64,000 nucleotides of DNA, taken from IMG/VR virus record IMGVR_UViG_3300033571_015173, positions 1 to 64,000 of that record; one strand, given 5' to 3'. Numbering within the stretch: the first letter of the stretch is position 1; every line of letters begins with the position of its first letter. This DNA comes from a virus. The notes beneath the pieces were generated by a model that had not been told where the DNA came from, searched no databases, and saw nothing but the letters and a program-made list of their open reading frames with translations. This document shows positions 1 to 64,000 of this stretch, piece by piece. A program made the position numbers and the translations under genes.

Positions 1-247
1 AGCCATTGCCTCTTGCCCTTTCTACAGCAGCTTTTACAGTGGCATTATCATTGGCATTAGCCCAACGAGAGACTTTGTTGATTACAGTCCCTGAAGAGAC
101 AGCATCAGAGTGCCCTCTTAACTTAAGGGCAGATAATGCACTTTTCTGATCAAAAACTGGGAACTTTCCTGTACTACCTACTCCATGTTGAGCCCTGGCT
201 TCTGCAGTTGGATTCCCACTTTCGGTCCTTCCTGCAATTCTTCCCAT
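1..247 (-). CDS. Virion-cluster protein, N-terminal part only (runs off window)
   Basis: The gene starts at 247 on the minus strand and continues beyond the left edge, so only about 82 residues are visible. The protein opens with MGRIAGRTESGNP, placing the GRIAG motif shared by this block at its very N terminus. The rest is Ala/Asn-rich and helical with no domain I recognise. Its start overlaps the TAA of the upstream gene (TAATG), which indicates translational coupling. It is probably a structural or internal virion protein by position; the function is not known. Confidence 0.6.
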   Translation of the reverse strand, partial: MGRIAGRTESGNPTAEARAQHGVGSTGKFPVFDQKSALSALKLRGHSDAVSSGTVINKVSRWANANDNATVKAAVERARGNG

Positions 248-393
248 TATTTTGATTCCTCTACCAATTCAGCTAGAGTCCGAAGAGCTAGAACCAGAGC
301 TTCCTTATCTTTAATGGTTCCAAAGATTAAACCAAGAGTGATCATGGTTGCTAGACTTCCTAATTGTTTCCGCATTTCAGATGTAACTTTCAT
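247..393 (-). CDS. Small hydrophobic-helix protein, 48 aa
   Basis: This short gene is flanked by two overlapping junctions. Its ATG overlaps the TGA of the gene before it (ATGA), and its TAA overlaps the ATG of the gene after it. The protein has one moderately hydrophobic segment, LATMITLGLIFGTI, followed by an acidic helix ending LAELVEESK. I do not recognise the family. The tight coupling on both sides is the main evidence that it is real. Confidence 0.55.
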   Translation of the reverse strand: MKVTSEMRKQLGSLATMITLGLIFGTIKDKEALVLALRTLAELVEESK

Positions 394-833
394 AGTTGCC
401 CTCTTGCTTTCCAGCGTTTAAGTTGAAGATTTTCGACAGCGCTCTTACACCTTTCACTCAAGACAAAAGTAACACCTTTCTGCTTCATCAGATCCATACA
501 GTCTGTCAGGACCCTCTCCAGAATGCAGATCAATCTTTCATCCGTATAATCAAATGCAATCTTATCGTACTTGCCAGCCTCTACAATTATCTTTCTAATA
601 CTATCAGCGATCTCATAATCGCTTCTATCATTATCATCGATTGATACAACATCTTCAATGACTGGCATACAGGATTGGGGAAGGAGTAACTTTTCCTTGG
701 GTTCCTCCTTTGTCTTTGTAGGATCAAAACCAGCATTGTATGCTTCTTCTACCGTCTTCTTAAGCTTGTCAGTGAGCTTAACTCTAACGGTTGCATCGGG
801 AGTATTAATTTCGACCCATTCGGATTTTGCCAT
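390..833 (-). CDS. Hypothetical late-operon protein, 147 aa
   Basis: The ATG at 833 overlaps the stop of the preceding gene; a GTG codon lies just before it. The product begins MAKSEWVEINTPDATVRVKL, has an acidic central stretch (SIDDNDRSDYEIADS) and a basic C terminus (LQLKRWKARGQL). It has no membrane segment and no family I recognise. It sits downstream of the terminase gene in the same minus-strand operon, so a morphogenesis role is the natural guess, but that is inference from context only. Confidence 0.6.
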   Translation of the reverse strand: MAKSEWVEINTPDATVRVKLTDKLKKTVEEAYNAGFDPTKTKEEPKEKLLLPQSCMPVIEDVVSIDDNDRSDYEIADSIRKIIVEAGKYDKIAFDYTDERLICILERVLTDCMDLMKQKGVTFVLSERCKSAVENLQLKRWKARGQL

Positions 834-1195
834 CACTGTTTATACGAAGGATACTGAGCTTGAGGAATAGATGATTGACCTTGACCTTGCTGATTGGAGC
901 AACCTGGCTTAATGCGAACCACTACATCTCTTCCAGCCATCCGACTCCCCCCACCTCCAATCTCAATTGTAATCTCAGAATTCGAGTTGATTGGCTCTAT
1001 CTCCTCTCGATCTTGCATTTGTTCCATTTCTTCGTCATCCGGGTAGGGGTTGCCACCCATCGGATTCTGATTGAGATGAGGCATAGGTGGGGTTTCGCGA
1101 GGGATAGGCATCTGCATTCCGTAATTCATGAAAGCTGCATCATTAGCAGCCATCTGATTGTTGGGAACCCAACCTCTTGGTGTATATGGTAGCAT
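833..1195 (-). CDS. Pro/Gln/Met-rich hypothetical virion-cluster protein
   Basis: The 120-aa protein is of low complexity, rich in Pro, Met, Asn and Gln at its N-terminal half (LNQNPMGGNPYPDDEEMEQM). It then has a Gly-rich turn GGGGSRMAGRDVVVRIKPG and a Gln/Ser-rich end. SRMAG is a likely variant of the GRIAG motif found in neighbouring proteins. It ends at the start of the next gene (TGATG-type junction). There is no recognisable domain; it may be a disordered assembly or scaffold-like protein. Confidence 0.55.
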   Translation of the reverse strand: MLPYTPRGWVPNNQMAANDAAFMNYGMQMPIPRETPPMPHLNQNPMGGNPYPDDEEMEQMQDREEIEPINSNSEITIEIGGGGSRMAGRDVVVRIKPGCSNQQGQGQSSIPQAQYPSYKQ

Positions 1196-1196
1196 T

Positions 1197-1472
1197 TCAC
1201 TTCCTCCATTTCTTCATTTCTATCTCATGAATCGTGTTGTCAATGGTTCTTTCTGCGACATGCATTTTAGTTTCTGCTTCATTAATTCCAACTTCTAATG
1301 TTGTCCAGCCTTTATGCTGAGTTATTGTCAGCTCAGTAATGCTATTGCAGGTTTCACACTTGAAGAAGATACTAATTTTTTCGTGTACTTTTTTGGCTTT
1401 TACCTTGTACTGATGAAGCATGTATTCGCCGCAATCAGCACATGCCAACTCTTGATCATCTGACAATATCAT
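1197..1472 (-). CDS. Zinc-ribbon protein, 91 aa
   Basis: Two CxxC knuckles are visible: CADC at residues 11-14 and CETC near residues 39-42, spaced as in a zinc ribbon. A Thr/Glu-rich beta region and a helical tail ending HEIEMKKWRK follow. It lies 7 nt downstream of the terminase large subunit gene in the same operon. A small zinc-ribbon partner for packaging or late transcription would fit, but the position is the only evidence. The family is not identified. Confidence 0.65.
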   Translation of the reverse strand: MILSDDQELACADCGEYMLHQYKVKAKKVHEKISIFFKCETCNSITELTITQHKGWTTLEVGINEAETKMHVAERTIDNTIHEIEMKKWRK

Positions 1473-1479
1473 TTTCTAC

Positions 1480-3063
1480 CTACCTTGCAGAGTCTAGATT
1501 AGGTCTTCCTGCCATACCAGTTAGACCATATACTGCTGCATCTACTGTATCATCTCGACGAACAAAACCGAAGTTTAGCAGCTCTTTTTTGAGAACCTTA
1601 AAGCCTGGACAGTACTTATTAATAATGACCTTTTTCTTCTGAAGTATACCTGTTATTCCTCGCAACCTTTGAAGTTTGTCGCCTTTAGGTATGACAGTCA
1701 GAACACTCAGATTAAAGATGTTCAAATCATTCTGGATGTAGCTTTGATAGTCAGATTTGAATGAGATTTGATAACTCTGGCCTTCGGCATAGATATTGAC
1801 ATATAGGCCAGTCGGATAGACTTTAGGTAATCCTAATTCAGAATCCAGATCCCAAGTTAACTTACCTGATCTATCTACAAAATAGGGAGTATCAGTTTCA
1901 ATAATTCCATGATCGAGGAGAAGACCAAGAAGGACATTACACTTATCCAGGTTGCCAGTCCACTTACCCCTGCGAATATCAACGAGATAATAAATGTCAT
2001 CCTTCTTACCCATTAGGATGAAGACAGTATAATCAGACTGCTCTTTCTTACTAGCACTAAAATCGGTGCCAACTACTAGAGAGTCCATCTCTTCAACTGG
2101 AGGGACTATATCTTCAATCCACCACTCAGGAGCAACAATGCCAAAGTCATCTTTAGGAATATTGTTTTGATATTGAAGTTCAAAAGCTGCAGGATCATCA
2201 TCACGCAAACCCTGTAGAAATCCAAGTGAAGCTTGAGATGGCCAATAGGATTCTTCTTCTCCGTCTTCGTTTTCTACAATTGCCGCTTCTTCAATAACAT
2301 GCCAATTCCTTTCTTCTGTAAAGGTTGTGGCATAAATATCATCCCCTCCCATCCTAGTACCCAAGCAAATAGCTCGGGCACCTTCATACATCGTGGGACG
2401 AATGGCATTACTCCAGTTAGAAGCCATTTTCTCTCGGATGCTAGGATTGAAGATTTGATCTGGAGATTTGATCAAGTCATCCAAGCAAACTAAGTTAGCT
2501 CGTTTACTGACAACTGTTCCCTTCAAGCCAGCACATGCTAATGTATAGGGCTCACCAGTCAATGTTAGCCCTGCCAAGTTCTTATCGATGTCCCATAGAG
2601 AGGTTCCCCACTTAGATCCTTTTCTAACCCAGGGAAATACTTCTTGATAACGACCTTCCTCAATGATTGCCTGAATTTGTTCTGACTTTAGTAGGGCTAC
2701 ATCTATGGAATAAGAGACGTACATTATCTTTAGTGGAATGCGCACTTCAGGAGCTAGATGAATACCTAACTGATAAGCAATCCACTCAACTAAGAAGCTA
2801 CTTTTTGCGCTATTTCGAGGACTGAGAATTAGAGTATCTGGTCCACCTATTCCATATAAACATTCAGAATCAATTCCCGTATTGAGAACTGAAATCCATC
2901 CCTGGTGATGTGGTGGGGATTCATGACCGCAAACATACTGTCTAAAAATCTCAAAGTTACTTCTAGCTGCAATAGCCTTATCAGAAGCATTTGAGATAGC
3001 TTCTCGATTATTTGCGGCTGTTTTAGCCTCAAACATAGCAACGCGAGAAGCACGGATAACCAT
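1480..3063 (-). CDS. terL: Phage terminase large subunit (ATPase-nuclease)
   Basis: At 527 aa the protein has normal TerL length and two-domain order. The N-terminal ATPase has a Walker-A-like P loop LSPRNSAKSS (residues ~80-90) and a Walker B segment ANLVCLDDLI. The C-terminal RNase-H-fold nuclease shows its first acidic strand as VVGTDFSASKKEQSDYTV and a late acidic motif RRDDTVDAAVYGL. It would translocate DNA into the prohead and cut concatemers. The probable small subunit gene lies upstream at 4148-3564. This gene is the strongest evidence that the window is viral. Confidence 0.93.
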   Translation of the reverse strand: MVIRASRVAMFEAKTAANNREAISNASDKAIAARSNFEIFRQYVCGHESPPHHQGWISVLNTGIDSECLYGIGGPDTLILSPRNSAKSSFLVEWIAYQLGIHLAPEVRIPLKIMYVSYSIDVALLKSEQIQAIIEEGRYQEVFPWVRKGSKWGTSLWDIDKNLAGLTLTGEPYTLACAGLKGTVVSKRANLVCLDDLIKSPDQIFNPSIREKMASNWSNAIRPTMYEGARAICLGTRMGGDDIYATTFTEERNWHVIEEAAIVENEDGEEESYWPSQASLGFLQGLRDDDPAAFELQYQNNIPKDDFGIVAPEWWIEDIVPPVEEMDSLVVGTDFSASKKEQSDYTVFILMGKKDDIYYLVDIRRGKWTGNLDKCNVLLGLLLDHGIIETDTPYFVDRSGKLTWDLDSELGLPKVYPTGLYVNIYAEGQSYQISFKSDYQSYIQNDLNIFNLSVLTVIPKGDKLQRLRGITGILQKKKVIINKYCPGFKVLKKELLNFGFVRRDDTVDAAVYGLTGMAGRPNLDSAR

Positions 3064-3097
3064 TAGTAAGACCTAATAAAGAAGTGATTTATTTATT

Positions 3098-3517
3098 CTA
3101 CTTCGTAATAATTTGTGGTGTGTAGAATAGGCTGCTTGAGTGATCTGCTAGATTGATTGATGTGTAGCCATGATGTTGATATAAGTATTCAACTATCATC
3201 TTAGCTATTACACCAGGATCATAAGTTGGGAGAGCGTAAAGGGCATAAACAACAGAAGGAGTCTCTAGTAGATCCCTAGTTAATAATTGAGGGGTTGAAG
3301 CGGGACAAGAAGTAAAAAGACCAACTGGTACAATTTGAAAGATGAAAATTCCTGGGTGGTCCTCTTGAAGCTTAATTAAATCCCAGAGTATTTCTCGACT
3401 AGGCATCCTACAAAAGAAGATGTGACAACCTCCAGGATTGATTACTATTGTTACCTGAGCTTTTGCGGGAATAGTAATGCGGGTTGATTTGGCAAGGTAA
3501 TCACTTGGAGTCTCCAT
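3098..3517 (-). CDS. Hypothetical protein between terminase genes, 139 aa
   Basis: The gene lies between the two terminase genes. The protein is beta-rich and hydrophobic at its N-terminal half (ITIPAKAQVTIVINPGGCHI) and has a helical C-terminal half (VIAKMIVEYLYQHHGY). It has no signal peptide or recognised motif. Candidates by position include a neck, head-closure or decoration protein; none can be supported from sequence. Confidence 0.55.
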   Translation of the reverse strand: METPSDYLAKSTRITIPAKAQVTIVINPGGCHIFFCRMPSREILWDLIKLQEDHPGIFIFQIVPVGLFTSCPASTPQLLTRDLLETPSVVYALYALPTYDPGVIAKMIVEYLYQHHGYTSINLADHSSSLFYTPQIITK

Positions 3518-3563
3518 TAGTAAAGCCTGTATGAATGGGTAAATTCTTAACTTGGTAGCTTCA

Positions 3564-4148
3564 CTAGTGGCTAACTACTTTTTGAGTTGCATTCTTAGTT
3601 TCTTCTTTAAGCTGAAGAATAGCTCCCTCCGCTAACTTGCGGATATAGGGTTCTTCAGGATGGTTTTTAGCACTCGCTAGCATAATCTCAATTGCTCTAA
3701 CGGCTCCCTGCATGGTTGCACTTTCAAAGTCTAACTGCCAGTTAGTACCATGCACCAAGGCTGCAACAGCTCTCATTTCTCTTGAGATAGCTGGCAAACT
3801 TAAGATGGCTTGATTCAAGGAGATTGCATCAGATTCTTCATCGATAACTCGATAATATTCTGCTGCAACCTTATGCAAGTTGGCTAACAACTTATTACAA
3901 ACAAGTAGTGAATCAATACCACTTGCTTCTGAGTTTTCTTGATTGATTTCAGCAGCTTCTAATCCTGGAGCAACATTCCTAGTTCTCCAATGGTAGACAG
4001 TGCTGACATGACAGTTAACTCCACGCTCGATAAGATAAGCATGGAGAGCAGAGACAGAGTGGTAGTTTTGTTTACAATGAACTGCCCACTCGTCACGCTC
4101 GGCTTCTGTTATTCCAGCAAGCCATTGATCGATGATACTTCTCGACAT
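3564..4148 (-). CDS. Probable terminase small subunit (HTH protein)
   Basis: The 194-aa protein begins with a helix-turn-helix region: SRSIIDQW..., then SVSALHAYLIERGVNC and STVYHWRTRN at residues ~30-57. This resembles the opening of Mu-type small terminase proteins (DUF3486-like: short basic start, then an HTH). The rest is long alpha-helices suited to oligomerisation, including EMRAVAALVHG and AVRAIEIMLASAK. The role would be recognition of packaging-initiation DNA and feeding it to TerL. The assignment rests on the fold pattern and location, so it could instead be a regulator. Confidence 0.6.
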   Translation of the reverse strand: MSRSIIDQWLAGITEAERDEWAVHCKQNYHSVSALHAYLIERGVNCHVSTVYHWRTRNVAPGLEAAEINQENSEASGIDSLLVCNKLLANLHKVAAEYYRVIDEESDAISLNQAILSLPAISREMRAVAALVHGTNWQLDFESATMQGAVRAIEIMLASAKNHPEEPYIRKLAEGAILQLKEETKNATQKVVSH

Positions 4149-4166
4149 GTTCAGTTAACCTACCGA

Positions 4167-4526
4167 CTATTTAGCTCCAACTGGCGTTCTGGGTGCCATC
4201 TTATTCTTGTCTTGCTCATTCCAAAGTTTGGTTGCAGCTTCAGATTGTTTTGCCCGCTCTCTACTATTAGCCGCTTCCATTGCTTGCCTGCGAGTTTCCC
4301 ACTCTTCCATCCTCATTTGTTTGGCGCGATCTGCGTCTTGGTAGAGATTACCACCACCACTACCACTATTAGATGACTGGTCAAAGCCCCACTGCTTGCC
4401 CATCACCTTATCCATATTGTTCATCTGCCATCGAGCTTGAGCACTAGCCAAGCTTGCAGCATCACGCTTCGCTTGATTCTCTTCACGAGATAGCCCAAAA
4501 TCATATCCAACTGAAATACTACCCAT
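4167..4526 (-). CDS. Helical Gln/Ala-rich virion-cluster protein, 119 aa
   Basis: It is a charged, helix-forming protein, rich in Gln, Ala, Met and Arg, with a Gly/Ser break (SNSGSGGGN) in the middle. It begins MGSISVGYDFGLSREENQ and ends APRTPVGAK. Composition resembles internal or scaffolding phage proteins and also the next gene product (4568-5293). No catalytic motif is visible and the family is unknown. Confidence 0.55.
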   Translation of the reverse strand: MGSISVGYDFGLSREENQAKRDAASLASAQARWQMNNMDKVMGKQWGFDQSSNSGSGGGNLYQDADRAKQMRMEEWETRRQAMEAANSRERAKQSEAATKLWNEQDKNKMAPRTPVGAK

Positions 4527-4567
4527 TGTTTACTACCTCTTTTTTGCTTGTGTATTTCTGGAATTAG

Positions 4568-5293
4568 TTAGCCTCTAGTTGCAGGCAGGAATGCTGCCAA
4601 TCTTCGAGTATAAGAGTCGTCCCTTTCGATAGCAAGCTGTTGTTGCCGGAATGCATTTTCCATACCCATTCCTATATTGGCTGAGAAGTTAGGAGTATTC
4701 TGTGCTCGGGTCTGCATGTAGGCTATCTTCTCTCGCGATTCATTATCCAGTTCCGCAAGCCTTTCTTGTGCCGTTTTATGGGCCACTACACGCATTTTCT
4801 TTACACCAGGATTACCTAACAGGCCAGCGTCTTCCGTTGACTCTGCCAGCATGTATCCTTCTGGAATATGACGAGAACTTCCACCACCAACCCTCTCTCG
4901 ACTCAAATCAGCACCGGCTTTATTGCCCTGGTTTTGCTGACTCCAAGCCATCTGTGCCATCTCTCTTTGGAAGTTCTGATCACTTCTTTGTGATGCTTCA
5001 CTAGCTGAGATCCTTGCTTGCTGTGAGCTCTGATCTGCTGCGATGGTTTTATCCATCTTTTGCATGTCACGTTGAAATTCATCCTGCTTATCCCACTGGT
5101 TAAGCTGGTCAACTGCAGCTGTAGTATGCAAGGGATCTCTAAATACTGATCCCGGCGCTGTTGCTGTAGTTGAGATAGTAGGATCATTTGCTCGACTGGC
5201 ACCGACCCTACCTTGAGCAGCAGGAACAGCAGTTGAACGAACAGAAGTACTTGCGGTAGAGCCACCTGATCCCCCACTTCCTTTCGCTGCCAT
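4568..5293 (-). CDS. Low-complexity coiled virion-cluster protein, 241 aa
   Basis: The N terminus is a Gly/Ser/Thr-rich disordered segment (GSGGSGGSTASTS) containing QGRVGASR, a loose relative of the GRIAG motif. Long Gln/Ser-rich helices follow (MQKMDKTIAADQSSQQARIS). The product shares composition with 4167-4526 and 6123-7010. It is probably an internal virion or tail-associated assembly protein; this is inference from composition and location. Confidence 0.55.
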   Translation of the reverse strand: MAAKGSGGSGGSTASTSVRSTAVPAAQGRVGASRANDPTISTTATAPGSVFRDPLHTTAAVDQLNQWDKQDEFQRDMQKMDKTIAADQSSQQARISASEASQRSDQNFQREMAQMAWSQQNQGNKAGADLSRERVGGGSSRHIPEGYMLAESTEDAGLLGNPGVKKMRVVAHKTAQERLAELDNESREKIAYMQTRAQNTPNFSANIGMGMENAFRQQQLAIERDDSYTRRLAAFLPATRG

Positions 5294-5299
5294 AATTAA

Positions 5300-6085
5300 T
5301 TACTTCCTTTTAACTGCAGGTAATAGTTGAGCTTTGGGTGCAGCGGCAGGAGCTATATAACGATTAACCCCATAGCTAGCAGGACCCACAGAGGTAGCGT
5401 TAGGCTGCTTACCCCACTTATAACGCTCACCAGGATCTCTAAGTTGTTTTGTGCGTTCTATTTCTTGAGTGTAATCCTGGTTTCTTCCTTGAGCGTAGTT
5501 ATTATAGATGTCCTCAACAGAAGAAGTTCCCATAGCTTTCTCTGTTCCTACAACTTTTTCTAGTTGAGAATTAGAAAGCACTCCTCCCTGTTGAACGTAA
5601 ATTTGTCTCATTCCTTCTTGATTGATATTCTTTGCGGGACCATACTTTTCATTGTATTGTTCATACAATTTTGTATCCCGAATAGTTTCTGGAGTTGGAC
5701 GCATATCAATATAGCCAGAACCCCCATTACTGAATTGAAGAACTGCATCTGTTTGACCGTCTCTTGCTCTGTCAATAGCTTTCAAGGCAGATGCAGGATT
5801 GCTAAAGTCTGCAATATTATTAGATCTTGAATTATAAGTGTAGCCATCTTTTGTTTGATGGCTATACGGTTTATTGGGATCATTTGGCCGATCTTGATGA
5901 TTTCCATATTCCACTTTATTCTGTCCAGCAATACGACCAACCTTTCTTATCCAGGGCTGGCTAGCATCATTTGTAAAGATAAAGTTTTTATCATCTGGAA
6001 CTTCCTCACCAAGAAGCCGCTTCATCCGACTTAGACGATCATCTTGTGGTCCAGTAGGCCAATTAACCTGCCCATAGAAGCTCAT
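5300..6085 (-). CDS. GRIAG-motif virion-cluster protein, 261 aa
   Basis: The protein is hydrophilic, Asn/Gln/Tyr-rich, and carries VGRIAGQNK near residues 50-58. A section around residues 75-130 (DGYTYNSRSNNIADF...VLQFSNGGSGYIDM) looks beta-rich. The C terminus is basic and Pro/Ala-rich (APAAAPKAQLLPAVKRK). I see no enzyme motif. A structural role is likely from the operon; the family is unrecognised. Confidence 0.55.
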   Translation of the reverse strand: MSFYGQVNWPTGPQDDRLSRMKRLLGEEVPDDKNFIFTNDASQPWIRKVGRIAGQNKVEYGNHQDRPNDPNKPYSHQTKDGYTYNSRSNNIADFSNPASALKAIDRARDGQTDAVLQFSNGGSGYIDMRPTPETIRDTKLYEQYNEKYGPAKNINQEGMRQIYVQQGGVLSNSQLEKVVGTEKAMGTSSVEDIYNNYAQGRNQDYTQEIERTKQLRDPGERYKWGKQPNATSVGPASYGVNRYIAPAAAPKAQLLPAVKRK

Positions 6086-6122
6086 TTGACTTTCTCCAGT
6101 TATCTATTCAATCCTACATTGA

Positions 6123-7010
6123 TCAGGTTCTAGCACTACGAAGACCACTCATGGTGTGTCCAAGTGTATTGACTTGAGCCTGAAGTTGATCTCTAATCCT
6201 TGCAGTTTTCTGCTCTTCTAATGCAGCAGTTAGTTGTCTACCAGTTGTAAGATCAGCTTGGTCGTAATTCCATCGACCAGTAACATTGGCTTCCTTAATC
6301 CGATAGTCACCTGCAACTTTAGTATTCTGAATTTGCAAGTTACCTGCAACTTTGGTATTTTCAATTTGCAAGCCACCTGCAAGTTGTGTGTTCTTTCGAT
6401 CTTCTGCTCCCTGGATTGGAATATTTAGTCGTTGTTGTTCACCTTGAGTTCTAGCAGCAGCTTGACTAGCAGCAGTTGTACGGTTTAATAGGTCTACCGT
6501 ATTTTTATGTTGATAGTCTGCTGCTTGTTTCTCGCCTTCCCATTTTTCCTTTTGCTGCTTATCTGCCTCCTTTCTTGCACCCTCTACTCTTATATTCCCA
6601 ACTCTGACATCCGCTCTGAATTGTTCGGCGAATTGTGGAATTTGGTCGTGACTTAAGCCCTTAGCTCTTGCCTGTTTTAGAAATTCATCAGTTTGTAACT
6701 CATTTAGCCCCTTGATTTTAGCGGCTGTCTTGTAAGCTTGCTCCAAACCAAGGGTTTTATCCATTGGTTTTGGACCACCTATCATCCCAGTGATTCCAGT
6801 TAGCTGTGCTGGAACCCCCATATTACTAAGATGGCCACCAAACCAATTGGCTCTAGGGGATACATACTCGTTGCCAGTGGGAGATAACATTCGATCCCAC
6901 TGTTGTTTTGTCCCTGTACCATAGACTGGGATTTTCTTGCCAGTTCTTTCGTCGTAAGTGTAGTAACTGGGTTGTTGCTGTTGCTGATTTTGACCTTGGA
7001 CTGGTGGCAT
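6123..7010 (-). CDS. Coiled virion-cluster protein with internal repeats, 295 aa
   Basis: Residues ~200-245 contain a short tandem repeat: the unit LQIENTKVAG recurs as LQIQNTKVAG and then in degenerate form (YRIKEANVTG). The DNA around 6290-6400 shows the matching repeats. The N terminus is Gln-rich (MPPVQGQNQQQQQPSYYTY) and most of the rest is predicted long helix. Repeats plus helices suggest a fibrous or internal virion component. It lacks a clear GRIAG motif, unlike its neighbours. Confidence 0.6.
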   Translation of the reverse strand: MPPVQGQNQQQQQPSYYTYDERTGKKIPVYGTGTKQQWDRMLSPTGNEYVSPRANWFGGHLSNMGVPAQLTGITGMIGGPKPMDKTLGLEQAYKTAAKIKGLNELQTDEFLKQARAKGLSHDQIPQFAEQFRADVRVGNIRVEGARKEADKQQKEKWEGEKQAADYQHKNTVDLLNRTTAASQAAARTQGEQQRLNIPIQGAEDRKNTQLAGGLQIENTKVAGNLQIQNTKVAGDYRIKEANVTGRWNYDQADLTTGRQLTAALEEQKTARIRDQLQAQVNTLGHTMSGLRSART

Positions 7011-7011
7011 G

Positions 7012-7554
7012 TTAGTAAGACCCCTTAATACCAGTATTAATTAAAGTAGCTAGAGCCTGTTGATTTAGAAATTCAGACATAACATAGTCTGAGCCTAATC
7101 CTTCGGCTAATTCTGTCACGTTAGGACCGGCTAAAGCTTTGCTTGCTGCACCAAAAGCCATAGGAATTGCTAAACCCATCCCTAACTGAAATGGAAGGGA
7201 ACCAGCAATACGCCCAACCTTTCCTAGTGCCCCACCTTTAAGTCTCTGCTTCTGAAGTTGGTAGTCTGCTGCGGAATAATTCTTAACTTTACCAATCTGT
7301 CCAGACTTCCGAAGATCATCTAATTCGTCTTGAGCCCCTCGGAAGTCAAAGGTTGGCTCTGCATATCGCATTGGAGGAGCAATTGGTTTAGTAAGTTGCC
7401 CACCAGGAACTCCAGGAACATGAACTAATGACGACTCTACTGGAATAACATCATCTGCCCACATTCGAGGTTCTGGAATGGAAGGCATCCCTCTCTGAAG
7501 AACACCTTGCGACCCTTCAGATCCAAGTCTATAAACTGCTGGTAACAATGCCAT
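7012..7554 (-). CDS. GRIAG-motif protein with Gly/Ala-rich hydrophobic segment, 180 aa
   Basis: A Pro-rich N-terminal half is followed by KVGRIAGSLPF (residues ~110-120) and immediately by a small-residue hydrophobic stretch, LGMGLAIPMAFGAASKALAG. This order, motif then hydrophobic segment, recurs in several neighbours. The sequence suggests a membrane-active or internally packed virion peptide. No known domain is seen. Confidence 0.6.
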   Translation of the reverse strand: MALLPAVYRLGSEGSQGVLQRGMPSIPEPRMWADDVIPVESSLVHVPGVPGGQLTKPIAPPMRYAEPTFDFRGAQDELDDLRKSGQIGKVKNYSAADYQLQKQRLKGGALGKVGRIAGSLPFQLGMGLAIPMAFGAASKALAGPNVTELAEGLGSDYVMSEFLNQQALATLINTGIKGSY

Positions 7555-7563
7555 AATAATTAC

Positions 7564-7923
7564 CTATGGTAAGAAACTTGATGCTTTTTGAATTCCCTTC
7601 TTAGCCATGTTACCAGCTTGGAAAACATCACCCAATCCTGGAATAGCGAAGATAGCATTCATTGCAGCTCCAGCCAAGTCACCTCTTGCAAGAGAGATCC
7701 CAGTATTAGCTAAATCAGCAAAAGAACCAATTCCAGGAAGAAAGCCTACAACATTAAGCCCCATCTGTACGTTATCTAGCTTATCATTCCAGGGCTTGTC
7801 ACGAATTGCCTTTTGCTCCTCTTCCATTCTCCTAAGCATTCTCGTATCATTCTCAGGAGCTTGAGTACCAATATGAGTTCCTGCAATACGACCCTTATAA
7901 ATTGATGGACCATAGCTTTCCAT
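7564..7923 (-). CDS. GRIAG-motif hydrophobic virion-cluster protein, 119 aa
   Basis: KGRIAGTHIG lies at residues 10-19 near the N terminus. The C-terminal half is rich in Gly, Ala, Leu and Phe (VVGFLPGIGSFADLANTG, AAMNAIFAIPGLGDVFQAG). Part of this resembles the Gly-rich amphipathic helices of pre-toxin and hole-forming phage proteins, but that comparison is weak. Its ATG at 7923 overlaps the stop of the upstream gene. Confidence 0.55.
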   Translation of the reverse strand: MESYGPSIYKGRIAGTHIGTQAPENDTRMLRRMEEEQKAIRDKPWNDKLDNVQMGLNVVGFLPGIGSFADLANTGISLARGDLAGAAMNAIFAIPGLGDVFQAGNMAKKGIQKASSFLP

Positions 7924-8756
7924 TAGAAGCCACCTCCATAAGCAGCGATCTCATCTTCGATGCCCATAAACTGAGGTTGATTTCCTCTTTTTGCTCGTCG
8001 GGCTTCCTCTTCATTCAACCTTTGTTGTCTTCTTAATTGTCTTTCTTGGCCAGAAGGATGAATGATACCAGGAGTGCCACCAGCAATTCTAGATCTAGAT
8101 ACAGATACAGTTGAAGGAAGTAAAGATGTTTGATTAATTACGTCTCTTGCTACTGAAGAAGGATCAATTCCTTTAGTCTGAAGCATGTATAGATCTTCAG
8201 TATAGGGTGTATTAACAATGCCGTGAATATTAGCTGGAGCTCGATGTCCCATGCCAGGTATCTTTATATCTTCTCTAGCTTGAGGAAGAGCTTTTTGCAT
8301 GGGCTGCATATTTGTAGAACCCAAGCTATTCTGAATATTCTGAACAACTTCAGTTGTTGTTCTGCCTTGTGCTGGTGTAGGCCATTGGTCAGGTATAAGA
8401 CTGCGCTCCCACTGTCCCATCGGCCCAGGCTTATATCCAGTCTGTCTGGAGGCTTCTCTATAAAATGCTTCTTGATCTATAGGTCTTGGAGTTGCATTAT
8501 AGTTACCCTTGCTAACTCCGTATGCCGCTTGCTGCCCTTGAGATCCGGTAACATGCACCGGAAGTAATGGACGAGATACCACTCCAGGTAAGCCCGTCAT
8601 TAAGCCATGAATTCCACGACCCGCAGCAACCCCAGCTAGCGCAGAAGTTGGAACACTTACCCAATCAGGAAGCCCCACCATTTCTTCAGCTTTCTTTGCA
8701 GCTAGAGCGGCCCCTATTCCACCTGCAGTTGCCCACATCCACGGCTTAACTTGCAT
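7923..8756 (-). CDS. Virion-cluster protein with N-terminal hydrophobic helix and RIAG motif, 277 aa
   Basis: Near the N terminus is a small-residue hydrophobic helix (MWATAGGIGAALAAKKAEEM), then a second one (SALAGVAAGRGIHGLM). The middle is hydrophilic. SRSRIAGGTPG occurs near residues 222-232, close to a basic, Arg/Glu-rich tail (RRQQRLNEEEARRAKRG). The motif again marks a boundary between parts of different character. Function unknown; the product is probably a virion component. Confidence 0.55.
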   Translation of the reverse strand: MQVKPWMWATAGGIGAALAAKKAEEMVGLPDWVSVPTSALAGVAAGRGIHGLMTGLPGVVSRPLLPVHVTGSQGQQAAYGVSKGNYNATPRPIDQEAFYREASRQTGYKPGPMGQWERSLIPDQWPTPAQGRTTTEVVQNIQNSLGSTNMQPMQKALPQAREDIKIPGMGHRAPANIHGIVNTPYTEDLYMLQTKGIDPSSVARDVINQTSLLPSTVSVSRSRIAGGTPGIIHPSGQERQLRRQQRLNEEEARRAKRGNQPQFMGIEDEIAAYGGGF

Positions 8757-8767
8757 CTCTTCACCTA

Positions 8768-9082
8768 CTACCTAATTTCAGTAAATCCCCTGGCCATTCT
8801 ACGAATCGGAAGCCCTGCTAGATGTCCCAGTCCGCTACCAACAATAGTCCCAACCCCACCTCCCAGAATAGCTCCAGGAATGATTGTGCCTGCTGACATA
8901 ATATCGGGAACAACATCTCCCATTGGAATATGATCGGCAATAGCACGATTTAATGTCAATCCTGCATTAACCATTCCTCCAGCCCCAATTAGACCACCTG
9001 CAATTCCACCTCCCAAGCCCAACGCATTAGATAGGAGAAGTGCGATTTTCTGACCTCTTTCATCAAAACCTTGTGTTTGCAT
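8768..9082 (-). CDS. Glycine-zipper membrane-like protein, 104 aa
   Basis: Two strongly Gly/Ala-rich hydrophobic segments, LGLGGGIAGGLIGAGGM and AGTIIPGAILGGGVGTIVGS, have the GxxxG spacing of glycine-zipper helices. They are followed by GLGHLAGLPIRRMARG, a possible degenerate form of the shared motif. Such segments insert into or line membranes, so a role in DNA ejection or in an internal membrane-contacting layer is conceivable. This is inference from composition. Confidence 0.55.
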   Translation of the reverse strand: MQTQGFDERGQKIALLLSNALGLGGGIAGGLIGAGGMVNAGLTLNRAIADHIPMGDVVPDIMSAGTIIPGAILGGGVGTIVGSGLGHLAGLPIRRMARGFTEIR

Positions 9083-9084
9083 AA

Positions 9085-9366
9085 TTACGCTCTAGCTCCA
9101 GCTTGCGTTGGCATGTCGGCCCCAGCGGTTGTTCCTGCTGCATTCACTCCAGCAATCCTTCCTCTTCCCATTCGATAGCCTGCTGCAAGACCCGCTGCTA
9201 CACCTGCTGGGATAAAGGGATCTAGATTTGCGCCTACTAACTGATTAGCTCCCATCGTTGAGAGGCCAGCTCCAGCCCCTACTGCTGTAGGCAGCAATGC
9301 AGGAGCCAGTAATTCCCATAATGCCTGACCTTTTTTAAGCTTGTCTTCAAGAGTATGGCTTGACAT
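9085..9366 (-). CDS. Glycine-zipper protein with C-terminal GRIAG motif, 93 aa
   Basis: Residues ~20-70 form a hydrophobic Gly/Ala-rich region (ALLPTAVGAGAGLSTMGANQ and IPAGVAAGLAAGYRMG). GRGRIAGVNAAG then precedes a short hydrophilic tail. The ATG at 9366 overlaps the next upstream gene's stop. It resembles the 8768-9082 product in composition, suggesting repeated diversification of one protein type. No database family is recognised. Confidence 0.55.
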   Translation of the reverse strand: MSSHTLEDKLKKGQALWELLAPALLPTAVGAGAGLSTMGANQLVGANLDPFIPAGVAAGLAAGYRMGRGRIAGVNAAGTTAGADMPTQAGARA

Positions 9367-9887
9367 TAGAAATCTTCTCCTCTGCTTTTTCCAATCGATC
9401 TTGCGTATTGGTCTGCAAAGTAGATGTCATCTGCAGCCTTTTGCTTCTCTTTCATCAACCGGAATCTTTCTTTAGCCATCGCCATGTCATCCGGTTGCAT
9501 GATCTGCATTTGCATGGTCCGTTCATTACTAGGTCTGTATGCCATCGCCTGATCGGGTTCGGGACGATAAGACATCTGAGCAGTACTTTGCGGAGGAAGA
9601 GGAGCAGGATCATGGCCAACTCCACGATTCTGGTTATTGGCAACAACTTGAGATTGAACTGGGTCAGAGAGAGTTCCAGGATTCCAGCCTGGTCCCATCA
9701 TCCGATAGGCACCATAACCAAGAAGGCCGACACCTGCAGCAGTTCCGCCCCATGCTGCAACTGGATTCTCAGCATAGACTTTCTTGGCTTCACCTGCGAC
9801 TCCTGCAATTCGACCCTTTAGATCGGGTCCTGTTACGAAGTTTTTGGCTTTTCCAGCCTGATTTTTTACATTACCCCAGAAACCCAT
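9366..9887 (-). CDS. GRIAG-motif virion-cluster protein, 173 aa
   Basis: LKGRIAGVAGEAKK sits at residues 23-36. A hydrophobic Gly-rich helix (AAWGGTAAGVGLLGYGAYRM) follows at ~44-63. The C-terminal two thirds is Gln/Met-rich and charged (AMAKERFRLMKEKQKAAD). The order motif, membrane-like helix and hydrophilic tail matches other members of this block. Confidence 0.55.
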   Translation of the reverse strand: MGFWGNVKNQAGKAKNFVTGPDLKGRIAGVAGEAKKVYAENPVAAWGGTAAGVGLLGYGAYRMMGPGWNPGTLSDPVQSQVVANNQNRGVGHDPAPLPPQSTAQMSYRPEPDQAMAYRPSNERTMQMQIMQPDDMAMAKERFRLMKEKQKAADDIYFADQYARSIGKSRGEDF

Positions 9888-9895
9888 ATTGACTC

Positions 9896-10906
9896 CTACT
9901 TTTGATTTAGATTTAATTCCAGTTGTTCAAATTCGGCTGGAGGTTTCCGATTCATCCTCTTACCCATCAAATACATTCCCGTACCAGCTACAGTTGTTGC
10001 AGCAATTGCAGAAAGAGGAACTTTGTAGCCAAGTAGTTGAACTTCTGGCTCATTATCTAGATTACTCCAAGTCCCCTTGATTACCCCTAAGCCGGATACT
10101 CCTTTAGTTATACCTGGAGTGACAGCTCCAAGTACACTTCCTATTGCTAAATTTTTGCCCAATGCTCCAACAGATCTCTTATTCTTAGTCATTGCGAGGC
10201 CAGTAATTGCACCTGCCCCTCCAGTGAAGATGGGATCTGCCTTTTCTAGCCCAAGAAACTCAGGATGACCCCAGCTTTGATACCTCTGATACTTGAGATA
10301 TTGCTCTGGTGAGACATCTGGTCTTTCCTGAGTGAATCTTTCATAGGGTAGCAACTTGTGTCGAGAGCCTAAGATCCAGCCAGCCAAGGGTTCAAGGACA
10401 GGCATTTTACTCTTGGTTGGATCTTCCGGGTCTGCGAAAACTGCACTATACCCTCGGGGTCTTCCAAGGGCATCCAGATTCCCCATGTCAAAGTTGCCCG
10501 AGGCCACATTCATCGCAGTAGCCAATCCAAACCCCATTGCAGCAGCAGGACCGGCATTAACCCTTGGACCCCCTGCAGCTTCATGAATAAATCCACTTTT
10601 CTTTGCGATGTTCTCGCCAATACTATAGGTGATCCCAAGAGGGTGATTGTATCGCCACCAGAACCCTCTAGTTTTCTCTCCGGCAATGTCACCTGCTAAC
10701 CTGCCTACGCCATATCCAATAGCTCCCGGAACTCCTCCCTCTTTCCAGTAGGGATCTGGAGCGGTTTCGGGTCGGCGCATCGCTTCAGCCATGTCCCTCT
10801 CTCTAGCGTCCTGCCAGAAGTGGAGGCGATGTTCAAATCTGCCTTTCACGGGAACAGCCGTTCGCCATCCTTTACGATACCCCCCTGCCAGATCCCCAAG
10901 TGACAT
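9896..10906 (-). CDS. Large virion-cluster protein with GRLAG motif, 336 aa
   Basis: I chose the ATG at 10906 over a TTG at 10912. The protein contains GVGRLAGDIAGEK (residues ~65-77), a conservative form of the GRIAG motif, and several short hydrophobic Gly-rich segments (AAAMGFGLATAMNVASG, GAGAITGLAMT, LSAIAATTVAGTGMYLMG). It is the first gene of the minus-strand block and is divergent from 10988. Its size and segment pattern suggest a major internal virion protein; the family is unrecognised. Confidence 0.55.
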   Translation of the reverse strand: MSLGDLAGGYRKGWRTAVPVKGRFEHRLHFWQDARERDMAEAMRRPETAPDPYWKEGGVPGAIGYGVGRLAGDIAGEKTRGFWWRYNHPLGITYSIGENIAKKSGFIHEAAGGPRVNAGPAAAMGFGLATAMNVASGNFDMGNLDALGRPRGYSAVFADPEDPTKSKMPVLEPLAGWILGSRHKLLPYERFTQERPDVSPEQYLKYQRYQSWGHPEFLGLEKADPIFTGGAGAITGLAMTKNKRSVGALGKNLAIGSVLGAVTPGITKGVSGLGVIKGTWSNLDNEPEVQLLGYKVPLSAIAATTVAGTGMYLMGKRMNRKPPAEFEQLELNLNQK

Positions 10907-10952
10907 AGCCAACCTGCAGAATTATTGATCTCTCCTAGCATTCTACATCGAG

Positions 10953-10961
10953 TGCTAAAAT
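10953..10961 (+). promoter_or_regulatory. Extended -10 promoter candidate
   Basis: TGCTAAAAT lies 27 nt before the ATG at 10988, in the divergent spacer. It matches the TGCTANAAT form seen at 14282, 50080 and 52462 on the plus strand and at 39816 on the minus strand. No good -35 hexamer is visible. Confidence 0.5.
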
Positions 10962-10987
10962 AAATTATTGACTTTCTCCAGGTATTT

Positions 10988-11749
10988 ATGAGTTTTCAAT
11001 ACGGAAATGAAACTCCAGATCCAAGGACTATGAGTAGGGAGTTCATGATTCAGAATGGTTTGTTGCAAGAAGATGAGTGGGATGTAGTTCGAGCATCACA
11101 AGAAGATTTGAATGTTAACAATGGGATGAAGGAGGTGTTAGAGCAACTTCAGATGATGCAACAAAGTATGCAACACCTGAAACTGCAAAACGCTGATTTA
11201 GAAAAGCAATTAAAAGTACCAGCTCAAGAAGTAAAGGCTTCAGAAGTAGCAACCTGGAATGCTGTACCAATGGAGCCCCCAAGTTTATACCAGGAAGTAC
11301 CACAGCAGAAAAGAGTAGTAGAGGCGAATCCCAAGCAAGAAGCTTTCTTGGCTACGATATATCTTGCAGAGTTAGAGCTAAGTACGATGTTAGCTGCACT
11401 TTACTGCTTTAGTAGTATTCCTCAAAAGCAGACTGGATTGCGAGAAGTCTTCAGCAATATTGAGGGGGAATCAAGAGACGCTTATCTGAGAATTTGCAAA
11501 TTTCTGGTAGCCTCTCAAAATAAGCATGGTATTCCACTTTCGATTAATGTTCAGGCTCTTGATAATTCACCCACTGGTGAAGCCAAGACAGAAGCAAAAA
11601 TCGAGTATATGGTCAATTTTTTGGAAGAATTGGGGACTCGCTATAGATGGCTTCTAAGCACTGGCCTTCTACAGCCAATGTGGATCGAAAGAAGGTTGAT
11701 TGAGATCGAGGAGAATAAACTTAACTTCGTACTTGAGTTAGAAGATTAG
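10988..11749 (+). CDS. Hypothetical coiled-coil protein, 253 aa
   Basis: An N-terminal charged region is followed by a clear coiled coil (VLEQLQMMQQSMQHLKLQN, residues ~48-70). A Pro-rich linker and a helical C-terminal domain come next (FLATIYLAELELSTMLAAL, then a second helical pair ending ENKLNFVLELED). It is the first plus-strand gene after the divergent promoter region, just ahead of a terminator. I do not recognise the family; the helical half is only vaguely ferritin-like. Confidence 0.65.
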   Translation: MSFQYGNETPDPRTMSREFMIQNGLLQEDEWDVVRASQEDLNVNNGMKEVLEQLQMMQQSMQHLKLQNADLEKQLKVPAQEVKASEVATWNAVPMEPPSLYQEVPQQKRVVEANPKQEAFLATIYLAELELSTMLAALYCFSSIPQKQTGLREVFSNIEGESRDAYLRICKFLVASQNKHGIPLSINVQALDNSPTGEAKTEAKIEYMVNFLEELGTRYRWLLSTGLLQPMWIERRLIEIEENKLNFVLELED

Positions 11750-11769
11750 GTTAGATTTCGATCATGTTA

Positions 11770-11832
11770 CGCTAAAATAAGATGGTGATGAGTTATTGAT
11801 ACCTGGATTGATAACTCATCACTTTGTTTTTT
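11770..11832 (+). terminator. Promoter-like box followed at once by an intrinsic terminator
   Basis: CGCTAAAAT (11770-11778) looks like the -10 family of this genome. It is directly followed by a 12-bp perfect inverted repeat (GTGATGAGTTAT at 11785-11796 with its complement at 11811-11822) and a T-rich tail. The hairpin ends the 10988 transcript, and could also attenuate initiation from the box. Confidence 0.7.
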
Positions 11833-11860
11833 GTTCTTTTGTTCATCTCATTCCTAATCA

Positions 11861-12352
11861 ATGGAAGACAATACGACAATTGTTTCAACGTTTCTATTTA
11901 TTGTAAGACAAGACCGGACCTTTGTAGAGAAGATTGAAGCCGTGGATGTGGTTGAAGCTTCATTAGCTCTAGCCACCCTTGTAAGGCTGGCGAATAAGAA
12001 ATCAAGAAGAAAGATCTTAACTAGCTTTGAAGACTTGGAGATAGGCAGCCCATTTATGGAAGTCCAGTATAAACTTCCATTCTTTATTTGCAAGGCTAAA
12101 CCAAGTGTGTTCGTAAAGATTAGCGAATACAACAAGACCAATCTACTTGGGGAGAGAGCTATTGTTCCCTTAAATAGAGAAGTGTTAGCTTTTGACGATG
12201 AAGAGATCTTTGAGCTTGGCTCTATAATTAAGGAACTGTCAACCAAGGGAATCTTAGCTAGCCTCTTTTGTCCCCTGGATGAAGAGATGCTTGCAAAGTT
12301 GTTTGGTAAGCTGATTGGACTACTACGACTACCACCAGAGGAAAGACTATGA
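11861..12352 (+). CDS. Hypothetical protein upstream of Dps-like gene, 163 aa
   Basis: It is a soluble, mixed alpha/beta protein with no recognised motif. The N terminus reads MEDNTTIVSTFLFIVRQDRT; the C-terminal third is helical (ELGSIIKELSTKGILASLF, EEMLAKLFGKLIGLLRL). Its TGA overlaps the ATG of the Dps-like gene (ATGA), so the two are co-translated. A partner or regulator of the ferritin is a reasonable but unsupported idea. Confidence 0.65.
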   Translation: MEDNTTIVSTFLFIVRQDRTFVEKIEAVDVVEASLALATLVRLANKKSRRKILTSFEDLEIGSPFMEVQYKLPFFICKAKPSVFVKISEYNKTNLLGERAIVPLNREVLAFDDEEIFELGSIIKELSTKGILASLFCPLDEEMLAKLFGKLIGLLRLPPEERL

Positions 12353-12894
12353 GATCTGGGTATCAACCTGCAGCTCCCTACGTTCAAAAGCAGAAAGAAG
12401 ATCATGCTAGTGGTGAACATGGCGATTGTGCCGTAGCACTAAGCCAGTTACTTAGCAGCACAATTGTAATGACGTATCAAGTTAAGGGTTTCCACTGGAA
12501 CTCACGGGATGAATCCTTCTATGAGCTCCATAAGTTCTTCCAAAAGAACTATGAAGCTATGGATGCAGCAATTGATGAGATTGCCGAAAGGATTGCACAG
12601 ATGAACTATATCGTGCCAACTACCTTCACTCATCACCTTGAGAAGACTCTAATTAAGGAAGTCCCTACCTCAATTGATGGGAGACAGAATCTTAGAATAC
12701 TTGAGCAGTGGCATACAATCTTGGAACATGTCTGCAATGAAAACTTTCAGAAAGCAGAACAAGTCCATGATTATGGATCTCAAGATATTTTCTTGCAGCA
12801 AATGAAGTTCCACGCTAAGTATGGATGGCTAACTAGAAGATTTTTTGCCCCTCCGAAAGAAGTTGTCCCAGACAAAAATCCAAAGTACACTTAA
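12349..12894 (+). CDS. Dps-like ferritin (DNA-protecting ferroxidase family)
   Basis: At 181 aa it has Dps family length. The hallmark block is present: KGFHWNSRDESFYELHKFF then DAAIDEIAERIAQM. It retains the two His and the Asp/Glu pair (H in GFHW, H in ELHK, D and E in DEIAE) that form the inter-subunit ferroxidase site in Dps. The protein would assemble as a dodecamer, oxidise Fe(II) with peroxide and store iron. A basic N-terminal tail (VQKQKEDH) could contact DNA. Dps is unusual in a phage genome; it may protect DNA in the infected cell. Confidence 0.85.
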   Translation: MRSGYQPAAPYVQKQKEDHASGEHGDCAVALSQLLSSTIVMTYQVKGFHWNSRDESFYELHKFFQKNYEAMDAAIDEIAERIAQMNYIVPTTFTHHLEKTLIKEVPTSIDGRQNLRILEQWHTILEHVCNENFQKAEQVHDYGSQDIFLQQMKFHAKYGWLTRRFFAPPKEVVPDKNPKYT

Positions 12895-12925
12895 CCCAGT
12901 AGTAATTCCAGTGAGGTACTAACCT

Positions 12926-13333
12926 ATGGAGCCTGAAATTAATACTGATCCAGCTAATAAAGGGTCAGAACAGGGAATGCAACTCTCAGTACGAGTTATC
13001 AGTCAGGCTGGGATTGTAATTTATCAAGTGGAACAGACAGGAGAGTTCTTAACTCCACTAGATACCTATAGTCAGCTGACCGCAATCCCAACCGCTAACT
13101 TACAAGCAAGACTCAATCAGACTGTGCCTCCAGGAGAAGTAGCTCTAGTTGGAGAGAATCAAATCTTAGAGTGGCTGAAGATTGATCGGCCTGAGATCTT
13201 CGAGGACTTACCCAAGGTTGGTTATCGAGCTAGCGTTCTCGCCATGATGGAACAGCGCATGAAAGCTTCTCCGATCATTATCCCTGGAGTACAACAGCCA
13301 CCTGGTCTAATGACAGAACATCGTCTACAATAG
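12926..13333 (+). CDS. Hypothetical protein, 135 aa
   Basis: A beta-rich centre (QLSVRVISQAGIVIYQVEQ) is followed by a helical part (IFEDLPKVGYRASVLAMM) and a Pro-rich end. It is the last gene before a strong terminator at 13380, so it closes the small operon containing the Dps-like gene. The family is unrecognised. Confidence 0.65.
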   Translation: MEPEINTDPANKGSEQGMQLSVRVISQAGIVIYQVEQTGEFLTPLDTYSQLTAIPTANLQARLNQTVPPGEVALVGENQILEWLKIDRPEIFEDLPKVGYRASVLAMMEQRMKASPIIIPGVQQPPGLMTEHRLQ

Positions 13334-13379
13334 CCCCAGTTTAGTTCGCGAGCTAAACATCATCGGAACAGGACACTAG

Positions 13380-13407
13380 AGAACCTTCTTCGGAGGGTTC
13401 TTTTTTT
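13380..13407 (+). terminator. Strong intrinsic terminator
   Basis: A 9-bp stem (AGAACCTTC with GAGGGTTCT, one G-U) closes a TTCG tetraloop and is followed by seven Ts. It ends the 11861-13333 operon. Confidence 0.9.
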
Positions 13408-13859
13408 GTCTGCAATACTCTCACCTTAGACCTTTTTGTGCCCCATTACACAGAATGTACACGATCCAAAGATCAGTAAGCATGTACTAAGTCATCACAG
13501 TCACTGCACTGCAATGACTTCAGACTTATTTAGTAACCATATAGATTAAACCCTATGAATATCATAGAGCCTACTTTATGTACTGGGGTTAGAGCTTTTA
13601 CAAAGTCTGATGTCCCCACCACCGACGACCTGGGCATGATCCACTTTTTGATCCGTTTGATCTAGGTAATTATACTTAAAGTCTCATCAACGAGACGGGA
13701 ATTATCTACTAAATATTTGTGGCTCTTAACATAGCTGTTACAATTCAGCCCAAAACGTCATTATCCTTCCTGGAAAGAGGCTCAAATAAGGTTTACACTT
13801 AACATGTTCCCTTGTCAAGATGCTGATATACAAGGGTTGTATGGACTTATCCTGAGTGC

Positions 13860-13921
13860 GTTTTGATTTTGCACCCTGAAACCCTTATGCTGCAATGACT
13901 TTTTGACTTGTTATGACTTTC
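13860..13921. repeat. Compound inverted repeat, left arm
   Basis: Reads GTTTTGATTTT, CTGAAACCCTT, TGCAATGACTT and TGACTTGTTATGACTT in order. It pairs imperfectly with 14111-14171. Confidence 0.75.
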
Positions 13922-14110
13922 TAACTCATAACAAAGTATCGAGCTTCATTCCTAACCTGAGTAAATAAGAAATAATCTATGAGACTATTCAGTATCATAG
14001 ATTGAAGTCTATACAATAGAGTGCTCTCTATGCAAATCGAAAAAAGTCATGACATCTTTTATACGCGAGGGTAAGAAAATCAAATGAGTCCAGGGTTCTA
14101 TAAGGACTTG

Positions 14111-14171
14111 AAAAGTCATGACAAGTCAAACAGTCACAGCGTGGCAAGGGTTTCAGCCCGTAAAATCAAAA
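14111..14171. repeat. Compound inverted repeat, right arm
   Basis: This is the reverse complement of the left arm in the same order (AAAGTCATGACAAGTCA, then GGGTTTCAGCCCG, then AAAATCAAAAC), with scattered differences. Confidence 0.75.
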
Positions 14172-14192
14172 CAGCCTCACGACATTCTCAAC

Positions 14193-14253
14193 ACAAGTCA
14201 TGACAAAACCTTGAACCCCCTGCACGGTAAAGATTTCAGCCATCAAAATCAAA
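14193..14253. repeat. Second, degenerate right arm
   Basis: A direct repeat of the 14111-14171 arm: CAAGTCATGACAAAACC, GATTTCAGCC and ATCAAAATCAAAA are conserved, with the middle diverged. Confidence 0.65.
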
Positions 14254-14281
14254 AATGGATGGTATAGATCCTTGAATTTGT

Positions 14282-14300
14282 TGCTACAATTGAATTGTAG
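14282..14300 (+). promoter_or_regulatory. Promoter with overlapping palindromic operator
   Basis: TGCTACAAT (14282-14290) is an extended -10. The perfect inverted repeat CTACAAT-TGA-ATTGTAG (14284-14300) covers it and the expected transcription start. The next gene encodes an HTH protein, so autoregulation is likely. Confidence 0.65.
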
Positions 14301-14333
14301 GCTGCAAACAACAAATTTAACCAGGGGTAAAAC

Positions 14334-14816
14334 ATGAGACTTCGCCTTTCAGTTCAAATGATGCGTGACATTGAAGAGCATTATGCTCAAACTCACAACA
14401 GAAAGTGGATCGCTAGTCAGGTAGGGTGCAGTGTTGCTACTGTTGTTAAGCATTTAACAAAAGTAGGATTACTTCCAGACGAGAGAACAAAAAGAGCTAT
14501 ACAGGCAAGATCGTTAGGACTTGCCAGGAGAGATCTTATACCGGACGATTGCGAGTTCCAAGATAGATCAAATAGATCTTCAGGTTGTCGCGTTACTGAA
14601 GAACATTTATATAAAATAAGAGCGTTGTATGTAGAAGGATTTACATTAACAGAGATTGCAGCAATCTCTGGTTTTAATTATGGTACTGTAGCTGTCCATA
14701 TAAGAAATACACCACTTGCTGCATTTGAAAGAATTGTTCAAGAAAGAGGGGTTAATTACTTGCCAAGAAAATACGATGGAATAGTAAGTGAACCAAAGAA
14801 GAAGCTGGACTACTAA
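14334..14816 (+). CDS. Double helix-turn-helix DNA-binding protein, 160 aa
   Basis: Two HTH units are visible. The first is at residues ~20-48 (KWIASQVGCSVATVVKHLT) and the second at ~95-122 (EGFTLTEIAAISGFNYGTVAVH). Each has the resolvase/Hin or GcrA-like pattern of short helices. The gene follows the origin-like repeat region and has a palindromic operator over its promoter. It is a candidate repressor or replication initiator accessory protein acting on the nearby repeats. The family is not identified precisely. Confidence 0.7.
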   Translation: MRLRLSVQMMRDIEEHYAQTHNRKWIASQVGCSVATVVKHLTKVGLLPDERTKRAIQARSLGLARRDLIPDDCEFQDRSNRSSGCRVTEEHLYKIRALYVEGFTLTEIAAISGFNYGTVAVHIRNTPLAAFERIVQERGVNYLPRKYDGIVSEPKKKLDY

Positions 14817-14907
14817 CTCCCACATCCCCATCGATAAACCGTAGTTTCCACCTGTACAAAATCCTCTTCTGCGAAATGTTATCCTTGGGTCAGAGTGGAG
14901 CCTAATT

Positions 14908-15294
14908 ATGTACTGGCCAATTAAGTTACAACAGCTTGATCAAGTATTGCTTGAACTTAAGAAGGTCCAACAGTCTTTAGGTGCTATGCAGGCTGCTATT
15001 GCAAACCTATCTGGAGATCAAAAAATCATGGCTGGTGAACTAGAAAAGGTATTGGCTGCGGTTAGCGAGTTACAAGCCACTGTCCTGGATAAGGTTGTGG
15101 ATGAACTGGAAGAGATCAAGGTTCTGATTCAAGCTCCCACCTTTGATGTCGCTGCTGCGGTTGCAAAGATCGAGGAAGTCAAAGTCTCCCTGGCTGCAGA
15201 AATCAGTGGTATGAGTGATAAGTTAGCTCCTGCCCCTATTCCTGCCCCTCCTGAGCCCGAAGTACCCGCTGATCCAGCACCTCCCATCGACTAG
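14908..15294 (+). CDS. Coiled-coil protein with Pro/Ala-rich tail, 128 aa
   Basis: Residues 5-95 show heptad patterns (LDQVLLELKKVQQSLGAM, VAKIEEVKVSLAAEISGM). The last ~25 residues alternate Pro, Ala and Glu. There is no signal peptide. Small Pro-tailed coiled coils are common in cyanophage structural regions, but the role here is unknown. A terminator follows at 15328. Confidence 0.65.
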   Translation: MYWPIKLQQLDQVLLELKKVQQSLGAMQAAIANLSGDQKIMAGELEKVLAAVSELQATVLDKVVDELEEIKVLIQAPTFDVAAAVAKIEEVKVSLAAEISGMSDKLAPAPIPAPPEPEVPADPAPPID

Positions 15295-15327
15295 TACTAC
15301 AATTAAGAAGATCAAACAAGCAGATGT

Positions 15328-15362
15328 ACCCCTTTGGCTCTCCTCCCAGAGGGGTTTCTTCT
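15328..15362 (+). terminator. Intrinsic terminator
   Basis: ACCCCTTTG (15328-15336) pairs with CAGAGGGGT (15347-15355), followed by TTCTTCT. It ends the coiled-coil gene. Confidence 0.7.
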
Positions 15363-15641
15363 GTCAAGTCATTCCCTCAAAGTCCCACTCCTCTAAGTCA
15401 TTCTCTCAAAGCCTCTTCCCTTCACCGGATCAGTCCCTTTCTCCCCACCTCATACGCCGACGACTGCTCAAGAGTGGTCCGAGCCCATCCGGGCAGCATC
15501 CAACCCTGTCTCCACCCCCTCAACAGAGGTCAATACAGCCTTGCCAGGGCTCAACAGAGGTCAATCTGAGCCTGCTAGGACTCAAAAGTGATGCAAACCC
15601 CTTACATACCCCTCTAATTAAGAATTTTTCCCAAAAAGACA

Positions 15642-15691
15642 CGTTCGCGAGGCTGGAAAGCGTTGCGGGGACGGGTTTTCAGGGTTCTGTG
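15642..15691. repeat. Direct repeat copy 1
   Basis: Begins CGTTCGCGAGGCTGGAAAGC and ends with a CAGGGTT...GTG segment; ~90% like 15849-15898. Confidence 0.75.
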
Positions 15692-15718
15692 CAGAATTTT
15701 GGCTCTTTTCGTTAGATC

Positions 15719-15848
15719 ATTCATTGCAAAGTAGTACTTTTGTTCTGCCATTCACTGCAAAGTAGCTCCACTGCTCTATTTTCATTGCAAAGTAGTACTT
15801 TTGTTCTATCCTTCCCTGCAATCGGCTGCGCCTTCCCTGCAAAGTAGG
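15719..15848. repeat. TGCAAAGTAG iteron-like array
   Basis: Units TTCATTGCAAAGTAGTACTT (two near-identical, ending TTTGTTCT), TTCACTGCAAAGTAG and CCTGCAAAGTAG occur about 30-50 bp apart, with a fifth, degenerate CCCTGCAATCGG. Confidence 0.7.
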
Positions 15849-15898
15849 CGTTCGCGAGGCTGGAAAGCGTTGCTGGGAGCGGGTTTCAGGGTTTCGTG
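15849..15898. repeat. Direct repeat copy 2
   Basis: Second copy of the 15642-15691 segment, directly abutting the last TGCAAAGTAG unit. Confidence 0.75.
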
Positions 15899-16011
15899 TC
15901 TAAAAATGACCGTAAGTAACGTCATTCTTCGGGCTTGAGTAGGGCTAAAGTGATGTCTTTATTGATTTCAAAGGTGATTGCTACTTTGATTTCTTACTCA
16001 AGTCTTCAGTG

Positions 16012-16395
16012 ATGCATACTCCGTATGCGATCGATGAGTACAGAGGTACTATTTCTTCTGCAGAAAGAATAGAACTTCTCGGGCTGGCCTTCATTTTCAA
16101 AATTTTTGGGAGGAGGGGTTTGCCTGGAATGATCTTACTTGTGAGACAACTTCAAACCTGGATTAGAGCTGGAGAAAGTATTGGTGAGTCGCTCGCCTAT
16201 GCTCGCTTATACCTCCCGACAAAAAGAAAAACCCCGCGTGAGGACGAACCCGACCCGTGGGCCAGTACCTTCGGTCACAAGAGGAGGGGTAGGGGGGAGG
16301 ACTCGGAACCCTGGACCACCCGGACCACCCGGACCACCCGGACCACCGGACCACCCGGATCCGATCCAATCTCCCCATCAGACTCGAAGTCTTGA
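16012..16395 (+). CDS. Hypothetical protein with repeat-derived C terminus
   Basis: The first ~70 codons give a plausible protein (ERIELLGLAFIFKIFGRRG, a hydrophobic helix). The last ~50 codons run through a 9-bp tandem repeat (translated TTRTTRTTR) and through two copies of the intergenic two-hairpin element, so that part may not be functional coding sequence. No clear ribosome binding site precedes the ATG. It may be a gene whose 3' end was overwritten by repeats. Confidence 0.4.
   Translation: MHTPYAIDEYRGTISSAERIELLGLAFIFKIFGRRGLPGMILLVRQLQTWIRAGESIGESLAYARLYLPTKRKTPREDEPDPWASTFGHKRRGRGEDSEPWTTRTTRTTRTTGPPGSDPISPSDSKS
16246..16275 (+). promoter_or_regulatory. Two-hairpin element, copy 1
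   Basis: Core GACCCGTGGGCC then TA plus mini-hairpin ACC-TTC-GGT (16267-16275). Unusually, it lies inside the 16012-16395 reading frame. Confidence 0.5.
16313..16358. repeat. 9-bp tandem repeat
   Basis: GGACCACCC is repeated five times, with one unit shortened by a base. One frame reads TTR repeats, another reads collagen-like GPP repeats. Confidence 0.85.
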
Positions 16396-16423
16396 TCCGA
16401 ACCATCGGGCCACTACCTTCGGT
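16381..16423 (+). promoter_or_regulatory. Two-hairpin element, copy 2
   Basis: Contains TTGATCCGAACC, GGGCC and TA plus mini-hairpin ACC-TTC-GGT (16415-16423). The first part, GACTCGAAGTCTTGATCCGA, is shared with copy 3. Confidence 0.6.
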
Positions 16424-16518
16424 CTATAGATAATCATCGGGGGGCTGCACCTTAGTAACCGTCATCATTGCGGGATCGCAGTGAGCCATAGGTTACACCA
16501 TTCCAGCCTCCCTCATCT

Positions 16519-16560
16519 GACTCGAAGTCTTGATCCGATCCACGGGTCATTACCTTCGGT
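16519..16560 (+). promoter_or_regulatory. Two-hairpin element, copy 3
   Basis: GACTCG...CGGGTC forms the outer stem; TTACC-TTC-GGT (mini-hairpin 16552-16560) follows. It lies 50 nt upstream of the gene at 16610. Confidence 0.65.
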
Positions 16561-16609
16561 CTTTAGGTTACGTGTTACGACTCACCACTCACTCAAGGAG
16601 ACCACGGCC

Positions 16610-16933
16610 ATGTCTACCACCACCACCTCGATCTTTCAAACCAACAGCCGGATCGACGGTTTGCTGCCGAATAGTGGACTAGTCTTACTAGTTCATACCG
16701 AAGCTGGCCCTCGCCTTATTGTTCACACCTCGCGTGTGAATCGGTTACTTGCCCTCATCCGGGAGACCTTCCCTGGTTGCCGTTACCAGTGTGTTGACCC
16801 GGAACATGGTAGCCGGAGGATCAATCCGGGCCATGCCAGTTTTAGGTTGACTGGTGACGGTGACCTCGATGCTTTCGAGGATTACCTAGCCAATCTCTCT
16901 GGCAAGGGAGGAATCTGGGTCTACTCTATCTAG
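16610..16933 (+). CDS. Hypothetical soluble protein, 107 aa
   Basis: The start is fixed by the ribosome binding site CAAGGAGACCACGGCC. The protein opens with a Thr/Ser run, then shows an alternating beta pattern (SGLVLLVHTEAGPRLIVHTS) and helix (RVNRLLALIRETFPG), ending GKGGIWVYSI. I do not recognise the family. GC content and codon use are higher than in the virion block, as in the rest of this accessory region. Confidence 0.65.
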   Translation: MSTTTTSIFQTNSRIDGLLPNSGLVLLVHTEAGPRLIVHTSRVNRLLALIRETFPGCRYQCVDPEHGSRRINPGHASFRLTGDGDLDAFEDYLANLSGKGGIWVYSI

Positions 16934-17038
16934 TACCCAGTCCTTTACTGGCGACTTCCGAGGTTACTAAGGAAGTCTAGTCCTACGCTGAGGCTCACAT
17001 CCTATTAGTGGAATAGGCACCCCTCCTATTTTGCGAGT

Positions 17039-17108
17039 CAGGATTTCTGGTGAGCCTCCGCCTTCGTTCGCATACAGGATTTCTGGTGAGCCTCCGCCTT
17101 CCTTCGCA
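17039..17108. repeat. Tandem 34-bp direct repeat
   Basis: Two copies of a unit starting CAGGATTTCTGGTGAGCC and ending CCTTCGTTCGCA or CCTTCCTTCGCA; one mismatch. Confidence 0.85.
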
Positions 17109-17382
17109 ACATTAGATTTCCTTTGCCTTCTTTCGCAGCATCAGACTTGAAATGGTGCATCACTTCATCTGTCTATCGCTTTATAGCGATGGATGGATTT
17201 AGCGATTCATCGATTTACCTATAAAGTCATTGAGATTGTCTTATATGCGGAATTCGCATAACCTAATGCGGAATCAGCATGAGCACCTTTGCGAAGTCTG
17301 ATTTTTCTCTCGGACCCCTTTAAGTGAGCCCGTCGTTGAGGACGTGGGGATTAAGTGATCGCTGATATGGAAGACCTTTTAC

Positions 17383-17439
17383 TAGCTTCTGGCTATCTAA
17401 AGGGTGAACTTCCTTACCACGCCCTTTCAAGGAGAACAC
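17383..17439 (+). promoter_or_regulatory. Hairpin leader family B, copy 1
   Basis: TAGCTTCTGGCTA forms a small hairpin. AGGGTG...CACGCCCT forms a second, directly before TTCAAGGAG and the ATG at 17440. Confidence 0.6.
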
Positions 17440-17670
17440 ATGTCTTCCAAGCAAGTCTTTACGTTGTCTTCGCTGGTAATCGCCTTCCTGACTCTGGTGA
17501 GTATCTTACTTGCCTTAAACCCCGTCGCACGGGGAGTAATTGCGCTCCCTGGATATGAACATGCGGTCTACTTGTGCGGCGAGTCACTCGTGGTAAATGC
17601 TGGTCATGAGAGTGATCCGCAAATCCGTGAGTTAATTCAGCTTGCACATACTGAGTGTGCCAAGTACTAG
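17440..17670 (+). CDS. Small single-span membrane protein, 76 aa
   Basis: One N-terminal hydrophobic segment (VFTLSSLVIAFLTLVSILLA) is followed by a soluble domain with two Cys (YLCGE, HTECAKY*). The start is chosen by AAGGAGAACAC just upstream. The topology would be a membrane anchor or an uncleaved signal. Family unknown. It shares its hairpin leader with three downstream genes, suggesting a co-regulated set. Confidence 0.65.
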   Translation: MSSKQVFTLSSLVIAFLTLVSILLALNPVARGVIALPGYEHAVYLCGESLVVNAGHESDPQIRELIQLAHTECAKY

Positions 17671-17686
17671 AGTTTCCTCTCTACCA

Positions 17687-17751
17687 GCCCTGGTTTGTAT
17701 CATGGCTGGCTACAGGGTAAATTCTTTTTCACACCCTGCTCAAGGAGAATC
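17687..17751 (+). promoter_or_regulatory. Hairpin leader family B, copy 2
   Basis: CCAGCC...GGCTGG stem, then CAGGGT...ACACCCTG stem, then CAAGGAG and the ATG at 17752. Confidence 0.6.
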
Positions 17752-17985
17752 ATGTCTTTACTTTTGAATAGCCTGGTTGCTGAAGGTTGTGCAGCTTACT
17801 ACACAGCGAAGCCATGTCCGTATTCCCACCGTTCAATCGAACGGGAACTATGGAAGCGAGGTTTCGAGCTTGCAGGTCAGGCTTCAATCGCCTCTCGCTG
17901 TGTGGATATTATCTGCGACTCTGTGAAGCAGCTTGAGTATGAGATGACCGATGGAGATGTCGTTGAACTCGACATCCTCTTTTAG
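17752..17985 (+). CDS. Hypothetical protein, 77 aa
   Basis: It is a compact helical protein with four Cys (EGCAAYY, KPCPYSH, SRCVDIICDS) and an acidic C terminus (EMTDGDVVELDILF). It starts after CAAGGAGAATC. The Cys spacing does not match a zinc finger I know. It belongs to the group of four genes with shared hairpin leaders. Confidence 0.65.
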   Translation: MSLLLNSLVAEGCAAYYTAKPCPYSHRSIERELWKRGFELAGQASIASRCVDIICDSVKQLEYEMTDGDVVELDILF

Positions 17986-17994
17986 CTTCTTAAT

Positions 17995-18071
17995 CTGGCT
18001 CTCGGACCACTTAGAGATCCTGCCGTCTGTTGAGGGCGTGAGGATCCGATCCGGGGGCCAGTAACTTCGTT
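17995..18071 (+). promoter_or_regulatory. Two-hairpin element, copy 4 (long form)
   Basis: CTGGCTCTCGG (17995-18005) pairs over 11 bp with CCGGGGGCCAG (18051-18061). The enclosed part has its own GGAT-CCG-ATCC hairpin. Mini-hairpin AAC-TTC-GTT follows at 18063-18071. Confidence 0.7.
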
Positions 18072-18101
18072 CGCAATATCAGGTGTAGGAGAACTCTCTA
18101 C

Positions 18102-18158
18102 TAGCTTCTGGCTATCTAGAGGGTGAACTTCTTTATCACACCCTTTCAAGGAGAACAC
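18102..18158 (+). promoter_or_regulatory. Hairpin leader family B, copy 3
   Basis: Nearly identical to copy 1: TAGCTTCTGGCTA, then AGGGTG...CACACCCT, then TTCAAGGAG before the ATG at 18159. Confidence 0.65.
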
Positions 18159-18437
18159 ATGTCTACTATCACTTCCTTTGCTGGTCATTATTACAGCACC
18201 TTGTTTCAGCTATATGGAACATGGGAGTTCTGGGCAATGCAAATCCCTTTCTTCGTCTTAACCGTGCTTTGCACCGTTAAGTTTTGCGAGGGAGTAAGAG
18301 ATCTGGTGGATTCTTATCACTCCTCCGAGCTGATCGCTTACTACAAAGCGAGAGCCCGCTTCCGGTACAAAGTCCTTTTGTCGGTGAACCTTCTTTACCT
18401 GCTCTTCGGGGTCTTGTACGTGTTTAACCACATGTAG
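18159..18437 (+). CDS. Two-span membrane protein, 92 aa
   Basis: There are two hydrophobic segments (FWAMQIPFFVLTVLCTVKF and VLLSVNLLYLLFGVLYVF) joined by a basic and acidic loop (YHSSELIAYYKARARFRYK). The start is set by AAGGAGAACAC. An inner-membrane protein with short termini is likely. Candidates such as a holin or superinfection factor cannot be told apart from sequence. Confidence 0.65.
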   Translation: MSTITSFAGHYYSTLFQLYGTWEFWAMQIPFFVLTVLCTVKFCEGVRDLVDSYHSSELIAYYKARARFRYKVLLSVNLLYLLFGVLYVFNHM

Positions 18438-18454
18438 CCCCCGTTAGTCCCTCT

Positions 18455-18515
18455 CTACCAGCCTTCGGGCTGGCTACAGGGTGACTTTCTTTATCACACT
18501 CTGCAAGGAGCAATC
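18455..18515 (+). promoter_or_regulatory. Hairpin leader family B, copy 4
   Basis: CCAGCC-TTC-GGGCTGG hairpin, then CAGGGTG...CACACTCTG, then CAAGGAG before the ATG at 18516. Confidence 0.65.
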
Positions 18516-18863
18516 ATGTATTTCTATCAAACACCTGAATATCATCGGGCAATTGTAGATGTTGAAGATACAGACATTTTGAAATCGCTGCGTTACGTCC
18601 GTCAAAGTGGAGAACGGCTAATTTATCGGGTGAGATTCCCGAACCAGCCGTGTCAGTACGAAGACGAGTTGATCTTGACTCTCGACAGGGAGATGCGTCT
18701 CTCTGTTCGGGACATCCGTACTTGGGCGGATGACGGCCAGATTGAGACGAAGATTGTGTCAGTTGAGAAATTGACTCGCAACCTCCCCTATATGGGGAGC
18801 TATGACAAAGCGATTTCGTTGCGATTCCTTGCCTGTGCGCAAGGTTTCGTTGAAGCGGAGTAG
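18516..18863 (+). CDS. Hypothetical protein, 115 aa
   Basis: It is a soluble mixed alpha/beta protein beginning MYFYQTPEYHRAIVDVEDTD with several aromatic and charged beta stretches (ERLIYRVRFPNQP). No recognised motif or membrane segment. It is the fourth gene with a family B leader. Confidence 0.65.
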   Translation: MYFYQTPEYHRAIVDVEDTDILKSLRYVRQSGERLIYRVRFPNQPCQYEDELILTLDREMRLSVRDIRTWADDGQIETKIVSVEKLTRNLPYMGSYDKAISLRFLACAQGFVEAE

Positions 18864-18867
18864 TTTG

Positions 18868-18950
18868 ATCTCTCAGGCTGGGCTTAGTCTAGACTGACTC
18901 TGTATGTGAGTCTAGGCTGATGTGGGTTCGACTCCCACACTGAGTCTTGT
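18868..18950 (+). ncRNA. tRNA-like structure 1 (non-canonical)
   Basis: A perfect T-arm (TGTGGG-TTCGACT-CCCACA, 18921-18939) is preceded by a stem-loop GACTC-TGTATGT-GAGTC. Only about 5 bp of acceptor stem are found (CTCAG with CTGAG) and position 33 is not U. It is probably a degenerate tRNA or tRNA mimic, not a working tRNA. Confidence 0.35.
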
Positions 18951-18971
18951 TTAGTGTTTTGGAGGAAGTTA

Positions 18972-19352
18972 ATGAAGGGCTTTGCTTACGAGCAAGCCTG
19001 CATCGAAGTGCTAATCAAGGCTGGGTTTAAGCCAGTCTCGATTACATCCCAGCAACGGGCTCGACTGGTTTCGCAGTTTGAGCCTAAGTTCAAGAAGGTC
19101 GCCAGTGAAGGTGGTCTTCTTGTCCAGGATCTGTCTGATAGGGACATCCTGGATTATGCTGGGGTCGATTTCGTGGCCACATACAGGGGTTGGCCAATTG
19201 GAATCGACTTCACTTTGAAGTCTGACACTGCTTCAAAGGAGAGATGCGGGAAGCTCATCAAGAAGTGTCTGAGTCTTGACTTCTTTGTTGTCTATAACGG
19301 AGATGTTCAAGATGTCGTTAAGGGCGTTCGCAAGGCTATGGGCTTGCCCTAG
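18972..19352 (+). CDS. PD-(D/E)XK-like nuclease candidate, 126 aa
   Basis: The start at 18972 has GGAGGAAGTTA upstream. The helix EQACIEVLIKAGFKPVSI is followed by YAGVDFVATYRGWPIGIDFT and LKSDTAS. That order (Asp strand, turn, acidic strand ending in Lys) resembles the core of restriction-endonuclease-fold enzymes. The spacing is D-x3-K instead of the usual (D/E)-x-K, so the catalytic assignment is uncertain. It ends in a short strand and helix (DFFVVYNGDVQDVVKGVRKA). Confidence 0.55.
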   Translation: MKGFAYEQACIEVLIKAGFKPVSITSQQRARLVSQFEPKFKKVASEGGLLVQDLSDRDILDYAGVDFVATYRGWPIGIDFTLKSDTASKERCGKLIKKCLSLDFFVVYNGDVQDVVKGVRKAMGLP

Positions 19353-19425
19353 TCTGTGTTCGTCCTGGGGGCTCCCTCTCGATCCTGGAGTCCCCGAATT
19401 GCGTGTCGTTAGTTTAGAGGTCTTT

Positions 19426-19686
19426 ATGGATAAGAACCACTGGCTAGAGGGTGAATGGGGTTTCAATCCCCGACACTACGCTGAAGAGTTGTTGCTACTA
19501 CTGGAGAACGCTCCAGATGGGCAACAGAAGAGGGACGATATAAGATTGTTGTCCATGATTCTCCAGCAAAAGGAGAGTACGTGTCTAGATCCCCCCGAGG
19601 AATGGGACTACGCCTACCACTTGCACTGTCGAGTGGAGAAGGCCATGTTACGCGATACACGCTGGGAAGACTGGAACAAGATTTAG
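19426..19686 (+). CDS. Hypothetical protein, 86 aa
   Basis: The start at 19426 follows TAGAGG. It is a small acidic helical protein (YAEELLLLLENAPDGQQK), Trp-rich at both ends (GEWGF, RWEDWNKI). No family recognised. Confidence 0.55.
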   Translation: MDKNHWLEGEWGFNPRHYAEELLLLLENAPDGQQKRDDIRLLSMILQQKESTCLDPPEEWDYAYHLHCRVEKAMLRDTRWEDWNKI

Positions 19687-19698
19687 TTCCTCTCGTAA

Positions 19699-19743
19699 GC
19701 CCTTAGATCATCCGAATCCGATCCGAGGGCATATAACTTCGTT
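19699..19743 (+). promoter_or_regulatory. Two-hairpin element, copy 5
   Basis: GCCCTTAGAT (19699-19708) pairs with ATCCGAGGGC (19721-19730) at 9 of 10 positions. Mini-hairpin AAC-TTC-GTT lies at 19735-19743. The stem differs from copies 9 and 10 yet still pairs. Confidence 0.75.
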
Positions 19744-19812
19744 CTAGGATTCGGACAAGTAGCCTAAGAACTATAGATGAACCCGGTTTTTAGCCTTAAC
19801 AGTAGGGTTCAG

Positions 19813-19890
19813 TTGCTACATGGGATTGTCTCTATTGACTTCTTCTGTTGGTGGTCATGGAGCATTGAGGTTCGACTCCTCAAGTAGCAG
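19813..19890 (+). ncRNA. tRNA-like structure 2
   Basis: A 7-bp acceptor (TTGCTAC with GTAGCAG, one wobble), a perfect T-arm (TTGAGG-TTCGACT-CCTCAA), a short D-like arm (GGGA-TTG-TCTC) and a weak anticodon-like arm with loop TTCTTCT are visible. CCA is not encoded. The minimal D loop and wobble-rich stem argue against a normal tRNA. Confidence 0.45.
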
Positions 19891-19928
19891 TTGCTGTGTA
19901 AATCCTTTCACAACACAGCGGAGGTTTC

Positions 19929-20615
19929 ATGTTGGTAACTCAAGCTCAAGCTCGGATGATCGATGTCTTTTTCAAGTCTGTCTCTAAGACTTTAGACATC
20001 TCTCTGGAGTGTGCGCGGAGGGATCTTCCATTGGTCTGGAAGGTTGTCTCTACCATTGCCGTTATTAGTGCGGCTGCATCCTACGGAGCTGGATGGGGAA
20101 GTCGCAAGCTACTCCATCGTTTAATGACGTGGATCGACAGTTACGTTCAGTACTGCATGGAGGTTCACATGGAGGTTGACATGAAGGTTGATATGGACGA
20201 TCCCATCCTGGAAGCTCCCGCCCGCGAATGGGAAGAGCAAGAGGTTTGGTGGGACGAGATCAGTTGCGAGGATGAAGACTTCCAGTCCTGTCCTCCCCCT
20301 CCCGAATACCTGCAAGAGATCATCGACTGTGAATATCTTCACCCTGAAGATCATCCCTTCGGTGAGGCGTTGTTGCATCCTGATCCAGTGGTTGAGTTTG
20401 CTGTCGAGCTCTCCATCGGGGAAATGGTTGAAGTTGAGGGAGAAATCCCAGTATTGACAACTCCATCTCCAACCTTCTTTCGGGAGGAGTTAATGGGTTG
20501 TGGATTGCCCTACTTGATTGCGTTGGCTGAAGTTCTTGAAGTCGATGTCAACCAGGTTCCTTACAAAGGATACAGGAAAGCCCCGCTGGTGGAGGCTATC
20601 TTAGCCGCTCAGTAA
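19929..20615 (+). CDS. Membrane-anchored acidic protein with SAP/Rho-N-like end, 228 aa
   Basis: Residues ~37-60 form a hydrophobic segment (VVSTIAVISAAASYGAGWG). It is followed by a small imperfect repeat, MEVHMEVDMKVDMDD, and a long acidic middle. The last ~40 residues (LPYLIALAEVLEVDVNQ, then YRKAPLVEAILAAQ) look like the helix-extended-helix nucleic-acid-binding unit of SAP/Rho-N/HeH domains. It could tether nucleic acid to the membrane, but that is inference. Confidence 0.6.
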   Translation: MLVTQAQARMIDVFFKSVSKTLDISLECARRDLPLVWKVVSTIAVISAAASYGAGWGSRKLLHRLMTWIDSYVQYCMEVHMEVDMKVDMDDPILEAPAREWEEQEVWWDEISCEDEDFQSCPPPPEYLQEIIDCEYLHPEDHPFGEALLHPDPVVEFAVELSIGEMVEVEGEIPVLTTPSPTFFREELMGCGLPYLIALAEVLEVDVNQVPYKGYRKAPLVEAILAAQ

Positions 20616-20625
20616 TCGCTCAATC

Positions 20626-20650
20626 CGAACCGGGGGTCCTTACCTCCGGT
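20626..20650 (+). promoter_or_regulatory. Two-hairpin element, copy 6 (short)
   Basis: AATCCGAACCGGGGGTCC then TTACC-TCC-GGT (mini-hairpin 20642-20650); the loop is TCC rather than TTC. Outer stem not clear. Confidence 0.5.
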
Positions 20651-20690
20651 TGTTTCCTTGTTTGATTGTCGTTTTAGCTGGAGTTTCACT

Positions 20691-20873
20691 ATGAGCTACG
20701 GTCGCCCATTGCGCGAGTATTTTGGAAGGGGTCGCACTCCTTTGCTGGATCCTAAAGTTTGTCACGGTATCGCTCTCTATCATCGGCGCAAGCCTGACGG
20801 TGGAAAAGATGCTCGTCTGCGTTTGGGTTGGGAAATTGCGTTTTTGTCTGCTCCGATGCGCAATTTCCGTTAA
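20691..20873 (+). CDS. Small basic protein, 60 aa
   Basis: The start at 20691 follows GCTGGAG. The product is Arg-rich (MSYGRPLREYFGRGRTP, DARLRLGWEIAF), soluble and possibly nucleic-acid-binding by charge. No family recognised. Confidence 0.55.
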   Translation: MSYGRPLREYFGRGRTPLLDPKVCHGIALYHRRKPDGGKDARLRLGWEIAFLSAPMRNFR

Positions 20874-20880
20874 TTGTTGT

Positions 20881-20916
20881 GGGCCTGAGGATTAATCCAA
20901 TGGCCCTTTTGTTTTC
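20881..20916 (+). terminator. Terminator-like hairpin related to the two-hairpin element
   Basis: GGGCC...GGCCC with inner GGAT...ATCC, followed by TTTTGTTTTC. The stem resembles element copies 9 and 10 (GCCTGAGGAT) but a T-run replaces the mini-hairpin. Confidence 0.65.
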
Positions 20917-20936
20917 TTACTTATTGGAGGTTCATC

Positions 20937-21227
20937 ATGATTCTGTATATTCAGGTTGGGTCTAGAACTCTCAAGGTCTTTGAGGCTGATGGGAAAGTAA
21001 TCAATGCAAAGATCGTTCCTAATTTACCTGGGAATACTACATTTGCGGTATCGGGGTGGGATCTAGTTACTGAACAACAATCATCCTACGCTCATGATTG
21101 TGAGCGGGAGTTCTGGACTCCCAAGGATGAGGCGGAGTATTTGGAGCTGGAGATGGATAGGAACTGCCATTGCGGTTCTGGTCAACCCTGGCATAGTTGC
21201 TCCACTAAAAGCCCTGAGTGTGGATAG
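20937..21227 (+). CDS. SEC-C-like zinc-motif protein, 96 aa
   Basis: The C terminus has CHCGSGQPWHSC followed by a further Cys (PECG), which matches the SEC-C zinc-binding motif (CxCGSG...C) of SecA tails and many small proteins. The N-terminal half is beta-rich (ILYIQVGSRTLKVFEADGK). The start follows GGAGGTTCATC. SEC-C modules mediate protein or nucleic-acid contacts; the partner here is unknown. Confidence 0.7.
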   Translation: MILYIQVGSRTLKVFEADGKVINAKIVPNLPGNTTFAVSGWDLVTEQQSSYAHDCEREFWTPKDEAEYLELEMDRNCHCGSGQPWHSCSTKSPECG

Positions 21228-21233
21228 GAAGCC

Positions 21234-21377
21234 ATGAAAACTTTCTTTGCGATTTTCCGTTTTAATCGCGAGTACAAGAAGGTCCGAGTTGGGCCTCTCT
21301 ATCTCGTTCGTGAAACGGCATTGGAGCATTGCGGTGTCGGATGCTGGGTAGAATCTGTTCCTTACCCACACCCCTAG
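21234..21377 (+). CDS. Small hypothetical protein, 47 aa
   Basis: The gene starts 4 nt after the preceding stop (ATAGGAAGCCATG supplies the ribosome binding site). It encodes MKTFFAIFRFNREYKKVRVG then LYLVRETALEHCGVGCWVES. Two Cys lie close together (CGVGC). It is too short for a family call, but spacing and signal support translation. Confidence 0.5.
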   Translation: MKTFFAIFRFNREYKKVRVGPLYLVRETALEHCGVGCWVESVPYPHP

Positions 21378-21388
21378 TTCATTCGTAT

Positions 21389-21435
21389 GAGCCCAAAGAT
21401 CCTTCGATCCCGATCCAAGGGCTCATAACTTCGTT
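21389..21435 (+). promoter_or_regulatory. Two-hairpin element, copy 7
   Basis: GAGCCC...GGGCTC outer stem enclosing GATCCTTCGATCCCGATCC; mini-hairpin AAC-TTC-GTT at 21427-21435. Near-identical to copy 8. Confidence 0.75.
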
Positions 21436-21467
21436 TTTATTTACCTCAAATTACAAGGAGCATTCGT

Positions 21468-22001
21468 ATGAAGTCCTATAACTTATCCGCTAAGTCTATT
21501 GAAGTCGCTGGAAACGCTCTTTTTGTTATCCAACTGGGAGAGGCTGGTAGGGCAAGGGTTCTGAATTCTATCAAGTGCCCCCTCTATCTGAAGGACGGTG
21601 ACTTTGCAACACCTATCTTCTCAGAGATCAAGGCTAGTGGAGTGGCAACGAAGCCAAGTATCTCCGCAGGTGGAGATGGTGAAGGTTGGCTGGCGAGAAT
21701 CAGCACATTATCCTCCTATGTTAGAGGAGCTGATGGGAACGTCAGTTATGATCCAGCATTCTGCCCCACACCACCAAGGTTACTGGCAAAAGGATCTGGG
21801 GCATTCGGATTGGCTGGGGGAACTGGAAGGTGGGACGATCTCATCGTAGCGGTTGAGGACAACACCATCCTGCGCGTCAAACCTAGCAGGGGAGATGCAT
21901 ATTACCTGTATTTTCAGGAAGATAGAGTGTCTCAGTTGACCCGTGACCAGCTTGAATTATTGGATCTAGAATTCAACCTGGATTCTAGAGTTCGGATCTA
22001 A
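21468..22001 (+). CDS. Hypothetical protein, 177 aa
   Basis: Starts after ACAAGGAGCATTCGT. It is a soluble beta-rich protein (ALFVIQLGEAGRARVLNSIK, ILRVKPSRGDAYYLYFQED) with a Gly-rich middle (GSGAFGLAGGTGRWDD). No known motif. Confidence 0.65.
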   Translation: MKSYNLSAKSIEVAGNALFVIQLGEAGRARVLNSIKCPLYLKDGDFATPIFSEIKASGVATKPSISAGGDGEGWLARISTLSSYVRGADGNVSYDPAFCPTPPRLLAKGSGAFGLAGGTGRWDDLIVAVEDNTILRVKPSRGDAYYLYFQEDRVSQLTRDQLELLDLEFNLDSRVRI

Positions 22002-22007
22002 CTTTAT

Positions 22008-22054
22008 GAGCCCAAAGATCCTTCGATCCCGATCCAAGGGCTTATAACTTCGTT
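22008..22054 (+). promoter_or_regulatory. Two-hairpin element, copy 8
   Basis: Same sequence as copy 7 apart from the last stem bases (GGGCTT); mini-hairpin AAC-TTC-GTT at 22046-22054. Confidence 0.75.
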
Positions 22055-22087
22055 TGCAAATCATAACAACAAATCAGCCGGAGGAAT

Positions 22088-22381
22088 ATGATCAAAGTTA
22101 CTTACGACCAGAAAGACGGGTATGCAATCGCAAATATCGAAATGAGTGAGGTTGTTCGGGCATGTGAGTTGAATATGATTGACCTCTCGCCGACTCCCCC
22201 CTTTAACCAGGGGATCATCGTCAATGGAAGGATAACCACCTGGGTTGCTGGCTTCCTAGTTCACCAGTTCCATCCATATCAATGGGTGGGAATCAATGAT
22301 CCCCGTCTAGGGGGAGGAGTGGTGGTTTCAAGACACCATGCAGATGCTCCCGAGGTGGGGGCAATCTTTGTTTGGGAGTAG
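22088..22381 (+). CDS. Hypothetical protein, 97 aa
   Basis: Starts after CCGGAGGAAT. Beta-rich and Val/Ile/Trp-rich (GIIVNGRITTWVAGFLVHQF, GGGVVVSRHHADAPEVGAI). No membrane segment or recognised family. Confidence 0.6.
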   Translation: MIKVTYDQKDGYAIANIEMSEVVRACELNMIDLSPTPPFNQGIIVNGRITTWVAGFLVHQFHPYQWVGINDPRLGGGVVVSRHHADAPEVGAIFVWE

Positions 22382-22516
22382 GTGTAGACTAACTTCTTCG
22401 GTGTCCATGCACCGTATGCCAACATGGATCCTAATTGAGGCTGGTTTGATGATAATTTGATTGCTGGTTCGCGTTTTTGCCGTTGTACGGGGAACAGAAA
22501 CAACGGTTTTCTATTT

Positions 22517-22577
22517 GGGCTGCGTTCTGGAGAACGAGAGATGAGAGCCTCTCTTGGGTTCAATCCCCTTGCTGCCC
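22517..22577 (+). ncRNA. tRNA-like structure 3, 61 nt
   Basis: Acceptor GGGCTGC with GCTGCCC (6 of 7 paired), a perfect short D-like arm GTTC-TGGA-GAAC, an arm GAGAG-(8 nt)-CTCTC and a TTCAATC T-loop on a 3-bp GGG/CCC stem. No variable loop or linker bases remain, so it is much shorter than a working tRNA. Confidence 0.4.
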
Positions 22578-22609
22578 GCATTGTCCAACGCCACTAAAGG
22601 AGAATTATC

Positions 22610-23065
22610 ATGGGTATTCGCTTACATTTCGGTTTGGTTCCAGTCCAAGTCTACAATGCTCTGAACATGACTCCTCAAGAGTTGGAGCTGGCGTTGTTGC
22701 TGGACAAGATGGAGGCTTTGCGTTTTGATCGCAGGGTGAGTGTTTCAGAGGAGTATCAATGCGATCCCACTTTCGTTCTTTATGAAGCAGGTCAGCGAAT
22801 TGAACAAGAAATGACTAGCGTTTCTCGCTATCGCAGACTTGTCGATGGCGAGATTGGAAAAGTGTATCCTGACAAGGAGTGGAAACCAGCCGACTTTGAT
22901 GAGACTATCAAGAAGGAGTATGGTTATACCTCCATAGATCAGGAATTGATTCTGAATATGATCAATAAAGCCTATACAGAGGATTATCTTGACTCTGTGG
23001 AGTGGATTACATTGATCAGTCTCTACAAAGCTAACCCATCATCTGTGAAGATGTATTGGTGTTAG
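22610..23065 (+). CDS. Hypothetical protein, 151 aa
   Basis: Starts after AAAGGAGAATTATC. Helical (MTPQELELALLLDKMEALRF, YTSIDQELILNMINKAYTED) and charged. It resembles DUF1877-type proteins in its opening (MGIRLHFGLVPVQVYNALNM), a comparison I hold loosely. Confidence 0.6.
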   Translation: MGIRLHFGLVPVQVYNALNMTPQELELALLLDKMEALRFDRRVSVSEEYQCDPTFVLYEAGQRIEQEMTSVSRYRRLVDGEIGKVYPDKEWKPADFDETIKKEYGYTSIDQELILNMINKAYTEDYLDSVEWITLISLYKANPSSVKMYWC

Positions 23066-23079
23066 CCTAAGTCGTGCTG

Positions 23080-23127
23080 GCCTGAGGATTATCTGTCACT
23101 TCCGATCCTCGGGCTAGTAACTTCGTT
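23080..23127 (+). promoter_or_regulatory. Two-hairpin element, copy 9
   Basis: GCCTGAGGAT pairs over 10 bp with ATCCTCGGGC; mini-hairpin AAC-TTC-GTT at 23119-23127. Confidence 0.8.
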
Positions 23128-23156
23128 CGATTTCTTATTAGTTCATAAGGAGAGTC

Positions 23157-23624
23157 ATGATTATTAACGGAACTGAAGGTCTGACTCATATTAATATCTA
23201 TTCTCGTTCCCAACTTTCTTTGGGGCGATGGTTGAGCAACTTCGCATACTCTCCGATTGTTACAGAGGATGGCAATTTTAACTCTATTGAAGGGTACTGG
23301 TATTGGCTTGGAGTCCTGGAGGGAACGGAAGGTCGGGACACGCTGAGAAAGCTGCATGGATATTCTGCAAAGGAATTTGGTAGAAAGATCAGATCTGCTA
23401 ATTTATGCATGATTCCTGAAGAGGAATTTAAGCGTAAGGTTTTAGCTGCAATAGATTTGAAGCTGAAGTCTGATCTAAATAACTTGAAGCTTCTTGCAGA
23501 AAGTGAGCTTCCCTTTAGTCATTATTATGAGTATAAAGGCAAGCGGGTAGATGCAGGTTTTGGCTGGCTTGTGGATCACTTTACGCAGAGAAGGACTTTA
23601 CTTAAAGAGAAGTGGCTTAAATAA
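23157..23624 (+). CDS. NADAR-domain (YbiA-like) glycosidase
   Basis: At 155 aa it matches NADAR/YbiA length. The family pattern is present: an opening strand (INIYSRSQLSLGRWLSNFAY), then NSIEGYWYWLG in place of the usual Glu-containing helix, then the ALK-like helix region TLRKLHGYSAKEFGRKI, and the late strand YYEYKGKRVDAGFGWLVD. Family members cleave N-glycosidic bonds in riboflavin intermediates or ADP-ribose derivatives. Next to DUF4326 and SLOG proteins it suggests NAD- or ADP-ribose-related chemistry. Activity is not proven. Confidence 0.75.
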   Translation: MIINGTEGLTHINIYSRSQLSLGRWLSNFAYSPIVTEDGNFNSIEGYWYWLGVLEGTEGRDTLRKLHGYSAKEFGRKIRSANLCMIPEEEFKRKVLAAIDLKLKSDLNNLKLLAESELPFSHYYEYKGKRVDAGFGWLVDHFTQRRTLLKEKWLK

Positions 23625-23631
23625 TTTATTA

Positions 23632-23679
23632 GCCTGAGGATTATCTGTCACTTCCGATCCTCGGGCTAGTAACTTCGTT
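23632..23679 (+). promoter_or_regulatory. Two-hairpin element, copy 10
   Basis: 48 bp identical to copy 9 through the mini-hairpin (23671-23679), 552 bp away; a recent duplication. Confidence 0.8.
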
Positions 23680-23710
23680 TCTAAATCAATCAATTAGAGA
23701 GGAGAAGACA

Positions 23711-23935
23711 ATGACGATCTCAGCGGGATACGGTATTGACATTGTTCCCACCTGGCACACTCACTGGGGGCACTTATGCTCTGAGGAGCGCAATGTGTTG
23801 GACGCTATTCGAGACCTAGAAGAAGCATCGCAGGACTCGGAACAGCTTGCTTGCATCTTTCAGGCTGCATACGATACTCTGCCGCGAATCCTGAAGGATG
23901 CCTATGATGAGGCATTCAATTATCTAGCTCCATAG
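23711..23935 (+). CDS. Small acidic helical protein, 74 aa
   Basis: Starts after GAGGAGAAGACA. Sequence is helical and acidic (RNVLDAIRDLEEASQDSEQL) with an aromatic, His-rich start (IVPTWHTHWGHLC). It lies between the NADAR and DUF4326 genes and may act with them; family unknown. Confidence 0.6.
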   Translation: MTISAGYGIDIVPTWHTHWGHLCSEERNVLDAIRDLEEASQDSEQLACIFQAAYDTLPRILKDAYDEAFNYLAP

Positions 23936-23947
23936 GAGAAGAGCAAC

Positions 23948-24406
23948 ATGATTGCATTCTATCCATTTAATCTGCACAACTCTCTATTGGTCCAAGCTTT
24001 CTCTCGTTCTGTTCGGGCAGATCGGGACACAGCGCTAGGGAATCCGTTTGTAATGACGGAAACCCACAGTAGAGATCAGGTTTGTGCTGGATACGAGAAG
24101 TATTTTCAGCTGATCCTCTCTGGTTCTGAACCGGAGGATGCCGCTTATGAGGTGGCGGAAGAGCAGCAACTTTTGATTGGGAAGTTCTGGAAAAATCCTA
24201 ATCGAAAAGCCTTTGTTAGAGCACTTAATGACATCTTTGAGGCAGCACTGAAAGACTACCAACAAAGAGGAATCCATACAGTGTTTCTTCAATGCTGGTG
24301 TGCTCCCCAGAAATGTCATGTGGACACAATCTGCAGCTATTTCAACACAAAGATCGAAGGGATGCTTGAGAAGATCAAACCCTTCGATTATTCTGACCCG
24401 CGTTGA
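23948..24406 (+). CDS. DUF4326-family protein, 152 aa
   Basis: It shows the DUF4326 pattern: GNPFVM near residue 30, a helical body, and the cysteine motif LQCWCAPQKCHVDTI near residues 117-131. The family often sits beside NADAR and SLOG genes in phage and plasmid genomes. The biochemical role of DUF4326 is not established. Starts after AGGAGAAGAGCAAC. Confidence 0.75.
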   Translation: MIAFYPFNLHNSLLVQAFSRSVRADRDTALGNPFVMTETHSRDQVCAGYEKYFQLILSGSEPEDAAYEVAEEQQLLIGKFWKNPNRKAFVRALNDIFEAALKDYQQRGIHTVFLQCWCAPQKCHVDTICSYFNTKIEGMLEKIKPFDYSDPR

Positions 24407-24438
24407 TTTCGATTTCACCTTATGGAGGGGGGTCAGCA

Positions 24439-24672
24439 ATGGCCCCTAATTTGATTATGAAAATGTATCTTGACAAGTATGCAGATAAGCCAGTGTTAAT
24501 TTTACAGACTGGCTATTATGCAACCTTCTTTTATTTTTGGGGCTGGAACTGTGAATGGCTGGCTCTCAAGTTTGGCAAATCTAAAGTTCATGTAGACAGT
24601 GATTGTATCAACGAGATTACTGAATACAGCTTTGATAGTTGGTGGTTAGGCTCTCATCGTTCTTGGAGATAA
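24439..24672 (+). CDS. Small aromatic protein, 77 aa
   Basis: The start at 24439 is chosen for GGAGGGGGGTCAGCA upstream. It contains a hydrophobic aromatic stretch (YYATFFYFWGWNCEWLALKF), perhaps membrane-associating. Ends 2 nt before the SLOG gene. Confidence 0.55.
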   Translation: MAPNLIMKMYLDKYADKPVLILQTGYYATFFYFWGWNCEWLALKFGKSKVHVDSDCINEITEYSFDSWWLGSHRSWR

Positions 24673-24674
24673 TC

Positions 24675-25157
24675 ATGAAGATAATGGTTACGGGTCCACG
24701 CTCGATTGTTGAGTTGACTCTAGAAGAGCGACTCGCAATTGTTGATAGAATCGCGATTCAGTTTGAAAAGATTAAGCCTAAGTTAATCCATATAGGCATG
24801 GCTGAAGGCTTTGATGAATTCAGTGTCTATGCTGCGGTTAGGCTAGGGCTTCCCTTTATCGCTTGCTTACCATCTCCTGGGTATGGCCAATATTATTGGC
24901 GAGATCATAGCAAAACTGGTTTGGACAGGTTCGCTAGATTTGAGGCCATGTTGGAAAAAGCCAGTGACATTATCGTGGTCTGTAGAGATCACCAAATGGG
25001 TCGAGCGAATTTTCTCCGCAATACCTATATGGTAGAGCGGTCTGAATTAGTGGTGTCTTACCTTGAAAGCTACCCTTCCCCTGGCACAAGACATGCCTTA
25101 AGAGAGGCGCGGAATCATAAGTTAGATATTGTCTTCACTGAGGAGGTTCCATTTTAG
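24675..25157 (+). CDS. SLOG-superfamily (DprA/LOG-like) nucleotide-binding protein, 160 aa
   Basis: MKIMVTGPRSIVE is a Rossmann-like first strand and turn. IHIGMAEGFDEFSVYAA supplies the G-x-A-x-G-x-(D/E) turn typical of SLOG/YspA-type domains, followed by FIACLPSPGYGQYY and a loop (WRDHSKTGLDRF). The superfamily binds or hydrolyses nucleotides or NAD derivatives. Its neighbours NADAR and DUF4326 support a nucleotide-metabolism module. The start follows TTGGAGATAATC. Confidence 0.75.
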   Translation: MKIMVTGPRSIVELTLEERLAIVDRIAIQFEKIKPKLIHIGMAEGFDEFSVYAAVRLGLPFIACLPSPGYGQYYWRDHSKTGLDRFARFEAMLEKASDIIVVCRDHQMGRANFLRNTYMVERSELVVSYLESYPSPGTRHALREARNHKLDIVFTEEVPF

Positions 25158-25159
25158 CT

Positions 25160-25429
25160 ATGGACTTAGCAGAAGTTTTGCAAATTTTGAAGGACTTGGC
25201 TGATAACCTTACTGAGGTTGACGGCTGGGATGATAACGAAGAGAAGGTAAAGTTTGAAGAGATGCTAGAAAACTTCAATCCTTCTCATCGCGAGTTCGTA
25301 CTTCAGTTGAGAGATGACTGCCTGGACGCAAGCCAGATGCAGTGGGCCTTACTTCTCTCGCATGTCGCTCATGTTATGACAGAGCCTGGTTTGTGGGAAG
25401 GCAAAGAAGTTCAACTATCTTGGAATTGA
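25160..25429 (+). CDS. Hypothetical protein, 89 aa
   Basis: Acidic helical protein (LAEVLQILKDLADNLTEVDG, KFEEMLENFNPSHREFVLQL) starting 2 nt after the SLOG stop. The GAGG ribosome binding site lies in the end of the SLOG gene, so the two are coupled. Family unknown. Confidence 0.6.
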   Translation: MDLAEVLQILKDLADNLTEVDGWDDNEEKVKFEEMLENFNPSHREFVLQLRDDCLDASQMQWALLLSHVAHVMTEPGLWEGKEVQLSWN

Positions 25430-25430
25430 C

Positions 25431-26288
25431 ATGAAGGCATTATCTGGATCCGGTGTGAAAATGTTGAGCTTGACTCAGCACCAAGCCAAGAATACTGAGG
25501 ACTGGCAGTTCTTAATGAGTCTTCTTGATCAGAAGCTAATCTCTCAGGCAGAAGCTTCGATGGTGAAAATCAAACACAGGCTGAATGAGTACCCACCTGA
25601 GTACGACTTTGCATTTAGTGCAAACGTACTTATTAACTCATATAGGGTCCAAGCTTACCCTGATCACTTGCATACGATCATTGGCTACGAAGACTACTGG
25701 AAAAGGGTTCAGCATAAAAGTCTGTCGGTAGTAACAAAGGGCTATATCTTGTCAGTTTGTCAAGAAGCTGTCAGGCTGAATCAGCAGGCGAATTCCACTC
25801 AGCGGGTCCTCATGGAAGGGGATTTGACTGCAAAGGATACGACTTTAGTGAAGGCGTACTTAGATGACGTTCTTCCGGGGTTGGATTATCTTACAACTCA
25901 TGTTCCTAAAGGAGTGTTTGCCCGGTTTAATATACACCCCTGTTTGGCATGGTTCTCTGCTGATTATCAAGCGGAGATTGATGGGAAGACCATGCTTCAG
26001 ATTCGGTGGTCGTTGGCTAGCAAACCTATGTCTGGTATTGTTGCCAGAACGTTGGCATACTGGCTTCTTGAAGACTGCAAGCATGAGGAGTGTATTATTG
26101 CCCTACCAAGGCAAGAGCAAACCCTCACCATTGACCCCAAAGACTTTCTTAATGGGAGTATTTCTGTTGCTCGCTCAGATGTTAGAACAATGTCAAGACT
26201 TAAGATGTCAGCCATTCTTGAGTCTAGAAAAACAAAGACGTTGGGAGAACTATCAGACGAGTATCAACAACGATTAAGAGGGTTCTAG
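25431..26288 (+). CDS. Hypothetical protein, 285 aa
   Basis: The largest protein of the accessory island. It is mainly helical, with LTQHQAKNTEDWQFLMSLLD near the N terminus and a mixed C-terminal half (FLNGSISVARSDVRTMSRLK). There is no P loop, no membrane segment and no motif I recognise. Starts 1 nt after the previous stop, hence the same operon. Confidence 0.65.
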   Translation: MKALSGSGVKMLSLTQHQAKNTEDWQFLMSLLDQKLISQAEASMVKIKHRLNEYPPEYDFAFSANVLINSYRVQAYPDHLHTIIGYEDYWKRVQHKSLSVVTKGYILSVCQEAVRLNQQANSTQRVLMEGDLTAKDTTLVKAYLDDVLPGLDYLTTHVPKGVFARFNIHPCLAWFSADYQAEIDGKTMLQIRWSLASKPMSGIVARTLAYWLLEDCKHEECIIALPRQEQTLTIDPKDFLNGSISVARSDVRTMSRLKMSAILESRKTKTLGELSDEYQQRLRGF

Positions 26289-26307
26289 CTGTATGAAGCG
26301 AGGTTAT

Positions 26308-26338
26308 CGAGTCCGATCCAAGGGCTCGTAACTTCGTT
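26308..26338 (+). promoter_or_regulatory. Two-hairpin element, copy 11 (short)
   Basis: CGAGTCC-GATCCAA-GGGCTCG stem-loop, then mini-hairpin AAC-TTC-GTT at 26330-26338. Confidence 0.8.
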
Positions 26339-26372
26339 TCTAGATCAACTTAAGAAAAGACAAGGAGGAAAT

Positions 26373-26663
26373 ATGTACGCAGGACTTAGTGAAGATGAAT
26401 TCGACGAGTACTTGGAAGAGATGTACTGGGACTGCTACACCAGGGTCCAAGAACAGGCTTACGAAAAACTGAAAGCTGTTGCTGTCAATGTTGGCAGTCT
26501 CAAGCCTCTTTCCCCTGGCTTTAGCGTATATGCTCCCTGGAAGGACTTGCAACAACTGAGATTGCTCTCGGAAGCGGTTCGCTCTGGAATCAGGGAGTTC
26601 CGGGAGAGCTATCAGTCGTGCTTGTTACCCGCGTTCGCAGAAGACTGGCCTGAGTATTTTTAG
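26373..26663 (+). CDS. Hypothetical protein, 96 aa
   Basis: Starts after CAAGGAGGAAAT. Acidic, helical N terminus (LSEDEFDEYLEEMYWD) and a helical C-terminal half (LLSEAVRSGIREFRESYQ). No recognised family. Confidence 0.6.
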   Translation: MYAGLSEDEFDEYLEEMYWDCYTRVQEQAYEKLKAVAVNVGSLKPLSPGFSVYAPWKDLQQLRLLSEAVRSGIREFRESYQSCLLPAFAEDWPEYF

Positions 26664-26678
26664 GTTTCTCGTTTGTCT

Positions 26679-26725
26679 GAGCCCAAGGATTCCCCGATCC
26701 CGATCCAAGGGCTCGTAACTTCGTT
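26679..26725 (+). promoter_or_regulatory. Two-hairpin element, copy 12
   Basis: GAGCCCAAGGAT...ATCCAAGGGCTC pairs through GAGCCC/GGGCTC and GGAT/ATCC; mini-hairpin AAC-TTC-GTT at 26717-26725. Confidence 0.8.
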
Positions 26726-26761
26726 TTCTATTAACTCAAGAAGAAATCCCAAGGAGGGAGT

Positions 26762-27211
26762 ATGCAAGCATCATTCTTTGTCTATCAGACTGACAATCAG
26801 AGCCTACTTTCGCTGCGAGTTTATATTCCTGCGAGTGAAGAGGTTCCAGAAGCATGGGTTGAGGCCCAGGAGAACTTAGACTGTCTAAATACTAAATCAT
26901 GGGGCCATCATGGAACAGCCCTGTGGTTCCGCACTAAGTCTAATGATCTTCTTGACCTGGTTCGAGTCTATGTTTCTCACAAGCAAATGTTCCAGCTCCC
27001 TCCCAGTCTGCGGCACAGACAGGAGCATAGACAGTTATTAAAGCAAGCTCTGGCCTACGCTGAAGAAGATCAGAAAAAACTGGCCGCTCAGATTGAGAAA
27101 GATGCAGAACATGGATCCGCTTTCTCTCAGTTGAAAGATACTGCACTTGCCCAGGTTCGGCAAACACTGGAGGAGATCAACCAGTACCGCCAACTGTTTC
27201 GCTTAGTCTGA
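26762..27211 (+). CDS. Hypothetical protein, 149 aa
   Basis: Starts after CCAAGGAGGGAGT. Beta-rich first half (SFFVYQTDNQSLLSLRVYI) with a pattern VPEAWVEAQENL, then a long coiled helix (QALAYAEEDQKKLAAQIEKD). Function unknown. Confidence 0.6.
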   Translation: MQASFFVYQTDNQSLLSLRVYIPASEEVPEAWVEAQENLDCLNTKSWGHHGTALWFRTKSNDLLDLVRVYVSHKQMFQLPPSLRHRQEHRQLLKQALAYAEEDQKKLAAQIEKDAEHGSAFSQLKDTALAQVRQTLEEINQYRQLFRLV

Positions 27212-27218
27212 TATTTTC

Positions 27219-27252
27219 TAGGGGCTCCGATCCAGGGGCTCCTAACTTCGTT
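27219..27252 (+). promoter_or_regulatory. Two-hairpin element, copy 13 (short)
   Basis: TAGGGGCTC pairs over 9 bp (two wobbles) with GGGCTCCTA around CGATCCAG; mini-hairpin AAC-TTC-GTT at 27244-27252. Confidence 0.75.
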
Positions 27253-27286
27253 CTCATATAAACTCAGTCATCTAATTAGGAGCATC

Positions 27287-27601
27287 ATGGTTTTTCAAAA
27301 TCCTTCCTATCATAATTGTGAAGTTGAAGTGACTCTGTATGAGCGTGTTTTTCAATCCGAGTTATTACCTGCTAGCATCGCTGTTAGTCTTGTTATGTGC
27401 GTCGAGCAAGAAAGTCGTTGGGCTACTAATAACGATGATGTGGACTACAACGAAGCCGATGGGCTGGGCGGTGCTAAATACTATTATCTGCGTCAAACTT
27501 TCCAGGTGAGAGTAGGCTCGAAAGTTGTTAAGATCACCGATTGTTATAACACAGCGGTCCAACACTACTTTGCAACCAGTGTCTCGTTTGAAGCTATCTA
27601 A
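27287..27601 (+). CDS. Hypothetical protein, 104 aa
   Basis: Starts after TTAGGAGCATC. Beta-rich (EVEVTLYERVFQSELLPASI, QTFQVRVGSKVVKITD) with acidic Asn-rich centre (NNDDVDYNEADG). Family unknown. Confidence 0.6.
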   Translation: MVFQNPSYHNCEVEVTLYERVFQSELLPASIAVSLVMCVEQESRWATNNDDVDYNEADGLGGAKYYYLRQTFQVRVGSKVVKITDCYNTAVQHYFATSVSFEAI

Positions 27602-27619
27602 GAATGCAAGGAGAATCTA

Positions 27620-28090
27620 ATGTACGAATTTACTTATGATCCTCATTTCATGTTCCAAACACCGTGGAAGTCTAAGTCATCGGACTTAACTGCTTACACG
27701 CCTCATGGGTTGTACTTGATTTGTTTATACCCAGAGTTGCAAGTTCGACATGAAATCATGAAGTTCGAGGATCAACCTAAGAAGTTACTTAAGTACCTGG
27801 ATAGCATCACTTCAACTCGCGAGGTTGGAATTGCTAAGAAGGTGGAGATGATGACGTGGGTACAGGAGTATGCCTTCTCCTACCACAATCCCATCATGCG
27901 GGAAACCTTGCTGGAGTCTCAAGGTCCCATTGTCTACTACACAAGGAGTGATCCTTTCTGGGGAGTGATGGCCACATTCCACAAAGACGGACGCATTACG
28001 TCCAAAGGTGGGGATAACCGACTCGGAATTATCATCCAGAGCATTCGTGATCGTCTTGTTAAGGAGTCTCGTGATGGAACAAACAAATAA
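27620..28090 (+). CDS. Hypothetical protein, 156 aa
   Basis: Starts after GCAAGGAGAATCTA. Mixed alpha/beta and aromatic (HFMFQTPWKSKSSDLTAYTP), Lys-rich helix in the middle. Its 3' end overlaps the next gene by 17 nt and provides that gene's AAGGAG. Family unknown. Confidence 0.6.
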   Translation: MYEFTYDPHFMFQTPWKSKSSDLTAYTPHGLYLICLYPELQVRHEIMKFEDQPKKLLKYLDSITSTREVGIAKKVEMMTWVQEYAFSYHNPIMRETLLESQGPIVYYTRSDPFWGVMATFHKDGRITSKGGDNRLGIIIQSIRDRLVKESRDGTNK

Positions 28091-28376
28091 TAAGTGGATC
28101 TGGCTGTTTCAGTTTGGAGTGGGTCCCCTGTACCATCGGTTTTATGTGGAGGGGGTCAACTCTCATCAGGCTTTGATGACGTTACGAGAGAGGCACCCGG
28201 AATTGAGGCCCTTGAAGTTAAGGTCTGTGCTCCTAGTTGCACAACCTCTAGAGGCTTTTGAGGATGAGCCGATTGATCCTCGTTTCGGTCCCAACGCCGA
28301 AGATACTGGGTTTAGTGTTGGACTAAGCAGGGCAGAAGTATTCACCTATTCGGAGAAAGATTATGAACTTGATTAA
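28074..28376 (+). CDS. Hypothetical protein, 100 aa
   Basis: The start at 28074 has AAGGAGTCTCGTG upstream, inside the previous gene. Beta-rich opening (KWIWLFQFGVGPLYHRFYVE) and acidic end. Its 3' end overlaps the next small membrane gene. Family unknown. Confidence 0.6.
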   Translation: MEQTNNKWIWLFQFGVGPLYHRFYVEGVNSHQALMTLRERHPELRPLKLRSVLLVAQPLEAFEDEPIDPRFGPNAEDTGFSVGLSRAEVFTYSEKDYELD

Positions 28377-28506
28377 GCTTCTATTGGTCTTCTGTGTGAT
28401 TAGTAGTGTGTTGCTGATCATCGGTCTAGCTACCAGGGGAATCGGTTTACTATTTCTTCTGCTGATTTGTTTGGCGTTACTTAAGCTCTTGCCTCAAGAG
28501 GTGTGA
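28363..28506 (+). CDS. Small two-span membrane protein, 47 aa
   Basis: ATG at 28363 lies inside the previous gene with GGAGAAAGATT upstream. The product is nearly all hydrophobic: LIKLLLVFCVISSVLLIIGL, a short TRG turn, then LLFLLLICLALLKLLP. A tiny inner-membrane protein; holin-like by shape only. Confidence 0.6.
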   Translation: MNLIKLLLVFCVISSVLLIIGLATRGIGLLFLLLICLALLKLLPQEV

Positions 28507-28513
28507 TAGAGTT

Positions 28514-28551
28514 TACTCTCGGATCCGATCCGGGGGCTTTTTACTTTCAGT
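28514..28551 (+). promoter_or_regulatory. Two-hairpin element, copy 14
   Basis: GGAT-CCG-ATCC core then GGGGGCT; mini-hairpin ACT-TTC-AGT (28543-28551). Here the third base pair is U-A instead of C-G, a compensatory change. Confidence 0.75.
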
Positions 28552-28592
28552 TCAATCGTAAATAACAACAACAAGCCCAAGGAGGGCACATC

Positions 28593-29366
28593 ATGAATAC
28601 CATCACCATTTCTGGGACCATCGCTAATATCGAGCAAGATGGCAAGAACTTGATTTTTACCCTGCACAATGGATCGCTGGACTATTCCTTCCGTTGTCAA
28701 ATGTACGAGACTCTCTATTCCTCGAACTACGAGGGAGACCCCAGCGAGTTAGAAGGTGCTGGGATTGTTATTTCTGGAGAGCTGATTCCGAAGACTGAAG
28801 GTCAAGTTCGTTTCCACATGATCCGCGTATCTCGCATTCACGCTATCGGAGACGTGGATGACCGTGTGAACATTATCAATGTCATCGGTCGGGTTACTGG
28901 CGGCAAGAAGACTGAGCATGAGCCCGAGGGAGTTGCAGTGTCTGTCCGTCACTTTGACGAGACTCGTGTTGCCAACTTCAATATCGCACTCAACAGTTTT
29001 CTGGACGGTGAGAAACTGGACTGTTACTTCCAGGTTTCCGCCTGGGGTAAAACCTGCGATACGGCTGAACAGTATTTGGTTAAAGGGAAGCAAGTGGGTA
29101 TCACGGGCTCTCTACGAGTTACCAAAGGCAATACCGGAGGTAAGTTCGTCTCTATCAATACTGATCCGGTTGGTGGGTTGTTGTTGTTGGCAGATCCTGC
29201 GGAATCGTCGAATGGCACCTATGGAGATCCGCCTCCTCGCCGTTCTGTGACTCCGACCCGGAAGCCACGGCCTGCAACTCCGGCAGCTCCGGCAGCTCCG
29301 GCAGCTCCGGCAACGGATGAACCCCCGGCACCTCCGACCAACTTTGACGAAGTGCCGTTCGCGTAG
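28593..29366 (+). CDS. ssb: Single-stranded DNA-binding protein (OB fold)
   Basis: The 257-aa protein has an SSB-like OB domain at residues ~95-205 (NIINVIGRVTGG, then VANFNIALNSF, CYFQVSAWGKTCDTAEQYLVKG and KQVGITGSLRV), matching the N-x-V-x-L-x-G-R and W-x-K patterns. An N-terminal ~90-residue domain (TITISGTIANIEQDGKNLIF) may be a second OB fold. The Ala/Pro-rich linker ends in NFDEVPFA, an SSB-type acidic tip that usually recruits replication proteins. It follows element copy 14 and GGAGGGCACATC. Confidence 0.85.
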   Translation: MNTITISGTIANIEQDGKNLIFTLHNGSLDYSFRCQMYETLYSSNYEGDPSELEGAGIVISGELIPKTEGQVRFHMIRVSRIHAIGDVDDRVNIINVIGRVTGGKKTEHEPEGVAVSVRHFDETRVANFNIALNSFLDGEKLDCYFQVSAWGKTCDTAEQYLVKGKQVGITGSLRVTKGNTGGKFVSINTDPVGGLLLLADPAESSNGTYGDPPPRRSVTPTRKPRPATPAAPAAPAAPATDEPPAPPTNFDEVPFA

Positions 29367-29372
29367 TCTAAC

Positions 29373-29413
29373 TGCTAAGGCGTAACATTGGTTGCGTCTT
29401 AGCAATCTTTTTT
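29373..29413 (+). terminator. Intrinsic terminator after ssb
   Basis: TGCTAAGGCGTAAC pairs over 14 bp with GTTGCGTCTTAGCA around loop ATTG, followed by a T-run at 29407-29413. Confidence 0.88.
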
Positions 29414-29504
29414 GTGGTAGCTTGCGTAAGTGGTGCGAACTAGACATTAGAAACCCGTTTGGAGAGGGGTAACTCTCAAAGCAGACCCAGCAAGCTATCA
29501 CAAA
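29411..29504 (+). ncRNA. Multibranched structured RNA upstream of ASCH gene
   Basis: TTTGTGGTAGCTTGC (29411-29425) pairs over 15 bp, one wobble, with GCAAGCTATCACAAA (29490-29504). The ~64-nt interior offers small hairpins CTA-GACAT-TAG, AAAC-CC-GTTT and GAGAG-GGGTAA-CTCTC. It ends 10 nt before the start at 29515, so it may control translation of the ASCH protein or be an independent RNA. No known riboswitch class was recognised. Confidence 0.6.
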
Positions 29505-29514
29505 TCGGAGACTT

Positions 29515-29826
29515 ATGATACCAACCTTAAAGCTCAAGCATCACTTTCTCCCTCTGATTTACAAGGGAGAGAAGACAACAACAATCAGGAAGGGAAGGCT
29601 CGACTTCCTTGAGGAGTGCAAAGAACTTTTATTTGACTGTGGCTATCATGGGACAGCCAAGGTCAAAATCAATTCTTTGATTTATCTTAGAGCTAAATAT
29701 CTAAGAGAAATCGATGCCATCTCCGATGGCTTTTGTTCTCTTGACTCCCTTAAGAAGAATCTTAGAGAGTTCTATCCTGACCTGAAAGAAGATAGCTGGG
29801 TAACTATTGTCTATCTGAGGATTTAA
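29515..29826 (+). CDS. ASCH-domain protein, 103 aa
   Basis: The ASCH pattern is clear: LKLKHHFLPLIYKGEKTTTI followed by RKG at the N terminus, a central strand (TAKVKINSLIYLRAKYL), and SWVTIVYLRI at the end. ASCH domains are PUA-like beta barrels that bind RNA or act as nucleoside-cleaving enzymes. The structured leader directly upstream is a candidate target. Starts after TCGGAGACTT. Confidence 0.8.
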   Translation: MIPTLKLKHHFLPLIYKGEKTTTIRKGRLDFLEECKELLFDCGYHGTAKVKINSLIYLRAKYLREIDAISDGFCSLDSLKKNLREFYPDLKEDSWVTIVYLRI

Positions 29827-29832
29827 TTAAAT

Positions 29833-30198
29833 ATGTCCAATTGGATCGCCTCGGAAATTACCGTTGTAGAAGGTAAGTTAAAGGCCAAAAAGGAAAGAAG
29901 GGAAAAGCAAATTCAATTCCAGCAAGGATTTCTTAAAGTCCCCATTAAGAATACTAAGGTTAAGGGGATCTCTCATATCGAAAGACTAAATGGAGAGGTT
30001 GATAATCTGCACATGAGATGTCAGCTAATCAAGAAAATTTTTGAGATTTATAGTGCGGTGTTCAAAGATGACTCTGCGTTCGAGGAATACTTGACAATTA
30101 AATATGGAAGTTCAATTCTATCGGAGTATACTCTGAGTGAGCTACAAGAAGTGGAGGGCTATTTATGTCCCGTGCCAGTGAATTCCACAGCGATTTGA
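29833..30198 (+). CDS. Lys-rich helical hypothetical protein, 121 aa
   Basis: Basic coiled N terminus (VEGKLKAKKERREKQIQFQQ) followed by helices (MRCQLIKKIFEIYSAVF). It overlaps the next gene by 34 nt. Family unknown; charge suggests nucleic-acid contact. Confidence 0.6.
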   Translation: MSNWIASEITVVEGKLKAKKERREKQIQFQQGFLKVPIKNTKVKGISHIERLNGEVDNLHMRCQLIKKIFEIYSAVFKDDSAFEEYLTIKYGSSILSEYTLSELQEVEGYLCPVPVNSTAI

Positions 30199-30392
30199 AT
30201 AGCTTTAGAAAGAGATGGCCTGATTGTGCCATATTCGCTATGACCCCAGATCAATTTCAGATGGGGTGGGGTTCGCCAGAAGCTGTGGGTATGGCAGCCC
30301 TTGTTGGATTGCACAATCCTCTGCTCTCGGACGAAGAGTTAGCAGAGTATGAGGCATCCTCCGATCCAGGGGCTGATACCTACGGTAGTTAA
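30165..30392 (+). CDS. Hypothetical protein, 75 aa
   Basis: Starts in the end of the previous gene after GTGGAGGGC. Soluble, with SRASEFHSDLNSFRKRWP and an acidic C terminus. Its last codons coincide with element copy 15, so element and coding sequence overlap. Confidence 0.55.
   Translation: MSRASEFHSDLNSFRKRWPDCAIFAMTPDQFQMGWGSPEAVGMAALVGLHNPLLSDEELAEYEASSDPGADTYGS
30356..30386 (+). promoter_or_regulatory. Two-hairpin element, copy 15
   Basis: CATCCTCCGATCCAGGGGCTG then TACC-TAC-GGT (mini-hairpin 30378-30386; loop TAC). Confidence 0.6.
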
Positions 30393-30413
30393 CTAAAGTA
30401 CGTGAGAACTGAG

Positions 30414-30447
30414 GTGGTGAATTATTAATTTAGTTCACCACTTTCCT
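30414..30447 (+). terminator. Terminator-like hairpin
   Basis: GTGGTGAA pairs with TTCACCAC (30434-30441) followed by TTTCCTTT; closes the accessory block. Confidence 0.65.
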
Positions 30448-30452
30448 TTATC

Positions 30453-30653
30453 ATGAAAGATAATATTTGCGTTTTTGGATTAGGTGGAATGGAGCCAAAA
30501 ATAATTAACTATCATGAACCGTGTGAGAAGGATGAGTGTTGGTGTAAAACCTCACCTAGCCTTCTCACTTGGTTTAATTTTTATGCCTTCCTGCCATCCG
30601 AACTAACTCGACAAACTAGGGTTAGTAGTCTTCGATCCTCTCTTTCGGAATGA
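30453..30653 (+). CDS. Small Cys-containing hypothetical protein, 66 aa
   Basis: Reads MKDNICVFGLGGMEPKI with three further Cys (EPCEKDECWCK). No strong ribosome binding site is visible. It overlaps the 3' end of the minus-strand FHA-like gene by 32 nt, so it is a marginal call. Confidence 0.35.
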   Translation: MKDNICVFGLGGMEPKIINYHEPCEKDECWCKTSPSLLTWFNFYAFLPSELTRQTRVSSLRSSLSE

Positions 30654-31461
30654 CTGGAAGCTGGTGATTGCGTGGGCTTGATTCGGGAGTATGCTTCCGA
30701 AGATCCCATACTATTGCCAGGGTTAGAATGCTGATAGTAAAGGTTAGAAAGTAAAGGGAGAGATAGATTTTCCACTTTACTGCAGTTCTTCCTTGCGGAG
30801 GAACAATCAACCAATCGAAGACTTTCGCTAGCATTCCCCATCTAGTTGCGGGGGGCGACGATGAGCCGACAAGATTTGCGGCATACTCACTCATTAGTGA
30901 GGACTCCTCGAATGGGATGAAGGTGTCTCTCATTCCATCTTTAGGCCAATTTTCTGGCTCCCATAGATCCACTGGAATCGTGGGAGAAGGACTTGTGGCA
31001 CAGTAAATACCTCCCAGTCCATCTTTCGGAGTATTAACTCCAAGCCAGATTCTCTCTCCACCTGCAATGAGAATCCCTTTTCTATCGACACGTATCCATC
31101 CTTCTTTATTGGCGACCCAAACGCCAACACTAGACTCAAAATATTCAAGCTTACCTTTGCGAGTAAGGTAACTCCCTCCAGAATAGATATGGAAGGACTG
31201 ATCTTTGCCACGAAATTCAATGGTAAAATGAATTCGCGATAGTCTTGAAGTGTTATCTTTTTTAGGCACAAAAACGAGACTGCAATACTCCAACCTTCCT
31301 GCGGTCCAGTATTGATTGGATCCCTTTTCATCTATTACATCAAGCGAAAAAGAAGATCCAACGAAATTAAAATCCGGGTCCTTACTGTCAACTACCTGAA
31401 GAACCGGAAATGAAGGGCTAAAAAACAAAAAAAGTGAGGGACAGGTAATGGTGCCATCCAT
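30622..31461 (-). CDS. FHA-like domain protein with C-terminal membrane anchor, 279 aa
   Basis: Residues ~60-145 follow the FHA pattern: SRIHFTIEFRGKDQSFHIYS (the S-R-x-H of the phosphothreonine pocket), then VGVWVANKEGWIRVDRKG and GGERIWLG. A single membrane segment lies near residues 230-252 (LYFLTFTISILTLAIVW), leaving a short basic tail. FHA domains bind phosphothreonine peptides. It is the only minus-strand gene in this stretch and its start overlaps the divergent gene at 31448. Confidence 0.6.
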   Translation of the reverse strand: MDGTITCPSLFLFFSPSFPVLQVVDSKDPDFNFVGSSFSLDVIDEKGSNQYWTAGRLEYCSLVFVPKKDNTSRLSRIHFTIEFRGKDQSFHIYSGGSYLTRKGKLEYFESSVGVWVANKEGWIRVDRKGILIAGGERIWLGVNTPKDGLGGIYCATSPSPTIPVDLWEPENWPKDGMRDTFIPFEESSLMSEYAANLVGSSSPPATRWGMLAKVFDWLIVPPQGRTAVKWKIYLSLYFLTFTISILTLAIVWDLRKHTPESSPRNHQLPVIPKERIEDY

Positions 31462-31759
31462 TGGGGAAATCCTCAGGAATAAAGACTGGGAGAGTAGGAA
31501 CGATAGTAGAGTGCGGTTTGTAAAGATCCAGCTAAAGGGATCTTACTCATCCATTGTAAAAATTTTAACAAAGTTCCGTCGCACTAGGACGTGGAGAGCT
31601 ATCAAAAATTGCGGGTGGGGAGAGGAAAGATCTCTCATTTTTGTAGCCGCAATCACCACCGACCTATTTGCCGCTCAAAAATGGTGGGAAGAGAAAGCAT
31701 TGGATTTCAACGTCGGAATTATTCTATTTGACATAGCAAAGGAGGACCCCGATCTATGA
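31448..31759 (+). CDS. Hypothetical basic protein, 103 aa
   Basis: The start lies within 14 bp shared with the start of the divergent FHA-like gene (ATGGTGCCATCCAT reads ATG on both strands). The protein is basic and aromatic (RFVKIQLKGSYSSIVKILTK, RRTRTWRAIKNCGWG). It overlaps the next gene by 4 nt. Family unknown. Confidence 0.55.
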   Translation: MVPSIGEILRNKDWESRNDSRVRFVKIQLKGSYSSIVKILTKFRRTRTWRAIKNCGWGEERSLIFVAAITTDLFAAQKWWEEKALDFNVGIILFDIAKEDPDL

Positions 31760-32325
31760 CTAGAATACTTCCATCGAAAGTTGGAAGGTGGAACATCTTA
31801 TCTCCGGCTGTAGTTAGGAGAAAGAAAGGTTACTGCTACTATTTCCATTTCTGCAGGTGTGACTGCGGAACGGAGAAGTGGGTAAGCAGGACACACCTTC
31901 TTAGTGAAAAGACTAGATCTTGTGGCTGTTATAAGAAAGAGGCCAACAGAATATGGAAGTCTCTAACCTCCAAGAAGAATGAAAATATAGCAAGAGAAGA
32001 ATGGGAGCGAATAAGATCAGATAGTGAATGGTCTGATTTTGTTTCCTTCTACCGAGATACACAGCCTCAACGAACCAGGAGGCATCATCTTCACAAGATT
32101 AATAAAGACTTACCTTATTCTAAAGACAATTTTAGATGGGTAAAAAGTAAACACAAGATAATTGAATTTAACGGGAAGAGCCTAGTCCTAAAAGACTGGG
32201 TAAAGGAACCAGAAGCTAACGGACTATCTTTAAGCCTCTTACATAAGAGGTATGATCGAGGTGATCCACCTGCAGAAATATTTAGACCTAATGGCAAAAT
32301 ACATTCCGATAAAGAAAGGAACTAG
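31756..32325 (+). CDS. Zinc-cluster HNH/AP2-type endonuclease candidate
   Basis: 189 aa. The cysteine cluster CRCDCGTEKW...SCGC (residues ~33-58) is typical of small phage homing-type endonucleases with AP2 or HNH modules. A later helical region, RTRRHHLHKINKDLPYSKDN, and FRWVKSKHKI resemble the end of such proteins. It overlaps the next gene, which has a related layout. DNA cutting is inferred from the family, not shown. Confidence 0.65.
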   Translation: MTRILPSKVGRWNILSPAVVRRKKGYCYYFHFCRCDCGTEKWVSRTHLLSEKTRSCGCYKKEANRIWKSLTSKKNENIAREEWERIRSDSEWSDFVSFYRDTQPQRTRRHHLHKINKDLPYSKDNFRWVKSKHKIIEFNGKSLVLKDWVKEPEANGLSLSLLHKRYDRGDPPAEIFRPNGKIHSDKERN

Positions 32326-32962
32326 GTTTGGTTTCTTAACCGCTCTAGAACTTCAAGAGGGATCTCATCCTTCTCTTTTTGAGTTGAGAAATTGGGCTTG
32401 CCGCTGTGACTGTCAAAGAGATACCATCGTAAACGAATTAGAATTAAGGATGAATAAGAGGATTGCCTGTGGACAAAGAGGATGTCACATTGCAGACTTG
32501 GATCTTTCTGCTACAGCTCCTCATATTGTTCGTCCATCCTCTATTGCCGAGTTCCATTCATGGAAGTTCATTTTGACTGCTTGCACCAATCCTGCGAGTA
32601 GGCATTATGAGTTTTATGGAGGGAAGGGAATTAAGATGCAAGAGGAGTGGATTAGGTCTTTTGACACCTTCTATTTGGATATGAAGGAAAAGCCTACTCC
32701 TAAGCATCGTCTTTCTAGAAAGGTGGCGGAGAAGGGATTCATTAAAGGCAATTGCTATTGGGGTTCTATTTCTCCAACTGAAGAACCTCTCCTCATTACC
32801 TACAACGGGATCAAACTAAGTTGTACTGAATGGTCGAACTATTTGGCCCAGTACGAAAACTTGAATTTAACCCCGCAGCTCATTCGAGCCAGGTACTTTG
32901 TCTATGGGTGGGACGCGGAAAGGACCCTGACCACCCCATCTAGAAGCGTAAGAAAAAAATAG
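32291..32962 (+). CDS. Second zinc-cluster homing-endonuclease-like protein, 223 aa
   Basis: The start at 32291 (MAKYIPIKKGTRFGFLTALE) is preferred. It has CRCDCQRD...CGQRGC near residues 38-65, then YEFYGGKGIKMQEEW and FDTFYLDMKEKPTPKHRLSR, the YGGxG and D-rich blocks common in cyanophage homing endonucleases. It overlaps 31756-32325 by 35 nt. The pair may be diverged duplicates. Confidence 0.7.
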   Translation: MAKYIPIKKGTRFGFLTALELQEGSHPSLFELRNWACRCDCQRDTIVNELELRMNKRIACGQRGCHIADLDLSATAPHIVRPSSIAEFHSWKFILTACTNPASRHYEFYGGKGIKMQEEWIRSFDTFYLDMKEKPTPKHRLSRKVAEKGFIKGNCYWGSISPTEEPLLITYNGIKLSCTEWSNYLAQYENLNLTPQLIRARYFVYGWDAERTLTTPSRSVRKK

Positions 32963-32969
32963 TCGCCTT

Positions 32970-33000
32970 TTGCGAATATTTTTTTTATCTATGCTAGTAT
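32970..33000 (+). promoter_or_regulatory. Promoter candidate for the membrane/FtsK operon
   Basis: TTGCGA (32970-32975) and extended -10 TGCTAGTAT (32992-33000) with a 19-nt, T-rich spacer; about 100 nt ahead of 33104. Confidence 0.55.
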
Positions 33001-33103
33001 AGTGGGCAGCAGACTAGACTGCTACATAGAATCCTGATTGGGAAGTGACCAGATAGGAGACTATTACTGTCTAGTTTGCTGTCTATTTTTTCGAGGATTA
33101 AAC

Positions 33104-33655
33104 ATGAGTCTGTCCGATGTTGAGGCGGAATTGAGCCAGAGATTGGCAATTGGTGAGGAATGGATCACGAAAAAAGAATTAATGGAGCTATACAACATAG
33201 CTAGTCTCGTTACATGCCGAGAATATCTATCTGTATGCGGACTACCTACGTCTTCGACTCAATATCACATTGAGAAGGAGATCCGAACTCGATTTCATCT
33301 GGCCTATAAGATGCGCCAAGAAAAGAAGTCGATGGCTCAGGTTAGGGCTTTCTTTCAGGGCAAAGACATAATTCCTGAAGATGAAGACTCCCTCGCTCAG
33401 GAGAATAGTCGGGAACAGCAACAGGAGATGTCTGGGTTTGCCATCCAGTTAGCTGAGAGGGTTATGCAGCAAGCACTAGAGGAAGCATTCGATCAAGTAA
33501 TGCAACCTGATGTATTGGTGCCAATGGTTCAGAGAGTCATTGCCAATCGAATGCGATGCAATTCTGAGTCCATTCGCAAATCGATGAAGCAAGTAACCGA
33601 AAAAAAGTTATTGCTTCCCTCAGAAGACTTGCCAACCACTACGATCCTTATGTGA
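33104..33655 (+). CDS. Hypothetical HTH-like helical protein, 183 aa
   Basis: The start at 33104 follows CGAGGATTAAAC. The N-terminal segment EWITKKELMELYNIASLVTC suggests a DNA-binding helix pair. The remainder is charged coiled helix (QLAERVMQQALEEAFDQVMQ). First gene after the 32970 promoter, so a regulator of this operon is possible. Confidence 0.55.
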   Translation: MSLSDVEAELSQRLAIGEEWITKKELMELYNIASLVTCREYLSVCGLPTSSTQYHIEKEIRTRFHLAYKMRQEKKSMAQVRAFFQGKDIIPEDEDSLAQENSREQQQEMSGFAIQLAERVMQQALEEAFDQVMQPDVLVPMVQRVIANRMRCNSESIRKSMKQVTEKKLLLPSEDLPTTTILM

Positions 33656-34179
33656 TCGCGGCCATTGCAACCCTCATCTACAGGAAATTGAGCATTATGC
33701 AATACGAGCAGTTTGCCTTATTGGAAGAGTCCGAGATTGAAAGGACAGGTCAGAAAAGATTCCTTGGTGGGATGAGCATGGGGTTTTCAATCGCTGCGAT
33801 CCCCCTTTCAATCTTCATTGCATTCGCGGATTTACCGCGAGAATACAAGTTCTTAAATCAGATCGGGGCTATCAGTGGTCTACTCTCGATCTTCTCTGTT
33901 GCTTCGGCAGCCTGGAAAGTCACCACCCCAACTGACGACGAAACTTTGAAAGGGGGCGAGGATTACTTTGAGAAAGCTAAACCTCTAGCAAGTCACTATT
34001 CAGCGCGAGAAGAGATTGAAGATTGCTACCCAATTCCCTCTGACATTCCTGACAGATCTAAGACTATGGCAGATTTCTTTCCCCCCTCTCCAGCTCCTGT
34101 TACTTTCACGTATGAGCCGGAGTTGGAGGAAGATCGCAAGCCGGAAGTGAAAGACAAGCCAAAAATAACTCCTTACTAG
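33652..34179 (+). CDS. Two-span membrane protein, 175 aa
   Basis: GTG at 33652 overlaps the previous TGA; an inner ATG at 33697 (MQYEQFALLEESEIERTGQK) is an alternative start. Membrane segments are MSMGFSIAAIPLSIFIAFA and IGAISGLLSIFSVASAAW. The C-terminal ~70 residues are hydrophilic and Pro/Glu-rich. Probably part of the same envelope complex as its neighbours. Confidence 0.65.
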   Translation: MIAAIATLIYRKLSIMQYEQFALLEESEIERTGQKRFLGGMSMGFSIAAIPLSIFIAFADLPREYKFLNQIGAISGLLSIFSVASAAWKVTTPTDDETLKGGEDYFEKAKPLASHYSAREEIEDCYPIPSDIPDRSKTMADFFPPSPAPVTFTYEPELEEDRKPEVKDKPKITPY

Positions 34180-34196
34180 CTATTTGGGATCTCCAC

Positions 34197-34808
34197 ATGA
34201 AGCTTAGAATTACATCGACCGGATTCAAGTTTGATGGGACACCGGAAGAGCTGGTGGCTATGTCTCAATCGGAGATCCCGTATACAGCAATCAACGCTTA
34301 TACAAGGCCCCGACTTGAGCAGCAACAGGCTTATCTGCAGCCCAAGCTAAAGGGTATTCCATCTTCCTTGTCTGATTTCAGACTGGATCATGGTGTTATC
34401 CCTGAAATCCCAGTTGTTGAAGATAAGTTGGCTAAGGCTTCCGAAGTAGTCAGGCTGAAAGGTCAAGAAGCACAAATAGAAGACCATGCTGCTGCTGAAC
34501 CCACTCAAATCCAGACTGATACTAAATTGCAATTTGAGCCTGTAAAAACCTGGGCTCAGAAATGGGAGGTCATCCAAAAGGTTTTTGAGGTCGTGGGCTG
34601 GATGGCAGTTCTTTTAGTAGCTGGGTTTTTAATGGTGTCTGCCTATGAGCAGGGATTCTTTAACAGCGTTAAGCCATCTCCATCTTCTTCTCCTTCTCCA
34701 TCTCCATCTCCATCTCCATCTCCATCTCCATCTCCTTCTGCCATTCCTTCGTCGAATGACATTAGGATTATTCCTGTTCCACCCCCACCCCCACCCGTAG
34801 GAGGATAA
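34197..34808 (+). CDS. Single-span membrane protein with Ser-Pro repeat, 203 aa
   Basis: One membrane segment (VVGWMAVLLVAGFLMVSAYE) lies near residue 145. It is followed by about ten SP dipeptides (PSPSPSPSPS; DNA repeat CATCTC at ~34679-34740) and a Pro run at the end (PVPPPPPPVGG). The Ser-Pro rod probably spans a wall or periplasm. The N-terminal 140 residues would be cytoplasmic if it is type II. Confidence 0.7.
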   Translation: MKLRITSTGFKFDGTPEELVAMSQSEIPYTAINAYTRPRLEQQQAYLQPKLKGIPSSLSDFRLDHGVIPEIPVVEDKLAKASEVVRLKGQEAQIEDHAAAEPTQIQTDTKLQFEPVKTWAQKWEVIQKVFEVVGWMAVLLVAGFLMVSAYEQGFFNSVKPSPSSSPSPSPSPSPSPSPSPSAIPSSNDIRIIPVPPPPPPVGG

Positions 34809-34810
34809 CT

Positions 34811-35158
34811 ATGATGTTTACATTCCACGATGATAAACCTGAGGATTACGCAATAGATGAGGAACCAAAATCTTCTCCTGTTAAGCACTCATCTGGATTC
34901 TCTGCGGTGATTACTCCTAAAAAAGCCTCCACTACCAATTGGATGGAGGTCTTTTCGTTCTTCGCTATGGGAGCAATTACTATTGCAATTCTTTCCAAGA
35001 TCTTGTTCCTTGTTGGAATGCCTAAGATGGCAGGCTTTTTTGGGCTAACTGCTACGAGTTCTTTTATTCTTGGACTGGCTGTCCAATCGAATAATCGATC
35101 CCGATTGGTGGCTATAGCAGTCGGAACATTTGTCGGTTACTTACTAGTTTTGCTATGA
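34811..35158 (+). CDS. Three-span membrane protein, 115 aa
   Basis: After a hydrophilic start come FFAMGAITIAILSKILFLVG, FFGLTATSSFILGLAV and LVAIAVGTFVGYLLVLL. It overlaps the next gene by ATGA. Family unknown; part of the same membrane operon. Confidence 0.65.
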   Translation: MMFTFHDDKPEDYAIDEEPKSSPVKHSSGFSAVITPKKASTTNWMEVFSFFAMGAITIAILSKILFLVGMPKMAGFFGLTATSSFILGLAVQSNNRSRLVAIAVGTFVGYLLVLL

Positions 35159-35496
35159 AAACCCTAATTGTCAGAAACCAATCAGTGGAGATCACTCCAC
35201 AGCAGGCTGGCTTTATTCAGTTGCAAGTTCAGATGGATGTTGAAATCCTCGCATCTGACTTGGTTGTAGCCTTCAATTTCATTGGAGCGCTAATGGAAAA
35301 AGAAATCCAGCTTACACAATTAGGAGCTCCACAAGAAGACATAGATAACTGTAAGCCACTATTCACGATCAACATAATTGCGTGGCTACTTTATTTGGGC
35401 TTCTTTACAGAAGACCTTGCACTAAGAAAGGCTTCTTTAGTTGAAAGAGCCATGATTGTCTTGCAGTCTTTGGATGATTTTGAAAGTGGCAAGTGA
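35155..35496 (+). CDS. Hypothetical protein, 113 aa
   Basis: Overlaps the preceding stop (ATGA). Amphipathic helices (QVQMDVEILASDLVVAFNF, TINIIAWLLYLGFF). Precedes the FtsK-type gene; partner unknown. Confidence 0.55.
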   Translation: MKTLIVRNQSVEITPQQAGFIQLQVQMDVEILASDLVVAFNFIGALMEKEIQLTQLGAPQEDIDNCKPLFTINIIAWLLYLGFFTEDLALRKASLVERAMIVLQSLDDFESGK

Positions 35497-35521
35497 CATA
35501 CCAGGTTATTACGTGCGAATA

Positions 35522-36991
35522 ATGGAACTATCAGCTTTAAGACGGAACCAATATATTAGAGCTGCTCATATCCCAGCTCTGGAGCTAGAAATTCTTCGTT
35601 TAGCTTCCGAAGAAGAAAGACAAAAACACTTCCGTTATTTGGTAGGGCAGCTAGTCTATACTGCACTGAGGGAAAGAGATTCAAGTCTGCTCAAAGACAC
35701 GCGCAAGTATGCCCAAGACAAACATGGGATTAATCCCTCGGTTTTCTTGGACATTGAGCGGGAAGTGTCACAAGCAGCAAGCGTTCCTATCCTCTCAGAA
35801 AATATCATCCCAACCATTGCGGTTGAGAAAACTACTCCAAGGATCAACTCTCTTGCCGATAGGGGCAAGCTAATGGTTGAAGCCTGGAGCGCTCAAGGGA
35901 TGAGGTGTGAATTAGTTGGCTCCTCAGAAGAACCGGCTAGATGCCGAATCTTCAAGTTTAAGAAGGACATCAACCAGACCTTTGCCAGCTTTAGTCGCTA
36001 CCTACCGGAGGTCTTATCGAACGCAGGATATGATCCAGAATCAGTTATTCCGATCCTGGCTCTTCCTAACAATGAGTTCATGCTTCAAGTTCCCAAGTCG
36101 CCTTCGGAGTGGACCACTCTTTGGTGGTTCAAGGCCGATGAAGCTGAGAATCTTAAAGATCTGGTTGAAAATGTCAAGCAATACTTCCTTGAAAATCCCG
36201 ACTCTTTCCCGGTCGGGCAGAAAGTATCCGGCGAACCTCTCTTGATTAAGCATCGTAACTCTACTTTCGCTATCGGGGACTCCCGCAGTGGGAAGAGCAA
36301 CTTTCTTAGAATTCTCATTCTAGATCTCGTACTTGCTTATACCCGTCAGCAAGTTGAAATCTTCCTATGGGATTTCAAGATGGGCTTAACCTTTAATTGT
36401 TTTAAGGCAGCTCCACAAGTTACAAGCTTCGTCTTTAATGGCCAGGAAGGTCATGACTTCTTGGATGAGGCAAGAGAAGATATTGACTTCTTTTACGATG
36501 CTGCAGCTTATAGAGGAGAAATCTTTAGGAAGAGTGGAGTAACAGACATCCATGAATTCCATGAGAAGTTCCCGTTAGGAAAGAGACTCCCATACCTCTT
36601 TCTATTTATTGATGAATTAAGGAAGTGTAAGGAGTTGCTGGGAAAGGACTTGTTTGTTTCCTTCCTTACTGATGCCGTAACCCAGTGGCAGGCATTAGGC
36701 ATTTATGTTGTCTGCGCAACTCAATATCCTGCACAGGCGGATTCATTGTCTCCTTCGGTAAGATCCTCATTCGTTAATAAGGTTTCATTTGTTACTTCAG
36801 ATTCAGGAATTGGTCTGCTGTTTCCAAAGGGCTCTCCTGGTTTAAGGATTGTCCCTAGTCTCTTAGGGGGTGGGGACTTCTTTATTCAGAACTCAGGAAG
36901 AGGTCAGTGCCTTTTTCTGAATGATGCCTTGGTTCAAAAGATCATCAAGTTGCTATCTGTAGATACACCAGACTGGGAGGAGTGGAACTGA
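35522..36991 (+). CDS. FtsK/HerA-type DNA translocase or pumping ATPase
   Basis: 489 aa from the ATG at 35522; GTG 35513 is also possible. The RecA-like motor has Walker A GDSRSGKSNF, Walker B LPYLFLFIDELRKC, a sensor-like segment IYVVCATQYPAQAD and a terminal region GLRIVPSLLGGGDFFIQNSG. This is the FtsK/SpoIIIE order. The ~230-residue N-terminal part has no membrane segment. Surrounding membrane proteins suggest a DNA-transfer or injection machine at the envelope. It is separate from TerL, so packaging is not its obvious job. Confidence 0.8.
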   Translation: MELSALRRNQYIRAAHIPALELEILRLASEEERQKHFRYLVGQLVYTALRERDSSLLKDTRKYAQDKHGINPSVFLDIEREVSQAASVPILSENIIPTIAVEKTTPRINSLADRGKLMVEAWSAQGMRCELVGSSEEPARCRIFKFKKDINQTFASFSRYLPEVLSNAGYDPESVIPILALPNNEFMLQVPKSPSEWTTLWWFKADEAENLKDLVENVKQYFLENPDSFPVGQKVSGEPLLIKHRNSTFAIGDSRSGKSNFLRILILDLVLAYTRQQVEIFLWDFKMGLTFNCFKAAPQVTSFVFNGQEGHDFLDEAREDIDFFYDAAAYRGEIFRKSGVTDIHEFHEKFPLGKRLPYLFLFIDELRKCKELLGKDLFVSFLTDAVTQWQALGIYVVCATQYPAQADSLSPSVRSSFVNKVSFVTSDSGIGLLFPKGSPGLRIVPSLLGGGDFFIQNSGRGQCLFLNDALVQKIIKLLSVDTPDWEEWN

Positions 36992-37554
36992 TGAAGCGAA
37001 TCTATATCCCCTTAATGATCCTGGCTGGCTTTTTTATAGGTTCTGTATCCGCAAACCTGGCTCTCAATCTAATCGCAAAGTCTACCAATCAAGAGCCAAC
37101 CTATCAACTGACCTTGAACCGGAAGCTCGACTTTGTGAAGGAGCGTCATTACCTGGGAACAGCCCCTCTATATCATGGGAAATATGAGGGGTTTCTTCTG
37201 CAGCATATTGATACTGGCGAGTCTTTAGCCAGGTATAACATCATTCTTCAAGGGAGAATTCGGATTGCTGACATAGTTCAGCAGTCGAATGCCGTTATTC
37301 TTCCGGCTCCTACCTTTGAAGTCAGGATACAGGATCTTGGCATTACTCCAGTCAGGAAGAGCTGGTTTAGACCGGCGAATCCAACGGATCAAGAGTTGAA
37401 TGAAGAAGCAAAGGCCAAGCTCTCCCTCATGCTGCGGAGGGAGTGTACTTCTTTGCTGGAGGAGGTGAATGATCAGGCCAAGGAATTCATTCAGCCTCTG
37501 GTTAATACCCCTGTAATCACCAATCTTGATCCATGCTTTCAAGACAGACAATAA
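36991..37554 (+). CDS. Signal-anchored envelope protein, 187 aa
   Basis: The ATG overlaps the FtsK-type stop by one base. The N-terminal hydrophobic segment (IYIPLMILAGFFIGSVSANL) looks like a signal anchor; the rest is beta-rich and exported by prediction. Overlaps the next gene by 22 nt. Family unknown. Confidence 0.65.
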   Translation: MKRIYIPLMILAGFFIGSVSANLALNLIAKSTNQEPTYQLTLNRKLDFVKERHYLGTAPLYHGKYEGFLLQHIDTGESLARYNIILQGRIRIADIVQQSNAVILPAPTFEVRIQDLGITPVRKSWFRPANPTDQELNEEAKAKLSLMLRRECTSLLEEVNDQAKEFIQPLVNTPVITNLDPCFQDRQ

Positions 37555-38222
37555 TTCTTGGTGGACTTATAGGATTATTCATCCTGGGCGGTGGAAAGAA
37601 TTTGCCTCCGCCAAGTTCACCCGTGCCCTTGGTTTCTACTCCGACAAAAAGGCAAGTCCAATACTACTACAATTTATTCGATAGTAGTATGCTTATCAGT
37701 TGCCTAGTTGGTAGGGCTGAAGGAACCAAGGATCTTAGCTGTCAAAAGAATTCAGCATGGTATGGACATACAGATCCTGGCGATGGCTTATGGAACCGGG
37801 GTTGGTGTTCCTTTAGTTTAACCAGACATGGTATGAAAGTTGGAGATACCCCCGAAGAAGCAGATAAACAATGTCGCATTCTAATAGCGAAACGTGCTAA
37901 GATATTACAAGAACAGTTTGATAAGTTGCGGATTAAAACACATCCACTAGCAACTATCAATGCACTAGATTTGGCCATCCAGTCTCCGCAGGCAGCATTT
38001 GGGGATGAATGCAACCCCGGATATGCTCGGAACTTGAATGACTATATCTACGATAATCCGAAGGCTCCACTTCTAACTCAGATTATTGAGGCTAGAGTGA
38101 AGAGTTACTGGAGCAATTGTTCTGGTAAATATGAAGTTTGGTGCAAGTCCTATGAGTGCATCAAGGCAGACCAAGAGAGAAGGGTGTATGCTATCTTATC
38201 TGCATACAAGCAGATCAAATGA
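37533..38222 (+). CDS. Exported protein, lysozyme-like candidate, 229 aa
   Basis: A signal or anchor segment (IILGGLIGLFILGGGKNL) is followed by GRAEGTKDLS, AWYGHTDPGDGLWNRGWCSF and helical repeats. The early Glu followed by a YGHTDPG-type motif recalls cell-wall hydrolases with a lysozyme-like fold, but I cannot confirm this. Six Cys suggest disulfides outside the cytoplasm. A wall-opening role beside an FtsK-type pump would make sense. Confidence 0.5.
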   Translation: MLSRQTIILGGLIGLFILGGGKNLPPPSSPVPLVSTPTKRQVQYYYNLFDSSMLISCLVGRAEGTKDLSCQKNSAWYGHTDPGDGLWNRGWCSFSLTRHGMKVGDTPEEADKQCRILIAKRAKILQEQFDKLRIKTHPLATINALDLAIQSPQAAFGDECNPGYARNLNDYIYDNPKAPLLTQIIEARVKSYWSNCSGKYEVWCKSYECIKADQERRVYAILSAYKQIK

Positions 38223-38644
38223 ATAGGATCATTCGTAATCTCTGTCTAATAATGCTTGCGCTGAATGGTGCAGCATTAACAAGTCTGCTACAATGGGAAG
38301 TCGGATACAGCTTTTATCTTCTAGGACTCTCTTACCTGCTATTTGAGTACCTAGATTCTCCGAAGCATCCCAATCCCCGAGCCAGGGGTAAGTGGCTCCG
38401 CCTAAAAAGCAGGAAAATCTCACCTATATATAGAGGAAAACATCATGCCACGTCGGAAAGCTATTGTCGAAACAACCGAAGGAACCGAAGTGACCGAAGG
38501 AACCGAAGTGACCGAAGCCCCGAAAGCCAAGCGGAAGCGTCGGGTATTGACTCCAGCACAACAAGTGCAGGAGACACTGGCCAAACAGAAGGAATCTGTG
38601 GCCAAGAAACAGCAAGCGTTGGAAGCGGAAAGACTGAAGATTGA
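38219..38644 (+). CDS. Membrane protein overlapping the next gene, 141 aa
   Basis: ATG overlaps the previous TGA (ATGA). Two membrane segments (NLCLIMLALNGAALTSLLQW, FYLLGLSYLLFEYL) are followed by a very basic tail (RRNRSDRRNRSDR). The last 200 nt overlap, in another frame, the start of 38445-38894. The tail may be real dual coding or the functional protein may be effectively shorter. Confidence 0.5.
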   Translation: MNRIIRNLCLIMLALNGAALTSLLQWEVGYSFYLLGLSYLLFEYLDSPKHPNPRARGKWLRLKSRKISPIYRGKHHATSESYCRNNRRNRSDRRNRSDRSPESQAEASGIDSSTTSAGDTGQTEGICGQETASVGSGKTED

Positions 38645-38894
38645 GCAAACCCTGAATCTATTCTTCCTGCAGATTCGTCGGACCGTTCAGGAGCTTCCTC
38701 TGGAGATGGCCGAGCAAGTTATCAACCAACTGCAGAAGGATCACGCTGACACTGTAGCTGGATACCCTCCGAATCTGAGCTCCAATGATGAGCCAGATGA
38801 AGAAGATGAAGAAGACGAAGATGAAGATACGGAAGAAGAAGATACGGAAGATTTGACTGAAGGTGCTACCGTTCCTGAATGGCAAGTTGCCTGA
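38445..38894 (+). CDS. Basic-helix/acidic-tail protein, 149 aa
   Basis: Starts after AGAGGAAAACATC. N-terminal repeat EGTEVTEGTEVTE (12-bp DNA repeat near 38476-38512), a basic KAKRKRR patch, a coiled coil (KQKESVAKKQQALEAERLK) and an extreme Asp/Glu tail (DEPDEEDEEDEDEDTEEED). Acidic tails of this type are found in DNA-mimic and scaffold proteins. No family call. Confidence 0.7.
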   Translation: MPRRKAIVETTEGTEVTEGTEVTEAPKAKRKRRVLTPAQQVQETLAKQKESVAKKQQALEAERLKIEQTLNLFFLQIRRTVQELPLEMAEQVINQLQKDHADTVAGYPPNLSSNDEPDEEDEEDEDEDTEEEDTEDLTEGATVPEWQVA

Positions 38895-38920
38895 TAAGCG
38901 ATCGGTCTTTTGTCCTAAAT

Positions 38921-38952
38921 AGCGGGTGTCTTTAATAGATGCCCGCTTTTTT
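38921..38952. terminator. Bidirectional terminator between convergent genes
   Basis: AGCGGGTGTCT pairs over 11 bp with AGATGCCCGCT; T-run on the plus side, and A/T-rich flank for the minus-strand gene. Confidence 0.8.
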
Positions 38953-39367
38953 ATTCGACATTCCCCAGATCCTTCACTTCGACCTGCCTATCCCTTCTTG
39001 CCCTTTCTACATTCCGTTGAGCTACCCACCTTTCGTGAGCATCCCATGCTTGAGCTTCTGCTTGCTGCCTCCGGCCTACATTGGCATAGTTCGGATTCTC
39101 AGCGACAGTCCGCTGAAGTCCTTTGATGTAGTTAGCGTGATGGGCTCCACTTGCAAGCCCTGCAGCTCCAGCAAGTAAAGACATGATTGCATAATCTTTA
39201 GCATCAATTGTGTCTCGACTACTAAGCATTGCCTGACCAGCATCAGCAATTCCTACTAGGCCGAGTCCCCCAAGGGCTGCGGCTGCTGGATGAGTTACAT
39301 AGGATGTGTTTGCTGGTCCTATTTTCTCGCCCAGCTTGCTTACTTGATTACCAATCCATTGACGCAT
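38951..39367 (-). CDS. Gly/Ala-rich virion-like protein, 138 aa
   Basis: Start at 39367 chosen for GAGGAAGCC upstream. The central hydrophobic Gly/Ala-rich parts (AAAALGGLGLVGIADAG, AIMSLLAGAAGLASGAHHA) resemble the virion block at 7-10 kb. The C-terminal third is charged (RRQQAEAQAWDAHERW). Lacks a GRIAG motif. Probably a late structural protein. Confidence 0.6.
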   Translation of the reverse strand: MRQWIGNQVSKLGEKIGPANTSYVTHPAAAALGGLGLVGIADAGQAMLSSRDTIDAKDYAIMSLLAGAAGLASGAHHANYIKGLQRTVAENPNYANVGRRQQAEAQAWDAHERWVAQRNVERARRDRQVEVKDLGNVE

Positions 39368-39374
39368 GGCTTCC

Positions 39375-39770
39375 TCAGAGGTTGTTACAAGTTTGTAGTT
39401 CAAGCAATAAATCAATCGCTTTATTCATAGCTTTTTCTAGCTTCGTATCAACTTTAATGTCAATCTCTCCAGATTTCTCCACGGATTGAACACGTCTTTT
39501 AACTTGCTCATACTTCAAGTAGACAACGCAATCTGCTACTTCTTCAATGGCCTGTCCGACCCCATTAGTTCCTTGAGGACCAATGAATTTGCCTGCGGGT
39601 GTACAAGCGGATAGGGGCGTACCATATTTCTGGATTGCCAATTCTTTCCTTTGGTTGAAAACCGGGATTAATGCTATCAATTCTGGTCTATCTTTTTGAG
39701 TCGCCAGATTTCTTAAAATCAGATCTACTACTGGGAGACCCCAGCTTGATTTGCTTAGGTTTGATTGCAT
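39375..39770 (-). CDS. Hypothetical protein, 131 aa
   Basis: Soluble helical protein (SWGLPVVDLILRNLATQKD, QAIEEVADCVVYLKYEQVKR). Promoter-like TGCTAAAAT lies at 39816-39808 on its strand. Forms a minus-strand pair with 38951-39367. Family unknown. Confidence 0.6.
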   Translation of the reverse strand: MQSNLSKSSWGLPVVDLILRNLATQKDRPELIALIPVFNQRKELAIQKYGTPLSACTPAGKFIGPQGTNGVGQAIEEVADCVVYLKYEQVKRRVQSVEKSGEIDIKVDTKLEKAMNKAIDLLLELQTCNNL

Positions 39771-39807
39771 AAGTTAATCGGTTTTTCCGAGGGTTTAAGT
39801 TAGAATT

Positions 39808-39816
39808 ATTTTAGCA
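39808..39816 (-). promoter_or_regulatory. Extended -10 promoter candidate
   Basis: TGCTAAAAT on the minus strand, 38 nt ahead of the start at 39770, in the divergent spacer. Confidence 0.5.
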
Positions 39817-39833
39817 TTTCTAGGACAAAAGAC

Positions 39834-42800
39834 ATGGCTCTAGTTTTTGACCCCAGTACTGGTGGGTATTCAGTTGCGGGCCACCCTCGCAGTTTGTATC
39901 CAAGAAAGAATATTCTGACCAGCCAGGGCTGGGACCAGATGGCTCTATCGGATTACGAGCCCATTATTGACCCGACAACGGGTGAGCCTATCCGGGACCA
40001 CTACGGAAACCCCCAATACAAGCAGGTTAGAGACACAGGAACTGCTATCACGGGTCGGTTTCCAGTGGTGGGAAGCTCCTATGCGACAGATGAATATGCC
40101 AATTTAAGCCGCAGTCCTGGTTTCTTGTCTGACCTGTGGAGAAAATTACAAGGGGCTAGCTCGGGCATTGGATCGGAGCTGAAGGCAGATCTCTATGGTC
40201 CCCCAGTCAAATCAGCCCCTCCAGCATGGCCAATTGATCTTGGCATCGGAGGACAACCAGCAACAATGGCTGATTATTTCGCAGCACTTAAGGCGCAAGA
40301 TCAACCTATTCCTTTCGCCGGTGGGGGAATGGTTGACAAGCTAGAAGCGCTGAAGGCACAAGAAGTGTCTGGTGTTACTGCGAAAATGAAAAAGATTGAA
40401 GATGTCAAAAACCTAGAAGCAAGAGTTAAGGCGGCAAAAGCGGCTCTTCAGGACAACCTTAAGCAGGCATATTACCGTAAAGTTCTGGAGCAAAGATTCC
40501 CAGGTATCAAACTAGATGGAGTTCCATTAAATACCGGATGGGATATAGAAAAGGCTCTGGGTTTACCTGCTGAACAGTTAGTAGGTATGACTAAAGAGAC
40601 TGGTCTAAGATCTGCCCTTTCTGAGGCTTTAAGACTAAGAAATCTTGCCCCTGCCGAACCCGGTAAACTGTCTGATCAAGTTCTTGATCCTCGCCTTAAA
40701 GCTTTAATTGAAGCTGAAAACATCCCACGAATGGATGCTGCAGGCAACGATCCAAGTAGAGCGGATCTTGCTTTGCTTCTAGAGCATGGAATAGCAGATG
40801 AAGAGGATCTACTGGCATTTCCAAAGGCTCGGGCTGCATGGAAAAGAATGAAGGCGAAACAAGCGGAAGATATTGAATTCAATAAACGGCTTGCAGCTCA
40901 AGGTGGTGTAGTAGAAGATCCAAGACTTTTTGATAATCCACATACGGTATATGGTCCAGGAGGACCTATACCCGTAGCTCCCAGAGAAATTGAACAAATT
41001 CCGCAATGGTTACATGATGCAGCACACCCAAAACCTACTGCTGATCAAGTAGGCGATGCCAAGGAAGTAGTTAGAGAACAGCAAGAATATAACCGGGATA
41101 TTAGAAGACTGCTTGCTGGTTCGGCCAAGATGGAAGGTTGGGATCCTGTATCTGCTCCTTACCATGTAGTTCAACAAAGACTAACGGGTGCTAAGAAAGG
41201 AGATAAATTTCCGGGTGGAGTTGTCTACAATCCTGAGCATTTACAAGGGATTTTAGACAATCGTGCGATTATTGCAGCACATGCTCTCAATGTGCCAGAA
41301 CGCAGATTTACTCCTCACATGCCAGTTTTAGACTGGTGGATGAATCCCAGGACTCAAGAGAGTAATTTTCAGAATCCAGATTGGCAGAACGATTATCCCA
41401 GGAATATCACACTTCCTGACGGAAGAATTGTCCAGACTGCTTATACAGGAGAAGAAGTTCTAGCCGATATTAATCGGCAAATTGCTTCCCCGTATGGATT
41501 TGAAAAGGCAGGTGTTCGGGACTTAACCCCTGGACAAATGCAAGCTATCTATGACCAGAAGAATCCACTAGAAACTGCTGAATTAGAGCTTAAGCAACAT
41601 GCCTATGATTCCCAAATGGGAATTAAGAATGCTGGTCTTCAAGCTTATGGCATTCGAGATCCTGAACTGGCGTTAAGAGAGGGAGGTTATATTCCTAGCC
41701 TCAAGCATTACGCCAAGAAGGATAAGTCTGGGAGATACATTAACTCCTACCGGACTAATGTTGAGGCTAGGAACGCAGCCAAAAATAACATTCTGTTCAA
41801 TCAAGCCTTGCTTGATACTGAGATTGGAAGGACTATCCAACCTTTCTGGGCAGAACGGAATCAGATGCTGAAGGTCGATGCGAATAGACCGGAATGGTGG
41901 GGGAACACTTTATCTCAGTCTGGAACGAACTACGATTACGCCATCCGCCCAACCCCTATCGATGTCGAGAAGCAGAAAGCTACCAGACAGCTCTTCGATC
42001 TTTACAGATATGGAGGCCAGGGGCAGACAGCTTATCACGATCCTTTGGGTGTCTACAATAAAGCTGGAGGCCGTCCTGCATTTTCTAGTACTGGTCTGCT
42101 TAAGCCTGGTTCTAGCGTTCTTGATGCTAGTACTTATAGTTTAGGTTCTGACAGGCTAGGAGTTGCATACCCTCAGTCTGCATTTTCTAGCGCTGGTCTT
42201 GCTAATGCAGTAGAAACTGTTCCCTCAACATGGGCTCCAGACGGTCGGTATACTCCAACCGATCCTGCATGGATGGGGCTGGAATCTTATCGTCCATCGC
42301 GAGCTATTAGAACTCAAGCTCCTTCGATTCTTGATCAGTTTCAGGGAATGACTCGGATAAAGGATCAATTATCCAGGGCTCCTGGTCCTATTGCTCCTGT
42401 TGTATTACAACAACTTCTACCTGAAGTACGTCAAGGTCCTGCATCAACTTTAATTCCAGGTAGAGCTCTTGCCGAACTTGGAATTAATCGTGTTACTGCT
42501 CGGAATACTGAAGATCCTTGGGCTGTAGTTAGAAGAGCTGGGAAGTATAAGCGTACTCCTTTCCCTCTTGGGGCGGAAGATCTTTCTACTCCTGCTACTC
42601 GCGCCTATGCAGAGAATGCCATGTTCCAAAGCACTAAGCCTTTTTATCCATCTGTCATGGATAGGAGTGCTAAGTCTTTGCTACCCCAGCTTCGACCTTT
42701 AGAGTCTGGTAGAGAAGCCTATCTCAGACTTCAAGAAAAGAATGCTGATGATATTGCAAGATATGGTGTTGCTACTTCTCCTATGTTTAATGCACAGGAG

Positions 42801-44591
42801 TATGTTGACAGCCATTACGGTGGCTTTCGTCCAGAAGAGAAAGCTGCAATCGCAGCATCGATGAATGAGTCGGCACTTGATGCAACTCTCGGTGATAGTG
42901 CGAGTAAGGCTCAGAGAATGGCTCGTAATTTGGGCGATGCTCTTGGCCTTCAAGCTCGGGCTGACATCGGTTGGGACCCAGCATTGAAAACCTGGCAAGG
43001 AGTTCAAGGTAAGAAAGTTTACGATGTCGGATCTACTCAGAGAGCACAACTAAGAATACAAGGTTTGCAGGAGGAGCTTGCAGATCCAGCTAATCAACTG
43101 CAACGAAAGTTGTCTCCCCAGTTTGATAGCATGATGAGACAAAAAGAGGAGACAATTGCAAGCTTAGGAGCTTTTATCGCTCCCAAGACTGCTCTTCCTC
43201 CTTATTCTTCGGTTCCTGCTAATCGTCCAGTTCTGAGACAGATGTTTGCGGAGGCTGCTAATACTGGAATTGGCCCAGAGTTTAGACAGTTTGATGCTAG
43301 AGGCTTAGATCAACAGCAGAAAGTTAGTGAATTACTTGATGTTGTTATTGCTAACGAAGAGTTAAAGACAGGAAGACCAACTTTGATTCCTCCAGTCGAG
43401 CCTATTCGGATGCTGGAAGAATCAGAAAGGTTGCCTTGGCAAAGTACTAAGAAAATGTGGACTTCGGGATCTAATGCCAGAGGTTTGAGCTCCGTTCAAC
43501 CGAAGTTAGCATCTCATCTTATGGAGAAGGGTCTGCCAGGTATCTTAGCCCTAGCTTACGATACTAAGCAACCAGTCTTCCAAACCCCGTCTCTAGCTTT
43601 TGGAGATCGTGGGATCAAGTTAGCTGGAGAGAGAGATGCTCTTATTTCCCCGGAGGATGTAACAGAACTCTATCGTGAGACTCTACCTGAGGGTCATGCA
43701 AAATATGAAGGCATGAATTGGAGAAGTGGAGCTCCCGTCCAGTTCGAGCCTGCAGGTCGCTATAGCGCACCAAATGAGCGGGATCTTATTGTTCCTGAGA
43801 AAATGATGGTTGCAGAACGCGATCCTCAAATTCAAAAGGCTAGAGATTATCTAACTGCTCATGGTAGACGCTGGACCTTTGGGGAGGAAAGCCCTAGAGA
43901 AGCCGGTGTTATTGGCAAGATGCAAGCTGGTAATCTGGGTGCTCTAGAGATGGTTGAAGAAGCGAAGAATCTCAATATCCAAGACTCGATGCTTCGTAGC
44001 CTGCATGGTGGGAGTTATGGATTTACTCCATCCCCACTCTTAAAGCAATTTGTTTCAGATAATCAATCTGAAATACAAGCGGCTAATGAAAGAAGACAAG
44101 CTCGTAAACAGGAAGCTATTATTTCTGCTGCACAACCTGAGAAGTTTGGAGTTGTTACTCCTGCTTTCTCCGATGACTATCTTGGCAGCAGGCTCACTGG
44201 GAAGAGCACGGCAACCAGTCAAATCTTAAATGATGCGCTAGAGGCGCAAAGAACTACCGTGGCAAAAATCGAAAGACCTGATTTCTATATTGATCCCGGA
44301 GAGACAAGACAGATTGGATTTGTTGATCAAGAAAGGAACTTTGTTGAACCGGGTAGAACCAATCTAGAGATGGCGCAAGTCCAAGAAGTTCGAGAACCAA
44401 GAGTAAGATTAACTTCTCCATCTGATCCTAGCGATTTAAGAGCTAGGGCTGCCGCACTACTTGAGAAGAAAGCAGCGAGATCTCAGTCAACCTATCAACC
44501 TGATTTAGGTCGGGATGTCCGCATTCAAAGACCAACAACTGATGTAGCTGAAGATCTCCTGTCTACCATTCGCCGCACTTATCGGCGATAA
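39834..44591 (+). CDS. Giant uncharacterised virion-type protein, 1585 aa
   Basis: By far the longest gene here. It is hydrophilic, rich in Pro, Ala, Leu and Arg, with no membrane segments, no signal peptide and no catalytic motif I can see. Examples of its texture are FDPSTGGYSVAGHPRSLYP at the start and DLLSTIRRTYRR at the end. Short Pro/Arg-rich linkers alternate with helical stretches. Size and isolation between a divergent promoter and a strong terminator suggest a tail, baseplate or ejected internal protein. Function unknown. Confidence 0.7.
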   Translation: MALVFDPSTGGYSVAGHPRSLYPRKNILTSQGWDQMALSDYEPIIDPTTGEPIRDHYGNPQYKQVRDTGTAITGRFPVVGSSYATDEYANLSRSPGFLSDLWRKLQGASSGIGSELKADLYGPPVKSAPPAWPIDLGIGGQPATMADYFAALKAQDQPIPFAGGGMVDKLEALKAQEVSGVTAKMKKIEDVKNLEARVKAAKAALQDNLKQAYYRKVLEQRFPGIKLDGVPLNTGWDIEKALGLPAEQLVGMTKETGLRSALSEALRLRNLAPAEPGKLSDQVLDPRLKALIEAENIPRMDAAGNDPSRADLALLLEHGIADEEDLLAFPKARAAWKRMKAKQAEDIEFNKRLAAQGGVVEDPRLFDNPHTVYGPGGPIPVAPREIEQIPQWLHDAAHPKPTADQVGDAKEVVREQQEYNRDIRRLLAGSAKMEGWDPVSAPYHVVQQRLTGAKKGDKFPGGVVYNPEHLQGILDNRAIIAAHALNVPERRFTPHMPVLDWWMNPRTQESNFQNPDWQNDYPRNITLPDGRIVQTAYTGEEVLADINRQIASPYGFEKAGVRDLTPGQMQAIYDQKNPLETAELELKQHAYDSQMGIKNAGLQAYGIRDPELALREGGYIPSLKHYAKKDKSGRYINSYRTNVEARNAAKNNILFNQALLDTEIGRTIQPFWAERNQMLKVDANRPEWWGNTLSQSGTNYDYAIRPTPIDVEKQKATRQLFDLYRYGGQGQTAYHDPLGVYNKAGGRPAFSSTGLLKPGSSVLDASTYSLGSDRLGVAYPQSAFSSAGLANAVETVPSTWAPDGRYTPTDPAWMGLESYRPSRAIRTQAPSILDQFQGMTRIKDQLSRAPGPIAPVVLQQLLPEVRQGPASTLIPGRALAELGINRVTARNTEDPWAVVRRAGKYKRTPFPLGAEDLSTPATRAYAENAMFQSTKPFYPSVMDRSAKSLLPQLRPLESGREAYLRLQEKNADDIARYGVATSPMFNAQEYVDSHYGGFRPEEKAAIAASMNESALDATLGDSASKAQRMARNLGDALGLQARADIGWDPALKTWQGVQGKKVYDVGSTQRAQLRIQGLQEELADPANQLQRKLSPQFDSMMRQKEETIASLGAFIAPKTALPPYSSVPANRPVLRQMFAEAANTGIGPEFRQFDARGLDQQQKVSELLDVVIANEELKTGRPTLIPPVEPIRMLEESERLPWQSTKKMWTSGSNARGLSSVQPKLASHLMEKGLPGILALAYDTKQPVFQTPSLAFGDRGIKLAGERDALISPEDVTELYRETLPEGHAKYEGMNWRSGAPVQFEPAGRYSAPNERDLIVPEKMMVAERDPQIQKARDYLTAHGRRWTFGEESPREAGVIGKMQAGNLGALEMVEEAKNLNIQDSMLRSLHGGSYGFTPSPLLKQFVSDNQSEIQAANERRQARKQEAIISAAQPEKFGVVTPAFSDDYLGSRLTGKSTATSQILNDALEAQRTTVAKIERPDFYIDPGETRQIGFVDQERNFVEPGRTNLEMAQVQEVREPRVRLTSPSDPSDLRARAAALLEKKAARSQSTYQPDLGRDVRIQRPTTDVAEDLLSTIRRTYRR

Positions 44592-44612
44592 TAGGGTGGG
44601 ATAGTTCCTTGT

Positions 44613-44641
44613 GGGTGTAGTTAATCTACACCCCTTTTTTT
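44613..44641 (+). terminator. Intrinsic terminator
   Basis: GGGTGTAG-TTAAT-CTACACCC followed by CTTTTTTT; ends the 1585-aa gene. Confidence 0.9.
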
Positions 44642-44818
44642 ATGAATCAATGCTCAGTCTGCGGAAACAAAGGGTATTATCTCAAGCTCTCTCTGGAAAT
44701 CCCGAAGGTTCCTGTAAAGGATGGAGTTCCAGTGCGTCGAATCGAGCAGAAAGTTGCTTGCAATTGTAAGCTTGGAAGACTATGGTGGGAAGCACAAGTA
44801 GAAAATTGGAAGATATAA
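44642..44818 (+). CDS. Small zinc-ribbon-like protein, 58 aa
   Basis: MNQCSVCGNKGYYLKLSLEI gives CSVC (CxxC), and VACNCKLGRLWWEA gives CNC further on. Together they look like a treble-clef or zinc-ribbon knuckle pair. Starts right after the terminator T-run and ends 1 nt before the next ATG. No clear ribosome binding site is visible. Small phage zinc ribbons often bind RNA polymerase or DNA; no specific family is recognised. Confidence 0.55.
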   Translation: MNQCSVCGNKGYYLKLSLEIPKVPVKDGVPVRRIEQKVACNCKLGRLWWEAQVENWKI

Positions 44819-44819
44819 T

Positions 44820-45251
44820 ATGAGAATTTTAGTTTCAGATCTTCGGATCCTGGGAGAAAGCTTAGACGAAATAGAAAGATTGTACACACTGGGTTTTGAT
44901 TACTCTACTCAGAACCCTCTTGTGAGGGGTATTAATTCTACACAGATTGGTGGAGACATAATAGTAACTATATGGCTTCACGATAATAATAAGGCAGTAG
45001 ATCGCAGTATCATCAACATCGCATCCGGGAGAGATGGACAGCCTCCGATTTCCACAGATAGTCTAGACCCTATTAATAAGGGAGGCTATTTTTTGGAGGT
45101 GTGCAGGGTATGGCCAAAGATGACAACTGGTACAAAAGAAGAAGAGTGCTTAGGTCGAATATTTATATTTGACAACCCAGCAAGTACATCAAGACTTTAC
45201 TTGAATGTCATGACTTCCAAATTCTCGGAGTACAAGAATGGAAAAACTTAA
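44820..45251 (+). CDS. Hypothetical protein, 143 aa
   Basis: Soluble, mixed alpha/beta (MRILVSDLRILGESLDEIER, GGDIIVTIWLHDNNKAVDRS). Overlaps the next gene by 14 nt. Family unknown. Confidence 0.6.
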   Translation: MRILVSDLRILGESLDEIERLYTLGFDYSTQNPLVRGINSTQIGGDIIVTIWLHDNNKAVDRSIINIASGRDGQPPISTDSLDPINKGGYFLEVCRVWPKMTTGTKEEECLGRIFIFDNPASTSRLYLNVMTSKFSEYKNGKT

Positions 45252-45627
45252 ATCAGCAGAAGACCTCAAGAAGTTCAAACGTCAACCCAAGTTCAGCGAG
45301 CATCGATTGATTACCGTACCAGTTGCAGATAGCGATCTCCTCTTTGATGCCGAAACAAGACCTCCATACATTTTTTATATTGAAGGTCGAGCTTGGTTTC
45401 ATATTCTAGGTTTCAGCTTTCCTGGGTTTTGGACAGGAAGAATTAGCCTGGTAGATGCTACTCATGCTTTTAAGATCTTGGAGATTCTTTCAGCTCAACC
45501 CGCACAGAAGAGATTTTATCTTTTGGGTGGAGCTCTCTTACACAACTATGGTAGTCGTAAAGTCTATCAACTTTGGGTAGGTAATCTAGACAGTTGTGAC
45601 GAATTAAGGGTGGTGACCTATAAATGA
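45238..45627 (+). CDS. Hypothetical protein, 129 aa
   Basis: Beta-rich, aromatic (YIFYIEGRAWFHILGFSFPG). Overlaps the next start (ATGA). Family unknown. Confidence 0.6.
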   Translation: MEKLKSAEDLKKFKRQPKFSEHRLITVPVADSDLLFDAETRPPYIFYIEGRAWFHILGFSFPGFWTGRISLVDATHAFKILEILSAQPAQKRFYLLGGALLHNYGSRKVYQLWVGNLDSCDELRVVTYK

Positions 45628-45884
45628 AGAAAAGAATTCAGACAGTATTAGGGAGCACTCCAGTTAAGGTGACTGTGATAGCCAGCGACAAGAGAAGTAC
45701 TAGCTATTTCATTTGCACCCTAGAACAATTCCAAGAGGCTAAACCTACCATCATAGATGGGCTGACAACAGTTGTAACCGAGGATGTAGCCACATACTTC
45801 GGACAAGAAGTCCTTAACCTAGCCTATAGAATGCAAGCTGGGGAGGTGATTTCTTTTTTGGCTGAATTAGTCCAGGAGATCTAG
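45624..45884 (+). CDS. Hypothetical protein, 86 aa
   Basis: Soluble alpha/beta (STPVKVTVIASDKRSTSYF, helix VLNLAYRMQAGEVISFLAEL). Followed by element copy 16. Family unknown. Confidence 0.6.
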   Translation: MKKRIQTVLGSTPVKVTVIASDKRSTSYFICTLEQFQEAKPTIIDGLTTVVTEDVATYFGQEVLNLAYRMQAGEVISFLAELVQEI

Positions 45885-45915
45885 CATCTCCAATCCAGGG
45901 GCAAGTATCTTCGAT
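45884..45915 (+). promoter_or_regulatory. Two-hairpin element, copy 16
   Basis: CTCCAATCCAGGGG stem-loop, then TATC-TTC-GAT (mini-hairpin ATC/GAT, 45907-45915). The middle pair is U-A here, a compensatory variant. Confidence 0.65.
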
Positions 45916-45944
45916 CTAAACCTAGAAAAACAGGAGCTAAAAGT

Positions 45945-46478
45945 ATGAGCAGTTTATTCGAGATTTCCGATGCAATTCTTCATCTGAATGACCAGCTGGA
46001 TAATCTGGATGACGAAGATCTAGATGATGAGGCTCTTGCAACTATTCAAGAGTTTTTGGCAGGACTTCTTAAGGAAACAATTAATCAGCGGGACCATAAG
46101 CTGGATAATTATGGAGCTCTTATCAGAGAAATCAAACTCCGAGCTAGTGTTAGAAAGCAAGAGGCTGAAAGGTTGATTAAGCTTTCAAGATTCGATGAGA
46201 ATAGAGCTAATCGGCTTGAAGAGTGCTTGTTCAAGTTCCTGGCTGCTCACAATCTGAAGAAGCTCGATACTACCAGATTCCGATTTTCTGTTTGTGTCAA
46301 TGGTGGAAAGCTTCCCCTGGTACTCGATGAAGAACTAGAACCAGATGACTTCCCAGAAGAGTACACTTATCCAGTGACGGTAGTAGACAAAGTGGCTATT
46401 CGAGAAGCATTAGAAGCAGGGAAAGAACTTACCTTTGCTAAACTTGGTGAACGAGGATCCCACTTAAGGATCAGATGA
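45945..46478 (+). CDS. Siphovirus Gp157-like protein, 177 aa
   Basis: It has the Gp157 order: acidic N-terminal helices (LDNLDDEDLDDEALATIQEF), a Lys/Arg-rich coiled middle (KLDNYGALIREIKLRASVR, KQEAERLIKL), a C-terminal beta part with RFRFSVCVNGGKLPLVLDEE, and a final TVVDKVAIREALEAGKEL, FAKLGERGSHLRIR. Family members are linked to phage DNA replication or resistance to host defences; the mechanism is not established. Its stop overlaps the first C-terminal module. Confidence 0.75.
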   Translation: MSSLFEISDAILHLNDQLDNLDDEDLDDEALATIQEFLAGLLKETINQRDHKLDNYGALIREIKLRASVRKQEAERLIKLSRFDENRANRLEECLFKFLAAHNLKKLDTTRFRFSVCVNGGKLPLVLDEELEPDDFPEEYTYPVTVVDKVAIREALEAGKELTFAKLGERGSHLRIR

Positions 46479-46633
46479 AACTAGAGGTTCAAAGGTTGCG
46501 CGGCGGATCCTGGCATTTTAAGTCCTGGTTCTGCCGCTCTGCATATCATGGCTGCTTCATTAAAAGCGTTCCAACTAGTGATGTTGGTTTTCGGATTCTA
46601 ATTAGGAGGCGAAATGGAAAGCTTTATCAGTAA
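46475..46633 (+). CDS. FGE C-terminal module 1 (stand-alone), 52 aa
   Basis: Carries RGGSW (residues 9-13), CRSAYH and GFRIL. Its ATG overlaps the TGA of the Gp157-like gene (ATGA). Its 3' end (codons for IRRRNGK) contains TAGGAGGCG, the ribosome binding site of module 2, then runs on out of module in another frame to a TAA. The module corresponds to the last ~45 residues of an FGE/C-type-lectin fold. It lacks the catalytic Cys pair of true FGE. Confidence 0.75.
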   Translation: MKLEVQRLRGGSWHFKSWFCRSAYHGCFIKSVPTSDVGFRILIRRRNGKLYQ

Positions 46634-46772
46634 AATTGTGCGTGGTGCTTCCTGGGCGTGCAATCTCACTATTTCCTACTCGGCTTTTCGTGAAGAGGTT
46701 GGTCCAGTAGCTAGAGATGATTCTATTGGTTTTCGGATTGCAATCAAGGAGAAAAATGAAAAGACCTGTTAG
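46614..46772 (+). CDS. FGE C-terminal module 2, 52 aa
   Basis: RGASW, YSAFR in place of CRSAxR, and GFRIA. ATG sits 6 nt after AGGAGGCG. Its end encodes IKEKNEK, supplying AAGGAGAAAA for module 3. Confidence 0.72.
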   Translation: MESFISKIVRGASWACNLTISYSAFREEVGPVARDDSIGFRIAIKEKNEKTC

Positions 46773-46911
46773 GATGATGTTGCGTAGTAACCCCTGGAGT
46801 ATTTGCCTCTGGGGTCGCTCGGCTTGTCGGCTTGACAACGATCCCAATAATTATGATCCTGATATCGGTTTTCGAGTTGTGATTGGGAGGAGAAATGAAA
46901 AGACCAGTTAG
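46756..46911 (+). CDS. FGE C-terminal module 3, 51 aa
   Basis: RSNPW, GRSACR and GFRVV. Middle residues NDPNNYDPD are Asn/Asp-rich like known variable regions. End supplies GGGAGGAGAA for module 4. Confidence 0.72.
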
Positions 46912-47056
46912 TAGATGGCCTTTGTTACGTGGTGGTTCCTGGCATTTCAATCCCGATAACTGCCGCTCGGCGTACCGTAGCGGAAACAATACCCTCTATC
47001 GGTTTAATAATGCCGGTTTTCGGATTGTCAAGGAGGGAAATGAAAAGACTAATTAG
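46895..47056 (+). CDS. FGE C-terminal module 4 (closest to consensus), 53 aa
   Basis: [17 protein letters not shown] and NAGFRIV: the best match to the canonical FGE/DGR-target ending. Ribosome binding site GGGAGGAGAA; end supplies AAGGAGGGAA for module 5. Confidence 0.78.
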
Positions 47057-47192
47057 GAAGCTGTCTTTGTTACGTGGCGGTTCCTGGAGTCTTGAGACTA
47101 ATTTTTGCCGTCCCGCGTTTCGTGGTGGAGACTATTCCGATTACCAGGATAATGACATTGGTTTTCGAGTTGTGATTGGAGGCAAAAAATGA
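47040..47192 (+). CDS. FGE C-terminal module 5, 50 aa
   Basis: [19 protein letters not shown]. Ribosome binding site AAGGAGGGAA; its TGA overlaps the ATG region of module 6. Confidence 0.75.
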
Positions 47193-47350
47193 AAAAGTTT
47201 ATCAGTAAAGCAATCCGCAGCGGTTCTTGGTATAGCTATGCTGATTCTAGCCGAACGGCTTATCACGATCTGCAGGATGTCTGGAATCGGAATAACTATA
47301 TTGGTTTTCGGATTGTAGTTGCAAAGAAAAAGAATGAAAAAGCAATCTGA
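47189..47350 (+). CDS. FGE C-terminal module 6, 53 aa
   Basis: RSGSW, SRTAYH, NYIGFRIV. Ribosome binding site TTGGAGGCAAA. Opens with [10 protein letters not shown], like module 2 (MESFISKIVR). Confidence 0.74.
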   Translation: MKKFISKAIRSGSWYSYADSSRTAYHDLQDVWNRNNYIGFRIVVAKKKNEKAI

Positions 47351-47504
47351 ATTCCATAAGATATTGCGTGGTGGTTCTTACCTTTTTGATCCTGAATACT
47401 GCCGGTCTGCATATTGGTATGTTGGCCGCCTTGTATATCGTGATCACCACTACGGTTTTCGGATTGTTATTGGAGGAGCAAGCCATGAAAAGCAGAAGCT
47501 TTAA
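47334..47504 (+). CDS. FGE C-terminal module 7, 56 aa
   Basis: RGGSY, PEYCRSAYW, YGFRIV. A weak upstream site (AAAGAAAAAGA). Its end supplies TTGGAGGAGCAAGCC for module 8. Confidence 0.74.
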   Translation: MKKQSEFHKILRGGSYLFDPEYCRSAYWYVGRLVYRDHHYGFRIVIGGASHEKQKL

Positions 47505-47685
47505 GAGTCCTATTCTTCGTGGCAACTCTTGGCTGAATAACGCAAAGAATTCCCGTTCAGCTTGTCGTACTTGGTATGACGCTACACTTGCACTTAATAA
47601 CTTTAGTTTTCGAGTTGTTGTTAGAGGAGTGAGCCGTGAAAACATGGAAGACAGCGAGGGGCAGCGCTTGGAACAGCAGACCTAG
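47485..47685 (+). CDS. FGE C-terminal module 8, 66 aa
   Basis: RGNSW, SRSACR, SFRVV (Gly replaced by Ser). The tail is long because the frame reads through the start of module 9 before reaching a TAG. Confidence 0.7.
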   Translation: MKSRSFKSPILRGNSWLNNAKNSRSACRTWYDATLALNNFSFRVVVRGVSRENMEDSEGQRLEQQT

Positions 47686-47773
47686 GAAGTGCCGTTCGGC
47701 TTCCCGAGAAAATGATGCCCCTGATCAAGATAATTACTGTTATGGCTTTCGAGTTGTGATCAATAAACCATGA
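47636..47773 (+). CDS. FGE C-terminal module 9 (GTG start), 45 aa
   Basis: GTG start preceded by AGAGGAGTGAGCC. RGSAW, RKCRSASR, YGFRVV. Stop overlaps module 10 start (ATGA). Confidence 0.7.
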   Translation: MKTWKTARGSAWNSRPRKCRSASRENDAPDQDNYCYGFRVVINKP

Positions 47774-47907
47774 GTCAGAAAATAGCGCGTGGTAATTCCT
47801 GGTTTGGAAATCGTACTTACTCTAGATCAGCCTCCCGCAATGTTAGCATCCCCAGGTATGATGAAGATATTTTTGGCTTTCGTATTGTGATCAAAGATAA
47901 ACCATGA
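47770..47907 (+). CDS. FGE C-terminal module 10, 45 aa
   Basis: RGNSW, SRSASR, FGFRIV. The first ~58 nt are identical to module 11, marking a recent duplication. The coding region between the shared start and GFRIV differs at clustered positions. Confidence 0.74.
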   Translation: MSQKIARGNSWFGNRTYSRSASRNVSIPRYDEDIFGFRIVIKDKP

Positions 47908-48164
47908 GTCAGAAAATAGCGCGTGGTAATTCCTGGTTTGGAAATCGTACTTACTCTAGATCGGCCTTCCGCAATGTTAGGACCCACAGATATGATGGGG
48001 AGATTTTTTTTGGCTTTCGGATTGTAATGAAGAAAAACCATAAAGTAAAGACAATGCGTGGTGGATGCTCGGGCAACGACATAGAATATTGTCGCTCTGC
48101 ATCTCGTACTATGAGCGGATCACACAATGCCAGTTTGATTATCGGCCTTCGAGTTGTGAAATGA
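47904..48164 (+). CDS. FGE C-terminal modules 11 and 12 fused in frame, 86 aa
   Basis: Module 11: RGNSW, SRSAFR, FGFRIV. It reads without a stop into module 12: RGGCS, EYCRSASR, IGLRVV. Module 12 could also start internally at the ATG at 48027. This is the only double module. Confidence 0.72.
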   Translation: MSQKIARGNSWFGNRTYSRSAFRNVRTHRYDGEIFFGFRIVMKKNHKVKTMRGGCSGNDIEYCRSASRTMSGSHNASLIIGLRVVK

Positions 48165-48307
48165 AAAACGAAAAAGAAAAATCAATCCGCAGCGGATCCT
48201 GGGTTGCTAATGACGATCTCTGCCGCTCACCCTTTCGTTCAAGAGAATCTAACAAGTACTGGGACAACTACATTGGATTCAGGATTCTTATCAAGAAAAA
48301 GCCATGA
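48161..48307 (+). CDS. FGE C-terminal module 13, 48 aa
   Basis: RSGSW, LCRSPFR, YIGFRIL. ATG overlaps the previous TGA. Central SRESNKYWDN is hydrophilic and variable. Confidence 0.73.
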   Translation: MKNEKEKSIRSGSWVANDDLCRSPFRSRESNKYWDNYIGFRILIKKKP

Positions 48308-48462
48308 GGTACAAAAAGAAGATACTAAGAGGTGGAGGTGGGACTATTATTCCCAAGTACTGTCGGTCAGCCTATCGAGTCAACCATTATCTTCCTTACA
48401 GCTTTGAGCGATTCTTTGGATTTCGGATTGTTGTTAGAGGGACAGGAAGTGAAGGAACTTAA
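48304..48462 (+). CDS. FGE C-terminal module 14, 52 aa
   Basis: RGGGG, KYCRSAYR, FGFRIV. ATG overlaps the previous TGA. Its end (GTGSEGT) contains the GTG start of module 15. Confidence 0.73.
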   Translation: MRYKKKILRGGGGTIIPKYCRSAYRVNHYLPYSFERFFGFRIVVRGTGSEGT

Positions 48463-48604
48463 GTCTATACGTGGTGGTTCTTGGGGTGATTATTCAGCGT
48501 TCTGTCGGTCGGCTGTTCGGAATGACTATCACTCCAACAATGACCATGATAACCGTGGCTTTCGGATTGTAGTTAGAGAGTACAAGAATGGAAGAGCAAA
48601 TTAA
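48449..48604 (+). CDS. FGE C-terminal module 15 (GTG start), 51 aa
   Basis: RGGSW, FCRSAVR, NRGFRIV. GTG start after GAGGGACAGGAA. Central NDYHSNNDHD is Asn/Asp/His-rich. The end overlaps the start of module 16. Confidence 0.73.
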   Translation: MKELKSIRGGSWGDYSAFCRSAVRNDYHSNNDHDNRGFRIVVREYKNGRAN

Positions 48605-49325
48605 GTACAAGTCTCAGCGTGGTGGGTCGTACTATAACTTTCCCTGGCCCTATCGTTCGAGTTACCGCATTAGGAGTAACTCCAAAGATGCTGATTCTCT
48701 TCTCGGTTTTCGGATTGTAATCATTGTTCATTTATTCGTGAGAACAACTATGCCTGAGTTTCAAATTGAGATGGTGAATATTCCTGCTGGAGAATACGTG
48801 ATGGGTTCTCCAGACAATGAACCTGGTCGCTTCTCTGATGAAGAGCAACACCTGGTTAAGCTTGAGGGTTTCAGGATGAGTAAGAATCTAATTACTCAGA
48901 AAGAGTGGAGGTTTGTTGCCAGCTTGCCACAAATAGATATTCCACTGAAACCTAGCCCCTCCTATTTTACGGGGGACGATCTGCCGGTGGAATCTGTTAA
49001 TTGGTATGAAGCAATCGAGTTCTGCAAGCGTCTTTCAATTTACCTGAATGAGGAGGTAACTTTACCCTCTGAAGCTCAGTGGGAGTATGCTTGCAGAGCA
49101 GGAACCACTACTGCCTACTACACTGGAGAGACATTGGATCTGACGGAGGCGAACTTCTGGGCTGAAGGAAGTCCGAAGAAGACCACCCCGGTAGGAACTT
49201 ATCCTCCGAATGCCTGGGGACTGCATGACATGCACGGCAATCTGTGGGAATGGTGCCTAGATGATTGGCATGATACCTATGAAGGTGCTCCCACTGATGG
49301 CAGTGCCTGGATTGATCCAGAGTAG
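48588..49325 (+). CDS. Module 16 fused to an FGE-sulfatase-like domain lacking its own C terminus
   Basis: Residues 1-45 are module 16 (RGGSY, PYRSSYR, LLGFRIV). A short linker, IIVHLFVRTT, joins it to an FGE-like domain (from ATG 48750, a possible internal start). That domain has the family blocks MVNIPAGEYVMGSPDNEPGR, PVESVNWYEAIEFCKRLS, LPSEAQWEYACRAGTTTAYY and GLHDMHGNLWEWCLDDW. It stops after PTDGSAWIDPE, exactly where RGGSW...GFRIV normally follows. The reading frame therefore encodes a circularly permuted order. Members of this fold act as FGE, as EgtB-like enzymes, or as ligand-binding variable proteins; the missing catalytic Cys pair points to binding. Confidence 0.85.
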   Translation: MEEQIKYKSQRGGSYYNFPWPYRSSYRIRSNSKDADSLLGFRIVIIVHLFVRTTMPEFQIEMVNIPAGEYVMGSPDNEPGRFSDEEQHLVKLEGFRMSKNLITQKEWRFVASLPQIDIPLKPSPSYFTGDDLPVESVNWYEAIEFCKRLSIYLNEEVTLPSEAQWEYACRAGTTTAYYTGETLDLTEANFWAEGSPKKTTPVGTYPPNAWGLHDMHGNLWEWCLDDWHDTYEGAPTDGSAWIDPE

Positions 49326-49439
49326 TACATCGAATATCACATAGTCGGTTGGGCAGGGGGTTAAGACTCCACTAGTGGTCCCTTCCCTATTGGCAGCTAG
49401 TTTACTAGTTCTGGAATAAGTCCAATATGCTATCCGACG

Positions 49440-49481
49440 AATAACACAGTAGCCTACATGAATAGAAGCTACTGTGTTATT
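49440..49481 (+). terminator. Long hairpin closing the module operon
   Basis: AATAACACAGTAGC pairs over 14 bp with GCTACTGTGTTATT. The T-run is weak (TTATTTC). Nothing else supported is seen in 49326-49492. Confidence 0.65.
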
Positions 49482-49492
49482 TCTAGTGTTAA

Positions 49493-49567
49493 AAAAGAAC
49501 CTCTCAAAGAAAGACCTCTCAAAGAAGACCCTCCTAAAGAAAGACCTCTCAAAGAAAGACCTCTCAA
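49493..49567. repeat. 15-bp tandem repeat
   Basis: About five copies of AAAGAAAGACCTCTC, some with substitutions (AAAGAAGACCCTCCT). It lies immediately upstream of the start at 49571. Confidence 0.85.
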
Positions 49568-49570
49568 CCT

Positions 49571-49987
49571 ATGTCACATTTTGATGATTTACGATATTTC
49601 GCAAAGAGATTCAGTGACGAATGGACCAAAGAATTTGACAAAAAATTTGACAAGGAGGATGAACTCCAACCCCCTGTAAAGCCAATGTCGTATTACGATG
49701 AGCTACGAACTTATTTGAGCACACCTAATGAGGAGAACAAAATGGCTAGCGAGAAAAAAGATATTATCTTGGCGGAAAAGATCTATCGGGCGGATTACAG
49801 ACCTGATGATCCGTCTAAGTATTCCCGGTTTAATTTAAGTGATGTTCTGCTTTATCGAAGTATTTCAGAAAACCTTGAGAATGAAATCGAGTCTATCGTT
49901 AAGCCTGGAGTCAGTTTGGTTAAGGTCCAGTTCGCGATTACGATTCTTGAGCACATCCCACCAGAGCCAAAAGAAGAAAATTTCTGA
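49571..49987 (+). CDS. Hypothetical protein with internal N-terminal repeat, 138 aa
   Basis: MSHFDDLRYFAKRF is echoed by MSYYDELRTYLSTP at residue ~39. A much better ribosome binding site (GAGGAGAACAAA) precedes an inner ATG at 49743 (MASEKKDIILAEKIYRADYR), so a shorter 81-aa form is likely made too. The 15-bp repeat occupies the usual ribosome binding site of the first ATG. Family unknown. Confidence 0.6.
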   Translation: MSHFDDLRYFAKRFSDEWTKEFDKKFDKEDELQPPVKPMSYYDELRTYLSTPNEENKMASEKKDIILAEKIYRADYRPDDPSKYSRFNLSDVLLYRSISENLENEIESIVKPGVSLVKVQFAITILEHIPPEPKEENF

Positions 49988-50010
49988 ATAATCGCTCAAC
50001 ATAAGATAAG

Positions 50011-50046
50011 GTGAGGGGGTACATTGCTATCCCCCACTTTATTTTC
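50011..50046 (+). terminator. Intrinsic terminator
   Basis: GTGAGGGGGTA pairs with TATCCCCCAC (one bulge), followed by TTTATTTT. Confidence 0.8.
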
Positions 50047-50059
50047 GTTTGAAAGTGTA

Positions 50060-50088
50060 TTGCGTTTTTTTTCGTGTCATGCTACAAT
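50060..50088 (+). promoter_or_regulatory. Sigma70-type promoter for the recombination operon
   Basis: TTGCGT (50060-50065), 17-nt spacer, extended -10 TGCTACAAT (50080-50088); 25 nt ahead of the ATG at 50113. Confidence 0.75.
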
Positions 50089-50112
50089 TTTTGTAAATTT
50101 GGAGGTTTTATC

Positions 50113-50958
50113 ATGTCAATTCAGACTGAAAGTGCAACTTTGATGTTGCCGGGATGCTTCCAGCGTACCATTCCTTACCTGGAAACCCTGCCTGAAGTAG
50201 AGGAGACTTCGACCTATCATCCTTTGACCCATATCCAGTTGATCACGCTGATCGAATCAAAGATTCAAACCCTGGATGGTTATGAACTGGTTCCGTATAC
50301 CTGGAATGCTCCTATCGAGGAGTTAAAACCAGAGGACCAGGTGAATGAAGAAGGTGTAAATCGTTTTAAGACTATTACTCAGGACTTTGCAATCGGGACG
50401 AATCGAGCAGGGACTACATTATTTGGCATTGCTCAACTGCGGGCTACCAACGCTCAGAACCCTCACCAGCATTTGGCGGTAGGGTTTCGTAACTCGACCA
50501 ACAAGCAATTCGCGGTCGGGTTTACTTGCGGAGTCAAGACTTTAATTTGCAGCAATCTCTGCATGTCTGGTGACTTTGTTGGGTATGCCAAGCACGTCCA
50601 CAAGGTTGATTGGAATGACTTGATCGATCAAGCATTCGAGGCTGTTCCCCTTCGGTATGCAGATCTGACTGAAAAGATTGAGGGCTTGCGCGAGAAGAAG
50701 TTTACTGATTTTGACTCCGCAAAAGCCTTTACTCTGGATGGAGTACTCAACAAAGCTATTCCTCCCAATATGGTGCAGGATGTCTGGAAGTACTATATTG
50801 AGCCGACTCATGAAGAGTTTGCCTCTGATGGTTGGACTCAATACCGTCTCTTACAAGCACTGACGGAAGCCTACAAGAAGGAGAACTCAGTGTCTCAGTA
50901 CTTACAGCAAACCATTTCCATGAACCGAATGTTCGGGTTTATGCCCAAAGAAATGTGA
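50113..50958 (+). CDS. DUF932-family protein, 281 aa
   Basis: Start set by TTTGGAGGTTTTATC. The family pattern is seen: HLAVGFRNSTNKQFAVGFTC, then LICSNLCMSGDFVGYAKHVH, and helices in the C-terminal half. DUF932 proteins are common in phages and plasmids and often sit with recombination or replication genes, as here. The precise activity is unknown. Confidence 0.75.
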   Translation: MSIQTESATLMLPGCFQRTIPYLETLPEVEETSTYHPLTHIQLITLIESKIQTLDGYELVPYTWNAPIEELKPEDQVNEEGVNRFKTITQDFAIGTNRAGTTLFGIAQLRATNAQNPHQHLAVGFRNSTNKQFAVGFTCGVKTLICSNLCMSGDFVGYAKHVHKVDWNDLIDQAFEAVPLRYADLTEKIEGLREKKFTDFDSAKAFTLDGVLNKAIPPNMVQDVWKYYIEPTHEEFASDGWTQYRLLQALTEAYKKENSVSQYLQQTISMNRMFGFMPKEM

Positions 50959-50967
50959 TTAATAGAT

Positions 50968-51003
50968 AGAGGCATTTCCAATCCTGGGGCCTCTATCTTC
51001 GAT
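50968..51003 (+). promoter_or_regulatory. Two-hairpin element, copy 17
   Basis: AGAGGC (50968-50973) pairs with GCCTCT (50989-50994) around a CCAATCCTGGG loop. Mini-hairpin ATC-TTC-GAT at 50995-51003. The outer stem sequence is unrelated to other copies yet fully paired. Confidence 0.8.
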
Positions 51004-51035
51004 TTGTCAAAATGCAAATACCTGAGGCTAGTATT

Positions 51036-52109
51036 ATGGTTGCAAAGAAAGAGAACCCAGCTATCGAAGTGGAAGTGATGACCGAACGCAGTTATCAGTC
51101 TCCGGTTTCCGAGGAGGTCAAGCAGTTAATGATGCACCCCGCTATGACTAGTGCTACAACTACTGTTGCACTAGGGCAGATGATTGCTATCAACACCAAG
51201 CCCGCTCCCTATCATGGATATTTCCTGAAGGCGACAGATGCAGCACTTTCTGGCTGGGTATCTGAATATCAGCCGAACTACACACATCAATTCGCTGGAC
51301 GAGCGGGACAGCCTGGTAAGAAGGAACTGGGATACCTATTTCATGGGCTGGCAGATGATACTCTTGGGATTTCAGCCGACAAGTTCCCAGCTCCAATGAT
51401 CCAAGTGCTGGGCCATATTGGACCTTTCATTGAGATTCAAAGAGGCAATGCAAAAGAATGGGCTCCTCCCATCGGATTAGATGGCAAGCCCTTGACCGGA
51501 AAAGACGGGATCGAGATTCGTCCTGGTGACTGGGTTGGCGAATATCAGTTGGGAGGAAAGAATCCTCTCTATGACTATATCAAGAAGCAGGGTATGGCTT
51601 CCTTGCGATCTGTTTATTGGATCTTCCTGTGGGAGAGAGTCAATGGCAAACTGCAGCCAATGCACAGACTGCCCCTAACTCTTCCAATTCATGGATCTGC
51701 TGCTCGCTCGCTGGGTATGAGCTTAGTGCAATTTCGTAGCCAGTGTGCTACGTTATTTGCCACTCTAACTGAGCAGCCAGTGAAGACGAACTGGAGCGAC
51801 CAGTTCTATGCTAATTTCCTGTTCATTCCGGTACTTCACCCGGAAGATCAAGGTGAAGGCAAAACCAGTCTCTGTACCTGCATTCAAAGCTTCAGTATTA
51901 TCCCGATGCTAAACGAAGAGCAGATTTCGGCTACTCAATTCTTTTATGCACAAGGACAGCTAGATTCCCTTATGGGATCCTTTGCGGAAAAGTCGGACTT
52001 TCACCGCATCATTGCACTACCCCCTGCCTCAATTGAGGCGACAATTGAAGGGGACATGGGCGATGAATTTCCTACAGCTCCCTTGATGCTAGAGGGTACG
52101 GTAGAATAA
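51036..52109 (+). CDS. Hypothetical DNA-metabolism protein (DUF5895-like), 357 aa
   Basis: Start at 51036 chosen for CTGAGGCTAGTATT. Beta-rich domain (YHGYFLKATDAALSGWVSEY, GPFIEIQRGNAKEWAPPIGL) and helical end. Resembles DUF5895 proteins from memory; not verified. Lies between DUF932 and nuclease genes, so a replication or recombination accessory is likely. Confidence 0.6.
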   Translation: MVAKKENPAIEVEVMTERSYQSPVSEEVKQLMMHPAMTSATTTVALGQMIAINTKPAPYHGYFLKATDAALSGWVSEYQPNYTHQFAGRAGQPGKKELGYLFHGLADDTLGISADKFPAPMIQVLGHIGPFIEIQRGNAKEWAPPIGLDGKPLTGKDGIEIRPGDWVGEYQLGGKNPLYDYIKKQGMASLRSVYWIFLWERVNGKLQPMHRLPLTLPIHGSAARSLGMSLVQFRSQCATLFATLTEQPVKTNWSDQFYANFLFIPVLHPEDQGEGKTSLCTCIQSFSIIPMLNEEQISATQFFYAQGQLDSLMGSFAEKSDFHRIIALPPASIEATIEGDMGDEFPTAPLMLEGTVE

Positions 52110-52137
52110 AGCGGTACATGTGATTCTCCTTGAGGAT

Positions 52138-52173
52138 GGGTGACTAAATCGCAAGAAATAGTCACCCTTTTTT
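52138..52173 (+). terminator. Intrinsic terminator
   Basis: GGGTGACTA (52138-52146) pairs with TAGTCACCC (52159-52167), then TTTTTTG. Confidence 0.85.
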
Positions 52174-52187
52174 GTCTATCAATCATC

Positions 52188-52460
52188 ATGAAATCATTAG
52201 AAGAAATCGCAATAATTACAATCGATCGATGTTGGTTAATCATCGAAGAGTATTCACAAGAGCTAGATTTATTGCCTCCCGAAGATTCCACTTTTATTTG
52301 GGGGACTGCGGAATTATTTGGAGGGTATCTCTCAAATATGATCCAAGGAAGATGCTCATTAGCTGAGTCAATCGAATTTGATCTGAATGATTGTGTGATG
52401 ACTCGGCTCAGAGATGTCAAGACCATCTGGAAAAAATGTAGGGCTCTAAGAAGTGGATAA
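52188..52460 (+). CDS. Hypothetical protein, 90 aa
   Basis: Start at 52188. Helical and acidic (SLEEIAIITIDRCWLIIEEY). Only a weak ribosome binding site is visible. Family unknown. Confidence 0.5.
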   Translation: MKSLEEIAIITIDRCWLIIEEYSQELDLLPPEDSTFIWGTAELFGGYLSNMIQGRCSLAESIEFDLNDCVMTRLRDVKTIWKKCRALRSG

Positions 52461-52461
52461 A

Positions 52462-52492
52462 TGCTAGAATATCAACAGTTTACTACTGTTGA
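52462..52492 (+). promoter_or_regulatory. Promoter plus palindromic operator
   Basis: Extended -10 TGCTAGAAT (52462-52470). Perfect inverted repeat TCAACAGT-TTACT-ACTGTTGA (52472-52492) covers the expected start site, 3 nt before the ATG at 52495. No ribosome binding site lies between them. Confidence 0.55.
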
Positions 52493-52494
52493 TC

Positions 52495-53520
52495 ATGCCT
52501 AGCAAATTACCAAAACCTAGAATTGGACGAATCTATGATACCCCTTGGGGACCAAGAGCTTCTGTCACCTCAATCATTGAAGCGACAGCCCCAGTTAGTG
52601 AGAGGGCGGCCCTGGAGAAGTGGGCGGAAAAGCAGAAGAAAAGAGGAAAGCCTACTTCTGCAAAGGACGCTCAAGAGAGAGGGACTGCAGTTCACGCTTT
52701 AAGAGTTTTATATCTTGAGGCGAAAGAGAGAGGGGACTCAACTGACATCATGGATCTAATTGCGTTGCTAAAAATAGCAGATAAAGGCGCAGATTTTATC
52801 CAAGAAGTCTATGATCTTTTTGTTCAGCTGGTTCCGTATTATGACAACTACGGAGATATTTTCTGGTTAGAAAAGCCAACAGCCCATCTACTTAGGATAG
52901 AGCCTGGAGCAAAGAAATATCTCAGCAAAGATGAGAATGGAGAAGAGAGAGGCTTCCTTTCGCATCCTGATTTTGCTTACGCTGGATGCCCCGATGATAT
53001 TGTCGTGCTCAACTATAAAGGAGAGCCAACAATTACCTTGAATGATCTTAAGACTTCTAAGCGTGCCTATAGAAGAGATAGACCACAACGACCAATGAAT
53101 GGGGTCTATGCAGATGCAAAGAAAGAACTGACTTTAATTACGAATGCTTTGCAAGAGGCAAAGGAAAAAGAAGGGATTGGGTTTTTCACAGAAGAAGAAT
53201 TAGAAGCGGCTACTGCATTACATGCCGGAAAAGCGATGAAAGAAGTGAAGGCTTATAGAGAAGCTTCTGCAGGTCATCACTCTTTCAAGAAGTGCTGTAT
53301 GCAGATTGCTGCTTATCGTCCACTAGCAGAAGCTTGCCTGGGAATCAAAATTCCTAAGCTAGCTATCACTGTCACCAGTCCAGGAAGAAAACAGTTTTTC
53401 CAGCTTTCTCCCAGAGAGATGGTAACTGCTGAAGTCGAGTGGAATAAAAGATTAGAACAATTTGTGGGAGAATACAGTGACGGATTACAGAACTTCGCTA
53501 GAACTACAACAACTTCTTAA
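52495..53520 (+). CDS. RecB/lambda-exonuclease-type PD-(D/E)XK nuclease, 341 aa
   Basis: ATG at 52495 preferred over a TTG at 52489. ERGTAVHALRVLYL is the helix that starts such folds. The core shows HPDFAYAGCPDDIVVL (acidic strand), then ITLNDLKTSKRAYR (D-x-K), then MQIAAYRPLAEACLGI (the Q-x3-Y motif of RecB-like nucleases). It likely resects DNA ends for recombination and may work with the SSB and the DUF932 protein. Confidence 0.75.
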   Translation: MPSKLPKPRIGRIYDTPWGPRASVTSIIEATAPVSERAALEKWAEKQKKRGKPTSAKDAQERGTAVHALRVLYLEAKERGDSTDIMDLIALLKIADKGADFIQEVYDLFVQLVPYYDNYGDIFWLEKPTAHLLRIEPGAKKYLSKDENGEERGFLSHPDFAYAGCPDDIVVLNYKGEPTITLNDLKTSKRAYRRDRPQRPMNGVYADAKKELTLITNALQEAKEKEGIGFFTEEELEAATALHAGKAMKEVKAYREASAGHHSFKKCCMQIAAYRPLAEACLGIKIPKLAITVTSPGRKQFFQLSPREMVTAEVEWNKRLEQFVGEYSDGLQNFARTTTTS

Positions 53521-53887
53521 GACATTATCTCCATCTGATATGAAGTTGTATCAGCATTTGCTAGAGCTTTATAGCCCGAGTGAGCTTATAAAAGCTCATA
53601 AGATAAAGAAGAAGCTGTCAGACATCGACGGGATTGACAAGGTTTCAGCTCAGTATCGATACTGGCGAGCTTTAGAGATGAATCCAAAAGAGACAATGGA
53701 GATCGATGGTAAAGAGATTCCAGTTTGGCAGGAGTCGGAAGGTTTTCTTCCTGGATGGAGTCTCGACAAAGCTCGGGTAACAGCTCACATTCATCGGAAG
53801 ACGATAGAAGCAGCTTTGAAGATCCAAAAGCACCATGACCCTGACTTCCAGATGACCATCCTTCGGTATTTTCCAGATATTCCCTAG
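53477..53887 (+). CDS. Hypothetical protein, 136 aa
   Basis: GTG at 53477 follows TGGGAGAATACA; overlaps the nuclease gene by 44 nt. Helical, with LKTLSPSDMKLYQHLLELYS and KIKKKLSDIDGIDKVSAQYR. Family unknown. Confidence 0.55.
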   Translation: MTDYRTSLELQQLLKTLSPSDMKLYQHLLELYSPSELIKAHKIKKKLSDIDGIDKVSAQYRYWRALEMNPKETMEIDGKEIPVWQESEGFLPGWSLDKARVTAHIHRKTIEAALKIQKHHDPDFQMTILRYFPDIP

Positions 53888-54090
53888 TCAGAAAATTCTT
53901 GTTTTTCTGACGGTGTAAGAGTATCATGGGAGAACAAAAACAAAGAAGCCAGTGGGGACTGGCTTCTAGCGGGGTACAGGTGTGCGCGATTCGGATTTTT
54001 CTGCTCGGACAAATCCTGAGTGCCTGATTGATCAGGGACTACAATCTAGCATACACTACCTCTCCAAAACTTGCAAATCTGGAGAAGGAC
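53888..54090 (+). promoter_or_regulatory. Highly structured leader of the primase-helicase gene
   Basis: Contains GTCAGAAAA...TTTTTCTGAC (terminator-like), a perfect AGAAGCCAGT-GGGG-ACTGGCTTCT hairpin (53944-53967), CGGATTT...AAATCCTG and CCTGAT-TG-ATCAGG. Several could be mutually exclusive, which would suit attenuation or translational control. Confidence 0.5.
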
Positions 54091-57000
54091 ATGGTAGTAG
54101 AGGTTTATGCGCCAGTTGCTATTAGAGGCTTTGCGTTTGAAGTCAACAGATATGTCAGGAACAAGCAAGTTCTAGTCGATTCAGAATTCCCTCATGTGAT
54201 TCTGAATTCCAGCTACACTCGGATTGAAGGGACAATTCATGATGTAGCGAGGGAGATCCAGCAAGGACATGCAATCTGTGGATCTCTTTTGAAGCAAGGG
54301 GGCAGAGCAAAGAAGACTGATTACTTCGATGGGATTAACTGGCTAGTTATTGATATAGATAACAAGACCCCCGGAAGAAAGAAAGGCGAGAAAACAGAGA
54401 TCTATGATCGTAATCACTCAAGACATGTTTCCATTGCGGGTGTTCTTCAAAACCCATTCGTCAGATCTTATGCCTCTCTGATCTACACTACCCCTTCTCA
54501 TGATCCACAGGAAACGGGAAGAGATTGCTTCCGTATTATTTTTTGCCTTTCAAGGCTGATTGAAGATCAGAAATTAGCGTCAAAGTTAATTGTCAATCTT
54601 CAAAACTTTTTGATTAATGAGGGATTCGATCTGGATGTGGTTTGTAAGGATCCATCCAGACTTTTTTATGGGAATGATCAAGCCATCATCCCATTAATCC
54701 AGGATGTGGGATTGCCAGAATTCTTCATCGATGCTGCAATTAAACAGCTTGAAGAAGAAGCTAAGATCGACTATGAGGCCAGAAGTCGCAAGCCCATATT
54801 CCATGAAAGATCTACAGATGGAATAGCATTTGAGCACCTCCCAGAGATTGAGCTGGTTCAGTATATTGAGCAAGCTCTGAATTGGGTTAATGCTGATTCA
54901 TACGATACCTGGTTTCGTATTGGTGCAGCACTAAAGTCTGCGGAACAGAAACTAGGATCATTGGCTTTCCAGTTGTGGGATGATTGGTCGAAAAGCTGTC
55001 CATCGAAGTATGATGCTGCAGCAACTCGAAGAAAGTGGGATCAATTAAATAGCTCGGGAATCACCTTAGGTACTCTCTTTTTCTTTGCAACTAATGCAGG
55101 GATGGAGAAGACAGGACTTAAACAGTTCCTGCGCAATCAACGATTCCAAAGTAATCAGATTGCTAGACCGCAAAGAAATAGAGCTCACTTCCAAAGTCTG
55201 ATTACAAAGATTCCCGAAGTGATTTCTTTTTTGCAGGATGACACTTTAGGTGTTGCATACGAAAAGCTAACTGATGCTAATGATGATTTCTTCATTTTTC
55301 CCTCCAGTACAAGATCAGCCTTTGGAGTTTATTATCCCCACCCCACCGGCGACACCCCTCTTAAGCGGGTCAAGCTAGTTAAAGCTGACCCCAGCTCCAG
55401 ATGGAAGAGTGTAGATTCCACTACTTCCTTGGTTCCATATTATCTTTCTGAGGCTCTTGCTGCGATAGAAAGCGCAAGGAATAATGGATCGAATGTTAAT
55501 TCGATTCTGGTAGTAGAAGAACCGGAAGTGGCAGCATTACTAATTAAGTATTGTCACACTCCGGTTATTTCTTTGAGTGAGCCCGGTCGTGTGGATTGGA
55601 TCAGGCTTGCAGTTATGTTGAAAGAAAAGAATCTGTTCCCTGTGTTTATTCCAGGTGATTTTAAGTCTCGCGATACCGTGAGGCTTGATGAGAGACTGGA
55701 AAAAATCCGTTCTGAATTTCACGGGCAAGAATGGCCATTTCTTTATTTGCCATTCAAATCAAGTAACTTCAAAGCAATGAAAGATGATGAACTATCAGAA
55801 GACTCAGAAAGTGTTGAATTGCCTTTTGGGGATGATCCCGTGGCAGATGCCTGGGGTCATATCGGCGGAGCTGCTGCAACTGCCAGTCAAGAGTACATTC
55901 AATCGTTAGAAAGTTCACTCACTGCCTCTATTAGTACCCCAAGAGGGGGACATCCCGAGCTACCCAAGAAGACTGTTGCCTATGCCGCAGATATTAAGGA
56001 GCTCTGTGAATCTTATCTAAGATGGGATTCCGCAACTAGGCAGTGGATGGGCTATGACTGGAAGAAGCCTAATCAATGGGCTCCTGTTAGCTCCGAAACA
56101 GTGATGCGGGAAGTTATTTCTTCTCATCTTGAAAATCTAGGAATCGAACTTAGTTTGAATTCAATGGAGCAGATTGCTTCTATCCTCAAATACAAGCTAG
56201 AAGATCGGAACTGGAATACCTTTGGAGTATATATTCCTTTTGCAAATGGGGTATATGACAAGGATGCAAACACTTTTCTGAGCCACTCCCCAAGACATAA
56301 GCTAGTGTGGCAGATGCCACATGAATTTACCCCTTCTGACAAAACAAGAGAAGAGCTAATTCAAGACTGTCGCATCATTTGGGATTGGCTGGTTGAAAGT
56401 GTTCAGAATGTGGAAGTAGCCGTTCTTATGCTGGCTTATCTGGCAGCTATTATTCGCAACTATACTGAACTTCAAAAGTTCATGATGTGTGTTGGCAGGC
56501 CAGGGTCAGGGAAAGGAACCTTTCTTAGATTAGCAGCGGCTCTAGTTGGGAAGGGCAACTCTTGCTCAACCACACTATCGGATTTATCGAGCAATCGATT
56601 TACGATGGCGAAGTTGATCAAGGTTCCTCTCATTCTGATTGGAGAAGCTCAAAACTGGATTCACGATGTAACGGTACTCAAAGCCTTAACAGGCCAAGAT
56701 GTGAATTCAGTTGAGGTTAAAGGAGTTCAGCAAACCCCTGAGGATGATCAAGCGGCTAGCGGTCTAATCCTAATGGCTGGAGAAAGGATTCCAGCTACAA
56801 AGGATACAGGTGGTCTGCAGAGAAGGCAGATTGTAGTTAACTTCAAGCACAATCCCAACATCGGGCCAGTCAGAGACTTAATAACTATAGGTCCGAATGG
56901 AGGGATTACTGGGGAGTTTGCTCCATTTATTCCTGCTTTTTTTAATTTGATCCTGTCATTTACTAAGGAGGAGATTTTCTATTTGATTAAGAATGCCTCT

Positions 57001-57504
57001 AAAATCCTTCCTGAAGTTGGTCAGGCTGGCAAGGACGCTATCTTATCTGGTAGTTCTCTTATGCAGTGGATTGAAGCCTGTGTCTACTATGTTGAAGACG
57101 GAGATCAATTTGAAGTTCCTGAAACACAAGTAGGAAACCTGAGGAAGAATCAGGGAGAGTTTGTCAATCCTAGATCTTGGCTATATGCCAATTACAGAGC
57201 ATATTGCGATAGATCTGCGATCACTGCCCCACTTGGGTTGGCTCACTTCGCTAATGAAGTAGATCATGTCTTTAATAGTCAACTAGGACTGAAGGTAGAG
57301 TTTCTAGATCGGCCTAAGAGAGTTAAGGGGATAGGGCTAAGAGCCTTTGATGAAGACTGGGAGCAGGAACTGGAGACAACAAGCTATCCTAGAGTGGTTA
57401 CTGAAATCTATACTAATACTCTAGAAGAACGTGATGGGGTTGAAAGTTCTTGCAATCCATTCCCGGACTTTGCAATTCTCTATCCCAACGGACTGCCTTA
57501 TTAG
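54091..57504 (+). CDS. Primase-superfamily 3 helicase fusion, 1137 aa
   Basis: ATG at 54091 (GGAGAAGGAC upstream) is preferred over a TTG at 54028. Order: a primase-like region with WLVIDIDNKTPGRKKG and SRLFYGNDQAI; a PriCT-2-like helical unit (YDTWFRIGAALKSA, KYDAAATRRKWDQL); a middle with NSILVVEEPEVAALLIKYC resembling a degenerate TOPRIM; then an SF3/D5-like helicase with Walker A GRPGSGKGTF, Walker B VPLILIGEAQNW and RRQIVVNFKHNPN. This is the phage/plasmid replicative primase-helicase design (P4-alpha-like). Confidence 0.85.
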   Translation: MVVEVYAPVAIRGFAFEVNRYVRNKQVLVDSEFPHVILNSSYTRIEGTIHDVAREIQQGHAICGSLLKQGGRAKKTDYFDGINWLVIDIDNKTPGRKKGEKTEIYDRNHSRHVSIAGVLQNPFVRSYASLIYTTPSHDPQETGRDCFRIIFCLSRLIEDQKLASKLIVNLQNFLINEGFDLDVVCKDPSRLFYGNDQAIIPLIQDVGLPEFFIDAAIKQLEEEAKIDYEARSRKPIFHERSTDGIAFEHLPEIELVQYIEQALNWVNADSYDTWFRIGAALKSAEQKLGSLAFQLWDDWSKSCPSKYDAAATRRKWDQLNSSGITLGTLFFFATNAGMEKTGLKQFLRNQRFQSNQIARPQRNRAHFQSLITKIPEVISFLQDDTLGVAYEKLTDANDDFFIFPSSTRSAFGVYYPHPTGDTPLKRVKLVKADPSSRWKSVDSTTSLVPYYLSEALAAIESARNNGSNVNSILVVEEPEVAALLIKYCHTPVISLSEPGRVDWIRLAVMLKEKNLFPVFIPGDFKSRDTVRLDERLEKIRSEFHGQEWPFLYLPFKSSNFKAMKDDELSEDSESVELPFGDDPVADAWGHIGGAAATASQEYIQSLESSLTASISTPRGGHPELPKKTVAYAADIKELCESYLRWDSATRQWMGYDWKKPNQWAPVSSETVMREVISSHLENLGIELSLNSMEQIASILKYKLEDRNWNTFGVYIPFANGVYDKDANTFLSHSPRHKLVWQMPHEFTPSDKTREELIQDCRIIWDWLVESVQNVEVAVLMLAYLAAIIRNYTELQKFMMCVGRPGSGKGTFLRLAAALVGKGNSCSTTLSDLSSNRFTMAKLIKVPLILIGEAQNWIHDVTVLKALTGQDVNSVEVKGVQQTPEDDQAASGLILMAGERIPATKDTGGLQRRQIVVNFKHNPNIGPVRDLITIGPNGGITGEFAPFIPAFFNLILSFTKEEIFYLIKNASKILPEVGQAGKDAILSGSSLMQWIEACVYYVEDGDQFEVPETQVGNLRKNQGEFVNPRSWLYANYRAYCDRSAITAPLGLAHFANEVDHVFNSQLGLKVEFLDRPKRVKGIGLRAFDEDWEQELETTSYPRVVTEIYTNTLEERDGVESSCNPFPDFAILYPNGLPY

Positions 57505-57565
57505 CTCACAAGAATCAACAAGACCCCCAGCACTCCTGGGGGTTCATAGTATTGAGGGTTTTAGT

Positions 57566-57895
57566 ATGGATTTAGAAGTTGGTACTCCCGTCTTAGTTGC
57601 AGGAGAGACTTGGTTTGCCGGAAGGAAGTATACAATGCTGGGCTTCATTGTTGCTTTCCTTCCTAAGGGTTCATCACCCTCTGAGATTTATCCTGCTTGT
57701 GACTGTCTTGCCTATTCTCAGTTGAATGGTGTTCCGGTCCCAGATGATCGCTATCTGATCGAGTATAGGTGGGGGCCAGAAAGGAATGCAGGAAGCCTCA
57801 GTTACTCTGCCTTGAGGACTGATATGTTCAGGGTGCTGACACTAGAAGAAGCTAGCCAAAGAAAAGATGTTCTAGAGTATATAAAGGAGGGTTGA
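57566..57895 (+). CDS. Hypothetical protein, 109 aa
   Basis: Start at 57566 after TTGAGGGTTTTAGT. Beta-barrel-like N terminus (VGTPVLVAGETWFAGRKYTM), charged end. Ends just before the next start. A hairpin ACCCCCAG...CTGGGGGT precedes it (57523-57543). Confidence 0.6.
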   Translation: MDLEVGTPVLVAGETWFAGRKYTMLGFIVAFLPKGSSPSEIYPACDCLAYSQLNGVPVPDDRYLIEYRWGPERNAGSLSYSALRTDMFRVLTLEEASQRKDVLEYIKEG

Positions 57896-58120
57896 ATGAG
57901 TATTCCTTCACTACATGACTTAAGAATTATTGTCAGAAAGTCGATTGTTGATTCGGATTTTAAGCAGCCCCAGTATTATTGGGAAATCCTTACTGAAGAT
58001 GGTCGCAGCTATTCCAATGTTGGAAAGCTTGTCATCAACAAAGAAGCCTGTCTTAATAAGTCTGAATGTATTGAAGATCTGATTTCATTTTTGAATAGAT
58101 TTTTTAAGGAGGTCGAATGA
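57896..58120 (+). CDS. Hypothetical protein, 74 aa
   Basis: AAGGAGGGTTGA precedes the ATG. Small alpha/beta protein (LRIIVRKSIVDSDFKQPQYY). Stop overlaps the next ATG (ATGA). Family unknown. Confidence 0.6.
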   Translation: MSIPSLHDLRIIVRKSIVDSDFKQPQYYWEILTEDGRSYSNVGKLVINKEACLNKSECIEDLISFLNRFFKEVE

Positions 58121-58713
58121 TTCCTATTCAACGAACAAATCGAAAGTTGGATGCATGTATAGAAATTCTTCGTGAGGTGATTGATCAACTGAATATTAAT
58201 GCAATCAACTTTGAATCGAATCCCGTCCTTTCTTCCGATCCTAAATTGGGAGCTGACTATGTTCGTCATAAAATTGCTTTTTCTAATCTAGTGAAGGCTC
58301 AGTATTCGATTGACGTTGCTAAAACAGCAATAGGAAGAATGACATCATCCAAGCCCTCAACAGATGTGCTTCTGATAAACCTGGTTGAAGATTACTGGGT
58401 TGCTGTAAATGGGACCATTCTTTTCTTTTATTGCGATGAGGTTGTACCTTGCGTGAGACAAGCAGTTAAGAATGCAATCTTATTTGCAGATCCTGAAGCC
58501 GAAGTTAGGACTGGATTTCTTGATCTAGATGAATATTTTAGTAAGTGGGTCTACATACAAGATACCAGCGGAGACTATGTAGTTAAGGGAACTGATCAAA
58601 GGTTTATCACTGAATCTATGGTGGTAGAATGGCTGATTGAGGAAATGTGGCCTATGTTGATTGCTTGTATGGATCACGAGGATCCTTCATTATGGGATAA
58701 GGAGGATAGCTGA
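58117..58713 (+). CDS. Hypothetical protein, 198 aa
   Basis: AAGGAGGTCGA precedes the start. Helical first half (LDACIEILREVIDQLNINAI), acidic second half (VVEWLIEEMWPMLIACM). No motif recognised; coupled to both neighbours. Confidence 0.6.
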   Translation: MIPIQRTNRKLDACIEILREVIDQLNINAINFESNPVLSSDPKLGADYVRHKIAFSNLVKAQYSIDVAKTAIGRMTSSKPSTDVLLINLVEDYWVAVNGTILFFYCDEVVPCVRQAVKNAILFADPEAEVRTGFLDLDEYFSKWVYIQDTSGDYVVKGTDQRFITESMVVEWLIEEMWPMLIACMDHEDPSLWDKEDS

Positions 58714-59094
58714 ATGAATGAAGATCAATATACTCAAGAGGACATCCAGAGAATGGGGTATGATCATACCGCCATGTGTTGTCATCTTACCTGGCGTCCT
58801 GCGATTGATAAGTACTGGGAAGACCTCCCCATTGGTGCCGATGTTCAATGGGAGAATCACGAGAGCCAGATTGAAGAAGTAATTAAGACGGCTGGCTATG
58901 AAAGTGAGCAAGGTGATAGAGATTTCTCCCCCTTTGAATACACAGCGAAGGAGCTTAACGATCTAGACGAGGTGGTTAGCTGGGACCCTTGGGAAGCATT
59001 TAATAAGGGAGTTGCTCAAAACATTGACGAATGGTGGGAAGTTAATAAGGGCTACGTTGCCAATTACTGGGAGGCTAGCATCTTCTTGTCGTGA
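58714..59094 (+). CDS. Acidic Trp-rich protein, 126 aa
   Basis: Starts directly after the previous stop with GGAGGATAGCTGA upstream. Very acidic, eight or more Trp. Acidic and Trp-rich composition resembles DNA-mimic inhibitors in a general way only. Stop overlaps a GTG start. Confidence 0.55.
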   Translation: MNEDQYTQEDIQRMGYDHTAMCCHLTWRPAIDKYWEDLPIGADVQWENHESQIEEVIKTAGYESEQGDRDFSPFEYTAKELNDLDEVVSWDPWEAFNKGVAQNIDEWWEVNKGYVANYWEASIFLS

Positions 59095-59345
59095 GTTACT
59101 TTGTTGCAAAGCTGAAGTATGTTCAAGCTCCCCATTTCTATGAAGAAGAAGATCGTCCAACTGGTCAGACTGAGTGGGTTGCAATCTATCAGTATGGCTA
59201 TCATCCTCGCGCAATAGATGCAATGAGGGTTTGCCTTGCAGATATGGACCCAGACTTAGCCGATATTCCTGATAAAAATGTCAGAAAGCATTGGCCATCC
59301 TTTAGAAGGAGATTTGGCTTTAAGATCTGCCGAACCCAGGACTGA
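59091..59345 (+). CDS. Hypothetical protein (GTG start), 84 aa
   Basis: GTG at 59091 overlaps the previous TGA. Aromatic alpha/beta sequence (YFVAKLKYVQAPHFYEEEDR) with a basic end (HWPSFRRRFGFKICRTQD). Family unknown. Confidence 0.55.
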   Translation: MSYFVAKLKYVQAPHFYEEEDRPTGQTEWVAIYQYGYHPRAIDAMRVCLADMDPDLADIPDKNVRKHWPSFRRRFGFKICRTQD

Positions 59346-59346
59346 T

Positions 59347-59617
59347 CCTTGTCATGACTTTTTTTGACTTTGATTGGCTGAAACCCTTACCCTGCAATGA
59401 CTTTACTGACTGTTGAGACTTTTTGACTCCTGGGCAACCTCCTGATTCCTTAACCCCACCTAATAGTCTAGACTCTATGGTTTTCATAGAGGTGAGTCTA
59501 TGAACGAGGAGTAGTGATCTGCAGGGGTGCCCGTGGACTGAGAAAGTCATGGAAGTCCTTCAAGTCATTGCAGGACGGGGGTTTCAGCCCGACACACTCA
59601 TAACTGGAGCGTTGAAA
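59347..59617. repeat. Second compound inverted-repeat locus
   Basis: Left arm 59347-59425 has CTTGTCATGACTTTTTTTGA, GGCTGAAACCC and TGCAATGACTT. An inverted arm at 59542-59600 has AAGTCATTGCA and GGGGGTTTCAGCCC. Between them is a hairpin CTCTATG-GTTTT-CATAGAG inside an AGAC...GTCT frame. Same plan as 13860-14253. Confidence 0.7.
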
Positions 59618-59866
59618 ATGGAACCCCGAGTTTTTGGAACTCTTTTGACTACTGATGTTGAATTCCTACAAGGGCTGTTAAGTGTTCTCAGATCGAAATG
59701 TCAGGAAGACATAAAGAAGCTTGATGAAACTAAGAAGGTACATTCTGGCTTTAGAGAGGGAGAGTTTGATACCAGGGCTATGGATGCTCTTGAGAAAACC
59801 TACTTTGAACAGTTGGCCCAGATTCAAAGGATTCGAGAAGATCTTGGAGGGATGGTATCTTATTAG
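59618..59866 (+). CDS. Helical hypothetical protein, 82 aa
   Basis: Start at 59618 (CTGGAGCGTTGAAA) leaves the repeat arm untranslated. Coiled, charged (LSVLRSKCQEDIKKLDETKK, YFEQLAQIQRIREDLGG). Family unknown. Confidence 0.55.
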   Translation: MEPRVFGTLLTTDVEFLQGLLSVLRSKCQEDIKKLDETKKVHSGFREGEFDTRAMDALEKTYFEQLAQIQRIREDLGGMVSY

Positions 59867-59902
59867 CTCCTCATTTTCGATCCACGGGCTTGTACCTACG
59901 GT
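59865..59902 (+). promoter_or_regulatory. Two-hairpin element, copy 18
   Basis: AGCTC...GGGCT stem, core CGATCCACGGG, then TACC-TAC-GGT (mini-hairpin 59894-59902). TATAAT follows at once (59903-59908). Confidence 0.65.
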
Positions 59903-59937
59903 GTATAATCAAGAGGTGACTCAATCACAATCCGGGT

Positions 59938-59972
59938 ATGCCCTTAGAGCTTGATCTTTAAGGGCATTTCTT
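59938..59972 (+). terminator. Attenuator-like hairpin
   Basis: ATGCCCTTA (59938-59946) pairs with TAAGGGCAT (59959-59967), followed by TTCTT. It lies between TATAAT and the gene at 59988. Confidence 0.6.
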
Positions 59973-59987
59973 ACTTTAGGGGTAACT

Positions 59988-60476
59988 ATGGACAGAAAGA
60001 TTCAAGTTGCAATTTGCAAACAAAGCAAGCGAAAAACACACGAACAGTACCTTGCAGTGAAATTTGATAGGGTTATTCCCTTCAAGGACTGGTGGAAGCT
60101 TGACCTAAAAACTAAGGTTGATTATCTCTCTTTTCTCTTTGCTTATAAAAGAGGGGTAATAGAAGATAGCTATCGCACCAACATTGACATTGGATATGAT
60201 GTTATTGATTTCAGTGAGCTAGGGCTCGATGAAGCAATTGTAGAGGCGATGGTTACATTTCTAAGCTGTACTGGGAAGAAGCCTACCATCTTATTCGTGG
60301 GACGGGAAGATGCTGCAAGAATATGGCAAATCCAATCAGAACAGTTTGCCATGAAAGGTCAAATTCATCTTCTAATAAATGGCAGGCCAGAGCTATTCGG
60401 GATGGAGGTTCACGTTATTCCTTGGATGCAAGGGATATTTCCTTGTCATCCTGATATGTTAGATCGGAAATACTAA
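59988..60476 (+). CDS. Hypothetical protein, 162 aa
   Basis: Starts after TAGGGGTAACT. Alpha/beta with a possible Rossmann-like stretch (KPTILFVGREDAARIWQIQS). No conserved motif beyond that. Family unknown. Confidence 0.6.
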   Translation: MDRKIQVAICKQSKRKTHEQYLAVKFDRVIPFKDWWKLDLKTKVDYLSFLFAYKRGVIEDSYRTNIDIGYDVIDFSELGLDEAIVEAMVTFLSCTGKKPTILFVGREDAARIWQIQSEQFAMKGQIHLLINGRPELFGMEVHVIPWMQGIFPCHPDMLDRKY

Positions 60477-60540
60477 GAGGCTTGATTTCACTCCCGCATA
60501 ACTAAAGAGGCCCGTCGTGGGGGTGTGGAGACAGGGTTGA

Positions 60541-61185
60541 ATGCGGTTTGAATGTTGTCTTTTTCTGGATGTGATTATGCCACTTTATCACGGTACTGTT
60601 CTTTCAAGATTGCCCTCCATACTTAAAGACGGGTTTCAGCCTACCTACCTGAACTATAATCATACTGTCTGGCATTCCTCCACTGACTTCTATGTGTGGA
60701 ATTCTAAGCTGATAAGGAAGGAGGATATTGCAACTAACGCAGAAGAGGCGGCCCTGGAATTGGCTGCAGAGTCTGCTAGTTTTCATTTACCTAACTGTCC
60801 ACTAATTAGAAGGATCATTTTTGAGATTGAACTAACTAAGGAGCTCAGAAGAAAGATCAAACGGGATGAATCGGATCCCTGTATGCTTCGGACTGGAGCT
60901 ATGGAGATCGATACTGTAGTTCCAGCTTCGTGTATTAAGACAGCCTATGTTGATAAGGTGGACTTGCGCTTTTTTACAGCATACTATGCGCACTTGCTCG
61001 CCAGTAGAAAGAATACTCGTGTGGATTTCGGATTTCCAGATTCAGAGATGATTGATGCTATGAGGGATGCTTTTCCTGAAGTCCACTGGTTTGAAGATTT
61101 CTACTGGAATGATTGGGATTTAGAGGGGCTGCAAATTTTATCGAGAAGAGTAGAAGTAGCATTAACAGCATTAGAAAGGATCTAA
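60541..61185 (+). CDS. ADP-ribosyltransferase-fold protein, 214 aa
   Basis: An inner ATG at 60577 (MPLYHGTVLSRLPSILKDGF) is a likely alternative start. LYHGT...LPSILKDGFQP is the first strand and helix of ART/Tpt1-like folds; IIFEIELTKELRRK and TVVPASCIKTAYV supply later strands. The His of YHGT is the usual NAD-binding residue. A catalytic Glu cannot be pinned down. Could modify host proteins or RNA. Confidence 0.65.
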   Translation: MRFECCLFLDVIMPLYHGTVLSRLPSILKDGFQPTYLNYNHTVWHSSTDFYVWNSKLIRKEDIATNAEEAALELAAESASFHLPNCPLIRRIIFEIELTKELRRKIKRDESDPCMLRTGAMEIDTVVPASCIKTAYVDKVDLRFFTAYYAHLLASRKNTRVDFGFPDSEMIDAMRDAFPEVHWFEDFYWNDWDLEGLQILSRRVEVALTALERI

Positions 61186-61188
61186 ACA

Positions 61189-61341
61189 ATGAACAATTTC
61201 AGCTGGTTTCTAACATTACTTGCGGGCTCTTTTGTTGGCATTTATGTAAAGACGGTCTTTCCTCTCGAACTTCAAGTGCAAAGTCCGGTAGCGGTTGTTG
61301 TTATTGGATTCTTTGTTTGGATTACCTGGTTGCTGCGATGA
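61189..61341 (+). CDS. Small two-span membrane protein, 50 aa
   Basis: ATG at 61189 follows AAAGGATCTAAACA. Segments FSWFLTLLAGSFVGIYV and VAVVVIGFFVWITWLL. Stop overlaps the next ATG (ATGA). Holin-sized, but not diagnosable. Confidence 0.6.
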   Translation: MNNFSWFLTLLAGSFVGIYVKTVFPLELQVQSPVAVVVIGFFVWITWLLR

Positions 61342-61793
61342 GCGAAGTAGAAAGAGGGGCACTAGAAATAGCGAAAGCTTTTTCGGGTAGTATTGTGTTT
61401 GACAAGAAGGAGGGGATGGATACAGCTCTGGCCTTACTAGAGGAGCTGATCATGAACTTCAATCAACCTCCAGAAGCCTCAGTTAAAAGAGGTCGGAAAA
61501 CTAAAGATGTTATTGCGGAATGGAGAAGCTTTTCAGCTGAGTTTGTAGAGTCTGGTGGCTTTGTAGAGGATTTGACTTTGAAGGCTATCTGGGTCGCTAG
61601 ATATTGGAATCATAAGTGGATTGGAATCTACCTGGTTGGAGGAATTACTATCCTCGCTAACCAATATTCTCTGCATCTTCTTCCAGTTGCTAGCACAGCA
61701 TTACAAAGTAAAACCCCGGTTGTTATTTCTTTGAATAATGCAATGTTCAGAAGTCTTGTTCTGACTAGATACAATCCAAAATGGAAGGACTAA
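61338..61793 (+). CDS. Hypothetical protein, 151 aa
   Basis: Coupled to the small membrane gene. Helical N half (MDTALALLEELIMNFNQPPE), basic RGRKTKD, and a beta-rich C half (KTPVVISLNNAMFRSLVL). Family unknown. Confidence 0.6.
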   Translation: MSEVERGALEIAKAFSGSIVFDKKEGMDTALALLEELIMNFNQPPEASVKRGRKTKDVIAEWRSFSAEFVESGGFVEDLTLKAIWVARYWNHKWIGIYLVGGITILANQYSLHLLPVASTALQSKTPVVISLNNAMFRSLVLTRYNPKWKD

Positions 61794-61794
61794 C

Positions 61795-62205
61795 ATGGGT
61801 AAGAATACTGGATACAACCGTCATCAAACAGTTCAGAACTTGACCTTGGATTTGATTGCAAGATGCAAGGCTTTTCACTGGTCTAGTAAGAGGCTCAACT
61901 CCGAGTGGAACAATCTTAGAGGGGGTGAGCTATTCTCAAAGATGACTGGCTATTATCGATGGCACATCACAGGCTTTTATGAGGCCGCTAGAAAATTTGG
62001 TATTGATCCTCTCATTGCCTGGGGCCATTGGATTGATGGCGTATTTGTTGAGAAGGGGACAACAGAACAGACGGTGAGAATCATTAAGGAAGGGATCCCC
62101 TGTGTTGCAGTCTGGAGGGATGATCCTACCAAACCCTGGTGGCCGACTGATGAAGAGACTAAGCAAATGATTGCTGATACACTTTATGGAGATAAGAAAT
62201 TATGA
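61795..62205 (+). CDS. Hypothetical protein, 136 aa
   Basis: Aromatic and basic (RCKAFHWSSKRLNSEWNNLR, GYYRWHITGFYEAARKFG). Stop overlaps the next ATG. Family unknown. Confidence 0.6.
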   Translation: MGKNTGYNRHQTVQNLTLDLIARCKAFHWSSKRLNSEWNNLRGGELFSKMTGYYRWHITGFYEAARKFGIDPLIAWGHWIDGVFVEKGTTEQTVRIIKEGIPCVAVWRDDPTKPWWPTDEETKQMIADTLYGDKKL

Positions 62206-62558
62206 GAAGTTTCATTCTAGCATTAGCGATTGCTCTAGGATTTGCAGCTCCATCTTTAGCTGAATTTCGATTCGTTCAAGAGCTCCCAGACGGAGCAAGC
62301 GTGTATTATGATGACGAGAATATTGAGTATAGCCGACAAAAGAGCATGGTAAGTTTCTCACTTGTAAGAGTGGACATGAAAGATATTGGGATTGTTCGAG
62401 TGGAGGCTCTTTGCAATACGAATAAAGCCAGAATTCTAGCAATACTCCATTACGATCCAATAACCGAAAAGTTTGATCCAGTTGGTGGTGCAACTAGATA
62501 TTTTGTCCCAATTTCAAAAACTCCAATCGATAAAGTTCGTCGTCTTCTTTGCAAGTAA
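62202..62558 (+). CDS. Secreted small protein, 118 aa
   Basis: Clear Sec signal peptide MRSFILALAIALGFAAPSLA with predicted cleavage before EFRF. Mature part is beta-rich with two Cys (EALCN, RLLCK at the end) that could form a disulfide. Exported to periplasm or surface. It resembles small surface-adhesin-type proteins only generally. Confidence 0.7.
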   Translation: MRSFILALAIALGFAAPSLAEFRFVQELPDGASVYYDDENIEYSRQKSMVSFSLVRVDMKDIGIVRVEALCNTNKARILAILHYDPITEKFDPVGGATRYFVPISKTPIDKVRRLLCK

Positions 62559-63079
62559 TGGGCAAAAAAAGAAAAGAACCTGAAGTAACAAAGTTTTCAC
62601 TCCCTAATGGGGAGACTGTGCGAGGTGGTGACGCAGTAGATGTGCTATTTACTAAGTCGGTTTATATTGCAGCATCTACTGCTGATCCACCTGCATTTTC
62701 AAGCGATAAGATTAAGGTGGTGCAAGCCTGGATTATGGGCTATTATGTTTTCGACTTCTATTATTTCACTCCAATGGGTGAGCAGAAGATTAAGAACCTG
62801 CCCGAACATCTAAAGAATCAATTCCATAATCCAGCGTTGATCCCCCTCTATAGGAAGTGGAAAACACGACTCATGCCAGAGGGTCGCAATCTTTATGATT
62901 CTAGACCTATCGCTTTTAAGAAAGAAGAGGTTAGGAAGCATCGCAAGGATGGTGATGCTATTACCTTTGAGGACTTCTATCTAGTTAGTCATGGTCAGGC
63001 TGATATTAAGTTTGCTGGCTATGAATCAAAAACTGAGGACTGGGACAAACATTCGTACTATGAGGAGAGATCACGATGA
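62558..63079 (+). CDS. Hypothetical protein, 173 aa
   Basis: ATG overlaps the previous TAA (TAATG). Basic start (GKKRKEPEVTK), beta-rich centre (VVQAWIMGYYVFDFYYFTPM). Family unknown; coupled to the next gene. Confidence 0.6.
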   Translation: MGKKRKEPEVTKFSLPNGETVRGGDAVDVLFTKSVYIAASTADPPAFSSDKIKVVQAWIMGYYVFDFYYFTPMGEQKIKNLPEHLKNQFHNPALIPLYRKWKTRLMPEGRNLYDSRPIAFKKEEVRKHRKDGDAITFEDFYLVSHGQADIKFAGYESKTEDWDKHSYYEERSR

Positions 63080-63990
63080 GTATTGAGGGCAACATGATAA
63101 CGGCAAGGTTCCTTCCTCTTGCAGATTCTGAACCAATTGCAATCACAAGAGCAATCCTGCAAGAGAAGTATCTTCCTAGAGTTGGCACTTACTTAGAGTT
63201 TGATTGTTGGGATCTTAATTTAGCAACCTCCATTCAACCAAGATGCTGGTATCTGAATTTTGACAATGTGGATCTCATGTATCTGTATGAGCTCATTGTC
63301 ATGAATGATAGCTGGGAAGATTATTTGATCTCTTACTATCATCCAGGATCTTTCTCAAAGAGAGGCTATCTTGAACTCAGGGACAAATTTAATAGCTCTC
63401 CGAGCTACACTCATCATGCGTCTGGGCAGGGAAAGAAGATAAGTGAAATGAGAGATAGGAGTGCAATGTTTTACTATTTGGCAAGACTTTGCTATCAGCA
63501 TCGTCCCAGATACAGTCGAAAGAAAGAGTTCAATGCTGCCTACCGATCAATGACTTCTCCTCTTCCATCTGAACTTCAAGATTGTATCCCCTCAATTCAA
63601 GCGTTCCGCAAGTGGTTTGATCCAGCTATGGAGAGAGTTCTTTTTAGCAAGTATGACTTTGATAGCTTTCTTTCTGCTTATCATCAGGCTGACAGTCAGC
63701 GATTATCGTCACTGTGGGGTGGAAAACCAGGTAAAGGAGATGTCGTCAAAATTAAAGTTTCCCCCTTTGAAATGCAATTCATAAGGAAGAAGCTCGATCC
63801 GTTGATTAAGGATGGTGCAACTATTGTTCTTACGACTTCAATAACGAATGGTAGTAATGATTATCCAACCTATCAGCAAGCGCTGTCTCTTTTGGAGAAG
63901 GAAGGGGACTCAATAAAGGTTGAGTGCTTTCAAATGAGAAAGAAATACACGTTGTTAGCAGTCTACAATCCATGTACGGAACCATCCTGA
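63076..63990 (+). CDS. Derived D12-class adenine-methylase-like protein, 304 aa
   Basis: The middle shows Dam/D12 landmarks: YYHPGSFSKRGYLELRDKFN, then RSAMFYYLARLCYQHRPRYS and RKKEFNAAYRSM (compare the K-G-E-F-N-x-P-Y block). The N-terminal FxGxG SAM motif and the DPPY catalytic motif are not found. It is therefore either a much-diverged enzyme or a catalytically dead relative that still binds DNA. Confidence 0.5.
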   Translation: MSIEGNMITARFLPLADSEPIAITRAILQEKYLPRVGTYLEFDCWDLNLATSIQPRCWYLNFDNVDLMYLYELIVMNDSWEDYLISYYHPGSFSKRGYLELRDKFNSSPSYTHHASGQGKKISEMRDRSAMFYYLARLCYQHRPRYSRKKEFNAAYRSMTSPLPSELQDCIPSIQAFRKWFDPAMERVLFSKYDFDSFLSAYHQADSQRLSSLWGGKPGKGDVVKIKVSPFEMQFIRKKLDPLIKDGATIVLTTSITNGSNDYPTYQQALSLLEKEGDSIKVECFQMRKKYTLLAVYNPCTEPS

Positions 63991-64000
63991 AAATTGTTCA

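Follow-up and report, generated by a model that had tools for sequence, protein, structure and literature searches.

Inverted arms repeated at two loci of an S-EIV1-like phage genome share a short motif with cyanobacterial CRISPR leaders

The 64,000-nt stretch of phage DNA analysed here (the window) carries, in two intergenic gaps, a ~70-nt site in five copies, most of which form outward-pointing inverted pairs around a conserved core hairpin. The best-conserved stretch of these arms is not their many, iteron-like TGACTT boxes but a short motif that is enriched in Cyanobacteriales genomes and lies at fixed positions in CRISPR leaders. Our preferred, though tentative, reading is that the element could be a DNA platform bound by a factor that recognizes CRISPR leaders, acting in cis, as a decoy or in both ways.

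Both the existence of two distant loci with inverted arms around a core hairpin and the presence of a third arm at locus 1 had been put forward in the original prediction and are borne out by our results (Table 1). All 10 arm pairs share 66-82% identity, with z values of 7-16 against shuffles, and blastn aligns locus 1 with locus 2 at an E value of 1e-10. The boxes attributed earlier to both arms are real but do not occur in every arm: exact TGCAATGACTT is found in three of the five, as well as at 13510, and exact GTCATGACTT is restricted to 14044(-), 14113(-), 14195(-) and 59351(+), together with two unrelated sites. A profile trained on the five arms revealed no further full arm copy in the whole phage record, and the exact arm pattern had no match in the viral and genome collections. 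Capsid relatives turned up in two genomes of cyanobacteria and in a viral contig of 14 kb; these match the structural region only, without arms. Searches started from the primase, the HTH protein, the 9.9-kb protein and the 58.1-kb protein gave no related locus for comparison, although three stretches matched the 58.1-kb protein.

Table 1. Coordinates within the window of the arms, core hairpins, leader-like motifs and neighbouring genes.
Feature	Position	Strand	Remarks
Locus 1 left arm	13861-13930	+	~70 nt; nhmmer 59.9 bits; 82% identical to locus 1 right arm
Locus 1 right arm	14102-14171	-	nhmmer 64.3 bits
Locus 1 third arm	14195-14253	-	nhmmer 43.8 bits; direct repeat of right arm
Locus 2 left arm	59363-59433	+	nhmmer 61.5 bits
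Locus 2 right arm	59533-59600	-	nhmmer 59.0 bits
Weak partial (half-) arm by third core copy	13490-13525	-	nhmmer 11.4 bits, E 0.04; exact TGCAATGACTT at 13510
Locus 1 core hairpin	13965-14012	-	
Locus 2 core hairpin (CTATGGTTTTCATAG)	59452-59502	-	
Third core hairpin copy (CTATGAATATCATAG..TGGGGTTA)	13541-13592	+	73% over 51 nt against locus 2 core (blastn, E 6e-6)
TAAGGGTTTCAG in locus 1 left arm	13876-13887	-	leader-like motif 12/12
CAAGGGTTTCAG in locus 1 right arm	14145-14156	+	leader-like motif 11/12
TAAAGATTTCAG in third arm	14228-14239	+	leader-like motif 10/12; preceded by ACCTTGAA
TAAGGGTTTCAG in locus 2 left arm	59378-59389	-	leader-like motif 12/12; full 15-mer GGTAAGGGTTTCAGC exact
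CGGGGGTTTCAG in locus 2 right arm	59576-59587	+	leader-like motif 9/12
160-aa protein gene, candidate arm binder	14334-14816	+	two weak helix-turn-helix (HTH) matches (PHROGs, Pfam)
82-aa ORF directly 3' of locus 2	59618-59866	+	ATG at 59618

The core follows the same plan in three copies, CTATG..CATAG and then ..GGTTA 14 nt later. The third of them, missed in the original prediction, runs opposite to the other two and adjoins the weak half-arm only. The design is modular, with an arm, a core and a second arm, to which locus 1 adds further arms and cores. The core-hairpin pattern also had three matches in viral contigs, which lack arms nearby and were taken as chance.

The virus record from which the window is taken extends over 87.8 kb. 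About 87 bp recur at its two ends, and the alignment of a related contig (L007) spans the end junction; the phage genome is therefore circular or circularly permuted. Synechococcus phage S-EIV1 (KJ410740) is its nearest named relative, and the sole one found, with a capsid that is ~44% identical over its length and a primase that is 29% identical. Since S-EIV1 is the only named relative and the ClpP protease encoded by the phage (L005:8758-9291) has its best relatives among cyanobacterial proteins, a cyanobacterial host is likely, and we describe the phage as a freshwater, S-EIV1-like cyanophage.

Other features of this genome deserve mention. The phage encodes an EAL-domain protein of the cyclic-di-GMP phosphodiesterase family (L005:17313-18383). 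Around 15 repeats of ~140 nt occupy 46495-48725 of the window and give short ORFs of the type RGGSW..CRSAYR..IGFRVV, which are C-terminal pieces of the FGE-sulfatase/C-type-lectin fold; FGE-sulfatase is matched by three phage proteins, and no reverse transcriptase family was found. Additionally, CCGATCCnnGGGCnnnTAACTTCGTT occurs in at least 15 copies (16246-30391, 45886 and 59878 of the window), mostly 30-80 nt 5' of start codons and several of them forming a GAGCCC..GGGCTC hairpin; from its placement, it is probably a promoter or 5'-UTR element specific to this phage. When the window was scanned for Rfam families and tRNAs, no match appeared.

Csx3 proteins are cyclic-oligonucleotide nucleases of type III systems, and the phage carries a gene of this family at 22088-22378 (+) of the window (Pfam E 7e-15, PADLOC E 1e-18), whose product, a CRISPR-associated protein encoded by a phage, may help the virus to counteract type III signalling. 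Its presence makes type III CRISPR pressure plausible, although it is no evidence for a decoy.

The arm centre, GGTAAGGGTTTCAGCC, links the element to host genomes. In 386 cyanobacterial genomes, several of the short blastn matches to locus 2 fell on this centre; allowing up to three mismatches, its 25-mer matched four genomes, compared with none for the reversed control, and two of these loci adjoin CRISPR arrays. Among 149 Cyanobacteriales genomes, many of them absent from the first sample, the 15-mer GGTAAGGGTTTCAGC has 31 exact matches versus 3 for its reversed control, whereas the neighbouring arm 15-mer AAAGTCATTGCAGGG, used as a negative control, is not enriched (1 match versus 1). CRISPR arrays lie at 16 of the 30 fetched GGTAAGGGTTTCAGC loci, 15 of them flagged by the detector and one (L143) recognized by eye, with the same leader and repeats; nearly half of the host copies of the 15-mer lie away from arrays. 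The end of the motif is 99-102 nt upstream of the first repeat in 11 measured loci and 6-7 nt in 3, distances that hold across different repeat families, some of the counted leaders being from related genomes. At one locus (L123) the motif has the reverse orientation and stands on the array's leader side. Both the enrichment of the motif and its fixed leader positions are robust.

Most leaders with the motif at about -100 have a second, degenerate copy 93 nt (once 94) downstream, and the CRISPR3 leader of Synechocystis pSYSA is laid out similarly, with TAAGGATTTCAG ~102 nt before the array and CGTAAGGCTTT further on. The pairing of a -100 motif with a degenerate copy 93-94 nt on was observed at L125, L128, L129, L131, L132, L134, L138, L140, L143 and L144, whose repeats are unrelated, and in several loci the degenerate copy stands ~7 nt before the array. 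This double motif is a candidate phased recognition signal. For cyanobacterial type I-D systems, published work attributes higher spacer uptake to three conserved leader motifs and considers it probable that a postulated host DNA-bending factor stands in for IHF (PMC10212523).

The motif also occurs in other settings. In four cyanobacterial genomes (L118, L119, L121 and L122) the 15-mer follows a tRNA-Val(GAC) or tRNA-Leu(UAG) gene at a distance of roughly 10-35 bp, away from CRISPR arrays. A looser pattern, AAGGGTTTCAGC..GTT..GAAAC, was tried as a test of CRISPR adjacency and rejected: one of its three matches was a CRISPR leader, and it mostly missed leaders because the exact motif is usually at -100, outside the pattern. 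CTTGCTGGGTAAGGGTTTCAGCC is present, apparently between genes, in two related viral contigs (IMGVR_UViG_3300042301_002489 and 3300042402_004580; L113 1787-1807 and L114 1847-1867). Other phages may hence carry a leader-like motif, the number of matches being near a rough chance expectation.

Within the phage, the likeness to leaders extends somewhat beyond the motif. In the third arm, ACCTTGAA is spaced from the motif as in five host leaders. An HMM built only from the repeat-proximal part of ten host leaders, a block that had played no part in choosing those leaders, has its top four phage-wide matches in four of the five arms, at weak E values of 0.05-0.42, and a profile of the distal leader part reaches a best E of 1e-4 in the phage, with modest scores. 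A direct pair of motifs exists at locus 1 only, where the third-arm motif starts 83 nt beyond that of the right arm, about one helical turn short of the 93 nt (93-94 in leaders); locus 2 has none. The leader match was found post hoc and comprises only ~12-16 nt common to arms and leaders; being homologous, the five arms amount to a single observation. A repeat search of the window gave no CRISPR array around either locus, and no arm is followed by a CRISPR repeat; the arms are therefore not CRISPR leaders. A solitary CRISPR-like repeat 3' of the third arm was considered and found unsupported. Comparison of the phage with 338 spacer intervals, taken from pSYSA or from arrays close to the motif, gave only matches of 13-21 nt, which we took as chance.

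How the arms might be read depends on whether they act as DNA or as RNA. As single strands, both loci fold much better than their dinucleotide shuffles (RNA z -8.9 and -7.1; DNA folding z -6.9 for locus 2) and both loci lie between co-directional genes, as would suit a transcribed long hairpin serving as attenuator, RNase III site or small RNA. An arm maintained through base pairing would be expected, however, to match its own partner best, whereas the left arms of loci 1 and 2 are 79% identical and the two arms of locus 2, once reverse-complemented, only 71%. Arm identity is as high between loci as within them, so that the sequence is conserved in both orientations with no within-locus pairing excess, which argues for copies of a directional, protein-read DNA site; the unpaired third arm also favours this. 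Neither an Rfam match nor, by consensus scan, a promoter or terminator inside the element was found. We thus consider a structured RNA unlikely, and the arms look like DNA sites for protein binding. Two or three insertions of a MITE-like miniature mobile element, bounded by terminal inverted repeats, would account for units of ~190-310 bp with a conserved interior and three core copies, and yet such an element is very unlikely: no transposase family was detected by Pfam, no copy of the element turned up in searches of viral, genome, plasmid and phage collections, its ill-defined boundaries are unlike between the loci, with no target-site duplication evident by eye, and the third arm is solitary.

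Almost as likely as the leader-factor platform is a phage-specific origin and/or operator, whose arms would be bound by a phage protein (the HTH protein encoded at 14334, or an initiator) and whose likeness to leaders would be a coincidence or reflect a shared, unremarkable host motif. The surroundings of locus 1 favour it: a ~1-kb gene-free gap immediately 5' of the HTH gene, close to where gene orientation changes from leftward to rightward and inside a flat, broad minimum of the cumulative GC skew (11-18 kb), a skew that also tracks gene orientation. Locus 2 is found ~1.8 kb downstream of a primase-like gene, and the many TGACTT boxes of the arms are iteron-like. (For the 82-aa ORF next to locus 2, the ORF listing gives a longer version from 59549, which would overlap the right arm.) Locus 2 is, however, away from the skew extremes, the maximum being at 66-83 kb; moreover, conservation within the arms peaks at the host leader motif instead of the TGACTT boxes, and S-EIV1 lacks a comparable inverted repeat. 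The partition and recombination sites that had also been suggested are at odds with the Pfam scan, in which no ParA/ParB and no integrase, resolvase or transposase family appeared among the 98 predicted proteins, though divergent ones may escape it. What stands of the original prediction is a set of repeated, probably protein-bound sites at two loci, whereas the specific roles given to them are unsupported.

Returning to the leader-factor platform, we propose that a factor recognizing the leader motif would also bind the phage arms, the shared 12-16-nt motif suggesting shared binding. Candidates for this factor would be the Cas1-Cas2 adaptation complex, or a host DNA-bending or regulatory factor that positions that complex. 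Used in cis, the arms could serve local control of neighbouring genes, such as the HTH gene, or replication from an origin; used as a decoy, they could draw the factor off the CRISPR leader by titration. It is from the repeats, their conservation, the motif enrichment and the leader position, all observed at the level of sequence, that we infer binding, the protein responsible and any consequence for CRISPR. The narrower idea that the arms are decoy CRISPR leaders, capturing the adaptation machinery or an obligate host leader factor and so lowering spacer acquisition or array expression, seems to us rather doubtful.

If the decoy idea were true, the element would be an anti-CRISPR made of DNA and not of protein or RNA, and arms and leaders bound by one protein would define a new principle of counter-defence, that of DNA decoys of the adaptation step. 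Alternatively, binding of the same protein would offer a handle on the postulated host factor that bends cyanobacterial leaders. Even without the phage, the double motif (~-100 and ~-7, spaced by 93 nt), shared by leaders with unrelated repeats, offers a recognition signal that can be tested. The unexpected CRISPR-leader motif is worth a binding experiment, the decoy reading being unproven.

Among known systems, S-EIV1 is the nearest named relative but has no comparable inverted repeat. Phage origins and operators of the iteron type consist of multi-copy intergenic boxes beside a DNA-binding gene, and the element resembles them in its multi-copy boxes, in the gap next to such a gene and in its proximity to the GC-skew minimum; it differs in its two distant loci, its long inverted arms and the lack of a family-level match. 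With cyanobacterial CRISPR leaders, such as that of Synechocystis pSYSA CRISPR3, the arms share (GG)TAAGGGTTTCAG(C), ACCTTGAA at leader spacing in the third arm and, at locus 1, two direct motif copies. Unlike leaders, the arms have no CRISPR repeats or spacers, form outward-facing inverted pairs, space the direct copies by 83 instead of 93 nt and lack the CGCA/GTCGGA box found 5' of the motif in leaders. Solitary CRISPR repeat units and the phage RNA anti-CRISPRs (Racr) mimic the repeat as RNA. If the decoy reading were true, phage mimicry of a part of the CRISPR locus would be common to both, by means of repeat RNA in Racr and of leader DNA motifs only in the element described here.
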